Shown one piece after another: positions 1 through 58,142 of a DNA stretch of 58,142 nucleotides. Position 1 is the first letter of the stretch. Each line of letters begins with the position of its first letter. The position numbers and the translations under genes are program-made. The notes beneath the pieces are model-generated. The model was not told the DNA's origin, made no database searches, and saw only the letters and a list, made by a program, of their open reading frames with translations. Source of the DNA: Eubacteriales bacterium (GTDB taxonomy: Bacteria > Bacillota > Clostridia > Oscillospirales > Oscillospiraceae); contig JAUNND010000005.1 of the NCBI GenBank assembly GCA_030531595.1, positions 1 to 58,142 on the forward strand, read 5' to 3'.

Positions 1-2164
1 CGGTGCAGTAGCAGCCGCAGACGGTGCCGACCTTGGAGACCTTGTAGGTCTCGCGTACCTCGGCGTGACCGATAACGGCTTCTCTGAACTTGGGAGCGAG
101 CATACCCTTCATGGCTGCCTCGATCTCGTTGATGCAGTCATAGATGACGCGGTACATACGCATATCCACATTGCTTCTCGCCGCGCTGTCACGCGCCGCG
201 TTATCGGGACGGACGTTGAAGCCGACAATGATCGCGCCCGAAGTGGCGGCAAGCATAACGTCGGATTCATTGATCGCGCCGACCGCGCTGTGGATGACCT
301 TTACTCTGACCTCATCATTGGAGATCTTCTCAAGAGAGGTCTTGACAGCCTCGGCAGAGCCCTGAACGTCCGCCTTGACAATGATGTTGAGGGTCTTCAT
401 CTCGCCCGCCTGGATCTGGCTGAACAGATCCTCAAGGCTGACCTTCTTGTTGCCGCCGTTTGCGGCGTTCATCTGCTGAACTCTGCGCTCCTCGGCAAGC
501 TCTCTTGCCATACGCTCGTCGGCGACGGCGTTGAAGATGTCGCCCGCCGTGGGGACCTCGCTCATACCGGAGATCTCAACGGGAGTGGAGGGACCCGCCT
601 CGGTGACGCGCTGACCCTTGTCGTTGAGCATCGTGCGGACACGGCCGACACAGGTACCGGCAATTATGATGTCGCCCATTTTAAGAGTACCGTTCTGAAC
701 AAGGACGGTCATGATGGGACCGCGGCCCTTGTCAAGTCTCGCCTCGATGACAGTACCCTTTGCGGCGCGGTTGGGATTGGCCTTGAGCTCCTGTACCTCT
801 GCGAGCACAACGAGGTTTTCAAGCAGATTGTCTATGCCCATACCGGTCTTTGCGGAGATCGGGCAGACGATCGTATCGCCGCCCCATTCCTCGGAGACAA
901 GGTCATACTCGGTGAGCTGCTGCTTGATGCGATCGGGATTTGCACCCACCGTATCCATCTTATTGATAGCCACGACGACGGGAATGCCCGCTGCCTTGGC
1001 GTGGTTAATACTCTCAACGGTCTGGGGCATGATGCCGTCGTCGGCGGCTACAACAAGGATGGCGATATCAGTTACCATCGCGCCGCGGGCACGCATGGAG
1101 GTGAACGCCTCATGACCCGGAGTGTCAAGGAAGGTGATGGGACTGCCGTTTATTGATGTGGTATATGCGCCGATATGCTGGGTGATGCCGCCGGCCTCTC
1201 CGGAGGCGACATGGGCGTGACGGATATAGTCGAGCAGCGAGGTCTTGCCGTGGTCGACGTGACCCATAACGACAACAACGGGAGCGCGGGGCATAAGATC
1301 CTCTTCCCTGTCCTCGTGAGCATCGATGAGCTTCTCCTCGACGGTGACGATAACCTCCTTCTCGACCTTGCAGCCAAGCTCCATAGCCACCAGCGCCGCG
1401 GTATCATAGTCGATAATCTCGGAGACGGAGGCAAATACGCCCATCTTGAAAAGCTGCTTTATGACCTCGGCGGCGGTCTTCTTCATACGGGATGCCAGAT
1501 CGCCCACGCTGATCTCGTCCGGTATCTCGACCTTGAGCTGCTGCTTTTTGGCGATCTCAAGCTGCAGCTTTGTCATCTTGTCGCGCTCTTCCTGGCGCTT
1601 CTTTGCACTGACGACCTGCTGATTGGGACGCTGCTTTGATTTTGAGCCGATCTTCTCCTTGCCGGAGCGATGATCCTCCTTGCCTCTCATACCGGCAAGA
1701 TCCTCAAACTTCTCGTTATACTTTTCGATATTGACGGCCGCACCGCCGCGTGTATCGACAACGCGCTTCTCGGCGACCTGTCTGGGAGTGTGCGGTTTGA
1801 CAGCGGCCGGCTTTTCCGCCGGTGCAGCCTGCTGCGGCTTCTCGGGAGCGGTCTTCTGCGGCTGCTTTGGAGCCGGCTGTGCGTTCTTTGCCGGCTTTGC
1901 GCCGTCCGCCTTCTTCTCCGCGGGCTTTTTCTCCGGCTGTTTGGGTGCTTCCTCGGTCTTGGCGGTCCTGAATACTTCTTCAAGGCTTTCGACCTGATTG
2001 TGCTGGGTCATATAGTCGAAAATAATGTCAAGCTCGTTGTTTTCCAGCACCTGCATATGGTTTTTGGGAGGCGCCACATAATCCGTAAGTATCTGATTGA
2101 TCACCTTTGACGTGACATTGAAATCCTTTGCCACCTCATGAATTCTGTATTTTATCATTGCCAT
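1..2164 (-). CDS. infB: Translation initiation factor IF-2, C-terminus cut off by window edge
   Basis: GTPase that places fMet-tRNA on the 30S subunit and promotes 50S joining. About 721 codons are visible. An N-terminal IF2_N domain ([13 protein letters not shown]) is followed by a Lys/Pro/Ala-rich linker, a second IF2_N-like module, then the G domain with G1 GHVDHGKTS near residue 295, G3 DTPGHEA and G4 NKMD, and domain II. The end of domain III/IV lies outside the window. Start: ATG at 2164 has GGAGGAA seven bases upstream and gives MAMIKYRI. It follows ylxQ by 3 bp and is the last visible gene of the rimP-nusA operon. Identification is secure; the long plus-strand open frames across it are shadows. 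Confidence 0.97.
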
Positions 2165-2167
2165 ATG

Positions 2168-2596
2168 TTATTCCTCCCTTATTCCTTCCGTTTTATTCTT
2201 CTTGGCAGTGCCCTTCTGTTTTTTCCGCCTGTTCGTCTTTTCCAGTTTTTTTGAAAGCGCGGCGCTCTCTTCGCTGTACTTATCCGGATACTCGCACTCC
2301 AGTCCCTTCATGAAAGCGTCCGCAAACCCCAGATCGGTTATGGCCGCCATTGAGCAGCCGCTCACTCCGAGCTTCATTGCCATTTCATCCTTGGTAAAAG
2401 GCACCGCGGCAAGCACCGCCGACCTGCCCTGTACAAAGCACTCCGCCCTGCGTCCTGCATTGTCCGACGCATCCGACGCAAGGATCAGCAGCTTCGTCTT
2501 TCCGTCCCGGCAGGCTTTGCCGGAATTCGTCTCTCCTGTCTCTATGGCTCCCGCTCTTCGCATGAGCCCGAGCAGATTAAGAAGCTTCTCACTCAT
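2168..2596 (-). CDS. ylxQ: YlxQ-like L7Ae-family RNA-binding protein
   Basis: A 142-residue basic protein of the L7Ae/L30e/YlxQ family that sits between ylxR and infB in most Firmicutes; family members bind kink-turn RNA, but the cellular role of this one is unclear. Visible features are the N-terminal LLGLMRRAGAIETGE helix, the central LLILASDASDNAGRR strand-turn typical of the fold, and a Lys/Arg-rich tail (KKLEKTNRRKKQK). The open frame extends 24 codons upstream, but ATG at 2596 was chosen because it starts the conserved MSEKLLNLLGL and overlaps the ylxR stop by 8 bp, which implies translational coupling. Confidence 0.88.
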   Translation of the reverse strand: MSEKLLNLLGLMRRAGAIETGETNSGKACRDGKTKLLILASDASDNAGRRAECFVQGRSAVLAAVPFTKDEMAMKLGVSGCSMAAITDLGFADAFMKGLECEYPDKYSEESAALSKKLEKTNRRKKQKGTAKKNKTEGIREE

Positions 2597-2858
2597 CGCC
2601 CGCCTCCATCTGCTTTTCAAGCGTCGCGTATATTTCCGGCGGTATAGCGGCGGAAAAAGCTCTTTCAAATGCTTTTGACTTTATGGCTTTTTTAAGACAG
2701 ACCGGATCGGGGCAGACATAAGCGCCGCGCCCGGGAGCTTTGCCCTTAAAGTCAAGGCTTACGGCGCCCTCCGCAGAGCGGACCACCCTGATAAGCTCCT
2801 TTTTCGGCTTCATCTCACGACAGCCCAGACACTGCCGCATCGGTATTTTCTTTTGCAA
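2589..2858 (-). CDS. ylxR: YlxR (DUF448) nucleic-acid-binding protein
   Basis: An 89-residue member of the YlxR family, a small RNA-binding-type fold found in the nusA-infB operon. The family signatures are present: IPMRQCLGC near the N-terminus, the central APGRGAYVCPDPVC, and a C-terminal helix rich in Lys and Ala. The paired cysteines (CLGC and CPDPVC) look able to bind a metal, as in many clostridial members. The start is TTG at 2858, preceded by AAGGGG eight bases upstream; it produces the usual MxKKIPMR N-terminus. It lies 32 bp after nusA and overlaps ylxQ. Confidence 0.9.
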   Translation of the reverse strand: MQKKIPMRQCLGCREMKPKKELIRVVRSAEGAVSLDFKGKAPGRGAYVCPDPVCLKKAIKSKAFERAFSAAIPPEIYATLEKQMEAGDE

Positions 2859-2890
2859 GGCTGTCGCCCCTTTCCGTTTTTGTTACCGGA

Positions 2891-3943
2891 TCATGCTTCG
2901 CTCTCGGGCTTGATATCTATCTTGAAGCCTGTGAGCTTTGCGGCCAGTCTCGCGTTCTGACCTTCCTTGCCGATGGCGAGGGAGAGCTGTGCGTCGGGAA
3001 CGATGACGCGGCAGCTCTTTCCGTCCTCCTGCATGGTGACGCTGACGACCTCGGAGGGAGAAAGCGCGGCGGCGATATACTCGGCAGGGTCTTCGCTGTA
3101 CTTGATGATGTCTATCTTCTCGCCGTTGAGTTCTTCCACAATGCTGGCGACTCTGCCGCCCTTGGGACCGACGCAGGCGCCGATGGGATCGACATTTTCG
3201 TCGGCAGACCAGACTGCCATCTTGGTGCGGCTGCCCGCTTCACGGGCGATTGACTTTATCTCAACCGTTCCATCATAGATTTCGGGAACCTCAAGCTCGA
3301 AAAGTCTCTTGACAAGACCGGGGTGGGTGCGGCTGATAAGCACCTGAGGACCGCGTGTGGCGTTCTTGACCTCAACGACATAGACCTTTATACGGTCGCC
3401 TTCCTTTAATGCCTCCGTCTTGATGCGCTCGTTTGCTGAGAGCATGGCCTCGGTGAACTCACTGTTGGAGGAAATGCGGATGGAAACGCTGCCGTTGCGC
3501 GGCTCGATGTGGGAGACGACGCCTGTGAGAAGCTCATGCTCCTTGGAGGTGAATTCCTCATAGATGATGCCGCGCTCCGCCTCGCGGATACCCTGAATAA
3601 TGACCTGCTTGGCGGCCTGTGCGGCAATTCTGCCGAATTTTTTGGTCTCGACCGGAACACGGACGGTGTCGCCGAGCTTTGCACGGCGGCTCAGCTTCTT
3701 TGCGGCTTCGATATTTATTTCATGGGAGGGGTCTGCGACCTCGTCGACGACCGTCTTGATCACGTTCATCTCGATGCGTTTGACGCTCTCTTCCAGAACT
3801 ATCTCCGTGTTATCCTCGCACTCGGGATTATCGCGGCGGAAAGCGGCAAGCATGGCCTGCTTGATCTTGTCGTACATATACTCTCTGGGGATGCCCTTTT
3901 CCTTCTCGATATCCTCAATTGCCTCAAAAAACTCTGCGTTCAT
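2891..3943 (-). CDS. nusA: Transcription termination/antitermination factor NusA
   Basis: RNA-polymerase-associated factor controlling pausing, intrinsic termination and antitermination. The 350 residues match the short Firmicutes form, without the C-terminal acidic repeats of E. coli. In order: N-terminal polymerase-binding domain (residues about 1-130, including EDIEKEKGI), S1 domain (about 133-200, with GVVSHIEPRNGSVSIRI), then two KH domains (GPKGGRVASIVEELNGEKID and AIGKEGQNARLAAKLTG). Start ATG 3943 has a GGAGAAT box. The gene lies 42 bp downstream of rimP. See the leader hairpin upstream of rimP for probable autoregulation. Confidence 0.97.
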   Translation of the reverse strand: MNAEFFEAIEDIEKEKGIPREYMYDKIKQAMLAAFRRDNPECEDNTEIVLEESVKRIEMNVIKTVVDEVADPSHEINIEAAKKLSRRAKLGDTVRVPVETKKFGRIAAQAAKQVIIQGIREAERGIIYEEFTSKEHELLTGVVSHIEPRNGSVSIRISSNSEFTEAMLSANERIKTEALKEGDRIKVYVVEVKNATRGPQVLISRTHPGLVKRLFELEVPEIYDGTVEIKSIAREAGSRTKMAVWSADENVDPIGACVGPKGGRVASIVEELNGEKIDIIKYSEDPAEYIAAALSPSEVVSVTMQEDGKSCRVIVPDAQLSLAIGKEGQNARLAAKLTGFKIDIKPESEA

Positions 3944-3985
3944 TTTAAAATTCTCCGTTTTCAGTATAGTTGTTTTTTATTTATT

Positions 3986-4441
3986 TTATATGGAAACATG
4001 AAGCTTGACCGCACCGATCTGTGCCTTGGCAAAGCTCATCTCGTTTTCGCCGTACAGAATAGTGACGCCGCCGTTGTCGTAGCCTTTGAGCTCGCCTGTA
4101 AACACCTTGCAGCCGTTCACCGGCTGATATAATCTCACCTCGACCTCGCTGCCCATAAAGGCTTCGAAGTCCGAGGGGCGTTTCAGCTCTCTCTCCGCTC
4201 CGGCGGAGCCTACCTCGAATACATAGCTGTCGGGGATCGGGTCTTCCTCGTCCAGAATGGGATCAAGAGTGCGGCTGATGTTCTCGCAGTCGTTGATGCT
4301 CACGCCGCCTTCCTTGTCGATAAAAACTCTCAGATACCATGTGCCTGCCTCGCGGACATATTCCACATCCCACAGCGTACAGCCGTTTTCCTCAACGACG
4401 GGTCGGGCAAGCTCACTGACCTTATCGGTTATCCTGCTCAT
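3986..4441 (-). CDS. rimP: Ribosome maturation factor RimP
   Basis: Assembly factor for the 30S subunit. The 151-residue product shows the RimP N-terminal alpha/beta domain (VSELARPVVEENGCTLWDVE, with FIDKEGGVSINDCE) and the C-terminal SH3-like barrel (from SAGAERELKRPSDFEAFMG). The frame is open for 12 codons further upstream, but ATG 4441 is preferred because GGAGAAA lies eight bases before it and MSRITDKV is the expected N-terminus. It is the first gene of the rimP-nusA-ylxR-ylxQ-infB operon. Confidence 0.94.
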   Translation of the reverse strand: MSRITDKVSELARPVVEENGCTLWDVEYVREAGTWYLRVFIDKEGGVSINDCENISRTLDPILDEEDPIPDSYVFEVGSAGAERELKRPSDFEAFMGSEVEVRLYQPVNGCKVFTGELKGYDNGGVTILYGENEMSFAKAQIGAVKLHVSI

Positions 4442-4474
4442 ATTGTTTTCTCCGTTTCGATTGAAAAAGCTTCG

Positions 4475-4502
4475 CAAAAAAGAGTGGGCCGCAACCCACT
4501 CT
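4475..4502 (-). terminator. Leader terminator/attenuator ahead of rimP-nusA
   Basis: Read on the minus strand, a perfect 8-bp stem (AGAGTGGG / CCCACTCT, 6-nt loop) is followed immediately by a T-run and lies about 35 bases before the rimP start codon, inside the probable 5' UTR. A terminator positioned before the first gene of the nusA operon fits the known NusA-dependent feedback of Bacillus subtilis. Plus-strand transcription does not use it because no T-run follows there. Confidence 0.8.
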
Positions 4503-4661
4503 GACTAAACCTCATACTTACGGTATTCATAGTACCACTATATCGCCGCTTTTGCAAGTGTTTTTTTATTATTTCAATAATTTCAATAATATTCGGCGGT
4601 TCATGAATGATCAGAATGGTTTTCAGTACAAATTTTCAATATGTATGGCAGCATTTTTCTA

Positions 4662-6082
<1,421 letters not shown>

Positions 6083-6133
6083 TCGGGAGATCGTAAAAGC
6101 CGGACATACAGCGTTTATGTTATGTAAACCAAT

Positions 6134-6161
6134 GTAGGGAACGGTCTTGACCGTTCCCTAC
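6134..6161. repeat. Palindromic hairpin after gdhA
   Basis: A perfect 13-bp inverted repeat with a 2-base centre: GTAGGGAACGGTC, tt, and its complement. No T-run follows on either side, so it is not a classical terminator. It begins with the same GTAGGG hexamer that opens the larger dispersed repeats at 24.6, 53.0, 53.8 and 55.2 kb. Confidence 0.7.
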
Positions 6162-6202
6162 GGTGCGGCATGGGAAAAACAGAGATAATCAGGAGAGAAT
6201 AT

Positions 6203-6604
6203 ATGCTGAAAGACAGAGCAAGAGACTATTTTATTGAAAAAGACTTCAACTGTGCGGAGACTGTTATACGGTGCATCCGCGACGAATACGCGCTTGACAT
6301 CAGCGAGGACGATCTGAAGCTCGTCAGCGGCTTCGGCGGCGGAATGGGCTGCGGTCAGACCTGCGGCGCGCTGTGCGGTCTTATCGCCGCATACGGAAAG
6401 ATGGCGGTAAAGGATCGCGCTCACGCGACAGCCGATTTCGGCAAAAACTGCGGTGCGATATGCGGCGCGTTCAACAGAGCGCTCGGCAGTATGCAGTGTG
6501 CACAGCTTAAAAAGCTTTATTCCTCACAGCAAAACCGCTGTCTCAAAACAGTTGAAATGGCACTCGATGTTTTCGAGGAGTTCATGGCAAAAGAAAACGG
6601 ATAA
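6203..6604 (+). CDS. C_GCAxxG_C_C family redox-type protein
   Basis: A 133-residue protein of the C_GCAxxG_C_C family, small cysteine proteins of unknown biochemical role that are often linked to redox or metal metabolism. The signature is clear: NCAETV near residue 16, the Gly/Cys centre GFGGGMGCGQTCGALCG, and a later NCGAICG. No signal peptide or membrane segment is seen, so it should be cytoplasmic. ATG 6203 has AGGAGA upstream; the open frame continues 11 codons earlier without a ribosome site. It sits downstream of gdhA but beyond a hairpin, and is followed by its own terminator. Confidence 0.85.
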   Translation: MLKDRARDYFIEKDFNCAETVIRCIRDEYALDISEDDLKLVSGFGGGMGCGQTCGALCGLIAAYGKMAVKDRAHATADFGKNCGAICGAFNRALGSMQCAQLKKLYSSQQNRCLKTVEMALDVFEEFMAKENG

Positions 6605-6620
6605 TTCTCGGATAATTTTT

Positions 6621-6655
6621 CAGCCTCCTTCAAAAACGAAGGAGGCTGTATTTTG
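6621..6655 (+). terminator. Rho-independent terminator
   Basis: Perfect 11-bp stem CAGCCTCCTTC / GAAGGAGGCTG with a 6-base AAAAAC loop, followed by TATTTT, 17 bp after the C_GCAxxG_C_C gene. Confidence 0.85.
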
Positions 6656-6694
6656 GCAACCTCTAATAATTCGATGTGTTCAGATTGCGCAGAG

Positions 6695-6775
6695 ATTTTT
6701 TCGGCAGATGAAATAAAAAGCGCAGGGAATACTTTGTGTATTTCCGAGCATTTTTATGAAATATGACGGAAAAAG
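6695..6775. repeat. Short copy of the GGAATACTTTGTGTATTTC repeat
   Basis: An imperfect palindrome of about 80 bp centred on GGAATACTTTGTGTATTTC. The left arm (TTTTTTCGGCAGATGAAATA) is complementary to the right arm (TATGACGGAAAAA side). The same core, with different arms, recurs at 21.7, 43.8 and 52.9 kb. Confidence 0.7.
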
Positions 6776-6817
6776 GTCAAGCAAGATGAGCACAGGAGAA
6801 TTTTTAGAGGTGTCCTT

Positions 6818-7558
6818 TTATATATCCGCATCAAATATGACGGGAGGCTGTTCGCCGGTACGGAGCGTCTCGTAAAAAAGCGTATAGGTCATGTTCAGAT
6901 ACGGAACCGAGAAAAGCTGCACGGCAAGGCCGATGATCGCTATATTCGACATCAGCGCCCAGAGGATGAAGCTCAGATCGAGCACAAAAAGCTCCGTCTT
7001 TCTGCCCTGCATCATGCGCTTGCTCTCCCTGATACACTCCATCGCCGTCATATCGGGGCTGTCTATCATTATGTAAACCGCCATTCGGTATTTGTAGGCG
7101 GCGATAATACCCGGAATGACAAAGAGGCAGCTCCACAGCAGAATAAACAGTCCTTCGAGAATACTGAGCCAGACAAGTCGGAAAAACATCCCGAAGCCGT
7201 CGAGCAGATTGCCCGCGCACGGTGAGGTCTTTCGGACCGTATTGAGGAGGAATATCAGCAGTCCCGCGGAAACGACGGTCATCACGAGCTGAATGGCGGC
7301 GTCAATGATGTAGGACGAGGCGGGCGGCAGAAACTCCCGGCAATATGCCGCCGCATATTCGAAATTGCCCTGTTCGATATAGGTCATTATCTGCGATGCA
7401 TCGCTCTGGGTCATATTGGCTCCCATAACTCCGGCGGACAGTACGCTCATCAGTGCGCTCAGTGCAACGTAGATCGCACATATATTAAAGACCTTCGGGT
7501 TGGAGGAACTTATTACTTCGCGGGCTTTCAGTTTCAGCCCCTGTCTGTTTATCGCCAT
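6818..7558 (-). CDS. DUF975 family integral membrane protein
   Basis: A 246-residue protein with the DUF975 plan: a short cytoplasmic N-terminus (NRQGLKLKAREVI) followed by about six hydrophobic segments, including ICAIYVALSALMSVLSAG and IPGIIAAYKYRMAVYIM. The latter with ECIRESKRMMQGRK is the typical loop of the family. Function is unknown. ATG 7558 was preferred to an upstream TTG because AAGAGG lies seven bases before it. It is 30 bp downstream of the deacetylase gene and probably cotranscribed. Confidence 0.8.
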   Translation of the reverse strand: MAINRQGLKLKAREVISSSNPKVFNICAIYVALSALMSVLSAGVMGANMTQSDASQIMTYIEQGNFEYAAAYCREFLPPASSYIIDAAIQLVMTVVSAGLLIFLLNTVRKTSPCAGNLLDGFGMFFRLVWLSILEGLFILLWSCLFVIPGIIAAYKYRMAVYIMIDSPDMTAMECIRESKRMMQGRKTELFVLDLSFILWALMSNIAIIGLAVQLFSVPYLNMTYTLFYETLRTGEQPPVIFDADI

Positions 7559-7588
7559 ACTCATGCCTCTTTTCAAAAATCATTCATA

Positions 7589-8536
7589 TCAGCCAAGCGC
7601 GTGCACTTCGGGAACGGTCAGATCTATCGCCTCAAAAGTATAACCGTTTTCGCTTCCCCATTCAAGGATTTTCTGCGTTGCTTTCAGACAGGTGCTCCTT
7701 GAATCATGCTGTATCACGATCGGGCATTCCGTCTTTTCCGCAGTTTTGATCACTCGTCTTACGGAGTGCTCGATCCCGTCATCCTTCGGGTCTGCGCTTA
7801 TATCCCAGTCAAAATATCTCATGCCCAGATTATCAAGTATCTCCGTCAGTGTTTCAAAGCCGCCGTCGACCTTGTTCGCCGAATATGCCGCCGCCGTTGA
7901 GCTTCCTCCGGCAAAGCGCAGGATATCCGGTCTGTATCCCGACTTATCAAAAATCAGCTCCCTTGTTTTCAAGACATCCTCGGCAAATCTGTCCTCGGAG
8001 GAATATATATACTCGTAATCATGGCGGTAACAGTGTACGCCTATACTGTGACCGGCGGAAAGGATTCTTTCAAGCTCCTCAGGATATTTCTCGACCTGTT
8101 TTCCGATCAGAAAAAAAGTGGCCTTTGCGTCGTAGGTCGCAAGCAGATCAAGCAGCTCGTCCGTATATTTTCCCGGACCGTCATCATAGGTCAGATATAT
8201 GGTTTTTTCCGCGGCGGCGGTCTCCGGCAGAGTATTTGCGATGACTTTCACCTTTCTTGCGCACGATAACGGCACTTCATCGCTGTCCGTGACCGAATAG
8301 GTGAGCTCATAATCCTCCGGCCGCCAGATGCAGACCTCGCCGGATATCTCGACTCTGTCGCTTATGTCGCTGCCGTCCGTATCAAACGCCAGACAGCCTT
8401 CTTCAACATACCGCTCGCCGCACAGGAGGGTGATCTCCTCATCCCCGCAAAGAGATACGGATGACGCGCCGAATGCCTCTGCGGCGCAGCATACAAGGAG
8501 CGTGATAATCATCAGAAAAGCTGTCCATTGTTTCAT
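7589..8536 (-). CDS. Secreted polysaccharide deacetylase with Ig-like domain
   Basis: Carbohydrate esterase family 4 (NodB fold), expected to remove N-acetyl groups from peptidoglycan or another surface glycan. Signal peptide at residues 1-25 (FLMIITLLVCCAAEAFGA). Residues about 26-100 form a DUF5011-like Ig-type domain (EITLLCGERYVEEGCLAFD). NodB motifs follow: TYDDGPG (motif 1, metal and base Asp), HSIGVHCYRHD (metal His pair) and RFAGGSS (motif 3). ATG 8536 was chosen because the predicted promoter lies between it and the upstream in-frame ATG at 8578, so the longer form would not be transcribed; AAAGGA precedes it. Confidence 0.88.
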   Translation of the reverse strand: MKQWTAFLMIITLLVCCAAEAFGASSVSLCGDEEITLLCGERYVEEGCLAFDTDGSDISDRVEISGEVCIWRPEDYELTYSVTDSDEVPLSCARKVKVIANTLPETAAAEKTIYLTYDDGPGKYTDELLDLLATYDAKATFFLIGKQVEKYPEELERILSAGHSIGVHCYRHDYEYIYSSEDRFAEDVLKTRELIFDKSGYRPDILRFAGGSSTAAAYSANKVDGGFETLTEILDNLGMRYFDWDISADPKDDGIEHSVRRVIKTAEKTECPIVIQHDSRSTCLKATQKILEWGSENGYTFEAIDLTVPEVHALG

Positions 8537-8568
8537 ATCGGATATGTCCTTTACCAATCGTGGCTTAT

Positions 8569-8597
8569 ATTTTACCATTTAATGCACTTCTTGTAAA
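8569..8597 (-). promoter_or_regulatory. Promoter of the deacetylase gene
   Basis: On the minus strand TTTACA (8592-8597), 17-bp spacer, TAAAAT (8569-8574). It places the transcript start near 8562, between the two possible start codons, and so supports the shorter protein. Confidence 0.55.
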
Positions 8598-8624
8598 GGG
8601 CGATCCATCTTCTGAAAAATAATC

Positions 8625-8653
8625 TTGACAAATGAAAGTATAGGTGCTATTAT
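8625..8653 (+). promoter_or_regulatory. Promoter of tRNA-Leu
   Basis: TTGACA (8625-8630), 17-bp spacer, TATTAT (8648-8653), ending 18 bp before the mature tRNA 5' end. Confidence 0.75.
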
Positions 8654-8671
8654 AAGCAAGCCGTCAGAAAT

Positions 8672-8756
8672 GCGCGAGTGGTGGAATTGGCAGACTCGCT
8701 AGATTCAGGTTCTAGTGCTCACTCCGGGCGTGCGGGTTCAAGTCCCGCCTCGCGCA
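8672..8756 (+). tRNA. tRNA-Leu (anticodon CAG)
   Basis: 85-nt class II tRNA. Acceptor GCGCGAG pairs with CTCGCGC at the 3' end, with discriminator A at 8756 as expected for leucine. Anticodon stem CTAGA/TCTAG encloses the loop TTCAGGT with CAG at 8706-8708. There is a long variable arm, and the T arm carries GTTCAAGTC. CCA is not encoded. The 3' 20 bases form part of the attachment site of the element that follows. Confidence 0.96.
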
Positions 8757-8758
8757 CT
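8737..8758 (+). repeat. Attachment site attL (tRNA end)
   Basis: 22 bp covering the T-loop and acceptor 3' side of tRNA-Leu (TTCAAGTCCCGCC...GCGCACT). It is repeated exactly at 15686-15707, which defines the element ends. Confidence 0.92.
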
Positions 8759-8765
8759 GATAACG

Positions 8766-8802
8766 AAATCCATGAGAACGTTAAATTTCTCATGGATTTT
8801 TT
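8766..8802 (+). terminator. Element-supplied terminator after tRNA-Leu
   Basis: 13-bp perfect stem AAATCCATGAGAA / TTCTCATGGATTT, 8-base loop, then a T-run. It begins 9 bp after the tRNA, inside the element, and replaces the terminator that was pushed to 15717. Confidence 0.85.
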
Positions 8803-8870
8803 GTTTTATATGCTGTTTTACGCTCTATTTTGTTCCGATTTCTGATTTTTGGATTTTGCCTTTTTCGCTG

Positions 8871-8910
8871 TTTTCCCTTATGTTTTCCCTTTACAGATTT
8901 ATTTTCCCTT
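8871..8910 (+). promoter_or_regulatory. Candidate integrase arm-type sites, left end
   Basis: Three direct copies of TTTTCCCTT at 8871, 8883 and 8902, just past the integrase stop. Two further copies in the same orientation lie at the other end (15528 and 15540), with the same 12-bp pitch as the first two here. Confidence 0.55.
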
Positions 8911-8911
8911 T

Positions 8912-10105
8912 TCAGGCGGTCACAGTCTTAATAAACTGCTCCATTTTGGACGCACTTTCCGTCCTCATTTTTTCGGTCACATGGGAATAGATATTCAGGG
9001 TTGTAACTGCTGTGGAGTGTCCTAAATTCTCCTGCACCGTCTTGATGCTGTCACCGTTTTCAAGTGATACCGTTGCAAAGGTATGACGCAGATCATGAAA
9101 GCGTGTGTCAGGTAAACCCATCTGTTTTACAATCTTCTTGAAGTGCAGATACACGGTCTGCGCTGATAGATTGCCGCCCAGCTCATTTGTGAAGACAAGG
9201 TTCTTTTCATTGCTCCATAGCTCCTGCGCGGCACACCGTTCCTTAAACTGTTTTCTCTGCTGTTCTTTCAGTACCGACATAACAAACGGTGCAGGGGTGA
9301 TCGTCCGTACTTTCCCGCTCTTTGTGGAAATGAAATTATATTGCCCTGTTCCCGCCCGTTCTTTCTGCAGCTGCTTGTTTACAAAGATCGTGCCGTTCTT
9401 AAAGTCTACACAGTCCCATGTTAGACCGATTACTTCACCCTCTCTCATGCCGGTAAACAGTGTCGTTAGATATACATTCTCATATTTGTGACCTTTGACC
9501 GCTTCAATGAATTTCGCTATATCTTCATCGTCAAGCGGTTTTATTGCTGCCTGTTCGATATGCGGGATTTTACAGGCATCGGCGGGATTATATTTCAGAT
9601 AACCGAGTTCAACAGCCTGTTGAAGTGCCTTGTGGAGAACGCCGTGCAGGTTCTTAATGCTCTTTGGAGATAACGGCTTTTCAGCTTTCCCCGCCTTGTT
9701 ATACATCTTCTGAATATCAACGGCACTGAGGGCTTGAAGCTTGATAGCACCGAGAGCGGGTTTTATGTGGTTCTTCACTGTGGTCTTGTAGCTGTCAACC
9801 GTGCGCGGCTTTACGTCACCGAGAAATTCAGACTGCCATATTTCAAGCCATTCACTGACTGTGAGCTTTGACGGCTCTGAATAAGTATTCTCATTGACGG
9901 CAACGGCGGCGGCTTGCATCTTCTCCCGTACTTCCTTTTGCGTCTTGCCGGTAAAGCTTCTCTGTATCTGCTTCCCTGTGCCGCTGTCGCGTCCCACAGT
10001 CACGCGGGCTTCCCAATATGTGTATTCCTGCCCGTTTCTCATAACCGTCTTTTTGCGAATAGTGCCGGAGCCTTGTGCGCCTCTGGTGCTTTTTTTATTC
10101 GCCAT
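8912..10105 (-). CDS. int: Tyrosine recombinase (element integrase)
   Basis: 397-residue phage-type integrase that catalyses integration and excision at the tRNA-Leu site. Residues about 1-65 form an N-terminal arm-binding domain (GSGTIRKKTVMRNGQEYTYW), residues about 75-165 the SAM-like core-binding domain (SKLTVSEWLEIWQSEFLG), and the rest the catalytic domain. Visible active-site elements are the first Arg in TGMREGEVIGLTW, HDLRHTFAT (His-x-x-Arg), LGHS and the nucleophile in NIYSHVTEKM. The gene lies next to attL and reads toward the tRNA. Its start overlaps the repressor stop by 11 bp, so the two are cotranscribed. Confidence 0.95.
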   Translation of the reverse strand: MANKKSTRGAQGSGTIRKKTVMRNGQEYTYWEARVTVGRDSGTGKQIQRSFTGKTQKEVREKMQAAAVAVNENTYSEPSKLTVSEWLEIWQSEFLGDVKPRTVDSYKTTVKNHIKPALGAIKLQALSAVDIQKMYNKAGKAEKPLSPKSIKNLHGVLHKALQQAVELGYLKYNPADACKIPHIEQAAIKPLDDEDIAKFIEAVKGHKYENVYLTTLFTGMREGEVIGLTWDCVDFKNGTIFVNKQLQKERAGTGQYNFISTKSGKVRTITPAPFVMSVLKEQQRKQFKERCAAQELWSNEKNLVFTNELGGNLSAQTVYLHFKKIVKQMGLPDTRFHDLRHTFATVSLENGDSIKTVQENLGHSTAVTTLNIYSHVTEKMRTESASKMEQFIKTVTA

Positions 10106-10685
10106 TGTCTGACGCTCCTTTCATGTACTTCATCAGTAAAAATTCTGCATAGTGTTTTACTTCGGAAATAATCGCTTTCTCATCATCCGAAAAGATTTCG
10201 CCGATCTCCGAGCCGTCTTTTATAACTTTTATTCGGTGTTTTGGGGGCATTCCGTTGGCTTTTACATCATATTCGAGCATTTCTCCGTTTTCATCTAACT
10301 TTGTGTCCTCTAATTCAAATCCGATATCTGAAAACGAATACCCGTTTTCTTTCAGTATATCGCTTAAAATATGATCTCTCTCATACTCGTCAAAGGCTTT
10401 CTCAAAGGTTTCATCGTAGAATTTTTGCATATCAGAGGTGGTAGGGAAATCATCATATCCAAGCAAATATGCTGCACGATAACCAAACGCTTCCTCTATT
10501 TGTTCTGCTATTCCCATAGAAACAGGCTTTTTCCCTTTCTCAATAGCAGAGATAATCTGCTGCTGATAACCTATCTTTTCGGCAAATTTTTGCTGAGAAA
10601 GTCCTGTTTCTTTTCGTATTTCTTCAACTTTTTTCCCCATTTCTTCAAGCTGGCTTTGACTAAATTTGCTTTTTGGCCGTCCCAT
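10095..10685 (-). CDS. XRE-family repressor (CI-like)
   Basis: 196-residue regulator. The N-terminal HTH_3 domain spans residues about 14-70 (VEEIRKETGLSQQKFAEKIG, then QQQIISAIEKGKKPVS). The acidic C-terminal part has no serine-protease LexA/CI signature and no ImmA partner is nearby, so induction is not the standard RecA-stimulated self-cleavage. GAGGAGAT precedes ATG 10685. It is divergent from the replication genes; the intervening 150 bp hold palindromes and a strong rightward promoter, so it most likely keeps the element quiescent. Confidence 0.85.
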   Translation of the reverse strand: MGRPKSKFSQSQLEEMGKKVEEIRKETGLSQQKFAEKIGYQQQIISAIEKGKKPVSMGIAEQIEEAFGYRAAYLLGYDDFPTTSDMQKFYDETFEKAFDEYERDHILSDILKENGYSFSDIGFELEDTKLDENGEMLEYDVKANGMPPKHRIKVIKDGSEIGEIFSDDEKAIISEVKHYAEFLLMKYMKGASDNGE

Positions 10686-10706
10686 TGTTCAATCTCCTCA
10701 GAATGC

Positions 10707-10780
10707 AACTTTTATTAGAAGTTATTGATGTTGTTTCTTTATGTATTTTGACTTGACTTACTTCTAAAATGCGTTATAAT
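10707..10780 (+). promoter_or_regulatory. Rightward promoter with flanking operator palindromes
   Basis: TTGACT (10753-10758), 16-bp spacer, TATAAT (10775-10780) drive the replication genes. AACTT-N7-AAGTT (10707-10723) lies at the repressor side. TTAGAAGT (10715-10722) recurs inverted as ACTTCTAA at 10760-10767 inside the promoter spacer, as expected for operators of the divergent repressor. Confidence 0.6.
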
Positions 10781-10836
10781 AATAACACAACAACAACCAC
10801 AAACGCAAGCATTATTTTCAAGAGAGGTAAAAAAAC

Positions 10837-11004
10837 ATGACGACTGAACAGAAAGAGTTGGTTAAACAGGCGCGCAATGCGTATCTTCGACAGTGGAGAA
10901 AAAACAATCCTGAGAAGTATGAGGCAATCAAGGAAAGATACTGGCTGAAAAAGGCAGCCCAGTATGAAGGCGAGCGAAAGGAAGGTGAACGAAATGACGG
11001 CTAA
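10837..11004 (+). CDS. Small basic helical element protein
   Basis: 55 residues, highly charged (QARNAYLRQWRKNNPEKYEA). The YLRQWRKNNPEK-type motif recurs in small ORFs of clostridial phages and conjugative elements whose function is unknown. An AGAGAGG ribosome site lies upstream. It is the first gene after the rightward promoter and overlaps the next gene by 11 bp. No membrane segment or signal is present. Confidence 0.65.
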   Translation: MTTEQKELVKQARNAYLRQWRKNNPEKYEAIKERYWLKKAAQYEGERKEGERNDG

Positions 11005-11170
11005 AACTTCCCCGCTGAAGGCGATAAAAGCAAAGTGCCTTGATTGCATGGGCGGTCACAAGAAGGAAGTGAAGCTGTGTCCCTCTGTGGAGTGCCCTTT
11101 GTGGAATTTCCGCAACGGACATAAACCAAAGGTCACAGTTTTCAATCTGGACGCAGAAAACGGCGATTAA
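10994..11170 (+). CDS. Small zinc-ribbon-like element protein
   Basis: 58 residues with KAKCLDCMGGHKKEVKLCPS and VECPLWNFRNGH. The four cysteines (CxxC, then C-x5-C) and the KAIKAKCLDC opening match a small metal-binding family seen in phages and integrative elements near replication genes. Function is unknown. The start ATG 10994 lies within the end of the preceding gene (GAAATGACGG), implying translational coupling; an upstream in-frame ATG would overlap further and has no better ribosome site. Confidence 0.7.
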   Translation: MTAKTSPLKAIKAKCLDCMGGHKKEVKLCPSVECPLWNFRNGHKPKVTVFNLDAENGD

Positions 11171-11198
11171 ACGCACGTTTTCAAACGCATAAACAATA

Positions 11199-11221
11199 GG
11201 GGGGTATAATTTATATCCCCC
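11199..11221. other. G/C-run hairpin between small genes and HTH gene
   Basis: Six G, an AT-rich centre containing TATAAT, then five C form a bulged hairpin in the 109-bp gap before the next gene. It could be an attenuator or an operator-bearing promoter; neither is certain. Confidence 0.4.
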
Positions 11222-11279
11222 AAAACTACTGAGATAATAAAGCTGAAAATATGCCCCCTTTTTTGAGGTATTAGGAGAA

Positions 11280-11477
11280 ATGAATAGTAGAATTGATAGT
11301 ATAGATAAGAAATTAACATATAATATTTCAGAGACAGCAGAGGTTTTAGGAATATCAAGGCCGACAATGTATGAATTGCTCCACCGTGAGGATTTTCCCT
11401 CATTCAGGGTCGGGAAACGTGTTCTCGTTCCGGTGGACGCGTTGAAAAGATGGGTAGAAGAGCAGGTAAGGGGCTAA
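11280..11477 (+). CDS. Helix-turn-helix excisionase-like protein
   Basis: 65 residues forming a MerR/Xis-like HTH_17 domain: YNISETAEVLGISRPTMYEL, then DFPSFRVGKRVLVPVDALKRW, the standard pattern of excisionase-family DNA-binding proteins. Such proteins act as recombination directionality factors or as regulators of replication genes. TAGGAGAA precedes ATG 11280 closely. It ends 5 bp before the replisome organizer start. Confidence 0.8.
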   Translation: MNSRIDSIDKKLTYNISETAEVLGISRPTMYELLHREDFPSFRVGKRVLVPVDALKRWVEEQVRG

Positions 11478-11482
11478 AGATT

Positions 11483-12241
11483 ATGGCAAATATTCAGTGG
11501 GTAAAGTTATCGGTTGATATGTTCGATAATAAGAAAATTAAGCATTTGCGGCGGCTTCCCGACGGTGACAGCATCGTTTTGATATGGGTCATGCTACTGA
11601 CAATGGCGGGACGCTGCAACGCAAACGGATTGATTTTTCTTACCGAAAACATTCCGTATTCTCCGAAAATGCTTGCTGACGAGCTGGGAATTGAGGAAAA
11701 CACAGTAAAACTTGCACTTTCCACTTTCGAGCAGTTAAACATGATTGAACTGAATGACGGTTTTATCATGCTTCCCGGATGGTCAGAACATCAGAATATT
11801 GAGGGTATGGAGAAGATCAGAGAGCAAAACCGATTAAGGAAGCAAAAACAGCGTGAAAACCAAAAGCTTTTATCTGCTTCAAATGGCAGTAACGTGACAG
11901 GTCGCGTGATGTCACGTGACAGTCACGGAACAGATAAAGAAATAGAATTAGAAAAAGATATATACTCTTTTAATGCGGACAAGCCGCAGAAAAAAAGCAA
12001 AACGTTTGTTCCTCCAACATTGGAAGAGGTCACGCAGTACATTTCCGAAAAGAAGCTATCCGTTGACCCTCAGAGCTTTATTGACTACTTCGAGGCGGCA
12101 GACTGGCACGACTCCATAGGTCAGCCGGTACGAAACTGGAAACAGAAGCTTTTGACGTGGAACAAAGGAAGCTTCGGCACAGGGTATAAAGCTCCTGTTC
12201 CTGTTGAGCCGCAAGAGGTAAAGGGTGTTGTGCATTTATAA
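11483..12241 (+). CDS. Phage-type replisome organizer
   Basis: 252 residues. The N-terminal 115 residues match the phage replisome organizer domain (NIQWVKLSVDMFDNKKIKHL and LADELGIEENTVKLALSTF, a winged helix). A charged linker (residues about 118-165) is followed by a DnaD-like C-terminal part with YFEAADWHDSIGQPVRNWKQ, the motif that contacts the helicase or loader. It should bind the element origin and recruit the helicase encoded next. ATG 11483 has AAGGGG upstream. The linker coding DNA holds an origin-like repeat cluster (11893-11928). Confidence 0.85.
   Translation: MANIQWVKLSVDMFDNKKIKHLRRLPDGDSIVLIWVMLLTMAGRCNANGLIFLTENIPYSPKMLADELGIEENTVKLALSTFEQLNMIELNDGFIMLPGWSEHQNIEGMEKIREQNRLRKQKQRENQKLLSASNGSNVTGRVMSRDSHGTDKEIELEKDIYSFNADKPQKKSKTFVPPTLEEVTQYISEKKLSVDPQSFIDYFEAADWHDSIGQPVRNWKQKLLTWNKGSFGTGYKAPVPVEPQEVKGVVHL
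11893..11928 (+). other. Candidate replication origin inside the replisome organizer gene
   Basis: Four GTGAC/GTCAC motifs within 36 bp, including the perfect palindrome TGTCACGTGACA (11910-11921) and a direct repeat CGTGACAG (11893 and 11915, 22 bp apart). An AT-rich stretch follows at about 11935-11980. The position in the linker of an initiator gene recalls lambda ori within O. Confidence 0.5.
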
Positions 12242-12254
12242 GGGGGGGACTTTT

Positions 12255-13511
12255 TTGGAGAATATCTATTCAGCAGAAAATGCGCTTGTTGGTTCGATGC
12301 TCATTGACCCTGCTTGTATTGGTGAAATCGTCCATACTGTCACGGCGGATGATTTTCGGCAGGAGACGACAAGGAATATTTTTTCCACAGTACAAGCGCA
12401 ATATCTCAGCGGTCAAGCACTCGATCCCGTTATAATCGCGGAAAAACTGACGGAGAACGATAAGCAATTCATGGCCGAGTGCATGAGGATGACACCGACC
12501 GCAAACAATTTTGAGGCATATGCCGAGTTGGTAAAGAAGTCCGGGATGCTTCATAAGTTCCAAAAATTGGGGTTACAGCTCGCAGATACGACCGAGATCG
12601 AGCAATCGGAAAAGGTCGTAAGTGAGCTTAACTCTTTGTCTGCGGCAACACCACAAGGGACTTTTCAGACCGCACAGGAAGCGGCAAACTCTTTCATGGA
12701 CAATCTTGTCGAGCGGTTGGAGAATGGGGTAAAGTTCATTCCGTGGGGCTTACATCCGCTGGATGAGTTTATACCTACTCGACTAGGCAACTTCATCATC
12801 ATTGGGGCACGACCGTCAACCGGCAAATCTGCATTGGCTCTGCAATGCGCTCTGAATATGGCAAAGGCGGGTTATCGCGTTGGGTTCGTGTCGCTGGAAA
12901 TGGGAAACGAGGAAATTAACGAACGAATAATCGCCTATTTGTCTGGGGTATCTCTTGAGAAGCTTATACGTGGAAAAAACATATCTGACGAGGAATATAA
13001 GCGCATCAATGCGGCTTGTGAGGCTTTATACAAACTTCCTATTGGCTTTGATTATTCGTGCAGGACTGTGCAGCAGATACAGGCGCGGGCACGTTCTGAG
13101 CGCTGGGATGTGATATTCGTGGACTATATTCAGCTCATGGGCGGAAGCGGTAAAACTCGATATGAGGCAGTAACATCAATATCGCTGGAACTACAACAGT
13201 TTGCACACCGGAACAAAATTCTTACAATTGCCCTGTCACAGTTAAGCAGGCCTCAGACAACTGCTGACGGCAAAGAGCGAAAACCGACTGTAAAAGACCT
13301 TCGGGAAAGTGGACAGCTTGAACAGGATGCAGACGCTATAATTCTTATGTGTTTGGACGATGCTAACGATAAACTATCAGACCGATATGTTAATCTCGAC
13401 AAAAATAGGAATGGTATATGTTGCGATTTTAAGTTAACTTTTTACGGCGATATTCAGCGATTTACATATAAAAGGAGTGATAATTATGAATATAATTCAG
13501 CGTTTCAATAA
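12255..13511 (+). CDS. DnaB-type replicative helicase of the element
   Basis: 418-residue hexameric helicase. The N-terminal DnaB domain (SAENALVGSMLIDP) is followed by the RecA-type ATPase core with Walker A GARPSTGKSALALQ, Walker B DVIFVDYIQLM, the SQLSR sensor and DLRESGQLEQDADAIILM. Slightly shorter than chromosomal DnaB (about 440-470). TTG 12255 is taken as the start because AGGGGGGG lies about seven bases upstream; an ATG at 12225 overlaps the previous gene and lacks a site. With its own organizer and helicase the element could replicate autonomously after excision. Confidence 0.92.
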   Translation: MENIYSAENALVGSMLIDPACIGEIVHTVTADDFRQETTRNIFSTVQAQYLSGQALDPVIIAEKLTENDKQFMAECMRMTPTANNFEAYAELVKKSGMLHKFQKLGLQLADTTEIEQSEKVVSELNSLSAATPQGTFQTAQEAANSFMDNLVERLENGVKFIPWGLHPLDEFIPTRLGNFIIIGARPSTGKSALALQCALNMAKAGYRVGFVSLEMGNEEINERIIAYLSGVSLEKLIRGKNISDEEYKRINAACEALYKLPIGFDYSCRTVQQIQARARSERWDVIFVDYIQLMGGSGKTRYEAVTSISLELQQFAHRNKILTIALSQLSRPQTTADGKERKPTVKDLRESGQLEQDADAIILMCLDDANDKLSDRYVNLDKNRNGICCDFKLTFYGDIQRFTYKRSDNYEYNSAFQ

Positions 13512-13656
13512 TGGGGCTATTCTCTGGAAGATTGGTTATCCGACAGAAGAACAACGTGCCGTAATCCACAAATATAAGCTCATTTTTGTGATGAGGCCGC
13601 AGCGTGGGTGGCTCGGGTATGTCGATGATGCAAGCGATATAGAAAAGCTGGCATGA
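13486..13656 (+). CDS. Small hypothetical element protein
   Basis: 56 residues (IIQRFNNGAILWKIGYPTEE) overlapping the helicase 3' end by 26 bp. A strong AAAGGAGTGA site sits before ATG 13486. No known domain is recognised. It is the last plus-strand gene before a bidirectional terminator. Confidence 0.6.
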   Translation: MNIIQRFNNGAILWKIGYPTEEQRAVIHKYKLIFVMRPQRGWLGYVDDASDIEKLA

Positions 13657-13684
13657 AAAAAAGCAGGGTCTTCGCCCTGCTTTT
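13657..13684. terminator. Bidirectional terminator
   Basis: GCAGGG/CCCTGC stem flanked by an A-run on the left and TTTT on the right, between convergent genes. Confidence 0.8.
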
Positions 13685-13970
13685 ACTTCCTGCGTCCAAA
13701 TATCATTTCTCCTGGCTTTGCCATTACGACATCGCGCAAAAGGAACAATAAGTTATAATTGCTTTCTTTCCCTGCGCTATCATCTGCAAGAGCGGTTGCC
13801 GCTCTGCGGATAACATCAAGACTCCAAAAATCGCCCTGCTCTGTAAGGCGTTTTAAGCTATCTTCGATTTCTGCCCGCTGTGCTCTCTCGGTTCTCCGTG
13901 GCTTTATGCTCTCCTGCCTAAACTCTGAATAACCGCAGATTTCGCCGGTTTTATTGCTTATGCACGTCAT
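13683..13970 (-). CDS. Hypothetical element protein
   Basis: 95-residue soluble protein, charged in the centre (RRTERAQRAEIEDSLKRL). An AAAGGAG site lies upstream of ATG 13970. A single CISNKTGEICGY stretch at the N-terminus has two cysteines. No known family was recognised. It is convergent with the replication genes and in the same direction as the next ORF at 14096-14383, so both may form a separate leftward transcript. Confidence 0.6.
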   Translation of the reverse strand: MTCISNKTGEICGYSEFRQESIKPRRTERAQRAEIEDSLKRLTEQGDFWSLDVIRRAATALADDSAGKESNYNLLFLLRDVVMAKPGEMIFGRRK

Positions 13971-14095
13971 GATTTTTAGCTCCTTTTCTTGATTTATTGG
14001 AGCGGGTCAGTTATAATATTCCTGCCCGCTCCTGCGGTGCATTTCCTGTCTCTTGTCTGTTGCTTTTGGTCGGGTGTTCAGACAAGGGGCTTTTT

Positions 14096-14383
14096 TTATG
14101 CTGTCAATCTGTTCATCGTGAAGCGTGTTCCGGTGCTCTTGATGCTGAAAGCGGCGTAAAGGTCAGCGTGCGCTGCCTTGAAAGCCTTGCTGTCAAAACG
14201 GGTCGTGGTGGTGTTGTGCCACGTTGCACGCCATCCGGTACCGTTTAATTCTTCTGTGGTACTGTCTACCATAACGGTTTTCAGTTCGTCCTTTATCGCT
14301 TCGGCTTCCACTGTCAGAGCGTCGATTTGCTCCATAATGTCAAAATATGCGACTGCTCTTGCGTCAAGTTCGTTTCTGCTCAT
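14096..14383 (-). CDS. Conserved phage-type protein of unknown function
   Basis: 95 residues. The N-terminal half is an acidic helix (VAYFDIMEQIDALTVEAEAI); the C-terminal half has GWRATWHNTTTTRFDSKAFK and ends in GTRFTMNRLTA. This helix plus W-x-x-x-T-T-x-R-F-D arrangement recurs in uncharacterised phage early genes of clostridia. ATG 14383 has GGAGAT seven bases upstream; an earlier in-frame TTG is less likely. A TATAAT on the minus strand (14506-14511) with TAGACG 17 bp away could be its promoter. Confidence 0.65.
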   Translation of the reverse strand: MSRNELDARAVAYFDIMEQIDALTVEAEAIKDELKTVMVDSTTEELNGTGWRATWHNTTTTRFDSKAFKAAHADLYAAFSIKSTGTRFTMNRLTA

Positions 14384-14509
14384 TGGTTTAATCTCCAATC
14401 ATTTATTATTGTTTCGGAAGTCTGTACGGGGTCTGTGTCGTGGTCGTGTACTCCACATCGTTGCCGCCGTTTCCGTCCGCTTTGGGCTTCCTTAACTGTG
14501 ATTACATTA

Positions 14510-14596
14510 TACACAAATTATCTGTGTACGTCTATTCGCAATATGCACAAATTTCATGTGTATATTTTTAGCAGATTGCACACTTGTTTTCTGTGG
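14510..14596. promoter_or_regulatory. Three-site operator array between divergent promoters
   Basis: TACACA-N7-TGTGTA (14510-14528), TGCACA-N7-TGTGTA (14545-14562) and GCACA-N9-TGTGG (14578-14596) have centres 34 bp apart. Site 1 fills the spacer and touches the -10 of the leftward promoter (TAGACG-17-TATAAT). Site 3 straddles the -35 TTGTTT (14584-14589) of the rightward promoter (-10 TATATT 14607-14612). Confidence 0.6.
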
Positions 14597-14663
14597 TTAT
14601 TTATGCTATATTAAATGTATCGTGGGAGAGTTCCCATATATTCAGTAAAGGAGACGTTCTGCA

Positions 14664-14873
14664 ATGCCGATCAGATACAAGATTGATATAATGGCAGCAC
14701 TTAAAGAAAAGGGATATAGCAGTTATAAGCTAAGAAAAGAAAAGCTTCTCGGTGAGTCTACAATGACAGAGATTAGAAAAGGTCAGATTGTTTCCCTTGA
14801 AAATCTTACTCGGTTATGTAGGCTACTGGACTGTCAGCCTGGCGATATATTGGAATATGTGAAAAACGATTAA
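14664..14873 (+). CDS. Small XRE/Cro-type regulator
   Basis: 69-residue stand-alone HTH of the YozG-like group: KIDIMAALKEKGYSSYKLRK, ESTMTEIRKGQIVSLENLTR and the terminal CQPGDILEYV. It is a DNA-binding protein with no second domain. AAAGGAG precedes ATG 14664. The three evenly spaced palindromes directly upstream are probable binding sites, which would make it autoregulated and a second repressor alongside the CI-like protein at 10095-10685. Confidence 0.85.
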   Translation: MPIRYKIDIMAALKEKGYSSYKLRKEKLLGESTMTEIRKGQIVSLENLTRLCRLLDCQPGDILEYVKND

Positions 14874-14891
14874 TGATCGGCTGTTTCGCTG

Positions 14892-14921
14892 TTGACATTA
14901 TCATTGCTGCCGTGCTATATT
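14892..14921 (+). promoter_or_regulatory. Consensus promoter of candidate RNA
   Basis: TTGACA (14892-14897), 18-bp spacer, TATATT (14916-14921), only 19 bp after the XRE stop codon. Confidence 0.65.
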
Positions 14922-14927
14922 GTTTTC

Positions 14928-15024
14928 GGAGAAATTCTCCTCAGCAGTATTCGTCGCTACGTTTTCGGACGTTACACGTGGGGTCTTTGCGGCATCAACG
15001 GACGGCGAAGCTGCTGTTTTTTTT
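14928..15024 (+). ncRNA. Candidate structured small RNA of the element
   Basis: From the predicted start the transcript opens with GGAGAAATTCTCC (a 5-bp hairpin). CAGCAG (14942-14947) and CGTCG (14952-14956) then pair with CGGCG (15003-15007) and CTGCTG (15011-15016), closing a domain that holds an inner ACGT/ACGT hairpin. Eight T follow directly (15017-15024). Promoter, closed fold and terminator tract without a credible ORF suggest a regulatory RNA of about 97 nt. No known RNA family is recognised. Expression is untested. Confidence 0.5.
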
Positions 15025-15047
15025 CTATATACGCCGAAACAATAAAT

Positions 15048-15086
15048 AAGCAAGAGGCACCGTATAACGGAAAGTCTCTTGCTTTT
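15048..15086 (+). terminator. Terminator
   Basis: 9-bp stem AAGCAAGAG / CTCTTGCTT with a 19-base loop, then TTTT. Confidence 0.65.
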
Positions 15087-15244
15087 CTATTTACGTCCTC
15101 GCGCTGGGTGCAATAATCCCCGCCGCGGGTGCTTGCGTCCTCTGATATGCGTCTGATACTTTAGGTTTGAAAGAAGCCCCCGCCAGTATCGGAAAAAATA
15201 CGGGCGGGTCGTAATATATATATATTATAATTTACAGCCGTTCC

Positions 15245-15282
15245 AGACCTACCCCCAAGAAAAACAGGGGGCGGTCTTTTTA
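15245..15282 (+). terminator. Terminator
   Basis: AGACC-TA-CCCCC pairs with GGGGG-CG-GTCT across an A-rich loop, followed by TTTTTA. Confidence 0.75.
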
Positions 15283-15685
15283 ATAGGGTGGTATGTAAAA
15301 ATTATTATAGGATTATTATATGTTATTCACATAGTTAGAGTAGTCTAACTGCAATCAAAAGACACAGTTATCAAAACTTTTATTTAGTGAAAATGGTTTC
15401 GTTTGCTGTTCACACTACGAACTAAATAAATATATTATATATTATGCTATACAGTTTGTGCGATATTATATTCGTCGGCTATATTCTTCGCGTACACATG
15501 GAATAAAATGTAAAAAAACCTTTATTTTTTTCCCTTATTTATTCCCTTTAGAGAAATTACAGTAAAATATTTGAATTTACACCCATTAACATTTCAAGTA
15601 AAAACATATAGTTATCCCATAGAAAAATGCAAATAATTGAATATATTTTACTTGTATTTACATCTTGATTTTTCGCTCCTTTTAA
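15283..15685. other. AT-rich non-coding right end of the element
   Basis: About 400 bp with no credible gene: AT-rich, with the two right-end arm-type sites (15528-15548). The stretch 15087-15244 just before it is also non-coding and holds a CCCGCC/GGGCGGG hairpin at about 15176-15208. Confidence 0.6.
15528..15548 (+). promoter_or_regulatory. Candidate integrase arm-type sites, right end
   Basis: TTTTCCCTT at 15528 and TATTCCCTT at 15540, in the same orientation and with the same 12-bp pitch as at the left end, about 140-160 bp from attR. Confidence 0.5.
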
Positions 15686-15707
15686 TTCAAGTCCCGCCTC
15701 GCGCACT
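15686..15707 (+). repeat. Attachment site attR
   Basis: Exact 22-bp copy of the tRNA-Leu 3' end (same bases as 8737-8758). It is followed within 10 bp by the terminator that originally served the tRNA. Confidence 0.92.
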
Positions 15708-15716
15708 CTCAGAAAG

Positions 15717-15747
15717 AATCCCGCAATCGTTGAGATTGCGGGATTTT
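15717..15747 (+). terminator. Original tRNA-Leu terminator, displaced 7 kb
   Basis: 12-bp perfect stem AATCCCGCAATC / GATTGCGGGATT, 5-base loop, short T-run, 10 bp after attR. It stands where the tRNA terminator would be before insertion of the element. Confidence 0.8.
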
Positions 15748-17196
15748 CGTATAATTAAGCCGCGCCCTGTCCTCCGCCATGTCGTCGCTGAGAGGTATGT
15801 ACGTGTCAACGAGTATCGAGTACGCTATCTCCCTGCACCTGTCATATACCTCCTCCCACGTCATGCCTTCCCCGCTTGCGCCGTTCCCGACAATATAATC
15901 TCCCAGCTCCTGCAGATCGTGCGTGATCTTCTCTCTGTCCGCGCTGCTCTCAAACCTCGTGAGCAGCTCCTTAGCCAGCGCCTTCACGTCCTTCTCGCGC
16001 ACGGTCGCCGCTCTCGTTGTCCTCGTCTGACCCTTCCAGTATTCAACACGCTTTCTTAAAAGCTCGTTCTGCCGCCTCAGTGTGGCATAGCTCGCCTGCC
16101 TCCCCGCCGTCTCATACGCCGTGTCGTCGTCCGTTACGTCCCTGTCCGAGTAGCGGAATTGTTCATACGTTTCTCCGCGCTTCTCCGCCATTCGTTTTCT
16201 CGCCTGTTCCGTTTCAACATATCGTCCCGTGTCACTCTGGAAGCTCTCGTCATATACTCCGTTGCCTATCCATCCGCCGGACTCGATGTCTTCTATGTCA
16301 ATGCGGTTCGCCTTGATGAACTCGATATGAGTATAGCGTCTTCCTGTTTCCGCGTTTTCCGGCAGAGGTATTATGCTTCCGTCTGTCAGTCTGATAGCCG
16401 GTACACCGTCAAGCTGTGATATATCCTCGTTGAGATCAAGCGCAGGATATTTCTTCTGCAAGTCCCCGCTGTCCCTGTCCGAATTTTTCTGCTTGACACT
16501 CCCGCTCTGCTGTGGTATCTTTTCGGTGGCGACCTTATATCCACTTTCCGCATTGTTTAATGCGTGGGATGTATTGGTTGCCTTTTTTTGTCCCCATGCC
16601 ACCTCGTAAGCTTCGCGGCTGTTTTGCCATGCGGTTACAGGTTGGAGTGACTTTCTTCCTCTTGACACCAATTCTACGATGACGATGTTTCCGTTCTCTG
16701 TTTCTTTCCCTATGTATGCCCTGACGCTTCCGTCTTTACGTTTGTGAACATCTAACAGCTCGTCGTAATTGTCTATGTAATACGGTATGTTTTCGATTTG
16801 ATTTACTGTCAGCGGTATGTTCCTTTCATCGGTATCATCTTCAGCGTGGTCTTTCATGTGGGAAATGCGGTTGCTGTCAAGTTCAAGATAGTACCCCGCA
16901 ACATCGACATCCGGTGCTTCTGAAAGAATATCGTCCGCTAAATTTGTACCTATTCTCCCGTATCCTTTAACTTCATTTCTGATTTCTCCGTTTAAAGACT
17001 GATTTATAAAAGATTTGATCTCAACAGGGGAATACAGGAGCGGTGACTTCCCTTTTCTTATCTGCTCTTCCTTTAAGTCCCTGACGTGTTTTCGGTTTCC
17101 TGTTGACAAATATTCCGTCAGATCATCTTCTGTTAAAGGTGTGTTCTCTCTGCTCGACCATCGTGTCCCGCTCTGCTCAGTCTCCGTCCCGCTCGC

Positions 17197-17239
17197 CTCC
17201 CTCACTGAGGGAGGTGTCACGCCTTGCGTGACGGAGGGA
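17197..17239. repeat. Palindromic repeat inside the polyvalent remnant
   Basis: CTCCCTCACTGAGGGAGG followed by GTGTCACG / GCGTGACG and GAGGGAG forms nested hairpins. It reads through in frame as a linker (TPSVTQGVTPPSV). A purine/pyrimidine tract of repeated ACTCCTC-type units follows. Confidence 0.6.
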
Positions 17240-17603
17240 GTGCCGTTTTCACTCCTCACTCCTGACTCCTCACTGTTGAGCGTAGCCTTGACAAGCGCCC
17301 TGTCCCAGATGTCCTGCAGCTCGTCGGCAAACTCTCTCATAGCCACAGCCTCCGCGTGTCTCCTTGCATCCCTGGAGACCGCGGCTTTTATTTTTGCCGC
17401 GAACCTTCCGAGCCACTCGCCTATGCTCCTTGCAAGCTCCGGCTTCTCCTCCGCCATCATTACGGCAAAGCTGCTGTCGTCAAGCATCTCCTCGCAGGCA
17501 TCCGCTACTATCTCTTCAACCGCGTCCTCATAGCTCATGCCCGCAGGGTCTGAGGAGTTGGCGATCTTCCTTCTCGCCAGTGCCGCGATGTCGAAGTCCT
17601 TGC

Positions 17604-18911
17604 CTATAAGGTGCTCGATAACGAAGTCCTGAAGCTGTCTGTACCCCTTTCTTTAAGGTCTTTATATTCTTCTCTCCGACCGCGCAGCAGCACGACCGCT
17701 ATGTCATTCACGTTCGTGCCGGTGGGTCCCGTAAAGATCAGTCCGCCCACCGATTTCAGCGCATGATAGGAATCATTATTCTCAAGCGCCTTGTATATAT
17801 CTGCTCCGGCGTCACACAGCTCTTCGCAGGTATCAGCGTCCGCATACCCTCCGGCGGCGTCGGTCGGACCGTCGGTGCCGTCGCTGCCGACGGAGAAAAC
17901 CGCTGCGCCGTCGAGTCCCGATATGCCTTTTGCAGCCGAAAGTGCAAGCTCCTGATTGCGTCCGCCCTTTCCGGTTCCCGTGAGCTTCACGACCGTTTCT
18001 CCGCCCGCAAGGAAGGCGAGAGGCCTGTTTTCTCCGGCGTGCGACCGTGCGATCGAGGCTAAAAAGCTTCCCGCCTCCTTTGCCTGACAGCACAGGCGGT
18101 CTGTAAGTATGAACGGCTCATATCCCCGTCTGCGGCACTCTTCCGCTGCGGCGCTGCAAAGCTGACGGACACTGCCGGTTATACAGGTGGTTACGTTGGA
18201 AAGCTCCTTCGGTGTTTCGACCGTCAGAAGCTCCCGTGCTCTTTTTGAGAGGACAAGATTGTACTTTTCCGCTATTGCGGCGGCATCTTCTTTTGTCGAA
18301 GAGTCGGGATATGCCGGTCCGCTCGCTATCATATCCGGCACATCACCGAGAACATCACTCAGCACGACGGAAAAGACCCGGGCCGGTTCGCACAGCTTTG
18401 CAAATCTCCCTCCCTTTACCTCACTCAGACGTTTGCGGATCGTATTTATTTCCACGATATCCGCGCCGCAGGACAAAAGCTGATTGGTAACGTCCTGCAA
18501 TTCATCCGCGCTGATCAGCGGCTTTTCAAACAGGGCGCTTCCGCCTCCCGACAGCAGAAAAAGCACCGTATCGCTCTCCGAAAGACCGTCAACAAGAGCA
18601 AGTGCCTGTTTCGTGGCTGCATAAGAATTATCATCCGGCACGGGATGTCCCGCCTCACGGCATACGATGCCCTCAAGCTCTCCTTTGACATGACCGTATT
18701 TTGTGATAACGATACCCGTCTCGACCGAATCGCCTAAACAGTCCTTTGCCGCCTTCGCCATCTGCCACGCCGCTTTTCCCACGGCAACGATATAGATCCT
18801 GCCCGGAAAAACGCGGTTTTTAAGCGCCCTGTGAACGGCCTCATCCGGCAAGACCGCATTTATCGACGCGGCAACGATCGCGTCCGCGTCCTCACGAAGC
18901 TGTCTGTCCAT
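17604..18911 (-). CDS. Glycerate 2-kinase (MOFRL family)
   Basis: GckA/TtuD-type kinase (435 residues) that phosphorylates D-glycerate at C2. The N-terminal DUF4147 domain has VAVGKAAWQMAKAA and LFLLSGGGSALFEKP; INTIRKRLSEVKGG is the catalytic lysine region. The C-terminal MOFRL domain shows FLAGGETVVKLTGTGKGGRN and FSVGSDGTDGPTDAAGGY. The last dozen codons (after LKERG) are read from adjacent mobile-element DNA, so the tail differs from the ancestral protein but the domains look complete. GGAGGGTGAGG precedes ATG 18911. Alone on its transcript. Confidence 0.9.
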   Translation of the reverse strand: MDRQLREDADAIVAASINAVLPDEAVHRALKNRVFPGRIYIVAVGKAAWQMAKAAKDCLGDSVETGIVITKYGHVKGELEGIVCREAGHPVPDDNSYAATKQALALVDGLSESDTVLFLLSGGGSALFEKPLISADELQDVTNQLLSCGADIVEINTIRKRLSEVKGGRFAKLCEPARVFSVVLSDVLGDVPDMIASGPAYPDSSTKEDAAAIAEKYNLVLSKRARELLTVETPKELSNVTTCITGSVRQLCSAAAEECRRRGYEPFILTDRLCCQAKEAGSFLASIARSHAGENRPLAFLAGGETVVKLTGTGKGGRNQELALSAAKGISGLDGAAVFSVGSDGTDGPTDAAGGYADADTCEELCDAGADIYKALENNDSYHALKSVGGLIFTGPTGTNVNDIAVVLLRGRREEYKDLKERGTDSFRTSLSSTL

Positions 18912-18941
18912 ATCCTCACCCTCCGATCTTTTGTTACCTAT

Positions 18942-18970
18942 TTTGTAGCATATTTCTACGTCGGATGCAA
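18942..18970 (-). promoter_or_regulatory. Possible promoter of glycerate kinase
   Basis: Minus strand TTGCAT (18965-18970), 17 bp, TACAAA (18942-18947). Confidence 0.4.
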
Positions 18971-18983
18971 TTATTAAAATTTT

Positions 18984-19008
18984 TTCCGCCTGCCGGCGAC
19001 AGGCGGAA
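18984..19008 (-). terminator. Terminator of the MFS gene
   Basis: 9-bp stem TTCCGCCTG / CAGGCGGAA; on the minus strand it ends in AAAAAATTTT. Confidence 0.7.
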
Positions 19009-19021
19009 ATCCGGTATCTGC

Positions 19022-21055
19022 TCAGTCCTTTTTCTTCTGTTCCCGATAAAATGCCAGTAGCAGCAGACCCACCGCATTAACGGCCGCAACAAAAACATAC
19101 ATATTCCTGTATCCCGTATTCACGGTCGCCTGATAGTAATCCTCGATCGCGTCGGAGTTTTCCCTTACGGCGTCGGCATAGCTCTCCCCTGCCTGTTCAA
19201 AGGCTGTCGGGATAGCCTCCTTTACAGCGGTGAGCTTTGAAGCAAGCTCCTTCATTTCTCCGATTTTTTCCGCCATCGGGTTATCACCCGCCGCACTCAT
19301 CGGCGGCATTCCGGGCATTTTTCCCGTATCGTCCATCGCGGGCATTCCCGCCATTGCCTTTTCCATTGCGGCGGCTCCGGCGTTAATGCCGTCTATACCC
19401 GCGTCAATGCCTGCCGTTATCTTTTCAATTACCGTCGGCGTCATCGCGTCAAACATGGTATTCACAAGATAGACCGTGTTTTCCGTGATATTCGTCACAT
19501 CGCTGTTCTGGAGTCTTTCAAGCACATCCGCAGGCATTTCGAAGGAGCCTTCGGCGTTTTCCGACATGGACATATCCATTTTTGTCATATCGCTCAGGCG
19601 CGGCATTTCCATATCACCCATCATAGCGGCAAAGGACGGGTCGCTTTTCATTTTCTCAAGTGAGTCATCTATCTCCTGCGCATAGGGCAGCGGCGGCATT
19701 TCGACCTGTTCGGGAAGAAGCTCCATAAGTCCCGTCTGGAGTCCCGCGGCGGCATGGACGATAAAGCCGACCATTATCGCCGGCGCCACAGCCGTACCGA
19801 TAGAGCGGACAAGGGACAAGGTGGCAAGGGCGGAGTTGCTCTCCTCATCGGAGGTATTGCGAAGCATCATGTAATTGAGCGGTGTGCCCATCGTAAGCCC
19901 CAAACCGAAGCCGATGACCACAAGAGAGATAATGACATTTATCAGATTGACAAACCTGACGGCAATAAAGCCGAGGTAGAGGCAGCCCGCTATCGTCGTC
20001 AGAAAGCCGAGTGCCATGACCGGCTTTGCGCCCTTTCTGTCTATCAGCTTGCCGGAGATCATGGAGGCGGCACCCGAACAGATACCGAGAATGATAACAA
20101 AATATCCGCCGCTTCCCGAGGCAAGTCTCAGACAGTTTTCCGAAAACTGAGGAATGAATATCATGCCCATCATCGAGCAGCCCACGACAAGCGCAAGCGC
20201 AAGGATTATCATGATCTGTCTGTTCGAGGCGTATTCGATATGGAATATCGGGTCCTCCGCCTTGCGTTCGGCTCTGACAAAAAGAGGCGTGAGCACAACA
20301 CAGGCGAGGATAAAGGGCCAGACCTTCACTGTCATGAAGGACTGCGCAAAATTGAAGAAGTCAAGATTTTTAAGCCCGTACAGCAGAGACAGAATGAGAA
20401 GCGTCATAAGGAGCGTGCCGAGCTTATCCATAGCCTTGGTGTGCTCTGCGCGGTTATTCGGCAAGACGGCAATTCCCGCTATCACGATAAAAATGCAGAT
20501 AGGGACGTTTATCAGAAATATCCACTGCCAGTTCTCAACGCCGGCAATGTCGAGCACCGCGCTGCCCGCAGATGCGCCGAGCACGTTGGCAAGACCGTAG
20601 ACCGCGCCCACAAGCCCTAAAGCCATGCCGCGCTTTTCCTCGGGAAAGCTCGTGCCGAACTCGGCTGTGGCAACGGGCATTATGCCTCCTCCGCCGGCTG
20701 CCTGCACGATGCGTCCGAGCATCAATACGCCGAAGCTGTCTACGAACGCCGACAGAGCACATATAAGTGAGCCCGCTCCGAAAAGACCGATGCTCAGAAG
20801 ATATATCGGCTTTCTTCCCTTTGTATCCGCAAGCTTACCGGCGATAGGGATGATCGCGGCGTATGTAAGGGTATAAATGGTTATCATCCAGATACCGAGA
20901 TTTGCGTCCACGCCGAGCTGTGACTGGATTATCGGGCGGGCAGGCGTGATTATTCCGGTATCTATCGCGCCGATAAAAAGCCCTAAAAGGTATATTACCG
21001 ACATCCAGACAAGACTTTTACTTCCGCTTTTGTTTGTGTTTGGGTGTTTACTCAT
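19022..21055 (-). CDS. MFS multidrug exporter (EmrB/QacA type) with long Met-rich loop
   Basis: 677-residue proton-driven drug exporter of the 14-helix DHA2 group. The first helix pair carries IDTGIITPARPIIQ, followed by the MFS loop GKLADTKGRKPIYL. After about 13 hydrophobic segments an insert of some 200 residues appears (about 445-640), acidic and Met-rich (MPRLSDMTKMDMSMSEN, AAAMEKAMAGMPAMDD), before the last helix YVFVAAVNAVGLLLLAFY. Typical members are 470-550 residues. Start ATG 21055 overlaps the marR stop (ATGA), so the pair is coupled. The insert should lie outside the membrane. Confidence 0.88.
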   Translation of the reverse strand: MSKHPNTNKSGSKSLVWMSVIYLLGLFIGAIDTGIITPARPIIQSQLGVDANLGIWMITIYTLTYAAIIPIAGKLADTKGRKPIYLLSIGLFGAGSLICALSAFVDSFGVLMLGRIVQAAGGGGIMPVATAEFGTSFPEEKRGMALGLVGAVYGLANVLGASAGSAVLDIAGVENWQWIFLINVPICIFIVIAGIAVLPNNRAEHTKAMDKLGTLLMTLLILSLLYGLKNLDFFNFAQSFMTVKVWPFILACVVLTPLFVRAERKAEDPIFHIEYASNRQIMIILALALVVGCSMMGMIFIPQFSENCLRLASGSGGYFVIILGICSGAASMISGKLIDRKGAKPVMALGFLTTIAGCLYLGFIAVRFVNLINVIISLVVIGFGLGLTMGTPLNYMMLRNTSDEESNSALATLSLVRSIGTAVAPAIMVGFIVHAAAGLQTGLMELLPEQVEMPPLPYAQEIDDSLEKMKSDPSFAAMMGDMEMPRLSDMTKMDMSMSENAEGSFEMPADVLERLQNSDVTNITENTVYLVNTMFDAMTPTVIEKITAGIDAGIDGINAGAAAMEKAMAGMPAMDDTGKMPGMPPMSAAGDNPMAEKIGEMKELASKLTAVKEAIPTAFEQAGESYADAVRENSDAIEDYYQATVNTGYRNMYVFVAAVNAVGLLLLAFYREQKKKD

Positions 21056-21477
21056 ACTTTGCTGACCAATCCTTTCAAAATACACTGCATATCCGACAGC
21101 TGTCTGCTGTCAAAGCCGGAGAATACGCGCTCTAAGCATTTCCTGTGTACATCCTCAAGCTCAGGCAGAAGCCCGGCTGATTTTTCCGTGAGCGTCAGAA
21201 TATTCTGACGGCGGCAATTCGGGTCACAGCGGCACACGATAAGCCCCTTTTCCTCAAGCGAACGGGTCTGCCGTGAAATAAGCGCCTTGTCTACCTCAAG
21301 AGCCTCGGCAAGCTCATTCTGACTAATGCCGTGCGTCCTCATAACAAGCATCAGAATATGATATTCTACCACAGACACATTGTGCTCACGCAGCATCTGC
21401 CCCTGCAGACGCGTCATACGCTTATGGAGCTGTCCGAGACTCACGGCGATGGACTCATATACCTCATTCACAGCCAT
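21052..21477 (-). CDS. MarR-family transcriptional regulator
   Basis: 141-residue winged-helix regulator: ISQNELAEALEVDKALISRQ is the recognition helix region and the wing follows in RCDPNCRRQNILTLTEKS. Dimerisation helices lie at both ends. GGAGGT precedes ATG 21477. It is cotranscribed with the exporter it presumably controls; a perfect palindrome overlaps the -35 box of the operon promoter. The two cysteines in CRCDPNC could sense thiol stress or metal, which is an inference. Confidence 0.92.
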   Translation of the reverse strand: MAVNEVYESIAVSLGQLHKRMTRLQGQMLREHNVSVVEYHILMLVMRTHGISQNELAEALEVDKALISRQTRSLEEKGLIVCRCDPNCRRQNILTLTEKSAGLLPELEDVHRKCLERVFSGFDSRQLSDMQCILKGLVSKV

Positions 21478-21508
21478 TACGCACCTCCGTCATTATTGCG
21501 TTGGAGGT

Positions 21509-21538
21509 ATTATAGCCGATGATTGTTGACTTGTCAAC
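21509..21538 (-). promoter_or_regulatory. marR promoter with overlapping operator
   Basis: Minus strand TTGACA (21532-21537), 17 bp, TATAAT (21509-21514), both consensus. GTTGAC-TT-GTCAAC (21525-21538) is a perfect palindrome covering the -35, the probable MarR operator. Confidence 0.8.
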
Positions 21539-21673
21539 TGTTCTGTGCTGATGAATAGTTCTTTCGGTTCTGCTTATCATAAACTTTGGACGTTTACGTC
21601 CTAAGTTTAAGGTGAAAGAAAAATATTGCATATACTATATGATTTGTATTATAATCTGATGGACTTTTTGCTT

Positions 21674-21834
21674 GGGAAACGCTGATTAATTCGCCGAGAG
21701 CAGATGCCGAGAAAATTTGTGTTCTGACGACGGCACTTTTTCGCAGGAATACTTTGTGTATTTCAAGGAAAAGTGACTAAGTCAGAGCGCAAATTGTCCG
21801 GCAGATGCCGAAGGTGAATTAGTCAGCGTTTCCC
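21674..21834. repeat. 161-bp inverted-repeat element (MITE-like)
   Basis: Ends GGGAAACGCTGATTAATTC and the matching GAATTAGTCAGCGTTTCCC (one mismatch over 19 bp). Complementary inner arms and the central GGAATACTTTGTGTATTTC follow. No ORF. It lies in a 600-bp gap between marR and the GH94 gene that otherwise shows no gene. Confidence 0.8.
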
Positions 21835-22075
21835 TTGGAGTAGTCTCGCTTTTCTGAGCTTCATCAGCAGACCTTGTAAAGAAGCTTCAAAAAATATAAG
21901 CTATTCTTATGTAAACTAAATTATGAAAATTGTTTTATGTATATAAGATTTCGTTAACAATGTTAAGTAAATGATATTAAGTTAATCAAGAAAACACAGG
22001 ACGCAGTCGGCGGAAGCTCTTTTTCCGCTGCTGCGTCCTTCTTCGATTTCTCGCTTTTGCGTGACACGGAGCTTA

Positions 22076-24508
22076 TCAGCCCATCACTGCATGAACCTCG
22101 GCAGTCTCTCCCGCAGAAATGACGGGAATGATATTGCCGTCTGTTTTTTTGCCGTTTACCGTAACTGTCTTTACGCCCTTTGAAACTCCGTCGGGGTTCT
22201 CGACTTTAATTATGTAAACCGCGTTTCTAAATCTGCGTGTCGCTGTGAAGCCCTTCATAAACTGTGGCAGACAGGGATCAATTCTCAATCCGTCAAGCTC
22301 AGGGACAATGCCCAATATCGCCTGCGAAACGCTGAGAAAGGTCCACGCCGCCGTGCCGGTAAGCCAACTGTTTTTCGCCTCGCCGAAGGTGGGCGCATCC
22401 TTTCCGGCTATCATCTGGCTGTACACATAAGGCTCCGTGCGGTGTATCTCGCTGATGTCCTCGATATACGCGGGGCAGGTGCGCTCATATACCTCAAACG
22501 CTCTGTCTCCGTGCCCTAACTCCGCCTCCGCGCAGACTATCCACGGGTTATTATGACAGAAAATTCCGGCGTTTTCCTTGTACCCGGGAGGATAGCTTGA
22601 GATCTCGCCCAGCTCAAGATGATAGCGTGTATAAGCGGGGTTATTGAGCACTATGCCGTACTTTGTATCGAGTCTTTCCTTTACGCTCGCCAAAGCCTTT
22701 GCCGCCTCGCCGCTCTCCTTTCCGATACCCGCCATGACGCACATTCCCTGCGGCTCGATGAATATCTGTCCTTCCTCGCACTCGCGGCTTCCGACAGGCT
22801 CTCCGAAGGCATTGTACGCACGCTTAAACCACTCGCCGTCCCAGCCCGCGTCAAGCACGGTCTGTTCCATTTTTCCGATATGCTCTTTCGCTGTTTTCGC
22901 CTCGTCAGTAAGCCCGATATGCTCACAGATGTCGGCATATTCCCTGCCGTATTTGACGAACATACCCGCAATGAACACACTCTCCGCAACGGGTCCCTCA
23001 CTCGGTCCCGTTGTCTGAAAGCTCTCGCCCGGGTGGGCGGAAAAGCAGTTGAGATTGAGACAGTCGTTCCAGTCGGCACGGCCGATAAGGGGCAGGTCAT
23101 GGGGACCCAAATGCGCAACGGTATAATTGAAGCTCCTTCGCAGATGCTCCAACAGAGGCTGCGAAAGGCTTTCGTCATTGTCAAAGGGAACCGGCTCGTC
23201 AAGTATGGAGAAGTCTCCGGTCTCGCGGATATACGCGGAGGTTCCGGCGATAAGCCAGAGCGGATCGTCATTAAAGCCGCTGCCGACCGCTAAATTGCCT
23301 TTTTTAGTAAGGGGCTGATACTGGTGGTACGCGCTGCCGTCGGGAAACTGCGTGGCGGCGATATCGAGAATACGTTCTCTGGCTCTTTCCGGTATCATGT
23401 GGACAAAGCCTAAAAGATCCTGACATGAATCGCGGAAGCCCATGCCGCGCCCCATGCCGCTTTCAAAATAGCTCGCCGAGCGGGACATATTAAAGGTGAC
23501 CATGCACTGATATTGATTCCAGATGTTCACCATGCGGTCAAGCTTTTCATCGCCGGTATGCGCCTCATAATGTGAAAGCAGCTCGGTCCAGAACGCGGAA
23601 AGCGCGGTCATGGCGTTGTCAAACGCCTTGTCATCCGCATAACGCTCCATCATGGCGTATGCGCGTTTTTTGTTCACGATACCGCAGCTTTCCCATTTTT
23701 CATCGGGGTTTTCGATGTAGCCGAGACCTAAAACGAAGCTCTTTTTCTCATTTGCTTCAAGCGAAAAATCAAACTCAAACGCCCCGCACACCTGCCAGCC
23801 GTGGGCTGTGCTGTCATTGCACCTGCCGTTTGTGACAGCTTCGGGCTTTGCCGGTGAGCCGTACACGCCGATGAAGCTCTCACGCGAGGTGTCAAAGCCG
23901 TCAGGTTTAAGGCTTGACCACATGAGGGCATAGTGGTCGCGGCGTTCGCGGTATTCTGTCTTGTGGATAATGGCATTTTCAAGAAGCTCCACCTCACCGA
24001 TTGAGTAGTTGCGCTGGAAGTTGGAGGAATCGTCCATCGCGTCCCAGAGGCAGAATTCGGTATAGGGGAAAAGCTTAAAGCTCTTTGTCGCGCCGCTTTT
24101 ATTCTCGGCTGTCACGCGCATAAGAAGGCAGTTGTCGCCTCGCGGAACAAGCATCTCCTGTCTGACCGAAAGAGCGTTTTTTTCGCCCTCGATGACCGTG
24201 TACCCAAGCCCGTGGCGGCACTGATAGCCGTCAAGCTCGGTCTGTGTCGGCTGCCAGCCCGGGTTCCATACGCACCCGCCGTCATTTACATAGATGTGGA
24301 AGCCGTCAGCATCTAAAGGGCAGGCGTTATAGCGGTAGCGGGTCAGTCGGCGCAGTCTCGCGTCCTTGTAAAAGCTGTACCCGCCGGAGGTGTTGGAGAC
24401 AAGCGTGAAGAAATCCTCGCTGCCGAGATAGTTTATCCAGGGCAGAGGCGTGCGCGGTGTTTCAATAACGTATTCTTTTCTTAAATCATCAAAATGACCG
24501 AATTTCAT
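22076..24508 (-). CDS. Cellobiose phosphorylase (GH94)
   Basis: Cytoplasmic GH94 enzyme (810 residues, normal length) that splits cellobiose with phosphate into glucose 1-phosphate and glucose. N-terminal beta-sandwich: [20 protein letters not shown] and [20 protein letters not shown]. The catalytic barrel has the general acid Asp in [11 protein letters not shown], and [11 protein letters not shown] and [15 protein letters not shown] near the active site. The close match of the N-terminal block to clostridial cellobiose phosphorylases makes cellobiose more likely than cellodextrin or chitobiose. It lies downstream of a GH3 glucosidase and a sugar ABC transporter. Confidence 0.92.
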
Positions 24509-24572
24509 AAAAGAACCTCATTTATTTTTGATATTATACTGTGGCATAATAGATGTGACCACTGACTCAGCC

Positions 24573-24671
24573 GTAGGGCGGGGGCTTGCGACGCGAAGCT
24601 AGTCCTTTAGGGCTCCCGCCGAAAAGTCGGAGTTCCTGCAAATCTGCGGCGGGAGCAAGCCCCCGCCCTAC
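24573..24671. repeat. GTAGGGCGGGGGC repeat, copy A
   Basis: Inverted ends GTAGGGCGGGGGCTTGC and GCAAGCCCCCGCCCTAC, with CCCGCCG/CGGCGGG inside. Further copies lie at 52972, 53805 and 55210. This copy sits between the GH94 and GH3 genes. Confidence 0.85.
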
Positions 24672-24695
24672 AATTGCCGGTTAGTCAGCTTATAT

Positions 24696-26789
24696 TCATA
24701 TCTCAATTACCGTGCTGCTGTTTCCTGTCAGCTTTTCGGACAACCCGTCCGGCTGAGTCGTTCCGATGTATAATACAGCCTTGCCGCCGTCAACGGATCT
24801 TCCGTTCTCATCAAAGACGTTCAGACGACCGGCGGGTATTTCAAGGCAGACCTCAACACTCTCTCCCGCTTTGCAGAAGAAGCGTTCAAAGCCGACGAGT
24901 CTCGCGTTTTTCGGTGCAAGGGCGTTTTCGGGATTTTTCGCGTAGACCTGTAAAACATCCTCAGTATCGGCTTTGCCGCAGTTTGTGAGCTTTGTCTTTA
25001 CACAGAGCTTATCTCCGTTATTCTCAACCTTTGCGCTGTCCACGCGGCAATCTCCGTAGGTGAGTCCGTAGCCGAAGGGATAGAGCGGCGCAAAATCCAT
25101 ATAGCGGTATGTGCGTCCGTTCATGGCGTAGTCGGTAAACTCCGGCATCAGCTCAAGGTCTGAATTGTGATAGAAGGTCACGGGAAGCTTTCCGGAGGGT
25201 GATGCTTTGCCCATGAGAATATCCGCAACGGCTTTCCCGCCCCTTGCGCCCGGGTACCACGCCAAAAGCACGGCATCGGCTTTCTCGGCGGCTTCCTCTA
25301 TGTCGATGGAGCTGCCCGCCATGAGTACAACGACCGTGGGCTTGCCGCACTCAAGCACAGCCTTCATCAGTCTGCGCTGAGGCTCGGGCAGGAGCAGATC
25401 GTTCTTGTCGCCGGAGACATAGTTGTTGCCCTCGTCCCCTTCCTCGCCTTCGAGGTTTTCGTTAAGACCGACGACCAAAACGACCGCGTCAGAGGCGTCA
25501 CATACAGCCTGTGCCTCGGAAATTCTGTCGTCATCCTTTGCAAGATGCTCGGTACGGCTCTTTGAAATGTCGCAGCCGTCGGAATACAGCACGCGGACGT
25601 TCTCTCCCAGCTCGTCCTGCAATCCCTCAAGCACGGTTATGTATCTTGAAGCCGTGCCGTGGTAGTTGCCGATAAGGGACATTCTGCTGTTGGCATTGGG
25701 ACCGATAACGCCGAGCGTTTTCAGCTTTGATCTGTCAAGCGGCAAAAGACCGTTATTTTTGAGCAGAACACAGCTCTTTCTTGCCGCCTCCTCGGAAAGT
25801 TCCAGATGCTCTTTGCACTCGATCTTCTCAATACCTATACTGTCATATTCGCTGCCGTCAAACATCCCCAGACGGAAGCGGGTCGTGAACAGGCGCACGG
25901 CGGACTGACGGATAAATTTTTCATCCAGCAATCCGTTATCATAGGCAAGCATTATATTCTGATATGTACAGCCGCAGTTTACGTCACAGCCGTTTTCAAG
26001 AGCCAGCTTTACCGAGTACATCGGGCCTTCCGTGACCTTGTGGCGTTCGTGGAAATCGCGCACCGCCCAGCAGTCACTTACTACATGACCCTTAAAGCCC
26101 CACTCATTGCGGAGCGTGTCCACAAGAAGTGCGGTACTGCCGCAGCACGGTTCGCCGTTGGTGCGGTTATAAGCGCCCATGACCGCCTCAACGTCCGCCT
26201 CCTGCACAAGTGCCTTGAACGCGCTCAGATATGTCTCGGCCATGTCCTTTTTGCTCGCCTTCGCGTCAAACTCATGGCGCAGAGCCTCGGGGCCGGAGTG
26301 CACCGCAAAATGCTTTGCACACGCCGCGACCTTCATCGTCTCGCCCTCGCCCTGCAAGCCTTTTACAAAGGATACGCCGAGGTCGGCGGTAAGGGTCGGG
26401 TCTTCGCCGTAGGTCTCCTGTCCCCTGCCCCAGCGGGGATCACGGAATATATTTACATTGGGCGACCAGAAGGTCAGCCCCTTGTAGATGTCTCTGTCAT
26501 TTCTTTCGGATGCGATATTGTACTTTGCTCTGCCCTCAACGGCGCAGACGTCGCCGATGCGCTCCATCATATTCTTATCGAACGCGGCGGCAAGTCCGAT
26601 AGCCTGCGGGAACACGGTCGCGGTACCGGCGCGGGCAACGCCGTGGAGAGTTTCGTTCCACCAGTTATACGACGGAATACCGAGGCGTTCTACAGCGGGT
26701 GCGTCAAAGCGGAGCTGTGAGGCGCACTCGTCAACGGTCATTTTTGAAACAAGCTCTTCAGCTTTCTTTTTTGCAAGTTCTCTGTTCAT
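24696..26789 (-). CDS. Beta-glucosidase (GH3)
   Basis: 697-residue GH3 glycoside hydrolase without a signal peptide, so it is cytoplasmic and acts on imported oligosaccharides. The (beta/alpha)8 domain has YNWWNETLHGVAR, AACAKHFAVHSGPE and the nucleophile Asp in GHVVSDCWAVRDFH. The alpha/beta sandwich has VVLVVGLNENLEGEEGDEG and VVLMAGSSIDIEEAAEKA. A fibronectin-type III-like C-terminal domain follows (from PEFTDYAMNGRTYRYM through GFERFFCKAGESVEV). Beta-glucosidase or beta-xylosidase activity cannot be separated by eye; the cellobiose phosphorylase neighbour favours glucosides. Confidence 0.9.
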   Translation of the reverse strand: MNRELAKKKAEELVSKMTVDECASQLRFDAPAVERLGIPSYNWWNETLHGVARAGTATVFPQAIGLAAAFDKNMMERIGDVCAVEGRAKYNIASERNDRDIYKGLTFWSPNVNIFRDPRWGRGQETYGEDPTLTADLGVSFVKGLQGEGETMKVAACAKHFAVHSGPEALRHEFDAKASKKDMAETYLSAFKALVQEADVEAVMGAYNRTNGEPCCGSTALLVDTLRNEWGFKGHVVSDCWAVRDFHERHKVTEGPMYSVKLALENGCDVNCGCTYQNIMLAYDNGLLDEKFIRQSAVRLFTTRFRLGMFDGSEYDSIGIEKIECKEHLELSEEAARKSCVLLKNNGLLPLDRSKLKTLGVIGPNANSRMSLIGNYHGTASRYITVLEGLQDELGENVRVLYSDGCDISKSRTEHLAKDDDRISEAQAVCDASDAVVLVVGLNENLEGEEGDEGNNYVSGDKNDLLLPEPQRRLMKAVLECGKPTVVVLMAGSSIDIEEAAEKADAVLLAWYPGARGGKAVADILMGKASPSGKLPVTFYHNSDLELMPEFTDYAMNGRTYRYMDFAPLYPFGYGLTYGDCRVDSAKVENNGDKLCVKTKLTNCGKADTEDVLQVYAKNPENALAPKNARLVGFERFFCKAGESVEVCLEIPAGRLNVFDENGRSVDGGKAVLYIGTTQPDGLSEKLTGNSSTVIEI

Positions 26790-26826
26790 GTTTTTTACCT
26801 CTGAAATGATATAATCGGGAGCGATT

Positions 26827-26840
26827 TGTCAACGTTTACC
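26827..26840. promoter_or_regulatory. Possible CcpA (cre) operator before the GH3 gene
   Basis: TGTCAACGTTTACC matches the cre consensus TGWAARCGYTWWCA at 12 of 14 positions and overlaps a TTGACA on the minus strand (26827-26832) that may be the -35 box, with TATCAT at 26806-26811 (15-bp spacer). Confidence 0.45.
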
Positions 26841-26853
26841 TGTTTGCTGCATG

Positions 26854-26889
26854 ATAAAATCAGTCTGCGTAAAAGCAGACTGATTTTAT
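26854..26889 (-). terminator. Terminator of the sugar transporter operon
   Basis: 15-bp perfect stem ATAAAATCAGTCTGC / GCAGACTGATTTTAT, 6-base loop, A/T-rich on both sides, 18 bp after the last permease. Confidence 0.85.
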
Positions 26890-26906
26890 GAATTTTTACT
26901 GTTTCA

Positions 26907-27776
26907 TTAGCCCTTCACGGCGCCGGCAATGAAGCTCTCCTGGATCTTTCGGCTCAGGAAAACATAGACAAGCAGTGTCGGGAAGGTGGCGACGACAAGT
27001 GCCGCACCGATGGGACCCCAGTCGGTCGTATATTGACCTGCCAGAGCCTGAATACCGACAGGGAGTGTCTTCAGGGCATCCTTGCTCATAAAGATATTGG
27101 CGAACATAAGCTCGTTCCAGCACTGGAGGAAGGTGTAGATGCCGACCGTTGCGGTGGCGGGCTTCATCAGAGGAAGAATGATCTTAAAGAAGATGCCCCA
27201 TGTTCCGCAGCCGTCTATACACGCCGCCTCGTCCAGCTCTCGCGGCAGATCGTTCATGAAGCTCGTACAGACGAGTATCGCCATCGACAGAGAGAACGCC
27301 GAATACGGTATTATCAGTCCCAGATAGGTGTTGAGCATCTTTGTTCTGGAAAGCGTGATGTAGATAGGCAGAAGTGCTGCATGGATGGGAATGGTAAGAC
27401 CGAGCATGAACATCTTATTGATGGTCTTCCTGCGTTTCCAGACCAGTCTTGTCAGGGCATAGGTCGCCATGACAGCGGCAAGAAGCGTAATAATGATAGT
27501 CGCTACGGCTATGATAAGGCTGTTGAGGAAATAACGTCCCATCTGACCGGTCGCAAGGGCTCTTGAATAGTTCGACCAGAGCCAGTGCTGCGGAAGTCCG
27601 GCGACATTCGCGCCGAAAATCTCCGTATTGTCCTTCAGCGAGAAGGTGAACATCCAGTAGATCGGGAAGATGTTGATAACGGCCCAGATTATGAGAGCTG
27701 TATAGATCGCGGCATTCTGTGCCTTATAGCGGCGAACCTTTGCCGAGAGATTTCTGTCGTTAAGTGTCTGTCCCAT
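26907..27776 (-). CDS. Sugar ABC transporter permease (MalG type)
   Basis: 289-residue inner-membrane permease with six helices. The EAA loop is clear: ELDEAACIDGCGTWGIFFKI followed by ILPLMKP, and the family C-terminus ESFIAGAVKG is present. ATG 27776 has GGAGGAGGATTAAT directly before it; the frame is open 17 codons upstream. It starts one base after the stop codon of the first permease, so translation is coupled. It works with the neighbouring permease and binding protein. No ATPase gene is nearby, as is usual where a shared MsiK-type ATPase serves several importers. Confidence 0.92.
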   Translation of the reverse strand: MGQTLNDRNLSAKVRRYKAQNAAIYTALIIWAVINIFPIYWMFTFSLKDNTEIFGANVAGLPQHWLWSNYSRALATGQMGRYFLNSLIIAVATIIITLLAAVMATYALTRLVWKRRKTINKMFMLGLTIPIHAALLPIYITLSRTKMLNTYLGLIIPYSAFSLSMAILVCTSFMNDLPRELDEAACIDGCGTWGIFFKIILPLMKPATATVGIYTFLQCWNELMFANIFMSKDALKTLPVGIQALAGQYTTDWGPIGAALVVATFPTLLVYVFLSRKIQESFIAGAVKG

Positions 27777-27777
27777 A

Positions 27778-28659
27778 TTAATCCTCCTCCTCCTTGAAAA
27801 TGAGCCCGACAAGCAGGGCGAAGCCAAAGCACAGGAAGATGAGCAGTACGGCGATGGTGGAGCCCATACCGTAGCGGTTGCGCAGGAACAGCATATTGAT
27901 CATCAGCGTACTCGGCACCTCGGTAGAATGCAGAGGACCGCCGTTCGTCAGAACGTATATGAGGTCAAAGGATTTGAGAGAGCCTGTGATCGCAAAAATA
28001 ACACTGACCCTCAGAACGGGCTTTATATAGGGGATCACGATAAACCAGTTGACCTGGGAATCGGTAGCGCCGTCAAGCATGGCGGCCTCCCTGAGATCTT
28101 TCGGAACACTTTTTATGCCGGCATACATCAGTAGCATATGATAGCCCACATACTGCCACAATGTCGGTATAAATACCGCGCCGAGCGCAGTCTCCTTTGT
28201 GCCGAGCCATATTTTTGCCCAGCTGTCAAGACCTACGGCACGGAGAAGGACATTGAGGATACCGTAGTCCGGGTTATATATTTTCAGCCAGAGCTGACCG
28301 ATAACAACGGTCGAGATCAGAACGGGCATGAAATATACGGAGAGGAAGAAACGCTCTCCTTTTATTCCCTTGCCCAGCTTCAGTGCAAGCCAGAGGCAGA
28401 ACGGAAGCTGTATGCACACGGACAGACCCGCAAGCAGCAGAGAGTTTTTCAGTGCTCTCAGAAAGCCGATGGGTTTGCTGGTAAACAGCTCCTTATAGTT
28501 TTTAAAGCCGATAAAGACTTTTTCGCCGATGCCGTTCCAGTCAAAAAAACTGAAATAGCCGGACGCGATGATAGGTGCAACAAGAACACCCACAAAGAGG
28601 ATCAGTCCCGGAACAAGAAACAGAAAAATGTTTAACTTGTTGCTGTACATTTTCTTCAT
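27778..28659 (-). CDS. Sugar ABC transporter permease (MalF/UgpA type)
   Basis: 293 residues, six predicted helices beginning with IFLFLVPGLILFVGVLV. The EAA loop DLREAAMLDGATDSQVNWFI is followed by VIPYIKPVLRVS. ALKNSLLLAGLSVCIQ marks the start of the binding-protein-dependent transport domain. It pairs with the MalG-type permease downstream. Separated from the binding-protein gene by a strong hairpin (28724-28759) that should lower its expression relative to that gene. Confidence 0.92.
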   Translation of the reverse strand: MKKMYSNKLNIFLFLVPGLILFVGVLVAPIIASGYFSFFDWNGIGEKVFIGFKNYKELFTSKPIGFLRALKNSLLLAGLSVCIQLPFCLWLALKLGKGIKGERFFLSVYFMPVLISTVVIGQLWLKIYNPDYGILNVLLRAVGLDSWAKIWLGTKETALGAVFIPTLWQYVGYHMLLMYAGIKSVPKDLREAAMLDGATDSQVNWFIVIPYIKPVLRVSVIFAITGSLKSFDLIYVLTNGGPLHSTEVPSTLMINMLFLRNRYGMGSTIAVLLIFLCFGFALLVGLIFKEEED

Positions 28660-28723
28660 AGCTTTGAATTCCTTATTCTTTTTATGGTCATCTCTGATAA
28701 TTCAGAGGCGGCCTTATGAAACA

Positions 28724-28759
28724 CGGTTTCTCACTTCCCGAAAGGGAAGCGAGAAACCG
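28724..28759 (-). terminator. Intercistronic attenuating hairpin
   Basis: 16-bp stem with one mismatch (CGGTTTCTCACTTCCC, loop GAAA, complement). It lacks a T-run, which fits mRNA stabilisation or partial termination after the binding-protein gene. Confidence 0.75.
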
Positions 28760-28803
28760 CGGGAACTTATACGTCCGTGAAAGAACGTATGTATTCAGTT
28801 AAA

Positions 28804-30051
28804 TCAGCCGATGTCGGCAGCAAGACCTGCAACGAAGTCAGCACCGTTGACTTCGCAGCCGTAAACCATTGCGACGTAGTCGAGGTAGGTGTTGGCGGTG
28901 TTGGCGCTCATAGCGGTGTCGCCGAAGAGGACGTATGCGTTGGCATTTGCGCAGATGTCAGCAACAGTCTGGGTCAGTTCATTGACAGAGCTTGCGTCGT
29001 AGTCAACATTCCATGCGGGCAGACCGCAGCCGTCAAGATAACCGAAGTGGCAGATCGCCTTGCCGAGGTCGATGCAGAAGTTTGCGGTGACTTCGGGGTT
29101 GTTTGCGGAAGCGGCAACAGCGAGAGTATCGGAGGGACCGCCGATGAGCTGGCCGAGGGTGGCCTTGTCAGCATTGATCACGGGGAACTCTGCGACCTGA
29201 ACCTTGCCCTTGAGGTCGGGGTTGGCAGCGAAGTCAGCGCAGTTCCAGGTGCCGTTCATGTAGAAGGCGTACTTGCCTGCCATGAAGTTTGCCTTGACCT
29301 CGTCGTTGGAGAGAGCGATGCCGGCGGGATCGAAGTATTCGTTGTTAACGAGGGACTGGAAGGTGTCAACAGCGGCAGCGACATCGTCGTTTGCCCATGT
29401 TGCTCTGCCTGCGAAGATGTCGTTGAGGATCTGAGCGCCGCAGCTCTTCTCAATGATGGATTCAAGATACTCGGTTACGCACCAGGTCTCCTTGCCGGAG
29501 CAGCCGAAGGGGATAACGCCGTTGGCCTTGAGGGTATCGCAGCAGGCGATGAACTCTTCGTAGGTGCCGGGAACTTCGTCATAGCCGTTGGCCTTCAGGA
29601 TCTCCATGTTGGCGAACAGTCCGACGATGTTCATGGTGGTGGGAACGCCGTAGTGCTTTCCGTCATAGGTGGTGTTGCCCATCATGGCCTCGGAAAGCTG
29701 ACCTTCGTATGCCTTGTAAGCATCGTCCAGGCAGTATACGCGGCCGGCATCAACAAAGTCGCCCAGGAATGCGCATGCCCAGGTGAAGAAGATGTCGGGC
29801 ATCTCGTCGGCAGAGGCTGCCATCTTGATCTTTTCCTTGTAGGACTGGTTTTCGAATGCTTCCCAGGTGAAGTTTACTTCGGGGTGGGCAGCGGTGACTT
29901 CTGCGATAGCCTTCTCATAAGAAGCACGGTTGGAGTCACTTTCGGTGGCGATGCACCACATCGTAATGTCGGTCTTGTCTTCGGCAAATGCTGCAACGCC
30001 GAGAGAAAGAACCATGCACAGGGTCAGAAGAATTGCCAGTGTCTTTTTCAT
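28804..30051 (-). CDS. Extracellular sugar-binding protein of ABC transporter
   Basis: 415-residue family 1 solute-binding protein. Signal peptide TLAILLTLCMVLSLGVAAFA is followed by EDKTDITMWCIA, the first strand of the fold. YDGKHYGVPTTMNIVGLFAN and PGTYEEFIACCDTLKANG are typical binding-cleft blocks. There is no lipobox cysteine at the cleavage site, so the protein looks released or otherwise retained rather than lipid-anchored. GGAGGAAATATC precedes ATG 30051. Substrate inferred from the GH3/GH94 neighbours: cellobiose or short cello-oligosaccharides. Confidence 0.9.
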   Translation of the reverse strand: MKKTLAILLTLCMVLSLGVAAFAEDKTDITMWCIATESDSNRASYEKAIAEVTAAHPEVNFTWEAFENQSYKEKIKMAASADEMPDIFFTWACAFLGDFVDAGRVYCLDDAYKAYEGQLSEAMMGNTTYDGKHYGVPTTMNIVGLFANMEILKANGYDEVPGTYEEFIACCDTLKANGVIPFGCSGKETWCVTEYLESIIEKSCGAQILNDIFAGRATWANDDVAAAVDTFQSLVNNEYFDPAGIALSNDEVKANFMAGKYAFYMNGTWNCADFAANPDLKGKVQVAEFPVINADKATLGQLIGGPSDTLAVAASANNPEVTANFCIDLGKAICHFGYLDGCGLPAWNVDYDASSVNELTQTVADICANANAYVLFGDTAMSANTANTYLDYVAMVYGCEVNGADFVAGLAADIG

Positions 30052-30103
30052 GATATTTCCTCCATGATTTATTTTTGAACAGCTTTCGGCTGAACAATAC
30101 AAC

Positions 30104-30667
30104 TTATTGCATCTTTACCATCTGCCAGGGGTACTCGACCGTCAGAACATTTCCGCTGATCGAATAATAGCAGACCGAATCCTCAAAATGATCGATATAC
30201 ATGAGCTTGAAAGAGGAGTTTTCATCGTCAAGGCTGTAATACCCCGGGAAAAAGCCGTCTTCGTTGAACATACCGTTTTCTGTAAATTCAAAGCTCCATT
30301 TGTTTTCCGCGTTCACCCATTTTCCGATCAGCCCGTCCGGTGTGCCCTCGCCCTCAAAGACATATTCCGTCTTTTTATAAATATTCATTTCACTGCCGTC
30401 ACCGTTCATGACAAATCTCATACGGTCGGTCTTGCCGTTTTTGGTGAGCAGCAGAGTGTTATCCTCAACAGCGTACTTATATTTCACCCCGTCCAGCTTC
30501 ATCGTATCGCCGCTGAAGGACATGGCACACTTGTCCTTTTCATATATATGTGCCCATTTTCCGTCCATCACTCCCGTATCTTGTGTCCCGCAGGAAGAAA
30601 GACAGAGGAGAGCGGCGAGCAGCAGAACGAGCGCCGCGAGTTTTAAAATGGGGTTCGGTTTTTTCAT
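30104..30667 (-). CDS. Small lipoprotein of unknown function
   Basis: 187 residues. Type II signal peptide: LVLLLAALLCLSSC, with Cys as the lipidated residue. The mature part contains two similar strand-rich modules, GVMDGKWAHIYEKDKCAMSF and GLIGKWVNAENKWSFEFTEN, a layout seen in clostridial lipoproteins with repeated G-x-W domains. ATG 30667 starts the signal peptide; the frame is open 18 codons upstream. It lies 52 bp before the binding-protein gene and may be cotranscribed with the sugar transporter. Confidence 0.7.
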   Translation of the reverse strand: MKKPNPILKLAALVLLLAALLCLSSCGTQDTGVMDGKWAHIYEKDKCAMSFSGDTMKLDGVKYKYAVEDNTLLLTKNGKTDRMRFVMNGDGSEMNIYKKTEYVFEGEGTPDGLIGKWVNAENKWSFEFTENGMFNEDGFFPGYYSLDDENSSFKLMYIDHFEDSVCYYSISGNVLTVEYPWQMVKMQ

Positions 30668-30726
30668 TTCTTTATTTTGCCGCCGGCAAGCCGTCGGGCG
30701 ATCCGTTCCGTTAATAATCATGTATC

Positions 30727-30756
30727 ATTATACACCTTGGCGTGCTTGTTCATCAA
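30727..30756 (-). promoter_or_regulatory. Promoter of lipoprotein/sugar transporter genes
   Basis: Minus strand TTGATG (30751-30756), 18 bp, TATAAT (30727-30732). Confidence 0.55.
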
Positions 30757-30826
30757 TCAGCATACTAAACAAATTTCCATCTGTCATTTTGTTAATATTG
30801 CTGAGCGATATCATACTTTCGTCAGC

Positions 30827-32533
30827 CTATTCCACGATGTTTCTCAGCCATTTTCCGCGCTTTATGTTCAGCATTTTTGGCAGGAATGTTACAATTTCAT
30901 CCATTTTTGACAGAAGCACAAGCAAAACCGGCGCAAAGCAATTCAGCTTCACGGAAATAAGAGAGATCGGGACGCACAGCAGGAGGGAGTTGACGGCGTC
31001 GATATAGAAGATCGGTCTGGTCTCTCCTCCCGCGTACAGTGCGCTGTTGTTAACGCTGTTCTGGATGCCGAAAACATTGTTCAGGGCAAAAATAAGCGTT
31101 ATCGGGAAAAGATACTGCTTTGCGGCATCGCTGAGCTTTAACGGGAAAAGCTGCAGCGCAAACACAATCACAAACAGAGCCGCCATAACAGCTACACTGA
31201 TTTTTGATGCAAGTCTGTTCAGGAGCCGGTGCTCATATATCGCGTCTTCAAAACGGTTCTTGCCGAGCTGAAGTCCGGCGAGGATGCCGGCTGTATCCGC
31301 GCAGGCATTCTTTGTGCATAACAGATGTGTATTTACGGCGTTGACGAAGGAAAACGCCGCTATGACGTCCGCGTCTATTCTTCCGATCGCGGCCGCCACG
31401 AAGTTTATCCCGACAAGGTAAACGCCGTGCTGCAGGAAAATAGGCAGGGCGTTTTTGAAAAACACCTTGGTGATATGCTCTCTGTTGATCTCATCGTCGG
31501 GATTGAAAAAGGAAGGTTTGATCTTTATGTAACAGGCGAGACACAGAATAAACTGGAGCACGACGGCTGAGGTCAAGGCGATACCGGAGCCGACAGCGCC
31601 CATCTCGGGAAGTCCGAAGAGTCCGAATACAAGGAGAAGATTTAAAACGACATTCAGCGCACAGCTTAACGCGACGATCTTCGTGACGGTCCTGCCCTGA
31701 TCGGTAATACGCAGGAAAGCATAGAAAATATTGCAGAAGGAGTTGAACAGGAAGCTGACGGACGCTATCTTGAGGTAAGCCGCACCTTCTTTTATAAGTT
31801 CCGGGATGTTCGTATACAGTCCCATAAGCTGACCGGGGAAAAAGAAGCAGGCGATAAATTCCGGAATGCAGATGAGAGTGGAGAAAGCGACCGCGACATA
31901 CATGGCATAGACAGCGGAGCTTCCGTTTCGCCTGCCCCAGAACTGTGAAAGAATGGAGTTTACGGCGCCGGTAGCCGCCGAAATGAGTACGGTATGGATC
32001 ATAACGATCTGGGAGGCGAAGGATACGCCGGACATGGCGTCGGACGAGAAAAATCCCAGAATGAGGACTCCGATATTCGTGGCGATGCCTATGATCAGGT
32101 ACTGAAAAGAAAACGGTACAAAAGACGCCATGGCCGTTCGCCGGAAAAGCGTATCGCGGATATCGGTTTTCGGCAGACGGAGGGTCAGTTTATTGACTCC
32201 CTTACGGTAGCTGTAACGGAGTTCACTGCCGATACCGGACAGAAGCCTGTCGTACATTGTACGTATCGGTTTTTCAAAGTTGATGATCTTGTCCTTGGCA
32301 AACGGGTCGCACCTGCGATCCTTTACGGAGAACTCAAAAACGGCGTCATTGCCGCGGTCTCTTCTGGTGAAGGTCAGTTCGCTTTCGCCGTTGAGCTCCT
32401 CACGCCATTTCATCAGTGCTTCCTCGATCAGTAAAACATAGTTGTTGATCCGCTCGGAAGAATAATCGAGATTATTAAGCGCCTCATACAGAAGGTTGCT
32501 GAGATCAACGCTTTCGCAGTTGCTTATCTGCAC
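30827..32533 (-). CDS. MATE transporter with N-terminal HATPase-like domain
   Basis: 568 residues. Residues about 1-145 resemble a GHKL/anti-sigma-type ATPase: NNYVLLIEEALMKWREEL is an N-box with its Glu, a strand pair TFTRRDRGNDAVFEFSVKD follows, and the domain ends with GVNKLTLRLPK; the usual DxGxG box is not evident. Residues about 155-568 are a 12-helix MATE/MOP-type exporter (FSFQYLIIGIATNIGVLILG, SILSQFWGRRNGSSAVYAMY, VSFLFNSFCNIFYAFLRITD). GTG 32533 is taken as start because GGAGGT lies eight bases upstream. A consensus promoter is just before it. The fusion is unusual; the substrate is unknown. Confidence 0.75.
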   Translation of the reverse strand: MQISNCESVDLSNLLYEALNNLDYSSERINNYVLLIEEALMKWREELNGESELTFTRRDRGNDAVFEFSVKDRRCDPFAKDKIINFEKPIRTMYDRLLSGIGSELRYSYRKGVNKLTLRLPKTDIRDTLFRRTAMASFVPFSFQYLIIGIATNIGVLILGFFSSDAMSGVSFASQIVMIHTVLISAATGAVNSILSQFWGRRNGSSAVYAMYVAVAFSTLICIPEFIACFFFPGQLMGLYTNIPELIKEGAAYLKIASVSFLFNSFCNIFYAFLRITDQGRTVTKIVALSCALNVVLNLLLVFGLFGLPEMGAVGSGIALTSAVVLQFILCLACYIKIKPSFFNPDDEINREHITKVFFKNALPIFLQHGVYLVGINFVAAAIGRIDADVIAAFSFVNAVNTHLLCTKNACADTAGILAGLQLGKNRFEDAIYEHRLLNRLASKISVAVMAALFVIVFALQLFPLKLSDAAKQYLFPITLIFALNNVFGIQNSVNNSALYAGGETRPIFYIDAVNSLLLCVPISLISVKLNCFAPVLLVLLSKMDEIVTFLPKMLNIKRGKWLRNIVE

Positions 32534-32567
32534 GGCTGCACACCTCCGCATACCGTTATTTTGGTTT

Positions 32568-32596
32568 ATTATACCAAACCGGTAAAGTCCGGTCAA
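32568..32596 (-). promoter_or_regulatory. Promoter of the ATPase-MATE gene with inverted repeat in spacer
   Basis: Minus strand TTGACC (32591-32596), 17 bp, TATAAT (32568-32573). The spacer region contains ACCGG-ACTTTA-CCGGT, a likely regulator site. Confidence 0.7.
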
Positions 32597-32648
32597 TATA
32601 AATGTATTTCTGCCGGTGAATTAATCTGCAAATACTATATGTCTTTAG

Positions 32649-32714
32649 AAAAAATGACAAAATCAGGGCACATTTTATCCGTCAGCTGCCGCAGACGTAT
32701 TGTGCGGTGTTGCC
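32649..32714. repeat. Solo right half of the 160-bp inverted-repeat element
   Basis: 66 bp identical to 43801-43866, the right half of the complete copy, ending TGCGGTGTTGCC. The left half is absent. Confidence 0.85.
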
Positions 32715-32858
32715 TTAGCTTTCCCGCACTGCCAAACCAGTTTGCCGCGTTAAGTATCCCTGTTATTCTTCTTGCAAATTCACCTGACCCGGGTTTGACG
32801 CTTACCTTGAACAGAGCTGCAGGAAAAAAATAAAGCGGAGGGAAACTGTGCAGAGAAA

Positions 32859-32892
32859 AGCCCGGAGAACCTCTTCGTGAGGTCTCCGGGCT
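32859..32892 (-). terminator. Terminator of the beta-solenoid gene
   Basis: 15-bp stem (AGCCCGGAGAACCTC and complement, one mismatch) around a TTCG loop, followed on the minus strand by TTTTC. Confidence 0.85.
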
Positions 32893-32932
32893 CAGTATGT
32901 ACTTTATGCTGTCTTACAACAGCTTATTTTTC

Positions 32933-34564
32933 TTATGCTTCGGGAACATTGACAGTCACAGTGAAGACTGCGCCGTTGTCAAAGGCGATCTCGAACACGT
33001 GATCGCCGGTTTCGAGAGTCTGCAGATAAGAATTGCTGAAGGAGAGGGTTACGGTTCCGTCGCTGTGGCGCTGGACAGAGTAAGCGCTGGGGAGGAGGTT
33101 CTCGCCGGTTGCTTTGTCGGTCAATTTAACGGAGGTCAGACCTGTAACAGTCTTGATGAAATCTGCGGAGAATCTCACGGATGCGTGATTGTTCACATCG
33201 CAGACTTCGGCTGCACCGGCTTCACCTTCAACGGATACGGCTACGGGGATGCCGTCAGTTGCTGCGGAAGCACCATCATAGATCTCAACGATCATGCTCG
33301 GGTTATCCTTTGCGATATCCTTGAGAAAGACCATCAGATCCTGCAGACCGCCATTAAAGGAACGACCGAACGTGATAACTGCCGTGCCGTCGGGAGCCGT
33401 GAACAGACGTGTGCCTGTGGGCAGGGACCGTCTGTCGACGATAACGATCTGGTCGTCGGAAGCGGGAGCAATGGTGATAACGGACTTGCGAATATCATCT
33501 TTAACGCTGGCTTCGGTGGCATGGACGTCGCCGATCTCCTGCGTTCCGGTCACAACGAGTTCGTCCCAGAGAGCGGAGCCTTCCTTGAGACCGACAAGGT
33601 AGAAGACATTGTCTTTGCCTTCTATTTCAACATTCTTGCCGAGCTCGCCGACAACGACTTGACCGTCGGCTTCCTTCGAAGTCTCTCTCCAGTCCCAGCC
33701 GTAGCCGTGCTTGTTATGAACGCGGATGCGTTCCTTAACCTGCTTGGTGTATTCGGTGTTGATTTCACCATCTGCAGTGCCGACAATGATAACGGTTGCG
33801 CCGTCAATGGAAGTGATCTTGCCTGTCAGATCGCCGCCGATGAAGATTTCGGTGCCTTCGCCTTCTGCTTTGATATCGCCTACGACCTTGCCTTCGACAT
33901 CAACAATTGCACCGTCTGCATTAATGGTGCCCTTAACTTCGCCACCGATAGTAACAGTGCCGTCTTCTGCATTAACATTGCCGATAACGTTGCCTTCTAC
34001 GTCAACAATGGAACCGTTTTCGGTGATGGTGCCGAAAACATTGTCGCCGACAGTAACAGTTGCACCCGCGGTTGCTTTGACACCGCCAATAACATCGTCT
34101 TTGACTTCTACGGTCGTGTCTTTGCCTTCTGCAACGACAGCGTTGTCTGCTTTTCCTTTGTTCTCAACATCGTTTCCGACGGTAACGGATGCGCCCTTCT
34201 CGGCTGTAACGGTGCCTTCAACGTCTTCACCGACAACAACTGTTGTGTTCTTGCCCGCTGCTTCAACGTTCCCGTCAACATCGTCACCGACATAGACTTC
34301 TGCGCCGCGATTTGCATTGACATTCTCTTTGACATCGTCACCGACATAGACTTCTGCGCCGCGATTTGCATTGACATCAATTTCGACATCGTGACCGATA
34401 ACGACCGTTGCGCCGCGATCTGCATCGACATTACCCGCTTCGAAAGCGAAAGCAAACTCGTGAGGGCCCTCTGCCTCCACATCCGTTGTTTTCTCTGCGA
34501 AAGAGGGTACGGCAAGACATACGAGCATTGTCATTGCCATAAGGAATGCTAATACCTTTTTCAT
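32933..34564 (-). CDS. Secreted beta-solenoid repeat protein
   Basis: 543 residues. Signal peptide LAFLMAMTMLVCLAVPSFA. Residues about 35-285 are tandem 17-18-residue units such as NANRGAEVYVGDDVKENV, GASVTVGNDVENK and DGTVTIGGEVKGTINA, alternating Val/Ile strands with Gly/Asp turns, as in right-handed beta-helices and bactofilins. The rest (about 300-543) has a mixed fold with no recognised catalytic motif, ending in a possible Ig-like domain (GDHVFEIAFDNGAVFTVTVN). No LPXTG anchor is seen. Two adjacent units share 46 of 54 identical bases. AAAGGAGAAG precedes ATG 34564. Monocistronic. Role unknown; a structural surface or matrix protein is likely. Confidence 0.72.
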   Translation of the reverse strand: MKKVLAFLMAMTMLVCLAVPSFAEKTTDVEAEGPHEFAFAFEAGNVDADRGATVVIGHDVEIDVNANRGAEVYVGDDVKENVNANRGAEVYVGDDVDGNVEAAGKNTTVVVGEDVEGTVTAEKGASVTVGNDVENKGKADNAVVAEGKDTTVEVKDDVIGGVKATAGATVTVGDNVFGTITENGSIVDVEGNVIGNVNAEDGTVTIGGEVKGTINADGAIVDVEGKVVGDIKAEGEGTEIFIGGDLTGKITSIDGATVIIVGTADGEINTEYTKQVKERIRVHNKHGYGWDWRETSKEADGQVVVGELGKNVEIEGKDNVFYLVGLKEGSALWDELVVTGTQEIGDVHATEASVKDDIRKSVITIAPASDDQIVIVDRRSLPTGTRLFTAPDGTAVITFGRSFNGGLQDLMVFLKDIAKDNPSMIVEIYDGASAATDGIPVAVSVEGEAGAAEVCDVNNHASVRFSADFIKTVTGLTSVKLTDKATGENLLPSAYSVQRHSDGTVTLSFSNSYLQTLETGDHVFEIAFDNGAVFTVTVNVPEA

Positions 34565-34626
34565 TTTTCTTCTCCTTTGAAAACAATTTTCCCGAATTGC
34601 ACAATGTGACTCGGATATGTTATATA

Positions 34627-34655
34627 AGATACTCCTGACGGCAAAAAATGTCAAG
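34627..34655 (-). promoter_or_regulatory. Promoter of the beta-solenoid gene
   Basis: Minus strand TTGACA (34650-34655), 17 bp, TATCTT (34627-34632). Confidence 0.65.
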
Positions 34656-34900
34656 CCATTTTTGTCACTTTTTTAAGCAAAAAGAAGTAAAAATCCGTGT
34701 AAATAAGCATAAAAAGAGCATAAAATCATATATATATATATATATTGGCGTGTCGGAGCTTTCGGTGCAGCTATATTGTATTAAGGCAACATCGCACGAA
34801 AGATAGTGCAGTGAAGCGAAGAATGTGAAAAATAACTTGCCTATCGAAAATGTTATCCCTTAAACAATGGCACAAAATAAGGTAATATTTGAACATCATA
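34656..34900. other. Intergenic gap with TA tract and solo repeat end
   Basis: No gene seen. It holds a (TA)n run at about 34731-34745 and, at 34785, GGCAACATCGCA, which resembles the left tip of the 160-bp repeat element at 43708. Confidence 0.5.
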
Positions 34901-34939
34901 TTGATTTTTCCCTTATTTTCTGTTACGATATAAGGGAAA
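34901..34939 (+). promoter_or_regulatory. fic promoter with large palindrome
   Basis: TTGATT (34901-34906), 17 bp, TACGAT (34924-34929). TTTCCCTTAT (34907-34916) is repeated perfectly inverted as ATAAGGGAAA (34930-34939) around the -10 box. Confidence 0.65.
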
Positions 34940-34956
34940 GCGAGGTGTTTAAGAGC

Positions 34957-36045
34957 ATGAGAGAATTTAATTACTCCGCAATCAAGGAACAAAAATGGGA
35001 TTCGGATATTCTCGGTCTGATTGCTGCGATCTATAAAGAAGCCGGTAAACAGGAGCTGTACCTGAAACAGCAGCCGAAAGCGCTGGAAAAGCTGGTGGAA
35101 ATTGCCAAAATTCGAAGTACCGAGGCATCCAATGCAATTGAAGGTATCGTTACGACAAGCACCCGCATCAAGCATCTTGTCGAGGAAAAAACCACACCCA
35201 GAAACCGGGATGAGCAGGAAATCGCCGGATATCGGGACGCATTAAATATCATTCATGAGAGCTTCGATGCGATCCCGATCACGCGCAATTATATCCTGCA
35301 GCTGCACAAGATCATGTACAGCCACATGAATAACCCGATGGCCGGGCAGACGAAGAACGTGCAGAACTATATCAGCGCAAGCTATCCGGACGGACATACG
35401 GAAATCCTGTTTACGCCGCCGGCACCCTACGAAATGCCGGAGGCATTGGACAGGATATGTGAGGAATACAACCGGGTCATCGGTAACTACGAAATCGAGC
35501 CGCTGATTGCCATATCGGTGTTCATCCATGATTTCCTCTGCATCCATCCGTTCAATGACGGCAATGGCCGAATGAGCCGTCTGCTCACGACCCTCCTTCT
35601 GTATCGCAGCGGATTTTTTGTTGGGAGGTATATTTCATTGGAGGCAAAGATCGCAAAAAGCAAAGACCTTTACTATGATGCCCTCGGCTCGTCCCGGCAC
35701 GGCTGGCATGAAAGCAACGAGGACGCTGTGCCCTTCATTAAATATAATCTCGGTACCATTCTGGCGGCATATAAGGACTTTGAGGACCGCTTTTCCATTG
35801 TGGAAGAAAAGCTTCCGGCCATAGAAATGGTACGCAAGGCAACGCTTCAGAAAATCGGTCGCTTTACAAAGCAGGATATCCGTGAGCTGTGCCCGTCACT
35901 GAGTGTCAGCTCCATTGAGGGAGCGCTTCGCAAAATGGTAGCCGAGGGTGAAATCAAGCGGGAAGGCTCCGGAAAGGCCACCTGCTATTACCGTACGATA
36001 GGTGCATATCAGAACAAGTATACAGATATGAAGAAGCCCTCCTGA
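34957..36045 (+). CDS. Fic-family AMP/NMP-transferase with C-terminal winged helix
   Basis: 362 residues. The N-terminal inhibitory helix has SNAIEGI (the S/T-x-x-x-E-G/N motif that blocks the active site in cis, class II). The catalytic loop is HPFNDGNGRMSRLL with the catalytic His, and the flap includes ILFTPPAPYEMPEAL. Residues about 290-350 form a winged helix (FTKQDIRELCPSLSVSSIEG, EGEIKREGSGKATCYYR), so it may bind DNA as well. The protein probably adenylylates a host target and may regulate itself. The frame is open upstream, but ATG 34957 is the first after the promoter. Confidence 0.88.
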   Translation: MREFNYSAIKEQKWDSDILGLIAAIYKEAGKQELYLKQQPKALEKLVEIAKIRSTEASNAIEGIVTTSTRIKHLVEEKTTPRNRDEQEIAGYRDALNIIHESFDAIPITRNYILQLHKIMYSHMNNPMAGQTKNVQNYISASYPDGHTEILFTPPAPYEMPEALDRICEEYNRVIGNYEIEPLIAISVFIHDFLCIHPFNDGNGRMSRLLTTLLLYRSGFFVGRYISLEAKIAKSKDLYYDALGSSRHGWHESNEDAVPFIKYNLGTILAAYKDFEDRFSIVEEKLPAIEMVRKATLQKIGRFTKQDIRELCPSLSVSSIEGALRKMVAEGEIKREGSGKATCYYRTIGAYQNKYTDMKKPS

Positions 36046-36053
36046 TCATCATT
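35994..36053 (+). repeat. 60-bp direct repeat, copy 1 (fic 3' end)
   Basis: Covers the last 17 fic codons and 5' half of its terminator; identical to 41562-41621. Confidence 0.9.
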
Positions 36054-36077
36054 TTCTGATGACCGGGAGGGTCTTTT
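36037..36077 (+). terminator. fic terminator
   Basis: CCCTCC ... GGGAGGG outer stem with TCATCA/TGATGA inner stem, then CTTTTTG. The second copy of the repeat retains the outer stem but lost seven bases of the loop. Confidence 0.7.
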
Positions 36078-36093
36078 TGTCTTCTTAATTCAG

Positions 36094-36246
36094 TTAGTCG
36101 TCTTCGCTATCGTCATTCTTCCAACCTGAAATGATGTGAATCTCTCCGGAGTCCATGTCCATCGCCATGTTGTCACCCATTCTCATCATCATATTCCCGT
36201 CAGAATCCATAGCCAGCTTAATTTTTCCACCGAGCAGGGTATCTTT
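36094..36246 (-). pseudogene. 3' fragment of an unidentified gene
   Basis: About 50 codons ending at TAA 36094-36096: LLGGKIKLAMDSDGNMMMRM followed by an acidic tail (WKNDDSEDD). An in-frame stop lies immediately upstream and no start is present, so only a C-terminal piece remains. Family not recognised. Confidence 0.5.
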
Positions 36247-36401
36247 TCAAATGCACGTTTAGAGTAATGAAATACTCGCATTTTAAAGACAAATTTATCA
36301 ATTTGATAAGCACAGTTTGACCCGATTCTTGAAGCTTGTAAAGCAACGTGGTACAATTCCAACAACAGGGAAAAGATTAAAACAGGAAGGGTAATAAATC
36401 T

Positions 36402-36530
36402 ATGATATACGATATTTCCCAGCCTTTATTTGAGTGCGAAGTGTTTCCGGGCGATCCAAAACCGGAATTGTGCTTCTGCCCTTTATTGCAATATATAAAG
36501 AAATCCGGTATCAGAAATTTCCATATATAA
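36402..36530 (+). pseudogene. N-terminal fragment of a cyclase/kynurenine formamidase-like gene
   Basis: ATG 36402 begins MIYDISQPLFECEVFPGDPK, the characteristic first strand of the cyclase family, but the similarity stops after about 22 codons and the frame ends at 36530 inside the 3' end of the opposing MBOAT gene. A ribosome site (GGAAGGG) is retained. The rest of the gene is gone, which marks a recombination junction. Confidence 0.65.
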
Positions 36531-37941
36531 ATGCTGTATTTCCTACGTAAGCCATCATAATCGTTATGCCAATCAATGTTAAAAACAGTGCCAGCGGAAT
36601 TACCTTACTCAAATCAAAAATCAAATACTCGTGTTCCGGCTTACCCATGTTCTTATTTCTTCGACAGATAGCTGCAATAATCTCAGCAAGAGCAATTAAT
36701 AATGCAAAAAACGCCCATGTGTACGGTTGTCTGATTCCAACACCGGTATAGAATATCTGTTTAATTACATTTACAGCGTTTGTGAGTGAGTCTGCTCTAA
36801 AGAATATCCAGCAGAAGTTTGCAAACAAGAATGTCAAAATACCCGAGCAAATCTTCCACACTGCTCCACCGGCATCTTTCCTGCCGAATTTCTTCACTTT
36901 CCAATTCACGAAAAGCTTATGTACGACAAGACCAAGACCGTTGATTCCACCCCAAACGATGAACGTCCAGTCAGCTCCATGCCAAAGGCCGCCAATTAAC
37001 ATCGTCAGGAACAGATTTACATATGTTCTGATTTTCCCTTTGCGGTTTCCGCCGAGCGGATAATACAGGTATTCCTGCAGCCAGGAAGAAAGGCTGATAT
37101 GCCATCTTTTCCAGAACTCGGTGGGATTCAAGGACAGATAAGGAAGATTGAAATTCTTCTCGAAATCAAACCCCATCATCTTAGAAAAGCCGATAGCGAT
37201 ATCGGAATACCCGGAAAAGTCAAAGTATATCTGTAACGAATATGCTATCGTTGCCAGGAATACTGTTGCACCTGTAAATGCACATGGTGAACCAAACACA
37301 TCATTTACAAAAATGTTCAGGTGGTCCGCTAATACCATTTTCTTGAAGAAACCGCAAACAACAATCTGAATACCTATTTTAAATCTGTCAAAGTCAATAC
37401 ACGGTTTATTTTTCAACTGTGACAGAAACTTGTCTGCTCTTACAATTGGACCGGAGGTCAGTTTTGGGAAGAAAGACATGTACAGAGCAACATTGATAAA
37501 GTCTTTCTCTGCTTCATATTTACCACGATAAACATCTATTATGTAGCTGAGTGCCGAGAAGGTATAGAACGATACTCCAAGCGGAACGATGATATTGACT
37601 GTTGTGTAAGTGCTTCCAAGTAATGCTGCAAACGAGCCAACAAAGAAATTAAAGTACTTGAATACTGCCAGCTGCGCAATGGAAATCACTACTCCGGCAG
37701 TAAAAACTACCTTATTGCTTTTTAGAAGTGCCGCAAAATATACTGCAGCAGTCAGTAACAAAATGCAGACTGCAAATCTCCAATCCGCAAATGCCATAAA
37801 AGCATAACTTGCCAATAAAAGGAATACCTTATAAACTGACTGATAGAAATCTTTTTTGCCAAATACCCACTTAACCAGCCAAAGCAATGCGTAAACAACT
37901 ACAAAGAATACAACAAACCTAAAACTCGTAAAAGCCATCAT
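36511..37941 (-). CDS. MBOAT O-acyltransferase (AlgI/DltB-like)
   Basis: 476-residue multi-pass membrane acyltransferase. Typical blocks: VPLGVSFYTFSALSYIIDVY, SFFPKLTSGPIVRA, IYFDFSGYSDIAIGFSKMMG, FWKRWHISLSSWLQEYLYYP and the catalytic His in LIGGLWHGADWTFIVWG. It should carry an acetyl group across the membrane to a surface polysaccharide. Start ATG 37941 overlaps the SGNH gene stop (ATGA), so the pair is translationally coupled. AT-rich codon use compared with neighbours suggests horizontal gain. Confidence 0.93.
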   Translation of the reverse strand: MMAFTSFRFVVFFVVVYALLWLVKWVFGKKDFYQSVYKVFLLLASYAFMAFADWRFAVCILLLTAAVYFAALLKSNKVVFTAGVVISIAQLAVFKYFNFFVGSFAALLGSTYTTVNIIVPLGVSFYTFSALSYIIDVYRGKYEAEKDFINVALYMSFFPKLTSGPIVRADKFLSQLKNKPCIDFDRFKIGIQIVVCGFFKKMVLADHLNIFVNDVFGSPCAFTGATVFLATIAYSLQIYFDFSGYSDIAIGFSKMMGFDFEKNFNLPYLSLNPTEFWKRWHISLSSWLQEYLYYPLGGNRKGKIRTYVNLFLTMLIGGLWHGADWTFIVWGGINGLGLVVHKLFVNWKVKKFGRKDAGGAVWKICSGILTFLFANFCWIFFRADSLTNAVNVIKQIFYTGVGIRQPYTWAFFALLIALAEIIAAICRRNKNMGKPEHEYLIFDLSKVIPLALFLTLIGITIMMAYVGNTAFIYGNF

Positions 37942-38939
37942 TCTTCCTCCAATTCCTGCATTACTTCAGCAAGTTTTTCGGCAATCAAACGATGACCGTA
38001 TTTATTAAGGTGCCCTGAACCAACTGCAGTATTGATAAAACCGTGAGCAAGCTGCCGTTCATTGGCATACAACCATTTGAACGAATCTGTCATATCAACA
38101 AAAACAATACCAAGCTCCTCACAAGTGGAGGCAAAGCGTTCGAAATACACTTCATCTGTCTTATAGGTTACTGTACCGTCGGGATTGAGTTGTTCATACG
38201 GCTGATAGAAGATTATCGGTATAATGCCATTTTCCTTCGCTGTGTCACTGACAATGGATAAAAACTTTTTTTGTGTTTCTGCGTATCCTTCCGGAAAGGG
38301 TGATAACTTCTCGATTGTATTGCCCCCCCTCGATACGCCAACGTTTATCCAGTTCGTCAATCCGTACAGCAACGGTTTTACACAAGGAATACGTTTAATA
38401 TAGTTCATGATCCCATGTTCAAACATAACCGGACTTGCAGTTTCAGCTCCAGAGATTATTTCGTTCATTCTATCAATGCTTGTGTTAATAGAGTCATCAT
38501 GTAAATCTATTATAACATACTTTGACGGTTGATACTCAGCAACGGCTTTCCTTATATTTTTTACACAACTATCAATATAGTTTCCGCTTATCCCTATATT
38601 GTAACAGTTATACTTTGTATTGGTGTCTAATAAATATGTTAAATTCTCGTTCTGAAAAACCTGCACTGCTTCAATATGCGAATCACCCATGATAAGAACA
38701 TCTACCGAATTTTTAGTTTCCGCATTATTAAAGCCATTTTTATCAGTTATAAACCAGCTCAGTCCCTCCTTCATGTTTGAAACAAATTGAGCACCGTCCC
38801 ACTTTGAAGCAGTTGCTCCTGTAAAATTTGTGATTTTTGGCCCGGAATTATTATACAACAAAGCAAACAAGGACAACAAAATACAGGCTATTAGAATTGA
38901 TAGAATTATTTTTCCGATTTTTAAAAAGACATTTTCCAT
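37938..38939 (-). CDS. Membrane-anchored SGNH-type hydrolase/acyltransferase partner
   Basis: 333 residues. One N-terminal membrane anchor (IILSILIACILLSLFALLY), then an extracellular SGNH fold: VDVLIMGDSHIEAVQVF holds the block I Ser, YNIGISGNYID the Gly block, and GSGHLNKYGHRLIAEKL the C-terminal catalytic His. This is the layout of AlgX/AlgJ/DltD-like partners that transfer the acetyl group from an MBOAT protein to the glycan. It is the first gene of the two-gene unit. ATG 38939 preferred; a GTG three codons upstream is possible. Confidence 0.8.
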   Translation of the reverse strand: MENVFLKIGKIILSILIACILLSLFALLYNNSGPKITNFTGATASKWDGAQFVSNMKEGLSWFITDKNGFNNAETKNSVDVLIMGDSHIEAVQVFQNENLTYLLDTNTKYNCYNIGISGNYIDSCVKNIRKAVAEYQPSKYVIIDLHDDSINTSIDRMNEIISGAETASPVMFEHGIMNYIKRIPCVKPLLYGLTNWINVGVSRGGNTIEKLSPFPEGYAETQKKFLSIVSDTAKENGIIPIIFYQPYEQLNPDGTVTYKTDEVYFERFASTCEELGIVFVDMTDSFKWLYANERQLAHGFINTAVGSGHLNKYGHRLIAEKLAEVMQELEEE

Positions 38940-38948
38940 TTTTTCCAC

Positions 38949-39639
38949 CCTATGATAGTATTTTACTTCTTGCTCGATCCATTAAGCACCTTTCAGAAGG
39001 AACAGAAAAGGGAGGCGGCAGCCGCCGTTTTCAGAGCTTTTCGGTGTCTCGGTCATAACGCCCGGTTGGGACTGTAAAAGTGGGTATTTTATGTTTCGTT
39101 CCTTCTTCCCGTGCATTTCCGTGTACACACCGTAAATATACGCAAAGTTATTATATCACTTTTTCCTGCAAATGTCGATTGATTTTTGCAGGCACAGCGG
39201 GAACGTGCAGTGTGTGCGTTTCGTTTGCTGAATATGTAGCTGCGCCTGAATCATGCAGTACACTTCCAGAATTTTGATCTCCATCCAGCATGAAAAAAGT
39301 GTTGAGACTCGAATAATTCAATGAATCTAACGTCCACAAAAAGCTCTCTTGCCGCTCATCAACTCTACCGATAATTCGGTCGAAACTATCTCGACAAGCA
39401 AAAACCGGCATTATATAACGTGTCTTTGATTGCTCCTGCTGCATAATTTCCCAGAATGACGGAAACTGTGCGCGTTCCTTGTTAAGTTCTCGCTTAATAC
39501 AAAGGCGAAGATACCAGCGTAATAAGGCGCTGAAGGAACTGCGTGAACTCCTGAAAGACCTTATTTAATATCAATCGTCACTGGCTCCGGCTGTCAGCAA
39601 TGGCAGCCGGATGATTTATGTTTTGAAAGTAATTGTATC
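38949..39639. other. Degenerate intergenic stretch in the island
   Basis: 700 bp without a convincing gene. A 97-codon minus frame (39151-39444) has no ribosome site or known family. A short plus-strand tail (RRRYQRNKALKELRELLKDL, stop at 39566-39568) looks like the C-terminus of a lost mobile-element gene, followed by a CCGGCTG/CAGCCGG hairpin. Confidence 0.5.
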
Positions 39640-39684
39640 AATTAGTGCATTATCGTTGACAAAGCCCAGGAATTAGTGTATCAT
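39640..39684 (+). promoter_or_regulatory. Promoter and operator of the toxin-antitoxin pair
   Basis: TTGACA (39656-39661), 17 bp, TATCAT (39679-39684). AATTAGTGCATTAT (39640-39653) and AATTAGTGTATCAT (39671-39684) are direct repeats 31 bp apart; the second covers the -10. They are probable antitoxin-binding sites. Confidence 0.7.
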
Positions 39685-39705
39685 GCTATTGGAGGTGGTC
39701 GATAA

Positions 39706-40116
39706 ATGAATCCACATTACAACCAGAATTACACACAGGAAGAAATCGATGCGATCCTCGCAAAGATAAAGTCCTGTGTCGAAAAGAACAGATACACAGT
39801 CTCTTTGAATGAAAACCGTCAGGAAAACATAGACTTTATAAATGAATACAACATCCGCAGTGACAAGCAAAAGTCTATCTTGATGCAGATTGAAACAGAG
39901 GATTTTTGCCATTCTCTCCAAAACACAAAGCTTGGATATGAATACGAGGTTCTATATGTTTTTGTCCCGCAGGTGCAGCTCTTTAATGCGGATGGTGAGG
40001 AAGAAACGGTTGACGTATATACGAAATTTAACGTGATTGATCTTCCCTCCGGAAGCAGAGCTGTGGTCATCTCGTTCCATAAGAGGAACAAGCCTGTAGA
40101 TTATCTGTTCCGATAA
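39706..40116 (+). CDS. MqsR-like toxin of a Panacea-type TA pair
   Basis: 136 residues. The C-terminal half, IETEDFCHSLQNTK ... YEVLYVFVPQVQLF ... VDVYTKFNVID ... SRAVVISFHKRNKPVDY, follows the order of the MqsR/RelE-like fold (helix, then a sheet carrying a Lys-containing FK/KF and an SFH strand). If so it would be an mRNA interferase. TTGGAGGTGG precedes ATG 39706. Toxin-first order with the MqsA-like antitoxin next (27 bp) is as in mqsRA. The assignment rests on pattern and context, not on an alignment. Confidence 0.65.
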   Translation: MNPHYNQNYTQEEIDAILAKIKSCVEKNRYTVSLNENRQENIDFINEYNIRSDKQKSILMQIETEDFCHSLQNTKLGYEYEVLYVFVPQVQLFNADGEEETVDVYTKFNVIDLPSGSRAVVISFHKRNKPVDYLFR

Positions 40117-40142
40117 GTGCAGCGGAAAGGAGGCGCAATCTG

Positions 40143-41138
40143 ATGATTGAGAACAAAGCATTTTGTGAGGAATGCAGAAACGATGTAGCTTTTGTTGAGA
40201 CTGCCGTTTCGATGGTCGGCACCATTAAAGATAAGGCATATCACTATGTAGGAAAAGAAGCCCACTGCGCCGATTGCGGTGCAGAACTGTTTATCCCGGA
40301 ATTTATTGATTATAACCTACGAGCACTATACGATGTGTTTCGCAAAGAGAACGGTATTATCTCCCTTGAGCAGATTCGGGAAATCCCTGAGAAATATGCA
40401 ATCGGAAAACGTCCGCTTTCCCTGCTTCTGGGCTGGGGAGAACAAACCTTTACCAGATATGCTGATGGTGATACGCCAACGAAGCAATACTCTGATATTC
40501 TTTTGCGTATCTACAACGATCCGGCATTCTATTCTGAATTGCTGGAGGCAAACAAAGGAAATCTGAAATCCGAGCTTGCTTATGAAAAGAGCCGCAGAGC
40601 TGTTTCTGCGCTATTATCGTCCGGCACATCAGTAAGCAGTAAAATTGATGCTGTTATTCAATACCTGCTTGGCCAATGTGAGGACATCACTCCGCTGGCC
40701 CTTCAGAAAGCACTGTACTATATTCAGGGCTTTTACTATGCTTTCTATAAGACCTTCCTGTTTCCGGAGGATTGTGAAGCATGGGTTCATGGTCCTGTTT
40801 ACAGAGACATTTATTTCAGATATAAGGATTATCGTTTTGATCCGATTGAAAAAACAGCTGACTTTAATGAATCCGTTTTTTCTTCCGGTGAAAAAGCAAT
40901 CTATGACAGCGTGATCAATCATATCTGCTGCTACAGTGGGAAGGTGCTTGAACGCTTTACACATAACGAAGCTCCCTGGCTTGTCACACGAGGGACTCTT
41001 CCCATTACTGCCCCGTCCGACCGCATTATTGAAAAATCCCTTATTGGTGATTACTTCAGTAATGTGAAAGAAAAATACAATATGATTTGTCCCAACGATA
41101 TAAAAAAGTACGCTCAGGATATGTTCCTTTGCAAATAA
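40143..41138 (+). CDS. Antitoxin: zinc finger, HTH and Panacea (SocA/DUF4065) domains
   Basis: 331 residues. Residues 8-45 hold a YgiT/MqsA-type zinc finger (CEEC and CADC). Residues about 55-130 are an XRE-like HTH with the MqsA-type RPLSLLLGWGEQTFTRYADG. Residues about 155-310 form a Panacea/SocA domain: KIDAVIQYLLGQCEDITPLA, LQKALYYIQGFYYAF, EDCEAWVHGPVYRDIYFRYK and HNEAPWLVTRGTLP. Panacea domains are promiscuous antitoxin modules that neutralise varied toxins. It likely binds the toxin encoded before it and represses the promoter through the HTH. AAAGGAGGCG precedes the start. Confidence 0.88.
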   Translation: MIENKAFCEECRNDVAFVETAVSMVGTIKDKAYHYVGKEAHCADCGAELFIPEFIDYNLRALYDVFRKENGIISLEQIREIPEKYAIGKRPLSLLLGWGEQTFTRYADGDTPTKQYSDILLRIYNDPAFYSELLEANKGNLKSELAYEKSRRAVSALLSSGTSVSSKIDAVIQYLLGQCEDITPLALQKALYYIQGFYYAFYKTFLFPEDCEAWVHGPVYRDIYFRYKDYRFDPIEKTADFNESVFSSGEKAIYDSVINHICCYSGKVLERFTHNEAPWLVTRGTLPITAPSDRIIEKSLIGDYFSNVKEKYNMICPNDIKKYAQDMFLCK

Positions 41139-41169
41139 CTGAGCTTCTGCTTTACTGAAACCACATACG

Positions 41170-41199
41170 AGCATCTGCTTCGGCGGATGCTATTTTTTT
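41170..41199 (+). terminator. Terminator of the TA operon
   Basis: AGCATC ... GATGCT stem with CTTCGG loop, then ATTTTTTT. Confidence 0.85.
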
Positions 41200-41237
41200 G
41201 CTCCGGCTGCCCATTATCGGGTGGTCGGAGCTTTTTT
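41200..41237 (+). terminator. Second tandem terminator
   Basis: GCTCCG-GCTGCCC ... GGGTGGT-CGGAGC stem, then TTTTTT. Confidence 0.8.
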
Positions 41238-41337
41238 ATATTATTTTCGATTCTTTTCGTTCAAACCGGTACCTCACCTCCATTGGGGATTGTAAGGAGA
41301 CACACGATACTCGCTTCTTACAAAGGAGGTAGCCGAA

Positions 41338-41519
41338 ATGAGACAGGCCGAATACACCGCAATCCGGACCGGCGTCGCAAATGAAGAGTTCGTTGAAGTT
41401 CTTACCGCGATCAGCGTCGTGTCCATGCGACTGGCAAGGAAGCTGACCGCTTGCCCCGTCAGGGTCGAGGAACGGGCGATTATTATAGTTTTACTGCGGA
41501 AGCGGAGCTTTCACAGTAA
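41338..41519 (+). pseudogene. Frameshifted small mobile-element ORF
   Basis: ATG with AAAGGAGGTAG upstream encodes YTAIRTGVANEEFVEVLTAI and VVSMRLARKLTA, a small conserved protein common in clostridial conjugative elements. After LTA the frame changes: the other frame continues LPRQGRGTGDYYSFTAEAEL and stops at 41517-41519, while the start frame runs on through unlikely sequence to 41544. This suggests a one-base frameshift in a mobile-element remnant. Confidence 0.5.
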
Positions 41520-41561
41520 GATTAATGGAACCGTCAAATGTTAAGATCAGAATCTGTCGTT

Positions 41562-41621
41562 TACGATAGGTGCATATCAGAACAAGTATACAGATATGAA
41601 GAAGCCCTCCTGATCATCATT
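41562..41621 (+). repeat. 60-bp direct repeat, copy 2
   Basis: Identical to the fic 3' end at 35994-36053 and followed by the same GACCGGGAGGG terminator half (41622-41632). Only this scrap of fic is present here. Confidence 0.9.
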
Positions 41622-41671
41622 GACCGGGAGGGCTTGTTTGATTATCTTGAAAATGGAATAATCCGTTCAGA

Positions 41672-42490
41672 CTACTCTGCTACCTTAATGAATACTTCAC
41701 AGAACTTCTGTACACCGGATTCTCCCAATACATATATGTTAGGCAAATATGACATTCTCGCTCTGCTATACGCGATTTTCTCAATTCCTGCATCAAATGC
41801 TGTATGGTTTACCAAAGCAACATCACAGTGATTCTCTTTCACGGCTTTTATGAACTTTATGACCGATTGCTTTTGGATTTCTTTTCCCGCTGCGTCACCC
41901 CACGGCGCGGTTGCTCCACCGAAGAGACAGGCAGTATGCTCTTCTCCGTTATCCAAAACAGGGAAAACATAACTCATGCAGCCCGCTGTATGGCCCGGTG
42001 TAGCAATCACTTTGATATGCTTATCTCCGCAATCAATAGTATCACCGTCACTTATATAATGATCAATACTGAACGCTTTCCAGCAATCTGAACGGTCTTC
42101 TTCGTTTGAAGTTGAAAGTCTTAATTCATCGTCGGATCTTGAAAGAATAGTTTCCACGTCATGATTATCTTTAAGCCATTTACCACAGCCAACATGATCA
42201 ATATGACCATGTGTCATAACAAATTTTGAAATAGGACAGTTTTCCCAACCTGCTTCTTTAATTGCTGTAAGGATTTGATTGTATACCCGTTCATCCGGCC
42301 AGATTCCATCTATCACCACAAGTCCCGCCGAAGTTTTCCAGACAAAACATGAGGTTTCTTTTTGTGCCACGATCAAAAGATCATCAAATATCTGTGCATG
42401 GGTAAACCATGTCATATCTTCCATTCGCTTTATGGTATCGAATGTGAGTTCCGGTTTTTCTCTCATATATGTATTACCTGCAAATTCCAT
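41672..42490 (-). CDS. MBL-fold metallo-hydrolase
   Basis: 272-residue soluble metallo-beta-lactamase-fold hydrolase. Metal ligands: THGHIDHVGCGKWL (HxHxDH), the His in VIATPGHTAGCMSYVF and the Asp of LFGGATAPWGDAA region, with VNHTAFD near the end as the last His. Sequence around the ligands is of the general glyoxalase/quorum-lactonase type; substrate cannot be assigned. ATG 42490 lacks a strong ribosome site; an ATG eight codons later is possible. Not in an operon with the methyltransferase gene by any clear sign, though it lies 33 bp downstream. Confidence 0.85.
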   Translation of the reverse strand: MEFAGNTYMREKPELTFDTIKRMEDMTWFTHAQIFDDLLIVAQKETSCFVWKTSAGLVVIDGIWPDERVYNQILTAIKEAGWENCPISKFVMTHGHIDHVGCGKWLKDNHDVETILSRSDDELRLSTSNEEDRSDCWKAFSIDHYISDGDTIDCGDKHIKVIATPGHTAGCMSYVFPVLDNGEEHTACLFGGATAPWGDAAGKEIQKQSVIKFIKAVKENHCDVALVNHTAFDAGIEKIAYSRARMSYLPNIYVLGESGVQKFCEVFIKVAE

Positions 42491-42523
42491 TAGCTGCTTA
42501 AATAATAGTCCTGTAGTCTCAAT

Positions 42524-43681
42524 TTAGGTGCGTGACATCAAGACTACGCACTCAACGTGCTCGGTAAACGGGAACATATCGACCGGCTGGATTTTTCTGA
42601 CCAAGTAGCCGTTTTGGGTGAGGTATTCAAGATCACGTTTCTGCGTGTCGATATTGCAGGAGATATAGACTATTCTTTCGGGGGCGCATTTTGCCAGCGA
42701 TGAAAGAAATTTTTCATCGCTGCCCGCTCGGGGCGGGTCCATAAACACGACGTCCGGCTTTATCCGCTCCCCCGCCATTCTTACCATATACTCCCCCGCG
42801 TCGCCGCAGGTAAACCAGCAGTTTTTTATACCGTTGAGGCGGGCGTTGCATATCGCGTCGCCGACCGCCTCCCTGTTTATCTCCACGCCGATCACCTGCT
42901 TTGCTTTAGCCGAGGCGGTCAGACCGATGGTGCCTATGCCGCAGTAAGCGTCAAGAACGGTCTCCTTCCCGCTCAGTCCCGCCATTTCGATCGCGGCGGA
43001 GTACAGCTTTTCGGTCTGCACGGGATTGATCTGATAGAATGAAGAAGGCGAGATGCGGAAACGGTATCCGCACAGCACATCCTCAATATAGCCGTCGCCA
43101 AAAAGGACCTTGCTTTTCGCTCCCAGCACCACGGGGCCGAAGCGGTCGTTGATATTCAATACGACCGTTGTGATCTCGGGATGCATTTCAAGCAGCTTTT
43201 TTACAAAGGGCTTTTGAAGCTTGAATATCGGACTGACCGCCACGATAACGACCATGACCTGACAGGTTGCAAAGCCGCGCCGTACAAGCACATGGCGCAG
43301 CCAGCCCGTGCCGTTTCTCTCGTCAAAGACCTGTATCTTAAAATCTCTGAGCATATTGCGGATATCAATGATAATTCTGTCCGCCGTCACATCGTCTATC
43401 ATGCACTCGTCCACATTTACGATGCGGTGCGTGCCGGTCTTGTAAATGCCCGAAACGATACGGTGCTTTGCGTCCGGACCGAACGCGGCGTGGACCTTGT
43501 TCCTGTAACGGTAAGGATCATCCATGCCGATGATATCGTCTACATGGCAAAAATCGCCGAGTGTTGTTATGGCATACCCCTGTTTGCGGAAGAGCTGCTT
43601 TTCATAGCTCAGATTCCACAGGCTGCATCCGCCGCAGTCCTTACTGTGCGGGCAGACGGCGTTATTATCGGTAATCGACAT
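42524..43681 (-). CDS. 23S rRNA (uracil-5)-methyltransferase, RlmD/TrmA family
   Basis: 385-residue SAM-dependent RNA m5U methyltransferase. The iron-sulfur cluster motif CPHSKDCGGCSLW is near the N-terminus (the TRAM domain is absent or very short). The SAM-binding region is VLDAYCGIGTIGLTASAKAK and PDVVFMDPPRAG; the catalytic Cys is in RIVYISCNIDTQKRDL, and the substrate loop YQINPVQTEKLY is conserved. RlmD, RlmCD and TrmFO-type substrates cannot be distinguished by eye; U1939/U747 methylation is likely. Confidence 0.9.
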   Translation of the reverse strand: MSITDNNAVCPHSKDCGGCSLWNLSYEKQLFRKQGYAITTLGDFCHVDDIIGMDDPYRYRNKVHAAFGPDAKHRIVSGIYKTGTHRIVNVDECMIDDVTADRIIIDIRNMLRDFKIQVFDERNGTGWLRHVLVRRGFATCQVMVVIVAVSPIFKLQKPFVKKLLEMHPEITTVVLNINDRFGPVVLGAKSKVLFGDGYIEDVLCGYRFRISPSSFYQINPVQTEKLYSAAIEMAGLSGKETVLDAYCGIGTIGLTASAKAKQVIGVEINREAVGDAICNARLNGIKNCWFTCGDAGEYMVRMAGERIKPDVVFMDPPRAGSDEKFLSSLAKCAPERIVYISCNIDTQKRDLEYLTQNGYLVRKIQPVDMFPFTEHVECVVLMSRT

Positions 43682-43707
43682 CGTTTGCCTCCGAAAAAAT
43701 TATATAA

Positions 43708-43866
43708 GGCAATACCGCATAATGCGGCAAGAGCAGATGGCGAGAGAAAATGGGTTCTGATGAAGGCATTTTTTTGCAGGAATACTTTGTGTATTTCAAG
43801 AAAAAATGACAAAATCAGGGCACATTTTATCCGTCAGCTGCCGCAGACGTATTGTGCGGTGTTGCC
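43708..43866. repeat. 159-bp inverted-repeat element (MITE-like)
   Basis: Ends GGCAATACCGCA and TGCGGTGTTGCC (11 of 12 complementary), with centre GGAATACTTTGTGTATTTC. Same size and core as the copy at 21674; its right 66 bp recur exactly at 32649. Confidence 0.85.
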
Positions 43867-43941
43867 ATAATATAACTATATCATATTTCGCACCTTTTGC
43901 AAACAAAAAAGCGGGACAGAAAATCTGTCCCGCTCATATTA

Positions 43942-44373
43942 TCAGCATCCGCAGCCACAGCCGCAGGAGCCTTCTTCGCCTTCTTCACCGCCGTGACAGC
44001 CGGAGCAGCCGCCGCAGCCGCCCGAACAGCCTCCCGAACAGCCGCCCGCGTCCTCCATAATGGGGAGCTGACCTGTGATAAGAAGGTCGGCGGCGGTGTC
44101 CGCGTCACCTTCATAGCCGGTAACGGGCACAATGCCGTAGCCTAAGAGCATGGCCTTCGCCTCGGGACCCATGCGTCCGACCAATACCGCGTCGACCCGA
44201 TTGTCACGCATGAGGTTTGCCATATCGGCATGACCGTGGAGTCCGGTGCACTCGATGAGCTTTTTTTCACACTTCGTCACATCCGCGCCCTCGTAGGTGT
44301 AGAGCGCGAACATCTCAGCGTGACCGAAATGCTCGCCGATGTTTCCGTTATCCCATGCAACAGCTATTTTCAT
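43942..44373 (-). CDS. NifX/NifB-type protein with Cys/Gly-rich tail
   Basis: 143 residues. The dinitrogenase iron-molybdenum cofactor biosynthesis fold occupies residues 1-110 (MKIAVAWDNGNIGEHFGHAE, VDAVLVGRMGPEAKAMLLGY). The tail from about 110 is almost all Gly, Ser, Cys and Glu with nine cysteines (GGCSGGCSGGCGGCSGCHGG, SCGCGCGC), a likely metal or cluster-binding site. ATG 44373 overlaps the Mrp gene stop (ATGA), so the pair is coupled. No nitrogenase genes are nearby, so a general Fe-S or metal-handling role is more likely than nitrogen fixation. Confidence 0.9.
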   Translation of the reverse strand: MKIAVAWDNGNIGEHFGHAEMFALYTYEGADVTKCEKKLIECTGLHGHADMANLMRDNRVDAVLVGRMGPEAKAMLLGYGIVPVTGYEGDADTAADLLITGQLPIMEDAGGCSGGCSGGCGGCSGCHGGEEGEEGSCGCGCGC

Positions 44374-45203
44374 TTTACTTCCTCCATGTGCTCTATCGCA
44401 TCAGCCATCGAAGAAATGTACTCACCGCTGACGTTCTCGACCTCGCCCGCATCGACCATGGTCGTGATAACAGGGTCGATTGGGAGCTTTGCGGTGTGAG
44501 CAATACCGAACTGCTCCGCCGTCTCTTCGACCTTGCTCTCGCCGAAGATCGCGTGCTCTTTGCCGCAGTCGGGGCATTTATAGTAGGACATATTCTCAAC
44601 TATTCCCAGCACCGGAATGTGCATCAGCTCCGCCATGTTTACGGCCTTGGCAACGATCATGCCCACCAGATCCTGCGGAGTCGTGACGATGATGATGCCG
44701 TCCACGGGGAGGGACTGAAAAACGGTCAGCGGCACATCGCCCGTTCCGGGAGGCATATCAACGAACATATAGTCGACATCCGTCCAGATAACATCCGTCC
44801 AGAACTGGGTCACGGCACCGGCGATGACGGGACCGCGCCAGACGACGGGCTGAGTATCGTCCTCAAGAATGAGGTTGACGGACATGACCTGTATGCCCGA
44901 ATAAGTGACAGCCGGAAGGAGGAAGGTCTCGGTGCCTCTTGCCTTTTCGGTGATGCCGAAGGATTTGGGGATAGACGGTCCGGTAATGTCCGCGTCCAGA
45001 ACGGCGCAGTTATAGCCTCTGCGCTGCATTTCGCTTGCCATAAGGCTCGTGACCAGAGATTTGCCGACGCCGCCCTTGCCGGAGACAACGGCAATGACCT
45101 TCTTAACGCTCGAACGCTCGTTCAGCTCTTTCAGAAAGCTCTCCGGCTTGCGGGAGGAGCAGTTTTCGGAGCAGGTGGAGCAGTTGTGTGTACATTCGCC
45201 CAT
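44370..45203 (-). CDS. Mrp/NBP35-type iron-sulfur carrier ATPase
   Basis: 277-residue P-loop ATPase that carries and transfers Fe-S clusters. N-terminal cluster motif CTHNCSTCSENCSSRK (NBP35 type). Deviant Walker A SGKGGVGKSLVTSLMASEMQ, AVLDADITGPSIPKSFG, DYMFVDMPPGTGDVPLTVFQ, and the ApbC-type CxxC in YYKCPDCGKEHAIFG for dimer-bridging cluster binding. ATG 45203 follows AAAGGCA by about eight bases. Coupled to the NifX-like gene downstream, a frequent clostridial pair. Confidence 0.93.
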   Translation of the reverse strand: MGECTHNCSTCSENCSSRKPESFLKELNERSSVKKVIAVVSGKGGVGKSLVTSLMASEMQRRGYNCAVLDADITGPSIPKSFGITEKARGTETFLLPAVTYSGIQVMSVNLILEDDTQPVVWRGPVIAGAVTQFWTDVIWTDVDYMFVDMPPGTGDVPLTVFQSLPVDGIIIVTTPQDLVGMIVAKAVNMAELMHIPVLGIVENMSYYKCPDCGKEHAIFGESKVEETAEQFGIAHTAKLPIDPVITTMVDAGEVENVSGEYISSMADAIEHMEEVK

Positions 45204-45241
45204 AATCAATGCCTTTCTTAAAGAAAAATTTGTATGTGCTT

Positions 45242-45270
45242 ATTATAGCCTTGTTTCCGTAAACCGTCAA
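45242..45270 (-). promoter_or_regulatory. mrp promoter
   Basis: Minus strand TTGACG (45265-45270), 17 bp, TATAAT (45242-45247). Confidence 0.75.
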
Positions 45271-45327
45271 GAGCGAGCGGAAAGCGGAAATAAGGAGCCT
45301 TTGCCGTGTATATTCGCAATCGGGCGG

Positions 45328-45356
45328 TTGATTATTTTACCATTTTACGTTATAAT
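45328..45356 (+). promoter_or_regulatory. Promoter of the FHA-RodA/PBP operon
   Basis: TTGATT (45328-45333), 17 bp, TATAAT (45351-45356), 26 bp before the start codon. Confidence 0.75.
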
Positions 45357-45382
45357 GCATTTTTACGAAGGAGGTGAGGTCT

Positions 45383-47128
45383 TTGACTCTGTTTTTTCAG
45401 TACGCCATGACGATCGCACGCTACGGCGTCGTGCTGCTGTCAGCGGCAATTATCATCCGCTCCATACGCTCCATGCTCTCCGAGCGCTATGAGCCCGAAA
45501 CATGGGCATACATCAAGCGCGGCGGCACTCTTATACCTGTTACGCACTGGGAAAACATCATAGGCCGTTCTCCTTTTTCCGATATCAGGATAGACCACCG
45601 CTCCATGAGCCGTGTCCACGCCGTTCTCACGCGGAGTGACAACGGCGTATGGAGGATATACGACATTTTTTCCCGCGGCGGCGTCTGGGTCAACGACAGC
45701 AAGGTGGGCATCAACGGCACTTCTCTACGCAGCCGTGATGTGCTTTCCTTCGGAGGCAGCACCGTGCTTTTCTACGATATAAGCACCGAGCAGAAAAAGG
45801 AGCTGGAGGAGCGCCGCACAAAGGTCGGCGCCCGCGTCTCCCCCGCCGTCACGCTTCTTGAGCTGACACTGTTCGAGATTTGTCTGCTGATCGAGCAGAT
45901 CATCTACGCGGACGACGAATATACCGCGCTTATCGCCGTTGCCTTTGCCGGGCTGATCGCGCTGCAGTGGATGTGCTACTATCTGATGTGTTTTATGGGG
46001 CGCAGCGGCTTCGAGGTCGAGACGCTGGCGTTTTATCTCAGCTCCCTCGGTCTGTCGGTCGCGGCCTCCTCCGTGCCGGAGGATATGCTCCAGCAGCTCA
46101 TCTTCACCATCGTCGGGGTGGCTATGTTCCTCTTTGGCGGACTGTGGCTGAGAAAGCTTAAACGTACCTACGCCATGCGCATACCTGTCGGTATCCTCGC
46201 GCTGCTGCTTCTGGCAGTCAACGTCATATTCAGCGACGCCGTGCTCGGCGCGAAAAACTGGCTTTCCATCGGCGGATTTTCCTTCCAGCCCTCGGAATTT
46301 GTAAAAGTGCTGTACGTATACGTGGGCGCGTCCACTCTGGACCGTCTCTACCGCAGGCAGAACCTGTACAGCTTCATTTTCTTCTCCGCCTGCTGCGTCG
46401 TGGCGCTGGCTCTGATCGGTGACTTCGGGACCGCCCTCATATTTTTCGCAAGCTTTCTCGTTATCTCCTTTATGCGCTCCGGCTCAATTGCGACCGTGAT
46501 GCTCGCCGTTACCGGTGCGGGTCTGGCGGGCGTTCTCGCGATCTCCGTCAAGCCGCATATCGCAAGCCGTTTTGCGATCTGGGGACACGTCTGGGAGGAT
46601 ATATACGACAAAGGCTATCAGCAGACCCGCGCCATGTCCGCCGCCGCCTCCGGAGGACTTTTCGGAAAAGGAGCGGGAAACGGCTGGCTGCATACGATCT
46701 TCGCCGCCAACACCGATATGGTCTTTGCGGAGGTCTGTGAGGAGCTGGGGCTGATGATCGGCTTGTGCATGGTGCTTGCCGTACTGACTCTGGCATTTTT
46801 CGCCGTCAGAAGCGCAAGGAGCGGGCGCAGCGCATTCTATTCCATAGCCGCCTGTGCCGCCATGAGCATGATGCTCGTGCAGATGGGGCTGAACGTTTTC
46901 GGCTCGCTGGATATTCTGCCTTTCACCGGCGTCACATTCCCGTTCGTATCTCGCGGCGGCTCCTCGCTTCTGAGCTGCTGGATGATGATGGGGTATATCA
47001 AGGCCGCCGATACGCGCCGCGGCTCAAGCTTTGCCGTGCGCGATATCAGGCGCATCGATGACCTGTACGGTGACGATGACGACGATTATTATGATGATGA
47101 TGAAGATAACGGGGAGGAAAAGCATTGA
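45383..47128 (+). CDS. FHA domain fused to FtsW/RodA/SpoVE glycosyltransferase
   Basis: 581 residues. An N-terminal membrane segment (YAMTIARYGVVLLSAAIIIR) precedes an FHA domain (about 50-135: NIIGRSPFSDIRIDHRSMSR, with the phospho-Thr-binding Arg/Ser and VWVNDSKVGINGT). The SEDS core follows: GAKNWLSIGGFSFQPSEFVK, GDFGTALIFFASFLVISF and PFTGVTFPFVSRGGSSLLSC. SEDS proteins polymerise peptidoglycan with a partner PBP, here encoded next (4-bp ATGA-type overlap). TTG 45383 with AAGGAGG eight bases upstream is preferred. An acidic Asp-rich tail closes the protein. FHA implies control by Ser/Thr kinases. Confidence 0.9.
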   Translation: MTLFFQYAMTIARYGVVLLSAAIIIRSIRSMLSERYEPETWAYIKRGGTLIPVTHWENIIGRSPFSDIRIDHRSMSRVHAVLTRSDNGVWRIYDIFSRGGVWVNDSKVGINGTSLRSRDVLSFGGSTVLFYDISTEQKKELEERRTKVGARVSPAVTLLELTLFEICLLIEQIIYADDEYTALIAVAFAGLIALQWMCYYLMCFMGRSGFEVETLAFYLSSLGLSVAASSVPEDMLQQLIFTIVGVAMFLFGGLWLRKLKRTYAMRIPVGILALLLLAVNVIFSDAVLGAKNWLSIGGFSFQPSEFVKVLYVYVGASTLDRLYRRQNLYSFIFFSACCVVALALIGDFGTALIFFASFLVISFMRSGSIATVMLAVTGAGLAGVLAISVKPHIASRFAIWGHVWEDIYDKGYQQTRAMSAAASGGLFGKGAGNGWLHTIFAANTDMVFAEVCEELGLMIGLCMVLAVLTLAFFAVRSARSGRSAFYSIAACAAMSMMLVQMGLNVFGSLDILPFTGVTFPFVSRGGSSLLSCWMMMGYIKAADTRRGSSFAVRDIRRIDDLYGDDDDDYYDDDEDNGEEKH

Positions 47129-48501
47129 AAAGAATAAGCAATCGCGCCGTCTCCGTATTGTTTCTTGCCTTTCTGGTGATCTGCGGCATGATCGTATATG
47201 TCATACGCTATGTGGATGACGGGGCAAAATGGGCTATGTACTTTTCCCGCATAAACTCCGGCTCCACCGGTGAGCTTACCGACAGGAACGGCATACGCCT
47301 TGCCTTTTTCAGCGGCAGCGAAAACTCATTTTCCGAGGACGATTTCACGCGCCGTGCAAACTACCACGTCACAGGTGACTACTGGGGCCGTACCGGCACG
47401 GGCGTTCTCTCGCGCTTTTCCGGCGAGCTTCAGGGCTTTGATCCGATAAGCGGCACAACGCAGGTCGAAAACAGCCGATTGAAGCTCAATATCGATTCCC
47501 GCCTCAACAATATCATTTATAAGCAGCTTTTCCAGCTCACAAAAAACGGCGAAGACCGGTACTCGCTGGACGAAAACGGCAATGACGTCATCATAAGAGC
47601 CGAGAGATACAACGCAGCCGTCCTTGTCTGCAATTACCGGACAGGCGAGCTTCTCGGCATGGTCTCCATGCCGACGGTCGACCCGCTGGACGCCGACACC
47701 GTGCCGCAGGAGGGTGCGTATATAAACCGCTGTCTCTCCGCCGCCTTTGTTCCGGGCTCGGTCTTCAAGCTCGTCACCGCCATCGCCGCCATCGAAAACC
47801 TGCCCGATCTCGACAGCCGCAGCTATTACTGTGAAAAGACCTACGATATCGCCGGCGTCCCGATCGTCTGCTCGGGAGTCCACTATACGCAGAACTTTGC
47901 GCAGGCACTCGCAAACTCCTGCAATGTCGCTTTCTCGCAGATCGCTGTCTCTCTGGGTCAGGATACGATGGTAAAATACGTAAAGGAGCTCGGGCTTCTT
48001 GACCGGCATGAGCTTGACGGCATTCCAACGGCAAAGGGCAGCTATCCGACCGAATTTGTAGGTGATCCAGAGCTCGGCTGGTCGGGTATCGGACAGTCGA
48101 CCGACCTTGTCTGCCCCTATTCCCTGCTCCGCATCGTCTCCGCTATCGCAAACGACGGCGTTATCGTTGAGCCGAAGCTCATCATGGACGGCAAAAAAGC
48201 CGAGTCCTCAAGACTTTTAGAGCGCACGACCGCCGAAAAGATGAAGGAGCTCATGGCCTTCAACGTAAGCTATCACTACGGCGGTGACGCCACCTTCCCC
48301 GGCCTCAATATCTGCGCCAAGACCGGCACCGCCGAGACCGGCTACGGCACGACACACTCATGGTTTGCCGGCTTTCTCAACGACGATGCGCACCCTTACG
48401 CCTTCGTGACCTTTGTTGAGGACGGCGGCGACGGTCTGGGCACTGCCGGTGTGCTCACGAACCGTATTTTACAGTATTACTTAAAAGAACTTTCGGAGTA
48501 A
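47125..48501 (+). CDS. Class B penicillin-binding protein (PbpA-like transpeptidase)
   Basis: 458-residue DD-transpeptidase anchored by one helix (AVSVLFLAFLVICGMIVYVI). No large pedestal domain, as in the actinobacterial PbpA and clostridial short forms. Active-site motifs: AAFVPGSVFKLVTAIAAIE (SxxK), NSCNVAFSQI (SxN) and CAKTGTAETGYGTTHSWFAG (KTG). Its start overlaps the RodA-fusion stop (ATGA), so the pair is made together as a SEDS-PBP elongation or septation unit. The ABC-F gene follows 5 bp later. Confidence 0.93.
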   Translation: MKRISNRAVSVLFLAFLVICGMIVYVIRYVDDGAKWAMYFSRINSGSTGELTDRNGIRLAFFSGSENSFSEDDFTRRANYHVTGDYWGRTGTGVLSRFSGELQGFDPISGTTQVENSRLKLNIDSRLNNIIYKQLFQLTKNGEDRYSLDENGNDVIIRAERYNAAVLVCNYRTGELLGMVSMPTVDPLDADTVPQEGAYINRCLSAAFVPGSVFKLVTAIAAIENLPDLDSRSYYCEKTYDIAGVPIVCSGVHYTQNFAQALANSCNVAFSQIAVSLGQDTMVKYVKELGLLDRHELDGIPTAKGSYPTEFVGDPELGWSGIGQSTDLVCPYSLLRIVSAIANDGVIVEPKLIMDGKKAESSRLLERTTAEKMKELMAFNVSYHYGGDATFPGLNICAKTGTAETGYGTTHSWFAGFLNDDAHPYAFVTFVEDGGDGLGTAGVLTNRILQYYLKELSE

Positions 48502-48506
48502 TTTTT

Positions 48507-50372
48507 ATGATAGATATAGCGGTAAATTCCCTTGTCAAATCCTTTGAGGTGGGTCAGAACGTGCTTGACGGTCTGAGCTTCACCGTGTATTCCGGTGAGC
48601 GCGTCGGCATACTCGGTCACAACGGCTGCGGCAAAACAACACTTTTCCGTATCCTCACCGGGGAGATCGACTATGACGAAGGAGAGATCACGACAGCCGC
48701 CGGAAAGCGCATCGGGCTTATCTCGCAGATCCCCGTCTACCCGGACGGCTGGACGACCGAGGATGTTTTGAAGGACGCCCACCGGCATCTGTACGCTCTC
48801 AGCAAAAAGCTCGACGCGCTTGCGGAGAAAATGGCAGACGGCACGGATGACATGACACTGAGGGAATACGACAGACTTTCCGAGGATTTCCGCAGACTCG
48901 GCGGCTATGACATGGACACTGAGCGCAATAAGGTCGCCAACGGTCTCGACATCGATGAAAGTATGCGCCGCCGTCCCTTCGCGCTCCTCTCCGGCGGAGA
49001 AAAGACCCGTGTCAACCTCGCCCGCCTCATTTTGGAGGATACCGACATTTTTCTGCTTGACGAGCCGACGAACCATCTCGATCTCCACGCCACCGAGTGG
49101 CTTGAGGACTATCTTCTGCACTTCAAGGGCACCGTGCTCGCCATCAGCCACGACCGATGGTTTCTTGACAAGGTCATTCAGCGTTCAATTGAGATCAGCG
49201 ACGGGAAGGCGGAGTTCTACGCGGGCGCTTACAGCTATTACGCGGAGGAACGTCAGCGCCGCTTTGAAGAAAAGCTTAAAAAGTATGAGAAGGATCAGGC
49301 AAAGATCGACCAGCTCAAGCGTGCCGCCGAGCAGATGCACCTGTGGGCGTTCATGGGCAACGACAAGCTCCACAAGCGTGCTTTCTCCATGGAAAAGCGC
49401 ATAGAAAAGCTTTCTCACACCGAAAAGCCCACCGCAGATAAAAAGCTCAGTGTCAGGTTCAGACAGAGAGAATTTGTCGGGGACGAGGCTCTTGTAATTG
49501 ACGGTGTTGCCAAGGGCTTTGAGGGAAAAACGCTCTTTTCCGGTCTCGAAATGACCGTCACGGGCGGAGAACGCATCGCGCTCATCGGCGACAACGGCAC
49601 CGGCAAGACCACTCTTGTCAAACTGATCATGAGCGAGGAAACGCCCGACGCCGGCTATCTCTGTAAAGGTCCCACGGTTCGCTGCGCGTATCTTCCTCAG
49701 ATCGTCACCTTCTCCGAGGACAGCCGCAGTGCGCTCGATACGATGCTCTACGACGGGAAATGTCAGCCGCAGGAGGCCCGCGACCGTCTCGCCGCCTTCG
49801 GTTTTCGCGGGGAAGATGTGCTCACTCCCGTCGGCTCTCTCTCCGGCGGTGAGAGAAGCAGGCTAAAGCTTTGTATGCTCATGGGCAGCGATATCAACTT
49901 CCTTATCCTTGACGAGCCGACGAACCATCTGGATATCGCCAGCCGCGAATGGATGGAGGACGCACTGAGTCAATACGAACAGACGCTGCTGTTTGTCTCC
50001 CACGACAGATATTTTATCGAAAAATTCGCAACGAGGATATGGGCGCTCAGCGACGGAAAGATAACCGACTACCGCGGCAGCTATAAGGAATATCTCCAAT
50101 GGAAGGAGCGGCAGCAGGTCTTTGCGCACACCGAAAAGAATACCGCAAAAAAAGCGCCCGAAAAGAGAGTACGCCCCGCAAATAACGACAGAGCCGTCGC
50201 AAAGCTTGAAAAGGATATAGCAAAATTGGAGGAAAGATCCGCCGCACTGGACAGACTCTCCGAGGAAAACTCGACAGATTACCAGAAGCTCATGGAGATA
50301 CAGGAGCAGAAGGACGCTCTTGAATTACAGCTTCTTGAGCTTTACGAAAAATGGGAGGAGCTGAATTCTTGA
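48507..50372 (+). CDS. ABC-F family ATPase (ribosome-associated)
   Basis: 621 residues with two ABC domains and no membrane segments. First NBD: Walker A LGHNGCGKTTLFR, signature LLSGGEKTRVNLARL, Walker B FLLDEPTNHLDLHATEWL. Linker (PtIM) region AAEQMHLWAFMGNDKLHKRA. Second NBD: GDNGTGKTTLVKL, SLSGGERSRLKLCML, FLILDEPTNHLDIASREWME. A basic coiled C-terminus follows (NNDRAVAKLEKDIAKLEERS). This is the Uup/EttA/YdiF layout; antibiotic resistance proteins share it but their long PtIM is not evident. Cotranscribed with the PBP and YdcF genes. Confidence 0.93.
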   Translation: MIDIAVNSLVKSFEVGQNVLDGLSFTVYSGERVGILGHNGCGKTTLFRILTGEIDYDEGEITTAAGKRIGLISQIPVYPDGWTTEDVLKDAHRHLYALSKKLDALAEKMADGTDDMTLREYDRLSEDFRRLGGYDMDTERNKVANGLDIDESMRRRPFALLSGGEKTRVNLARLILEDTDIFLLDEPTNHLDLHATEWLEDYLLHFKGTVLAISHDRWFLDKVIQRSIEISDGKAEFYAGAYSYYAEERQRRFEEKLKKYEKDQAKIDQLKRAAEQMHLWAFMGNDKLHKRAFSMEKRIEKLSHTEKPTADKKLSVRFRQREFVGDEALVIDGVAKGFEGKTLFSGLEMTVTGGERIALIGDNGTGKTTLVKLIMSEETPDAGYLCKGPTVRCAYLPQIVTFSEDSRSALDTMLYDGKCQPQEARDRLAAFGFRGEDVLTPVGSLSGGERSRLKLCMLMGSDINFLILDEPTNHLDIASREWMEDALSQYEQTLLFVSHDRYFIEKFATRIWALSDGKITDYRGSYKEYLQWKERQQVFAHTEKNTAKKAPEKRVRPANNDRAVAKLEKDIAKLEERSAALDRLSEENSTDYQKLMEIQEQKDALELQLLELYEKWEELNS

Positions 50373-51103
50373 ACGGCTTTCAAATGAGTGCGTGGCTCCT
50401 TTCGTCGATCCTTCTTTTTCTCGGCGCCGTCTTTTTTAATTTCTGTCTGCGCGGCTACGGCTATATCTCGGCGATGCTGCTGTTTTTCATGCTGCTTGTA
50501 CTGCTGCATCATTTTCTGCCCGGCAATGTATGGCGCGTTATCCTCGTTGTCGTGCTCTGCGGCTTCATGTACTTTTGTGCCGTGGAGATCCCGATCGTGA
50601 AACACAGCCGCGGCGACAGGGACTGCGAGAGAAAGTATCTGATCGTTCTCGGCGCGGCGGTACACGGTGACTCACCTTCCCTCGCGCTTGAGCACAGACT
50701 GGAAGGCGCTTTTGACTACCTCACAGCGCATCCCGACACGATCGCGATCGTCACCGGCGGCAGGGGAAAAGGCGAAAACATCAGCGAGGCAGAGTGTATG
50801 TACTCATACCTCATTGACAACGGCATATCCCCCGAGAGGATCATCACGGAGGACAGAGCCGTCTCAACGGTAGAAAACCTGAAATTTTCGTTTGATATAA
50901 TCCGTTCACTCGGTGACGAACCTAACGGGAACGTGTGCATCGTTTCAAGCGCGTATCACCTTTTCCGCGCCAAATGTCTCGCCGAAAGGCTCGGAGTAAA
51001 CCTCGCCGCCGTCCCGGGCAATAACGGCTACCCCGTGTATATGCTCAACTGCTATATCCGCGAGGCCTTCGGTATAACGCACATGATGGTTTTCGGCTGG
51101 TAA
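50369..51103 (+). CDS. YdcF/DUF218 family membrane protein
   Basis: 244 residues. Three hydrophobic segments at the N-terminus (LLSSILLFLGAVFFNFCL, ISAMLLFFMLLVLLHHF, VILVVVLCGFMYFCAVE) precede a DUF218 domain: KYLIVLGAAVHGDSPSLALE, AIVTGGRGKGENISEAECMY, EDRAVSTVENLKFSFDII and IVSSAYHLFRAKCLAERL. Family members are linked to envelope metabolism (vancomycin resistance SanA, ElyC). TTG 50369 overlaps the ABC-F stop (TTGA); an ATG at 50384 is the alternative. Last gene of the cell-wall operon. Confidence 0.85.
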   Translation: MNGFQMSAWLLSSILLFLGAVFFNFCLRGYGYISAMLLFFMLLVLLHHFLPGNVWRVILVVVLCGFMYFCAVEIPIVKHSRGDRDCERKYLIVLGAAVHGDSPSLALEHRLEGAFDYLTAHPDTIAIVTGGRGKGENISEAECMYSYLIDNGISPERIITEDRAVSTVENLKFSFDIIRSLGDEPNGNVCIVSSAYHLFRAKCLAERLGVNLAAVPGNNGYPVYMLNCYIREAFGITHMMVFGW

Positions 51104-51130
51104 ACTAAATTTATGTAAACCAAATTAAGT

Positions 51131-51168
51131 AACTTACATTACGTAAATAATTTTACGTTATGTAAGTT
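51131..51168 (+). terminator. Long AT-rich hairpin, probable terminator
   Basis: 17-bp inverted repeat (AACTTACATTACGTAAA, 4-base TAAT loop, one mismatch) followed by ATGTTTATTTTTTTA; ends the cell-wall operon. Confidence 0.7.
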
Positions 51169-51239
51169 ATGTTTATTTTTTTATGTATATCTGTCTTTCC
51201 GCTTTCCGCTTTCTCCTTTCCGCTCTCCGTTTTGCTCTC

Positions 51240-51268
51240 TTGCAATTCGTTTTGCTTTCGATTATAAT
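51240..51268 (+). promoter_or_regulatory. Promoter of the Nif11-like gene
   Basis: TTGCAA (51240-51245), 17 bp, TATAAT (51263-51268). A run of CTTTCCGC-type polypyrimidine repeats lies just upstream (about 51190-51230). Confidence 0.65.
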
Positions 51269-51298
51269 TGTGCAAAACGATTTTAAGAGGTATGCAAA

Positions 51299-51625
51299 AT
51301 GCCGGATAATGTTGAGATATTCTTTCAGAGATATGAAAACGAGCCGGAGCTTCGCGCAAAAGTAAAGACTGCGCTGGACTGCTATCCCGGAAGCCTTGAA
51401 ATACGCGAGTCGGTCGTGAAAAATGTGCTGCTGCCCATTGCCGAGGCCGAGGGTCTTGCCTTTACCGTATCGGAAGTGCGGAAGTATGAGACGCGCAAAA
51501 AAATGGCAAAGGCGACAATGGACAACGATGAATGGCTTGCGTTGGAGGATGACGGCGGAGAAGATTTCTGGCTTCTTGATCACGGCTGGAGCGACGACGA
51601 GGCAAAATTTTGCGGAGATAAGTGA
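51299..51625 (+). CDS. Nif11-like small protein with acidic aromatic tail
   Basis: 108 residues. Residues 4-65 follow the Nif11 pattern: VEIFFQRYENEPELRAKVKT, then LLPIAEAEGLAFTVSEVRKY. The remaining 40 are acidic and Trp-rich (DNDEWLALEDDGGEDFW) with a Gly-Gly at about 88-89 and a single Ser and Cys after it. Nif11 domains serve as RiPP leaders or as stand-alone proteins; no lanthionine or radical-SAM enzyme is encoded here, so a precursor role is only a possibility. AAGAGGT precedes ATG 51299. Coupled by TGATG overlap with the acyltransferase gene. Confidence 0.55.
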   Translation: MPDNVEIFFQRYENEPELRAKVKTALDCYPGSLEIRESVVKNVLLPIAEAEGLAFTVSEVRKYETRKKMAKATMDNDEWLALEDDGGEDFWLLDHGWSDDEAKFCGDK

Positions 51626-52665
51626 TGAAACGTATCGAGTGGGTCGACTTAGCCAAATACTTCTGTGCCATGGCTATCATTATAGAGCACGTAAGCTCCG
51701 CTCCGGCAGAGCTTACGGTGCTGTTTGCCACATGGATGCTCGAGGGCTTCTTCTTTCTGGCGGGCTATGTGCACAAAAGCGGTCAGAGCTTCAGGACATT
51801 CATGCTCAAAAAAGTCAGATGCCTCCTTGTGCCGTGGCTCGTTTTTTCGGTGCTGGATATTACGCTGTCGCATATAGTATCCTTCCGCGAGCACGGGAGC
51901 TTCTTAAATGAACTCCTTTGGAATTTTGCGCAGATACGCGGCGTTAAGGCGCAGCTCTGGTTCCTGCCGGCGCTGTTCATGACCTTCATTCCGTTTTATT
52001 TCTTTGTCGAGCAATACGAAAAGCATACCGGCAAAGACGGGAAAAAGCGCACGGTGCTGTTTCTGCTGATCGCTCTCGGGCTTTTCGGACTGATGGTCGT
52101 ATATAATCATGTTATGGCTCCTCACCCCTTCTCCTGGGGCAGCACGGCTCTGCCGTGGTATCTTGATTATGTCTTTATGGCGATGCTCCCGATGGTGCTG
52201 GGCTACTTTATGCGGCATACCTGTGAGGCCGTGTTCGATAAGCTCAATACCCGCACAAACCGGCTTATCGCTCTAGCTCTGTTTCTGTGCGCCGTATACT
52301 ATCCTTACCTCACCGATCTTCGTCTGCCGGACTGGGCGCAGGAGATACAGTACCGCTTTATAAACCCCTATCTGGGGATCACCGTCCTCATTGCCTTTTG
52401 CAAGGTGATGAAGCCGAACCGGTATATGATCTATCTCGGTCGGAATACGCTTTTGTGCTTTGCCTTCCACGGCAAGCTGCTTGCGTTTGCCGAGGGAGTG
52501 CTCAAACGTATTATACCTGAAGTTTACACCCTTTTAGCTTCAAGCACTCCCCTTTCGTTTGTTTATTCCGTCGCACTTGCACTGGCTGTCTCGCTTGTCG
52601 TGATCATCCCGATATATATCGTGAACCGATATTTTCCGTTTCTTATCGGCAAACCGCGAAGATAA
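51625..52665 (+). CDS. Acyltransferase-3 family membrane protein
   Basis: 346 residues with about ten membrane segments. N-terminal block RIEWVDLAKYFCAMAIIIEH with the acyltransferase-3 His, then FATWMLEGFFFLAGYVHKSG, VKAQLWFLPALFMTF and TLLCFAFHGKLLAF. Family members O-acylate surface glycans or peptidoglycan (OafA, WecH). ATG 51625 overlaps the previous stop (TGATG). A 280-bp inverted-repeat element begins 5 bp after its stop codon. Confidence 0.88.
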   Translation: MKRIEWVDLAKYFCAMAIIIEHVSSAPAELTVLFATWMLEGFFFLAGYVHKSGQSFRTFMLKKVRCLLVPWLVFSVLDITLSHIVSFREHGSFLNELLWNFAQIRGVKAQLWFLPALFMTFIPFYFFVEQYEKHTGKDGKKRTVLFLLIALGLFGLMVVYNHVMAPHPFSWGSTALPWYLDYVFMAMLPMVLGYFMRHTCEAVFDKLNTRTNRLIALALFLCAVYYPYLTDLRLPDWAQEIQYRFINPYLGITVLIAFCKVMKPNRYMIYLGRNTLLCFAFHGKLLAFAEGVLKRIIPEVYTLLASSTPLSFVYSVALALAVSLVVIIPIYIVNRYFPFLIGKPRR

Positions 52666-52670
52666 TGATA

Positions 52671-52950
52671 AAGGCGGTTCGCCATAAGGATTTACAGGTT
52701 TTGATCCGCCCTTTTCCGCCCATACTGCATAAAAAATTCCGGAAATACGACAGTATTCCCGGAATTTTATTATATTGTCTGGACGAAAAATGCCTGGCTC
52801 AAAACTGCTTCGCACCTGAAAAGCAGGATGTTTTTGGCAGGACAAGGTTCCTCGTCGCAGGAATACTTTTTGTATTTCAAGGCGATTTAACGCAGTACTG
52901 CCGAAAAAAGACGCTTTTCAGGCTGCAAATCCCTATGGTGAACCGCCTAA
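52671..52950. repeat. 280-bp inverted-repeat element (MITE-like)
   Basis: Ends AAGGCGGTTCGCCATAAGG and its counterpart (AAATCCCTATGGTGAACCGC), complementary over about 25 bp with four mismatches. Nested inner arms (ACCTGAAAAGC and GCTTTTCAGG) flank a GGAATACTTTTTGTATTTC core related to the other copies. The stretch contains a terminator-like AAATTCCGG / CCGGAATTT hairpin at 52732-52770 that could end the acyltransferase transcript. Confidence 0.75.
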
Positions 52951-52971
52951 TGGCGGTAAGTTAACGTTTTC

Positions 52972-53054
52972 ATCTGTAGGGCGGGGGCTTGCTCCCGCCG
53001 GAAAGTCGGAGTTTCCGTGCGGTTACGGCGGGAGCGAGCCCCCGCCCTACAGAT
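52972..53054. repeat. GTAGGGCGGGGGC repeat, copy B
   Basis: Ends ATCTGTAGGGCGGGGGCTTG and its near-exact complement (GAGCCCCCGCCCTACAGAT), 83 bp, in the gap before hicB. Confidence 0.85.
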
Positions 53055-53080
53055 ACGCTTTTCTTAAATTACCGACATTG

Positions 53081-53100
53081 AGAACCGTCCCCATTGTCAC
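53081..53100. repeat. AGAACCGTCCCC repeat end
   Basis: AGAACCGTCCCCATTGTCAC; related copies at 53764, 53889 (inverted) and 53950. Confidence 0.6.
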
Positions 53101-53103
53101 CAA

Positions 53104-53493
53104 TTATATATTCAGTTCAGCCTTTAAAGCCTTTTGCAGTACGGCGGATACATTTATTCCCGCCTTGTCTGCCTTGTAGTTCAGCCAGTAAGGAAGCGAT
53201 ACATTCCGCCTCACCGCCCGTCTGTCGTTTGCCTTGCGGTACTCGGTGAAATCCGTATCCACAAGAGACACGGTTCCCTCCGGATGCTCCGCCGCGACCT
53301 GCCGCACCGGTGAAGCTGCGGGCAGTCTTCTTCCGCTGTCCTCGTAGCAAAGTCCGGTCATGCAGATAGCGTCCCTTGCCATGAATATCGCGTCGGCGAA
53401 ATCCTTCCCCTCTGTGTTGATGTCGAAATCGGGAACGTAGACGAGAACGCAGTCCCGCTCCTGAGTTAAAACTATCGGATATGCCTCTTTCAT
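53104..53493 (-). CDS. hicB: HicB-family antitoxin
   Basis: 129 residues. The N-terminal half is a partial RNase H-like HicB fold (YPIVLTQERDCVLVYVPDFD, then KDFADAIFMARDAICMTGL). The C-terminal half carries a ribbon-helix-helix-type DNA-binding segment (AVRRNVSLPYWLNYKADKAG, INVSAVLQKALKAEL). It neutralises HicA, encoded 26 bp upstream, and represses the operon. AGGAGGAGC precedes ATG 53493. Confidence 0.92.
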   Translation of the reverse strand: MKEAYPIVLTQERDCVLVYVPDFDINTEGKDFADAIFMARDAICMTGLCYEDSGRRLPAASPVRQVAAEHPEGTVSLVDTDFTEYRKANDRRAVRRNVSLPYWLNYKADKAGINVSAVLQKALKAELNI

Positions 53494-53519
53494 GTGCTCC
53501 TCCTGTTTCCGGCGGGGGA

Positions 53520-53693
53520 TTATTTCAGCCCGCGCCTTTTGATGATTGCCTTTGCCAGATTTTCCGTGACCTCTCTGTGTCTGGGTATCGGCTCAAAGTC
53601 CCTGCCGTTAGTATAAATGTCGTGGTTGCCGCCGTCTCTTGCAAGATACCAGCCGTTTCGTTTCAGAAGGTCAACTAAGTCTTTCCGTTTCAT
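53520..53693 (-). CDS. hicA: HicA-family mRNA interferase toxin
   Basis: 57 residues, too short for most gene finders. dsRBD-like HicA fold: KRKDLVDLLKRNGWYLARDG, with the catalytic His in GGNHDIYTNG and PIPRHREVTENLAKAII. ATG 53693 follows GGAGGGC. First gene of the hicAB operon. Confidence 0.9.
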   Translation of the reverse strand: MKRKDLVDLLKRNGWYLARDGGNHDIYTNGRDFEPIPRHREVTENLAKAIIKRRGLK

Positions 53694-53713
53694 TTTCTGC
53701 CCTCCCGATGATT

Positions 53714-53741
53714 ATTATACACATTTTTTGTGTATTGTCAA
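53714..53741 (-). promoter_or_regulatory. hicAB promoter and operator
   Basis: Minus strand TTGACA (53736-53741), 16 bp, TATAAT (53714-53719). ATACACA-N5-TGTGTAT (53717-53735), a perfect palindrome, fills the spacer and touches the -10: the probable HicB operator. Confidence 0.8.
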
Positions 53742-53804
53742 TGATCATTAATGTGTGTCAATCAGAACCGTCCCCAATGCCAGTAAGATAAGAAAATTGC
53801 GTCC

Positions 53805-53879
53805 GTAGGGCGCTGGCTGTCTCCCGCCGTAACGCTACGGAAGCCCTGACTTTTCGGCGGGAGCAAGCCCCCGCCCTAC
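53805..53879. repeat. GTAGGGCGCTGGC repeat, copy C
   Basis: Ends GTAGGGCGCTGGCTGTCTCC and GAGCAAGCCCCCGCCCTAC; inner CCCGCCG/CGGCGGG. The left arm matches copy D at 55210 rather than A and B. Confidence 0.8.
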
Positions 53880-53886
53880 AGATGGA

Positions 53887-53970
53887 GTCAACGGGGACGG
53901 TTCTTTTTGACTCGTTTGTCAGCAAACAGCCAATATAGATGAGTCATTAAGAACCGTCCCCGTTGTCACA
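53887..53970. repeat. AGAACCGTCCCC inverted-repeat element
   Basis: CAACGGGGACGGTTCT (53889-53904) and its exact complement (53950-53965) bracket about 45 bp, with GACTC/GAGTC just inside. Further single ends lie at 53081 and 53764. With copy C it fills most of the 350-bp gap before the iron transporter; no gene seen. Confidence 0.75.
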
Positions 53971-54048
53971 CATTTTGCCGTTTTATACAAAAAGGATGGC
54001 AGAAAATGAGCATTATACACAATAATCGTCCGATGGTAATCGTACATA

Positions 54049-54077
54049 TTTACTTTATTCGGATTTGGCGTTATAAT
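54049..54077 (+). promoter_or_regulatory. Promoter of the iron ABC operon
   Basis: TTTACT (54049-54054), 17 bp, TATAAT (54072-54077). No clear Fur box was found. Confidence 0.6.
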
Positions 54078-54126
54078 TGCTTCATATCTGGTCGTAATCG
54101 ACTAATTTTTAATCGGAGGAAACAAA

Positions 54127-55131
54127 ATGAAGAAAGTTCTTTCCATGCTCCTTGCTCTCGTTATGGTTTTCGCCCTGTGCGTGACCGCATCCGCAGACAA
54201 GGCACCCGAAGAGTACACCGGCAATCTGGTAATCTACTCTCCCCACGATGCTGATCCTCTCGCAGCAGGCGTAGCTCTGTTCGAGAAGACCTACCCCAAC
54301 GTCAAGGTCGAGGTCATTGCAGCCGGTACCGGCGAGCTGTGCCAGAGACTGGCAGCAGAAGCCGAAAATCCCCAGGGCGACGTTCTGTGGGGCGGCGGCG
54401 CAGACACTCTCGCTGCTTACACCGAGTACTTTGCACCCTACCAGTGCGCAAATGACGACGTCATCGGCGACGCATACAAGGATGCGGACGATATGTGGAT
54501 AGGCGAATCCCCCCTGCCCATGGTCTTCATCTACAACAAGACCCTCATTGACGAGGCTGATGTCCCCACCACCTGGGAAGGTCTGTGCGACGAGAGCCTG
54601 AAGGGTCAGATCGCATACTGCTCTCCCTCCAAGTCCGGCTCCGCTTACACTCAGCTTTGCACCATGCTGTTCTCTCAGCCCACTATTGAAGAAGGCTGGG
54701 CACTTGTTGAGAAGTTCATCGCCAACCTCGACGGCAAGCTGCAGGATTCCTCCGGCAACTGCCACAAGCTCGTTGCTGCCGGTGAGTACGCTCTGGGCGT
54801 GACCATCGAGAAGTCCGCAGTTCTCTACAATGACAATCCCGACATCGGCTACGTCTACCCCGAAGCAAACTCCGCAGTTCCCGACGGTGTTGCTCTGATC
54901 AAGGGTTGCCCCAACGAGGAGAACGCCAAGCTGTTCATCGACTTCGTGACCGGTCTTGACTGCCAGAAGGATCAGAACGTCAACTGGAAGCGTCGTCCCG
55001 TCCGCGCTGACCTTGAGCCCGAAGGACTCTGCGCACTCGATCAGTGCAACGTCGGCAACTATGACTTCCTGTATGCCGCCACCAACAGAGACGACATTAA
55101 GGAGCAGTTCAACGATCTGTCCGTCGGCTGA
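54127..55131 (+). CDS. Fe3+-type ABC transporter substrate-binding protein
   Basis: 334 residues of the AfuA/FutA-like family. Signal peptide VLSMLLALVMVFALCVTASA, cleaved before DKAPEE; the Cys inside it is not in a standard lipobox. Mature blocks: GNLVIYSPHDADPLAAGVAL (first strand), GDVLWGGGADTLAAYTEYF, WIGESPLPMVFIYNKTL and DESLKGQIAYCSPSKSGSAY. Iron, or alternatively phosphonate or sugar-phosphate, could be the ligand; family resemblance and the fused permease favour iron. First gene of the operon, followed by an attenuating hairpin. Confidence 0.85.
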   Translation: MKKVLSMLLALVMVFALCVTASADKAPEEYTGNLVIYSPHDADPLAAGVALFEKTYPNVKVEVIAAGTGELCQRLAAEAENPQGDVLWGGGADTLAAYTEYFAPYQCANDDVIGDAYKDADDMWIGESPLPMVFIYNKTLIDEADVPTTWEGLCDESLKGQIAYCSPSKSGSAYTQLCTMLFSQPTIEEGWALVEKFIANLDGKLQDSSGNCHKLVAAGEYALGVTIEKSAVLYNDNPDIGYVYPEANSAVPDGVALIKGCPNEENAKLFIDFVTGLDCQKDQNVNWKRRPVRADLEPEGLCALDQCNVGNYDFLYAATNRDDIKEQFNDLSVG

Positions 55132-55153
55132 TATTTGATCCCTGAACATCATG

Positions 55154-55183
55154 CGGGGAGGCTGCCTTTCCGGCACCTCCCCG
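55154..55183 (+). terminator. Intercistronic attenuator hairpin
   Basis: CGGGGAGG / CCTCCCCG stem with an inner GCC/GGC hairpin, followed by TTTCG, after the binding-protein gene; probably lowers downstream expression. Confidence 0.7.
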
Positions 55184-55209
55184 TTTCGATGTATTATTCA
55201 TCTCATTCC

Positions 55210-55283
55210 GTAGGGCGCTGGCTGTCTCCCGCCGAATGGTTGGTCAATCGCGGAAGCTGCGGCGGGAGCAAGCCCCCGCCCTA
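55210..55283. repeat. GTAGGGCGCTGGC repeat, copy D
   Basis: Starts GTAGGGCGCTGGCTGTCTCC and ends GCAAGCCCCCGCCCTAC. It lies inside the transporter operon, between the binding protein and ATPase genes. Confidence 0.8.
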
Positions 55284-55405
55284 CAGTCAGGTTTTTTACG
55301 GCATTACATCAAAGGGAGTCGAGAATTCAGCCATGAGAAATTGGGAATACGCGTATTCTCCGTTTCTGATTTCTGAATTATATATGTGTTTTTGGGAGGA
55401 AGAAA

Positions 55406-56482
55406 ATGAGCAATCAGGTAGTTATAAACAACGCCGTGAAGCGTTACGGCGATTTCGTCGCCCTCAAGGGCGTGTCTTTAGACATTAAGGAGGGCGAGTT
55501 TTTTACGCTTTTAGGACCCTCCGGCTGCGGCAAGACGACCCTTCTGCGCATGATAGCGGGCTTCAACAGCATTGAAGGCGGCGATTTCTATTTCGGTGAC
55601 AAGCGCATAAACGACGTCCCCGCCCATAAGCGCGACATCGGTATGGTTTTCCAGAACTACGCCATATTCCCGCACCTCAATGTTTTTGACAATGTCGCCT
55701 ACGGTCTGAAAGCCAGAAAGGTTCCCTCAAAGGACATTAAGCCGCGTGTTGAGGAGGCTTTGAAGCTCGTCCAGATAGACCACCTTGCCAACCGCAAGCC
55801 CAGTGAGCTCTCCGGCGGTCAGCAGCAGCGCGTCGCCCTCGCCCGTGCATTTGTTATTGAGCCGAGTGTTCTGCTGATGGACGAGCCTCTTTCAAACCTT
55901 GACGCAAAGCTCCGTGTTCAGATGCGCTCGGTCATCAAAAAGCTCCAGCGCAGATTGGGCATAACCACCATCTACGTAACCCACGATCAGGAGGAGGCAC
56001 TCGCCATATCCGACCGTATCGCCGTTATGAAGGACGGCGTTATCATGCAGATCGGCACTCCCAATGAGATATACGCCAAGCCGCAGAACCCCTTTGTCGC
56101 GGGCTTCATCGGCGTTTCCAACTTCATCGACTGCGATATCGAAGCCCCCGACGGCGGCGAGGCCGATGTGAAGATAAAGAACGAGCTTGATATAAAGGTT
56201 CAGGTAAGAAAGCCCTACACCGGCAAGGGCAGAATATCCGCCCGCCCCGAGCAGCTTTTCTTCTCCGATAAGGGTATGCCCGGTACTGTTTTGTTCTCCA
56301 CCTTCCTCGGCGACTTTGTGGAATATGAGGTAGAGCTTGACGACGGCCAGAACCTTATCGTAAACGAGTACACTAAGGACTGCTCCGATGTCCATCCCGA
56401 CGGCGAGAAGATTCATCTGAGCTTTGACCCCAAGCGCATCAGCCTCTACGCCGCGGATACGGAGGAGGTGCTTAGTCTGTGA
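55406..56482 (+). CDS. ABC transporter ATP-binding protein (Fe3+/polyamine type)
   Basis: 358 residues. Walker A LLGPSGCGKTTLLRMIAG, Q-loop MVFQNYAIFPHL, signature LSGGQQQRVALARAFV, Walker B VLLMDEPLSNLDAKLR and H-loop TIYVTHDQEEALA. A C-terminal TOBE/OB-like regulatory domain (about 240-355; RISARPEQLFFSDKG) is of the FbpC/PotA class. GGGAGGAAGAAA precedes ATG 55406. It energises the double permease encoded next (4-bp GTGA overlap). Confidence 0.93.
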   Translation: MSNQVVINNAVKRYGDFVALKGVSLDIKEGEFFTLLGPSGCGKTTLLRMIAGFNSIEGGDFYFGDKRINDVPAHKRDIGMVFQNYAIFPHLNVFDNVAYGLKARKVPSKDIKPRVEEALKLVQIDHLANRKPSELSGGQQQRVALARAFVIEPSVLLMDEPLSNLDAKLRVQMRSVIKKLQRRLGITTIYVTHDQEEALAISDRIAVMKDGVIMQIGTPNEIYAKPQNPFVAGFIGVSNFIDCDIEAPDGGEADVKIKNELDIKVQVRKPYTGKGRISARPEQLFFSDKGMPGTVLFSTFLGDFVEYEVELDDGQNLIVNEYTKDCSDVHPDGEKIHLSFDPKRISLYAADTEEVLSL

Positions 56483-58137
56483 GACTCAATGACAGGAAAT
56501 TCAAGCCGGATTTCTGGTTCTTTACGAAGATCGCTGTCATAGTTATCATGTGCCTGTTCATCGTCTACCCCTTCTATACCATCCTCACAAAGAGCCTTTT
56601 TTCAAAGAAGGTAGCCGGAATTACACTGTATAACTTCAAGCGTTTCTTCTCAAAGAAGTATTATTACCAGACGCTTATCCGCTCCATGGTCGTCTGCTTT
56701 GCGACCGTTTTTACAACCACCCTTGTCGGTGTGCCTATTGCGTACCTCATGACGCGCTATAATATCCCGGGCAAGAAAATTCTGCATATTTTCATCATTA
56801 TGAGCCTTATGAGCCCTCCGTTCATCGGGGCGTACTCATGGATAATCCTTCTGGGCCGTGCCGGTCTGCTTGCAAAGCTGTTTGCAAAAATCGGTCTTGT
56901 CGCGCCGACGATATACGGACGCGGCGGCATAATCTTCGTCTTTACCCTGCACCTGTTCCCGTACATATATCTGTACACCTCGGGCGCGATGAACAGCATT
57001 GACTCCTCCCTTGAGGAAGCGGGCGAAAACCTCGGCATGAGCAAATTAAGACGTATCTGGACTATTACTCTGCCCGTTATTCTCCCCTCCATCATGGCGG
57101 GTATGATAATGGTATTCATGACCTGCCTTGCGGACTTCGGTACGCCGATGCTGCTGGGCGAGGGCTATACCGTTCTGCCGGTGCTCGTCTACAACGAGTA
57201 TATGTCCGAAAGCGCGACCGACCCGTATATGGCGTCCACGCTCTCGGTAATCATAGTTATCTGCTCACTGCTGATGCTGACGTTCCAGAAGACCGTCGTT
57301 GACAAGCGCAACTATATGATGAGCTCGCTTCGTCCCCCGCAGGAGACAGAGCTTCACGGCTGGAAGCGTTTCTTTGCCTCCGCGCCGATATACATCGTTG
57401 TCGCTCTCGCGTTCCTGCCCCAGATAGTTGTCGTGTGCCAATCCTTTGTTGAGAGAAGCTTTTCCGGCATGGTTCAGGGCATCAATCTCAACAACTACCG
57501 CGCCATCCTCTCGCGCCTCGGAAGAAATATCCGCAATACCTACGTATTCTCTCTTATCGCCATTGTTTTCATCATCATTGTGGGTATACTTGTATCATAT
57601 ATCCTTGTGCGCAAAAAGGGCAAGGTCGCCTCTCTTATCGACACGCTCATCATGTTCCCCTACGTTATCCCGGGTTCCGTTCTCGGTATCGGTCTTATAG
57701 TTGCCTTCAACCGCAAGCCCGTTATACTTGTCGGTACAGCCTCCATTATGATAATCTCCTATATTATCAGAAAGCTGCCGTATACGGTCCGTTCGGGCAG
57801 TGCCTTTTTGTATCAGATGGACCCCTTCATTGAGGAAGCGTCCATCAACCTCGGCGTATCGCCCATGAAGACCTTCTTCACGGTCACGGCGAGAATGATG
57901 CTCCCGGGCGTTATGTCGGGCGCGGTGTTGAGCTGGATAACCTGCATAAACGAGCTTTCAAGCTCCATCATGCTATACTCCGGCAAGACCTCGACCATCG
58001 CGGTCGCCATATATCAGGAGGTCGTGCGTATGAGCGACGGTACCGCCGCCGCCCTCGCAACCATTCTAACCGTCACGACGATAATTTCGCTCGTTATCGT
58101 ATTCCGAGCCACTAAAGGCAAGGTAAAAATAGTTTAA
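56479..58137 (+). CDS. Fused double-domain ABC permease (FbpB/AfuB-like)
   Basis: 552 residues, about 12 helices, two BPD_transp_1 domains in tandem. First EAA loop SLEEAGENLGMSKLRRIWTI then TLPVILPSIMAG; second IEEASINLGVSPMKTFFTVT then ARMMLPGVMSG. Fused pairs are typical of Fe3+, thiamine and putrescine-like importers. GTG 56479 overlaps the ATPase stop, with GGAGGTGC upstream. The stop codon lies five bases before the window end, so later operon members, if any, are not seen. Confidence 0.92.
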   Translation: MRLNDRKFKPDFWFFTKIAVIVIMCLFIVYPFYTILTKSLFSKKVAGITLYNFKRFFSKKYYYQTLIRSMVVCFATVFTTTLVGVPIAYLMTRYNIPGKKILHIFIIMSLMSPPFIGAYSWIILLGRAGLLAKLFAKIGLVAPTIYGRGGIIFVFTLHLFPYIYLYTSGAMNSIDSSLEEAGENLGMSKLRRIWTITLPVILPSIMAGMIMVFMTCLADFGTPMLLGEGYTVLPVLVYNEYMSESATDPYMASTLSVIIVICSLLMLTFQKTVVDKRNYMMSSLRPPQETELHGWKRFFASAPIYIVVALAFLPQIVVVCQSFVERSFSGMVQGINLNNYRAILSRLGRNIRNTYVFSLIAIVFIIIVGILVSYILVRKKGKVASLIDTLIMFPYVIPGSVLGIGLIVAFNRKPVILVGTASIMIISYIIRKLPYTVRSGSAFLYQMDPFIEEASINLGVSPMKTFFTVTARMMLPGVMSGAVLSWITCINELSSSIMLYSGKTSTIAVAIYQEVVRMSDGTAAALATILTVTTIISLVIVFRATKGKVKIV

Positions 58138-58142
58138 AAAGT

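Follow-up and report, generated by a model that had tools for sequence, protein, structure and literature searches.

It is difficult to classify elements that have an integrase and genes for replication but none for transfer. One element of this sort, judged by its recognised genes, lies near the start of the window, by which we mean the whole analysed stretch of 58,142 nucleotides from an Eubacteriales bacterium (GCA_030531595.1, contig JAUNND010000005.1, forward strand). The element is a genetic hitchhiker of a kind already known. We read it as an intact, excisable, autonomously replicating hitch-hiker of 6.95 kb, most likely a minimal phage satellite with the layout of a phage-inducible chromosomal island (PICI), and we put the probability of this reading at about one half.

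Ends of the element and their arm-type sites

The preliminary description of this DNA proposed that an exact 22-bp repeat bounds about 7 kb, and this is what we find. The attL core (8737–8758, + strand) and the attR core (15686–15707, + strand) enclose 6.95 kb inside the integration target, a tRNA-Leu(CAG) (8672–8757, + strand; ARAGORN; Rfam tRNA, 47.7 bits). The repeat is the last 21 bases of this tRNA plus one base. No third copy with three or fewer mismatches occurs across the window, and 100 shuffles gave an expectation of 0. Direct repeats flanking a specific att site, a PICI characteristic, are present here. Just inside the element, a hairpin with 13-bp arms and a T-run (8765–8800, + strand) looks like a terminator that the tRNA may gain from the element; eight terminator-like sites were found against 7.1 in shuffles, which is weak support for this assignment.

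Neither a near-identical copy of the element nor an empty site was found, which counts against the satellite reading. A DNA search of a phage collection, judged on the best 5 of 42 records, matched best in the initiator gene. Viral scans with repO, the integrase and p100 gave no identity above 69%, and a genome scan with initiators reached 71% at most. In a synteny search for the empty site, none of the flanking proteins matched anything in 20 fetched relative stretches at 1e-8.

Paired arm-type sites lie inside both ends of the element and are a new observation here. The integrase-side repeat is the 23-bp TTTTCCCTTATGTTTTCCCTTTA (8871–8893, + strand), with a third half-site at 8902–8910, and the far-side repeat (15528–15550, + strand) differs from it at two positions. 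An identical 23-mer adjoins the sibling integrases of contig C77, in the same genome, and of locus L147, and another occurs in L152 about 8 kb from the integrase. For comparison we took the 21 best integrase matches from outside the genome itself and fetched all but one (G245 C8); a tRNA repeat of at least 15 bp was present in 7 of these 20 and absent in 13. In six of the eight tRNA-bounded elements examined, arms occur at both ends in the same orientation with at most 4 mismatches, where 60 control windows per element gave minima of 6–8; the far-side arm lies 105–136 bp from the core. The arms of L162 have 8 mismatches near and 5 far (control minimum 8), and those of L163 have 8 and 8, not above a control minimum of 7, although CCCTT dyads lie at similar distances. 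The far boundary of L158 encloses genes that by eye are transport genes. Genome-wide, the arm pattern with up to 3 mismatches gave 4 matches versus 3 for a reversed control, and by itself the motif therefore lacks specificity; its weight comes from its position and its recurrence in the six of eight tRNA-bounded elements. Paired CCCTT arms inside the ends and a tRNA 3'-end core place the element in this arm-site group.

Gene content and a candidate origin

Pfam matches bear out the gene set previously listed between the repeats, namely integrase, repressors, replisome organiser, DnaB helicase and small proteins. The tyrosine integrase (397 aa; 8912–10105, − strand; PF00589 1.5e-28, PF14659 2.5e-13) is not disrupted and has TGMR, HDLRH, LGH and a Y, which we take to be the tyrosine integrase motifs. 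Beside it on the same strand is a CI-like HTH_3 repressor (196 aa; 10095–10685; HTH_3 6.2e-12, phrog_8 2.4e-18), with a weak MobT line over its HTH (13.9 bits, cut-off 600). A promoter-like site, TTGACT-16-TATAAT (10753–10780, + strand), faces the rightward genes; with 22 such sites found against 14.2 (sd 3.9) in shuffles, its assignment as their promoter is suggestive only. To the earlier gene list we add a predicted excisionase-type protein, an AlpA-type HTH_17 of 65 aa (11280–11477, + strand; PF12728 4.9e-14, TIGR01764 9.2e-12), which shares 60% identity across 53 aa with an ORF in the circular relative L231. As a terminase small subunit it was rejected, as the PHROGs lines (E 0.022 and 0.086) look like generic HTH matches. 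A Cro-like HTH_26 regulator (69 aa; 14664–14873, + strand; PF13443 2.9e-15) lies near the right end. In the Gram-positive PICI map, as given in part of PMC6092414, integrase and repressor run leftward and excisionase and replication genes rightward, and the element has this arrangement.

The replication module begins with a replisome organiser, the initiator (252 aa from ATG; 11483–12241, + strand; PF09681 4.7e-40), which is 65% identical to gp42 of phage phiRgPS_6 over 161 N-terminal aa. It is followed by a DnaB-family replicative helicase (418 aa from TTG; 12255–13511, + strand; PF03796 2.6e-52, PF00772 5.3e-19; 1.1e-36 to the PDB DnaB 2r6a). GARPSTGKS, SLEM, LSQL, DLRESG and VIFVDYIQL are present, presumably the DnaB helicase motifs. 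We abandoned DnaB as a handle on the element family, its nearest full-length relatives being only ~30–35% identical; DnaB scans in two collections found nothing. The preliminary description called an own helicase unusual for a satellite, and this stands only narrowly. A second integrase-Rep-DnaB element of 6.3 kb (L085) occurs in the same genus, and Staphylococcus epidermidis phages are known with DnaD and DnaB genes (PMC8125051, in part). In related small elements the replication proteins are of the DUF3987 or D5_N/DUF5906 type. No satellite with DnaB was found in the literature searched, outside which most subscription papers fell.

Inside the initiator gene, an iteron cluster of four GTCACG/CGTGAC hexamers, two of them overlapping (11893–11927), precedes an AT-rich tract, and together they are probably the replication origin, as predicted from their sequence. 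In 7 of 21 initiator genes, counting the window's own, at least 3 hexamers fall within 70 bp, a density reached by 0 of 2000 codon shuffles per gene. The same cluster is present in 4 of 8 further initiator genes, for which shuffles were not run. Because the hexamer was picked after viewing the gene in the window, that gene cannot count as independent evidence.

Several small proteins complete the element. The phage-type p55 (55 aa; 10837–11004, + strand) matches phrog_14214 at 1.5e-10. The Cys-containing p68 (68 aa; 10964–11170, + strand) matches no family above cut-off and has viral-contig relatives, 43% identical over 53 aa in L206 and 55% over 40 aa in L230. An ORF of 56 aa (56–59 aa by start; 13486–13656, or from 13477, + strand) has no PHROG or PADLOC match. 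The orphan p95 (95 aa; 13683–13970, − strand) has no confident match in Pfam, PHROGs, NCBIfam or PADLOC (phrog_11917, E 0.02) and no relatives in the viral scan; its predicted fold, at pLDDT 52, was discarded. The phage-type p100 (95 aa, or 100 aa from TTG 14398; 14096–14383, − strand) matches the last ~90 positions of phrog_434 at 8.4e-13. Its predicted model has a pLDDT of 90, and Foldseek returned an unnamed protein as best match (E 3e-3) and a COG5377 nuclease at 7.5e-3. p100 stands on its own as a protein related to the C-terminal portion of phage nucleases of the YqaJ type. Phage or viral-contig relatives are thus known for the initiator, p55, p68 and p100 alike. The AT-rich right end (14874–15527; GC 36.3% over 14874–15685) has no recognised genes. 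Over 14874–15685, the best 12 blastn matches to the fetched loci all fall at the arm site, and tblastx gave nothing at E 0.01.

Satellite, mobilizable element or remnant

Also as previously described, no capsid, portal, terminase, relaxase or T4SS family is convincingly matched, with ten element ORFs scanned against Pfam, PHROGs and NCBIfam and the 56–59 aa ORF against PADLOC and PHROGs only. We considered that a relaxase or packaging gene might hide among the small ORFs, and the profile scans recognised none. None of the terminase, portal and capsid genes of a temperate phage or prophage was thus recognised, nor, above cut-off, the relaxase gene of an integrative mobilizable element (IME) of the iMOB type.

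The PICI reading holds for the layout, and an integrative, satellite- or plasmid-like nature is supported, but no PICI-specific gene was found; pri/rep and interference genes went unmatched in the Pfam, PHROGs and NCBIfam scans, which are not a dedicated PICI library. The element shares with Gram-positive PICIs of the SaPI type the gene directions, a specific att site and the lack of recognised structural genes (compared with part of the published description). It differs in its 6.95-kb size, in having a phage replisome organiser and DnaB in place of pri/rep and in lacking a recognised terS, interference or capsid-remodelling gene. This lack of any recognised PICI-exclusive gene, terS, ppi or capsid-remodelling gene speaks against a satellite. 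The preliminary description took the missing packaging-interference genes as a departure from the PICI type. None was indeed recognised, but their absence is not anomalous, because PICIs carry terS only 'sometimes', others being packaged through a pac or cos sequence (PMC6092414, in part), and PICMIs without identifiable packaging genes are described in part of PMC10803314. The same part describes these Vibrionaceae satellites as small, with integrase, AlpA-type HTH and replication genes, like the element, and PF12728 is among the AlpA models used for them. Unlike PICMIs, which combine integrase, AlpA and a DUF3987/DUF5906 primase next to fis, the element targets tRNA-Leu away from fis, has no such primase and lives in another host. 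A link to PICMIs comes from two relatives of the same integrase family, L153 with DUF3987 and L163 with D5_N/DUF5906; together with L157, a family member with scaffold and major head proteins, they favour the satellite reading.

With nothing recognised that would move it from cell to cell, the element probably rides on a helper, most likely a phage. A phage island with terminase, portal and major-head genes, the only one found, is present in the same genome (contig C109), which also speaks for a satellite. Against a satellite, nothing in this genome, which is 92% complete, matches the portal families PF04860 and PF05133 or the terminase PF03354, and the longest word shared by element and island is 15 bp, versus 13–14 bp in controls. 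A packaging-site match to the island was accordingly rejected, the longest shared words being 14–15 bp against the same controls.

Conjugative hitch-hiking has to be weighed too. Contig C77 carries an 18.2-kb element in a tRNA-Ser (about 35030–53195) whose integrase is 64% identical to that of the window element. It shares the arm 23-mer, an HTH_17 protein and an initiator-like ORF with no Pfam match whose C-terminal part is common with the window initiator. It differs in carrying a MobV relaxase, an IstB/DnaC-type loader, an ALP_N actin-like protein and further genes, by eye of sugar transport and aldolase type. From its gene order C77 had looked like a 7-kb twin, which its far arm site and core near 35030, at ~18.2 kb, rule out. 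Because this sibling sits in a MobV element, integrase kinship cannot separate phage from conjugative hitch-hiking, and it weighs against a satellite, as do integrase-family members with Rep_OBD (L151) or a G2P-type Rep and FtsK (L162). The window element could thus be an iOriT-type IME that excises and replicates and conjugates through an unrecognised oriT, with the relaxase supplied in trans by the C77 MobV or by the PF03432 relaxase on contig C95 of the same genome. iOriT elements are defined in part of PMC11389934. IMEs such as Tn6104 and streptococcal ones likewise bear a phage-type theta initiator on an integrated element, and IMEs with a replisome organiser and DnaC are described (PMC5704250, in part), a further point against the satellite reading. 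Those IMEs have a relaxase and DnaC, whereas the element has DnaB and no recognised relaxase. Words of at least 13 bp common to the element and C77 fall only in arm sites or coding sequence, no inverted repeat like that just upstream of the C77 MobV is seen by eye in the element's intergenic stretches, and the initiator, p55, p68 and p100 are phage-type. We hold this alternative to be rather unlikely.

The element might instead be a prophage that lost its late genes by internal deletion and is stranded with integration, immunity and early replication. Its closest initiator relatives include phiRgPS_6, with annotated terminase and head genes, and contigs L287 (a TerL match) and L286 (terminase- and portal-like ORFs by eye). 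L206 (integrase 62% identical), with its p68 and p100 relatives, adjoins phage recombination genes by eye. Yet both cores, both arm sites and the listed ORFs are intact, and compact layouts without recognised late genes recur in L085, L153, L163 and the circles L231 and L227, which makes a remnant unlikely. L231 is a metagenomic relative, a closed 8.0-kb circular IMG/VR contig with an attP, whose integrase and excisionase are 57% and 60% identical to those of the element. It has a repressor, a p100 relative and paired arms around a tRNA-Ser-like 3' end (with no tRNA gene), where the window element has a tRNA-Leu core, and a primase and a weakly VapE-like protein (E 0.0029) replace the initiator and DnaB. 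Neither L231 nor the second circular relative, L227, matched a small structural and MobV reference set, its structural part being phiRgPS_6 and C109 proteins. Three short 'Bacteriophage sp.' scaffolds, linear and without terminal repeats, one with a 52% integrase, were left unused. The paired arms, the candidate origin, L231 and L085 argue that the element is probably intact rather than a one-off prophage deletion.

The recognised genes cover only integration, regulation and replication, which would also suit an integrative plasmid-like element without a dedicated helper, moved mainly by chance transduction or transformation; a Streptococcus thermophilus satellite is moved by natural competence (PMC13376191, in part). 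The phage-type repressor/excisionase arrangement suggests regulated induction instead, and we regard this alternative as very unlikely. The best reading is a PICI-like phage satellite that has no packaging genes, as is also the case for PICMIs and some PICIs. The matched cores and arms, open genes and present motifs favour it, as do the phage-type initiator, p55, p68 and p100, the circles L231 and L227 and the genus-mate L085.

A proposed cycle and its meaning

For such a satellite we propose the following cycle. The CI-like repressor would silence the rightward operon until a helper-phage (or other) signal relieves repression. The HTH_17 excisionase and the integrase, acting on the arm sites at both ends, would then recombine the 22-bp cores, freeing a circle and restoring the tRNA-Leu site. 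The replisome organiser would bind the iterons in its own gene, melt the adjacent AT-rich tract and recruit the element's own DnaB, giving forks independent of host helicase loading, and host primase and polymerase would complete replication. Helper machinery would package the replicated DNA by way of a pac/cos-like site, the satellite contributing no packaging genes. Excision of the window copy, induction and origin function are steps we infer, and phage packaging is the weakest step.

The arm sites, taken with the tRNA core, offer a way to find both ends of such elements from sequence, and L231 places a member of this integrase family in a free circle. Tentatively, one Clostridia integrase chassis, with paired CCCTT arms and tRNA 3'-end cores, may be common to satellite-like mini-elements (initiator and DnaB, DUF3987, D5, or scaffold and capsid) and relaxase-bearing mobilizable elements, so that near-identical excision machinery in one cell would serve phage as well as conjugative hitch-hiking. 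In that case the window element would be a previously unnamed satellite lineage with its own replicative helicase and origin, needing only a helper particle. Should packaging be demonstrated, the known satellites would gain a lineage with a phage-type initiator/DnaB module, and the MobV sibling in the same genome would offer a test bed in which to see how one integration system serves two transfer routes.

Boundaries and integrase arm-type sites

The genome carrying the window is 2.3 Mb and 92% complete, and the window is one entire contig of 58,142 bases. Its relatives suggest that the host is a member of the Clostridia. The integration target is a tRNA-Leu(CAG) gene (8672-8757). The final 21 bases of this gene plus one more form a direct repeat (8737-8758), an exact second copy of which lies at 15686-15707. 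The preliminary description had taken this 22-bp repeat as the bounds of the element. This is borne out, as the copies at both ends are exact and no third copy occurs elsewhere in the window when up to 3 mismatches are allowed. GC content is 42.8% within the element versus 50.8% for the remaining window, and catalytic motifs are present in both the integrase and the helicase. We conclude that this is a real mini-element, apparently intact.

Its integrase side carries a repeat, TTTTCCCTTATGTTTTCCCTTTA (8871-8893), inward of the left core. A far-side copy with two mismatches (15528-15550) lies in the same orientation inward of the right core. These are the sole window matches at 3 or fewer mismatches, and 100 shuffles gave none. 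Paired arms are the layout that lambda- and Tn916-type integrases lead one to expect of arm-type sites, and the repeats inside both cores fit predicted sites of this kind. The identical 23-mer adjoins a sibling integrase on contig C77, also in this genome, and the integrase of a related locus, L147; in L152 it is about 8 kb away from the integrase. Genome-wide, the pattern at 3 mismatches is not specific (4 matches versus 3 for a reversed control); each of the 4 falls at an end of either the window element or the C77 element.

Of the 21 integrase relatives that matched best in other genomes, 20 had their neighbourhoods examined. A tRNA and a 23-31 bp direct repeat of it were detected in seven of these 20 but not in the other 13. 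The best arm match lies 45-58 bp from the integrase-side core in these seven, against 112 bp in the window element, and 105-136 bp from the far core in all of them, the window element included, with orientation the same. Arm matches within 4 mismatches were found at both ends in 6 of these 8 tRNA-bounded elements (the window element among them), while the best control, from sixty 250-bp stretches inside each element, had 6-8 mismatches. Locus L162 has 8 mismatches near and 5 far (control minimum 8). L163 has 8 and 8 versus a control minimum of 7, so its arm sites are not above control; CCCTT dyads nonetheless lie at like distances.

Among 16 genus loci, 4 of which have less than 450 bp of sequence 3' of tRNA-Leu(CAG), an integrase relative starts within 300 bp 3' of this tRNA in six (L098, L102, L105, L106, L111 and L115). 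By eye, L108 has another possible integrase there. In this genus the gene seems to serve as an integration hotspot.

Just outside attR, a perfect 12-bp-stem hairpin with a short T run (15717-15745) is a terminator candidate, absent from the terminator-scan listing. It may be the native terminator of tRNA-Leu, pushed away by the insertion. A hairpin of the element's own lies at 8765-8800. An ORF of 609 aa (15709-17538), which encodes a PBECR3 nuclease domain, also ends just outside attR. It had no match in the phage collection and may be what remains of an earlier element inserted at this tRNA. Some 50 bp at 17192-17243 are 76-80% alike to stretches in L063, L116, L283 and L287, possibly as an interspersed repeat or simple-repeat match. 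Elsewhere in the window are a Fic/DOC-family gene (34867-36045) and a Panacea-domain antitoxin-like gene (40143-41138).

Replication genes and phage-like small proteins

The initiator (11483-12241) belongs to the Phage_rep_org_N family (Pfam, 4.7e-40), and over its N-terminal 161 residues it shares 65% identity with gp42 of Ruminococcus phage phiRgPS_6. TRF detects a repeat within the gene. Here, four GTCACG/CGTGAC hexamers, two of them overlapping, fall in 35 bp (11893-11927) and are followed by an AT-rich tract. At least three hexamers per 70 bp occur in 7 of 21 initiator genes (the window's counted), a density reached by 0 of 2000 codon shuffles each; the cluster was not met in the other 14. 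At the same place in 8 further initiator genes, compared without shuffles, there are at least four hexamers in phiRgPS_6 gp42, L286, L287 and L289, TAACGTTAC-type repeats as judged by eye in L288, L290 and L293, and one hexamer in L291. We read the cluster and AT-rich tract as a probable origin of replication lying within the initiator gene, whose iterons co-vary.

The next gene encodes a DnaB-type helicase with both Pfam domains and a match to PDB DnaB 2r6a (1.1e-36). Identity to its nearest full-length relatives is about 30-35%. Initiator and DnaB relatives are adjacent in viral contigs L175, L176 and L177 and at most 1.7 kb apart in L216; the pairing is therefore also a phage one. Excerpts of published work describe S. 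epidermidis phages carrying DnaD and DnaB (PMC8125051) and IMEs with a replisome organiser and DnaC (PMC5704250). No satellite encoding its own DnaB was found in the literature searched, most subscription papers being outside its scope.

The small proteins p55, p68 and p100 have relatives in phages or viral contigs. p100 matches phrog_434 and is related, as a stand-alone protein, to the C-terminal part of YqaJ-type nucleases. Its best Foldseek hit is an unnamed protein (E 3e-3), with a COG5377 nuclease at 7.5e-3, and no PDB match was significant. In the 159-kb viral contig L226 (9440-10748), proteins related to the window's 69-aa regulator (41% and 38%) lie on either side of a p100 relative, which suggests that the two travel together in phages.

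Integrated and circular relatives

In L085, from the same genus, 46-bp tRNA-Arg repeats at 5192 and 11445 bound an element with an integrase, a DnaB (31%), a PDDEXK nuclease, a small excisionase-like ORF (by eye; no Pfam match) and an initiator that shares its C-terminal domain with the window's (45% over 55 aa). Pfam scans of 9 ORFs gave no structural or relaxase family. A third repeat copy, at 3269, bounds a 1.9-kb stretch (3269-5237; repeat 46-47 bp) with a 533-aa ORF, like tandem accretion (CIME). Other relatives carry other replication genes: DUF3987 in L153, D5_N/DUF5906 in L163, Rep_OBD in L151, and a G2P-type Rep with FtsK in L162. The 8.4-kb tRNA-Pro element of L157 (2231-10673) has a primase/helicase, a split integrase, a scaffold (phrog_172, 7.2e-8) and a major head protein (phrog_422, 2e-61). 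No terminase was seen in it, and it resembles a capsid-encoding satellite.

Terminal repeats were found in 2 of 24 short contigs tested. The IMG/VR contig L231 (8134 bp) closes into an 8007-bp circle through a terminal repeat of 127 bp. Its integrase and excisionase-type ORF are 57% and 60% identical to those of the window element, and it carries a repressor, a primase, a weakly VapE-like protein (E 0.0029) and a p100 relative (49%). Its attP runs from far arms through a tRNA 3' end as core to the integrase-side arm. The core is tRNA-Ser-like, judged by likeness to that of L151, and ARAGORN found no tRNA gene in the circle. The second circle, L227 (8822 bp), has a distant integrase (26%), the initiator C-terminal domain and a p100 relative (56%). 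At E 1e-3 neither matched any member of a reference set of structural and MobV proteins, a result that is provisional because the set is small.

Possible helpers and the satellite reading

Two other elements in the genome are possible helpers. The first is an 18.2-kb element in tRNA-Ser on C77 (about 35030-53195). It has an integrase 64% identical to the window's, the same arm sites, HTH_17, an initiator-like ORF, an IstB/DnaC-type loader, an ALP_N actin-like protein and a Mob_Pre (MobV) relaxase. Genes resembling sugar-transport and aldolase types also lie in it. The second is a phage island of roughly 14 kb on C109 (L283 1-14595) with terminase, portal, peptidase, major head, internal virion and tail-fibre proteins. 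Eight of 10 scanned proteins have PHROGs matches; for one of them, whose position is that of a scaffold protein, the matched family has no known function. Inspection by eye showed neither an integrase nor a replication gene in the island, which is the functional complement of the window element. Also by eye, CI-like and ImmA-like genes are present and the island adjoins cobalamin-synthesis-like genes. With these two elements in the genome, the window element may use either phage or conjugative transfer, and the kinship of its integrase favours neither. A packaging site common to the window element and C109 was not found. PF04860, PF03354 and PF05133 had no match in the 92%-complete genome; PF03432 matched clearly once, on C95, and below threshold on C117.

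Published satellites, as described in portions of the respective papers, offer a comparison. PICIs have a described gene layout in which terS is present only sometimes (PMC6092414), and PICMIs, which lack packaging genes, package concatemers (PMC10803314). Streptococcus thermophilus satellites of 7-20 kb encode integrase, regulation and replication (PMC13376191); on the conjugative side, iOriTs have been defined (PMC11389934). In streptococcal satellite prophages, 93% of satellite genes are absent from full-length prophages (PMC6813308), whereas several genes of the window element resemble those of phages, an argument against its being a satellite lineage that has long been separate. Because no PICI-exclusive gene was recognised in it, and its induction and packaging are putative, we describe it as working like a phage satellite and do not file it as a PICI. 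We give about even odds to its using the phage-satellite route. The window element is a hitch-hiking element with a PICI-like layout, of a known ecological kind.
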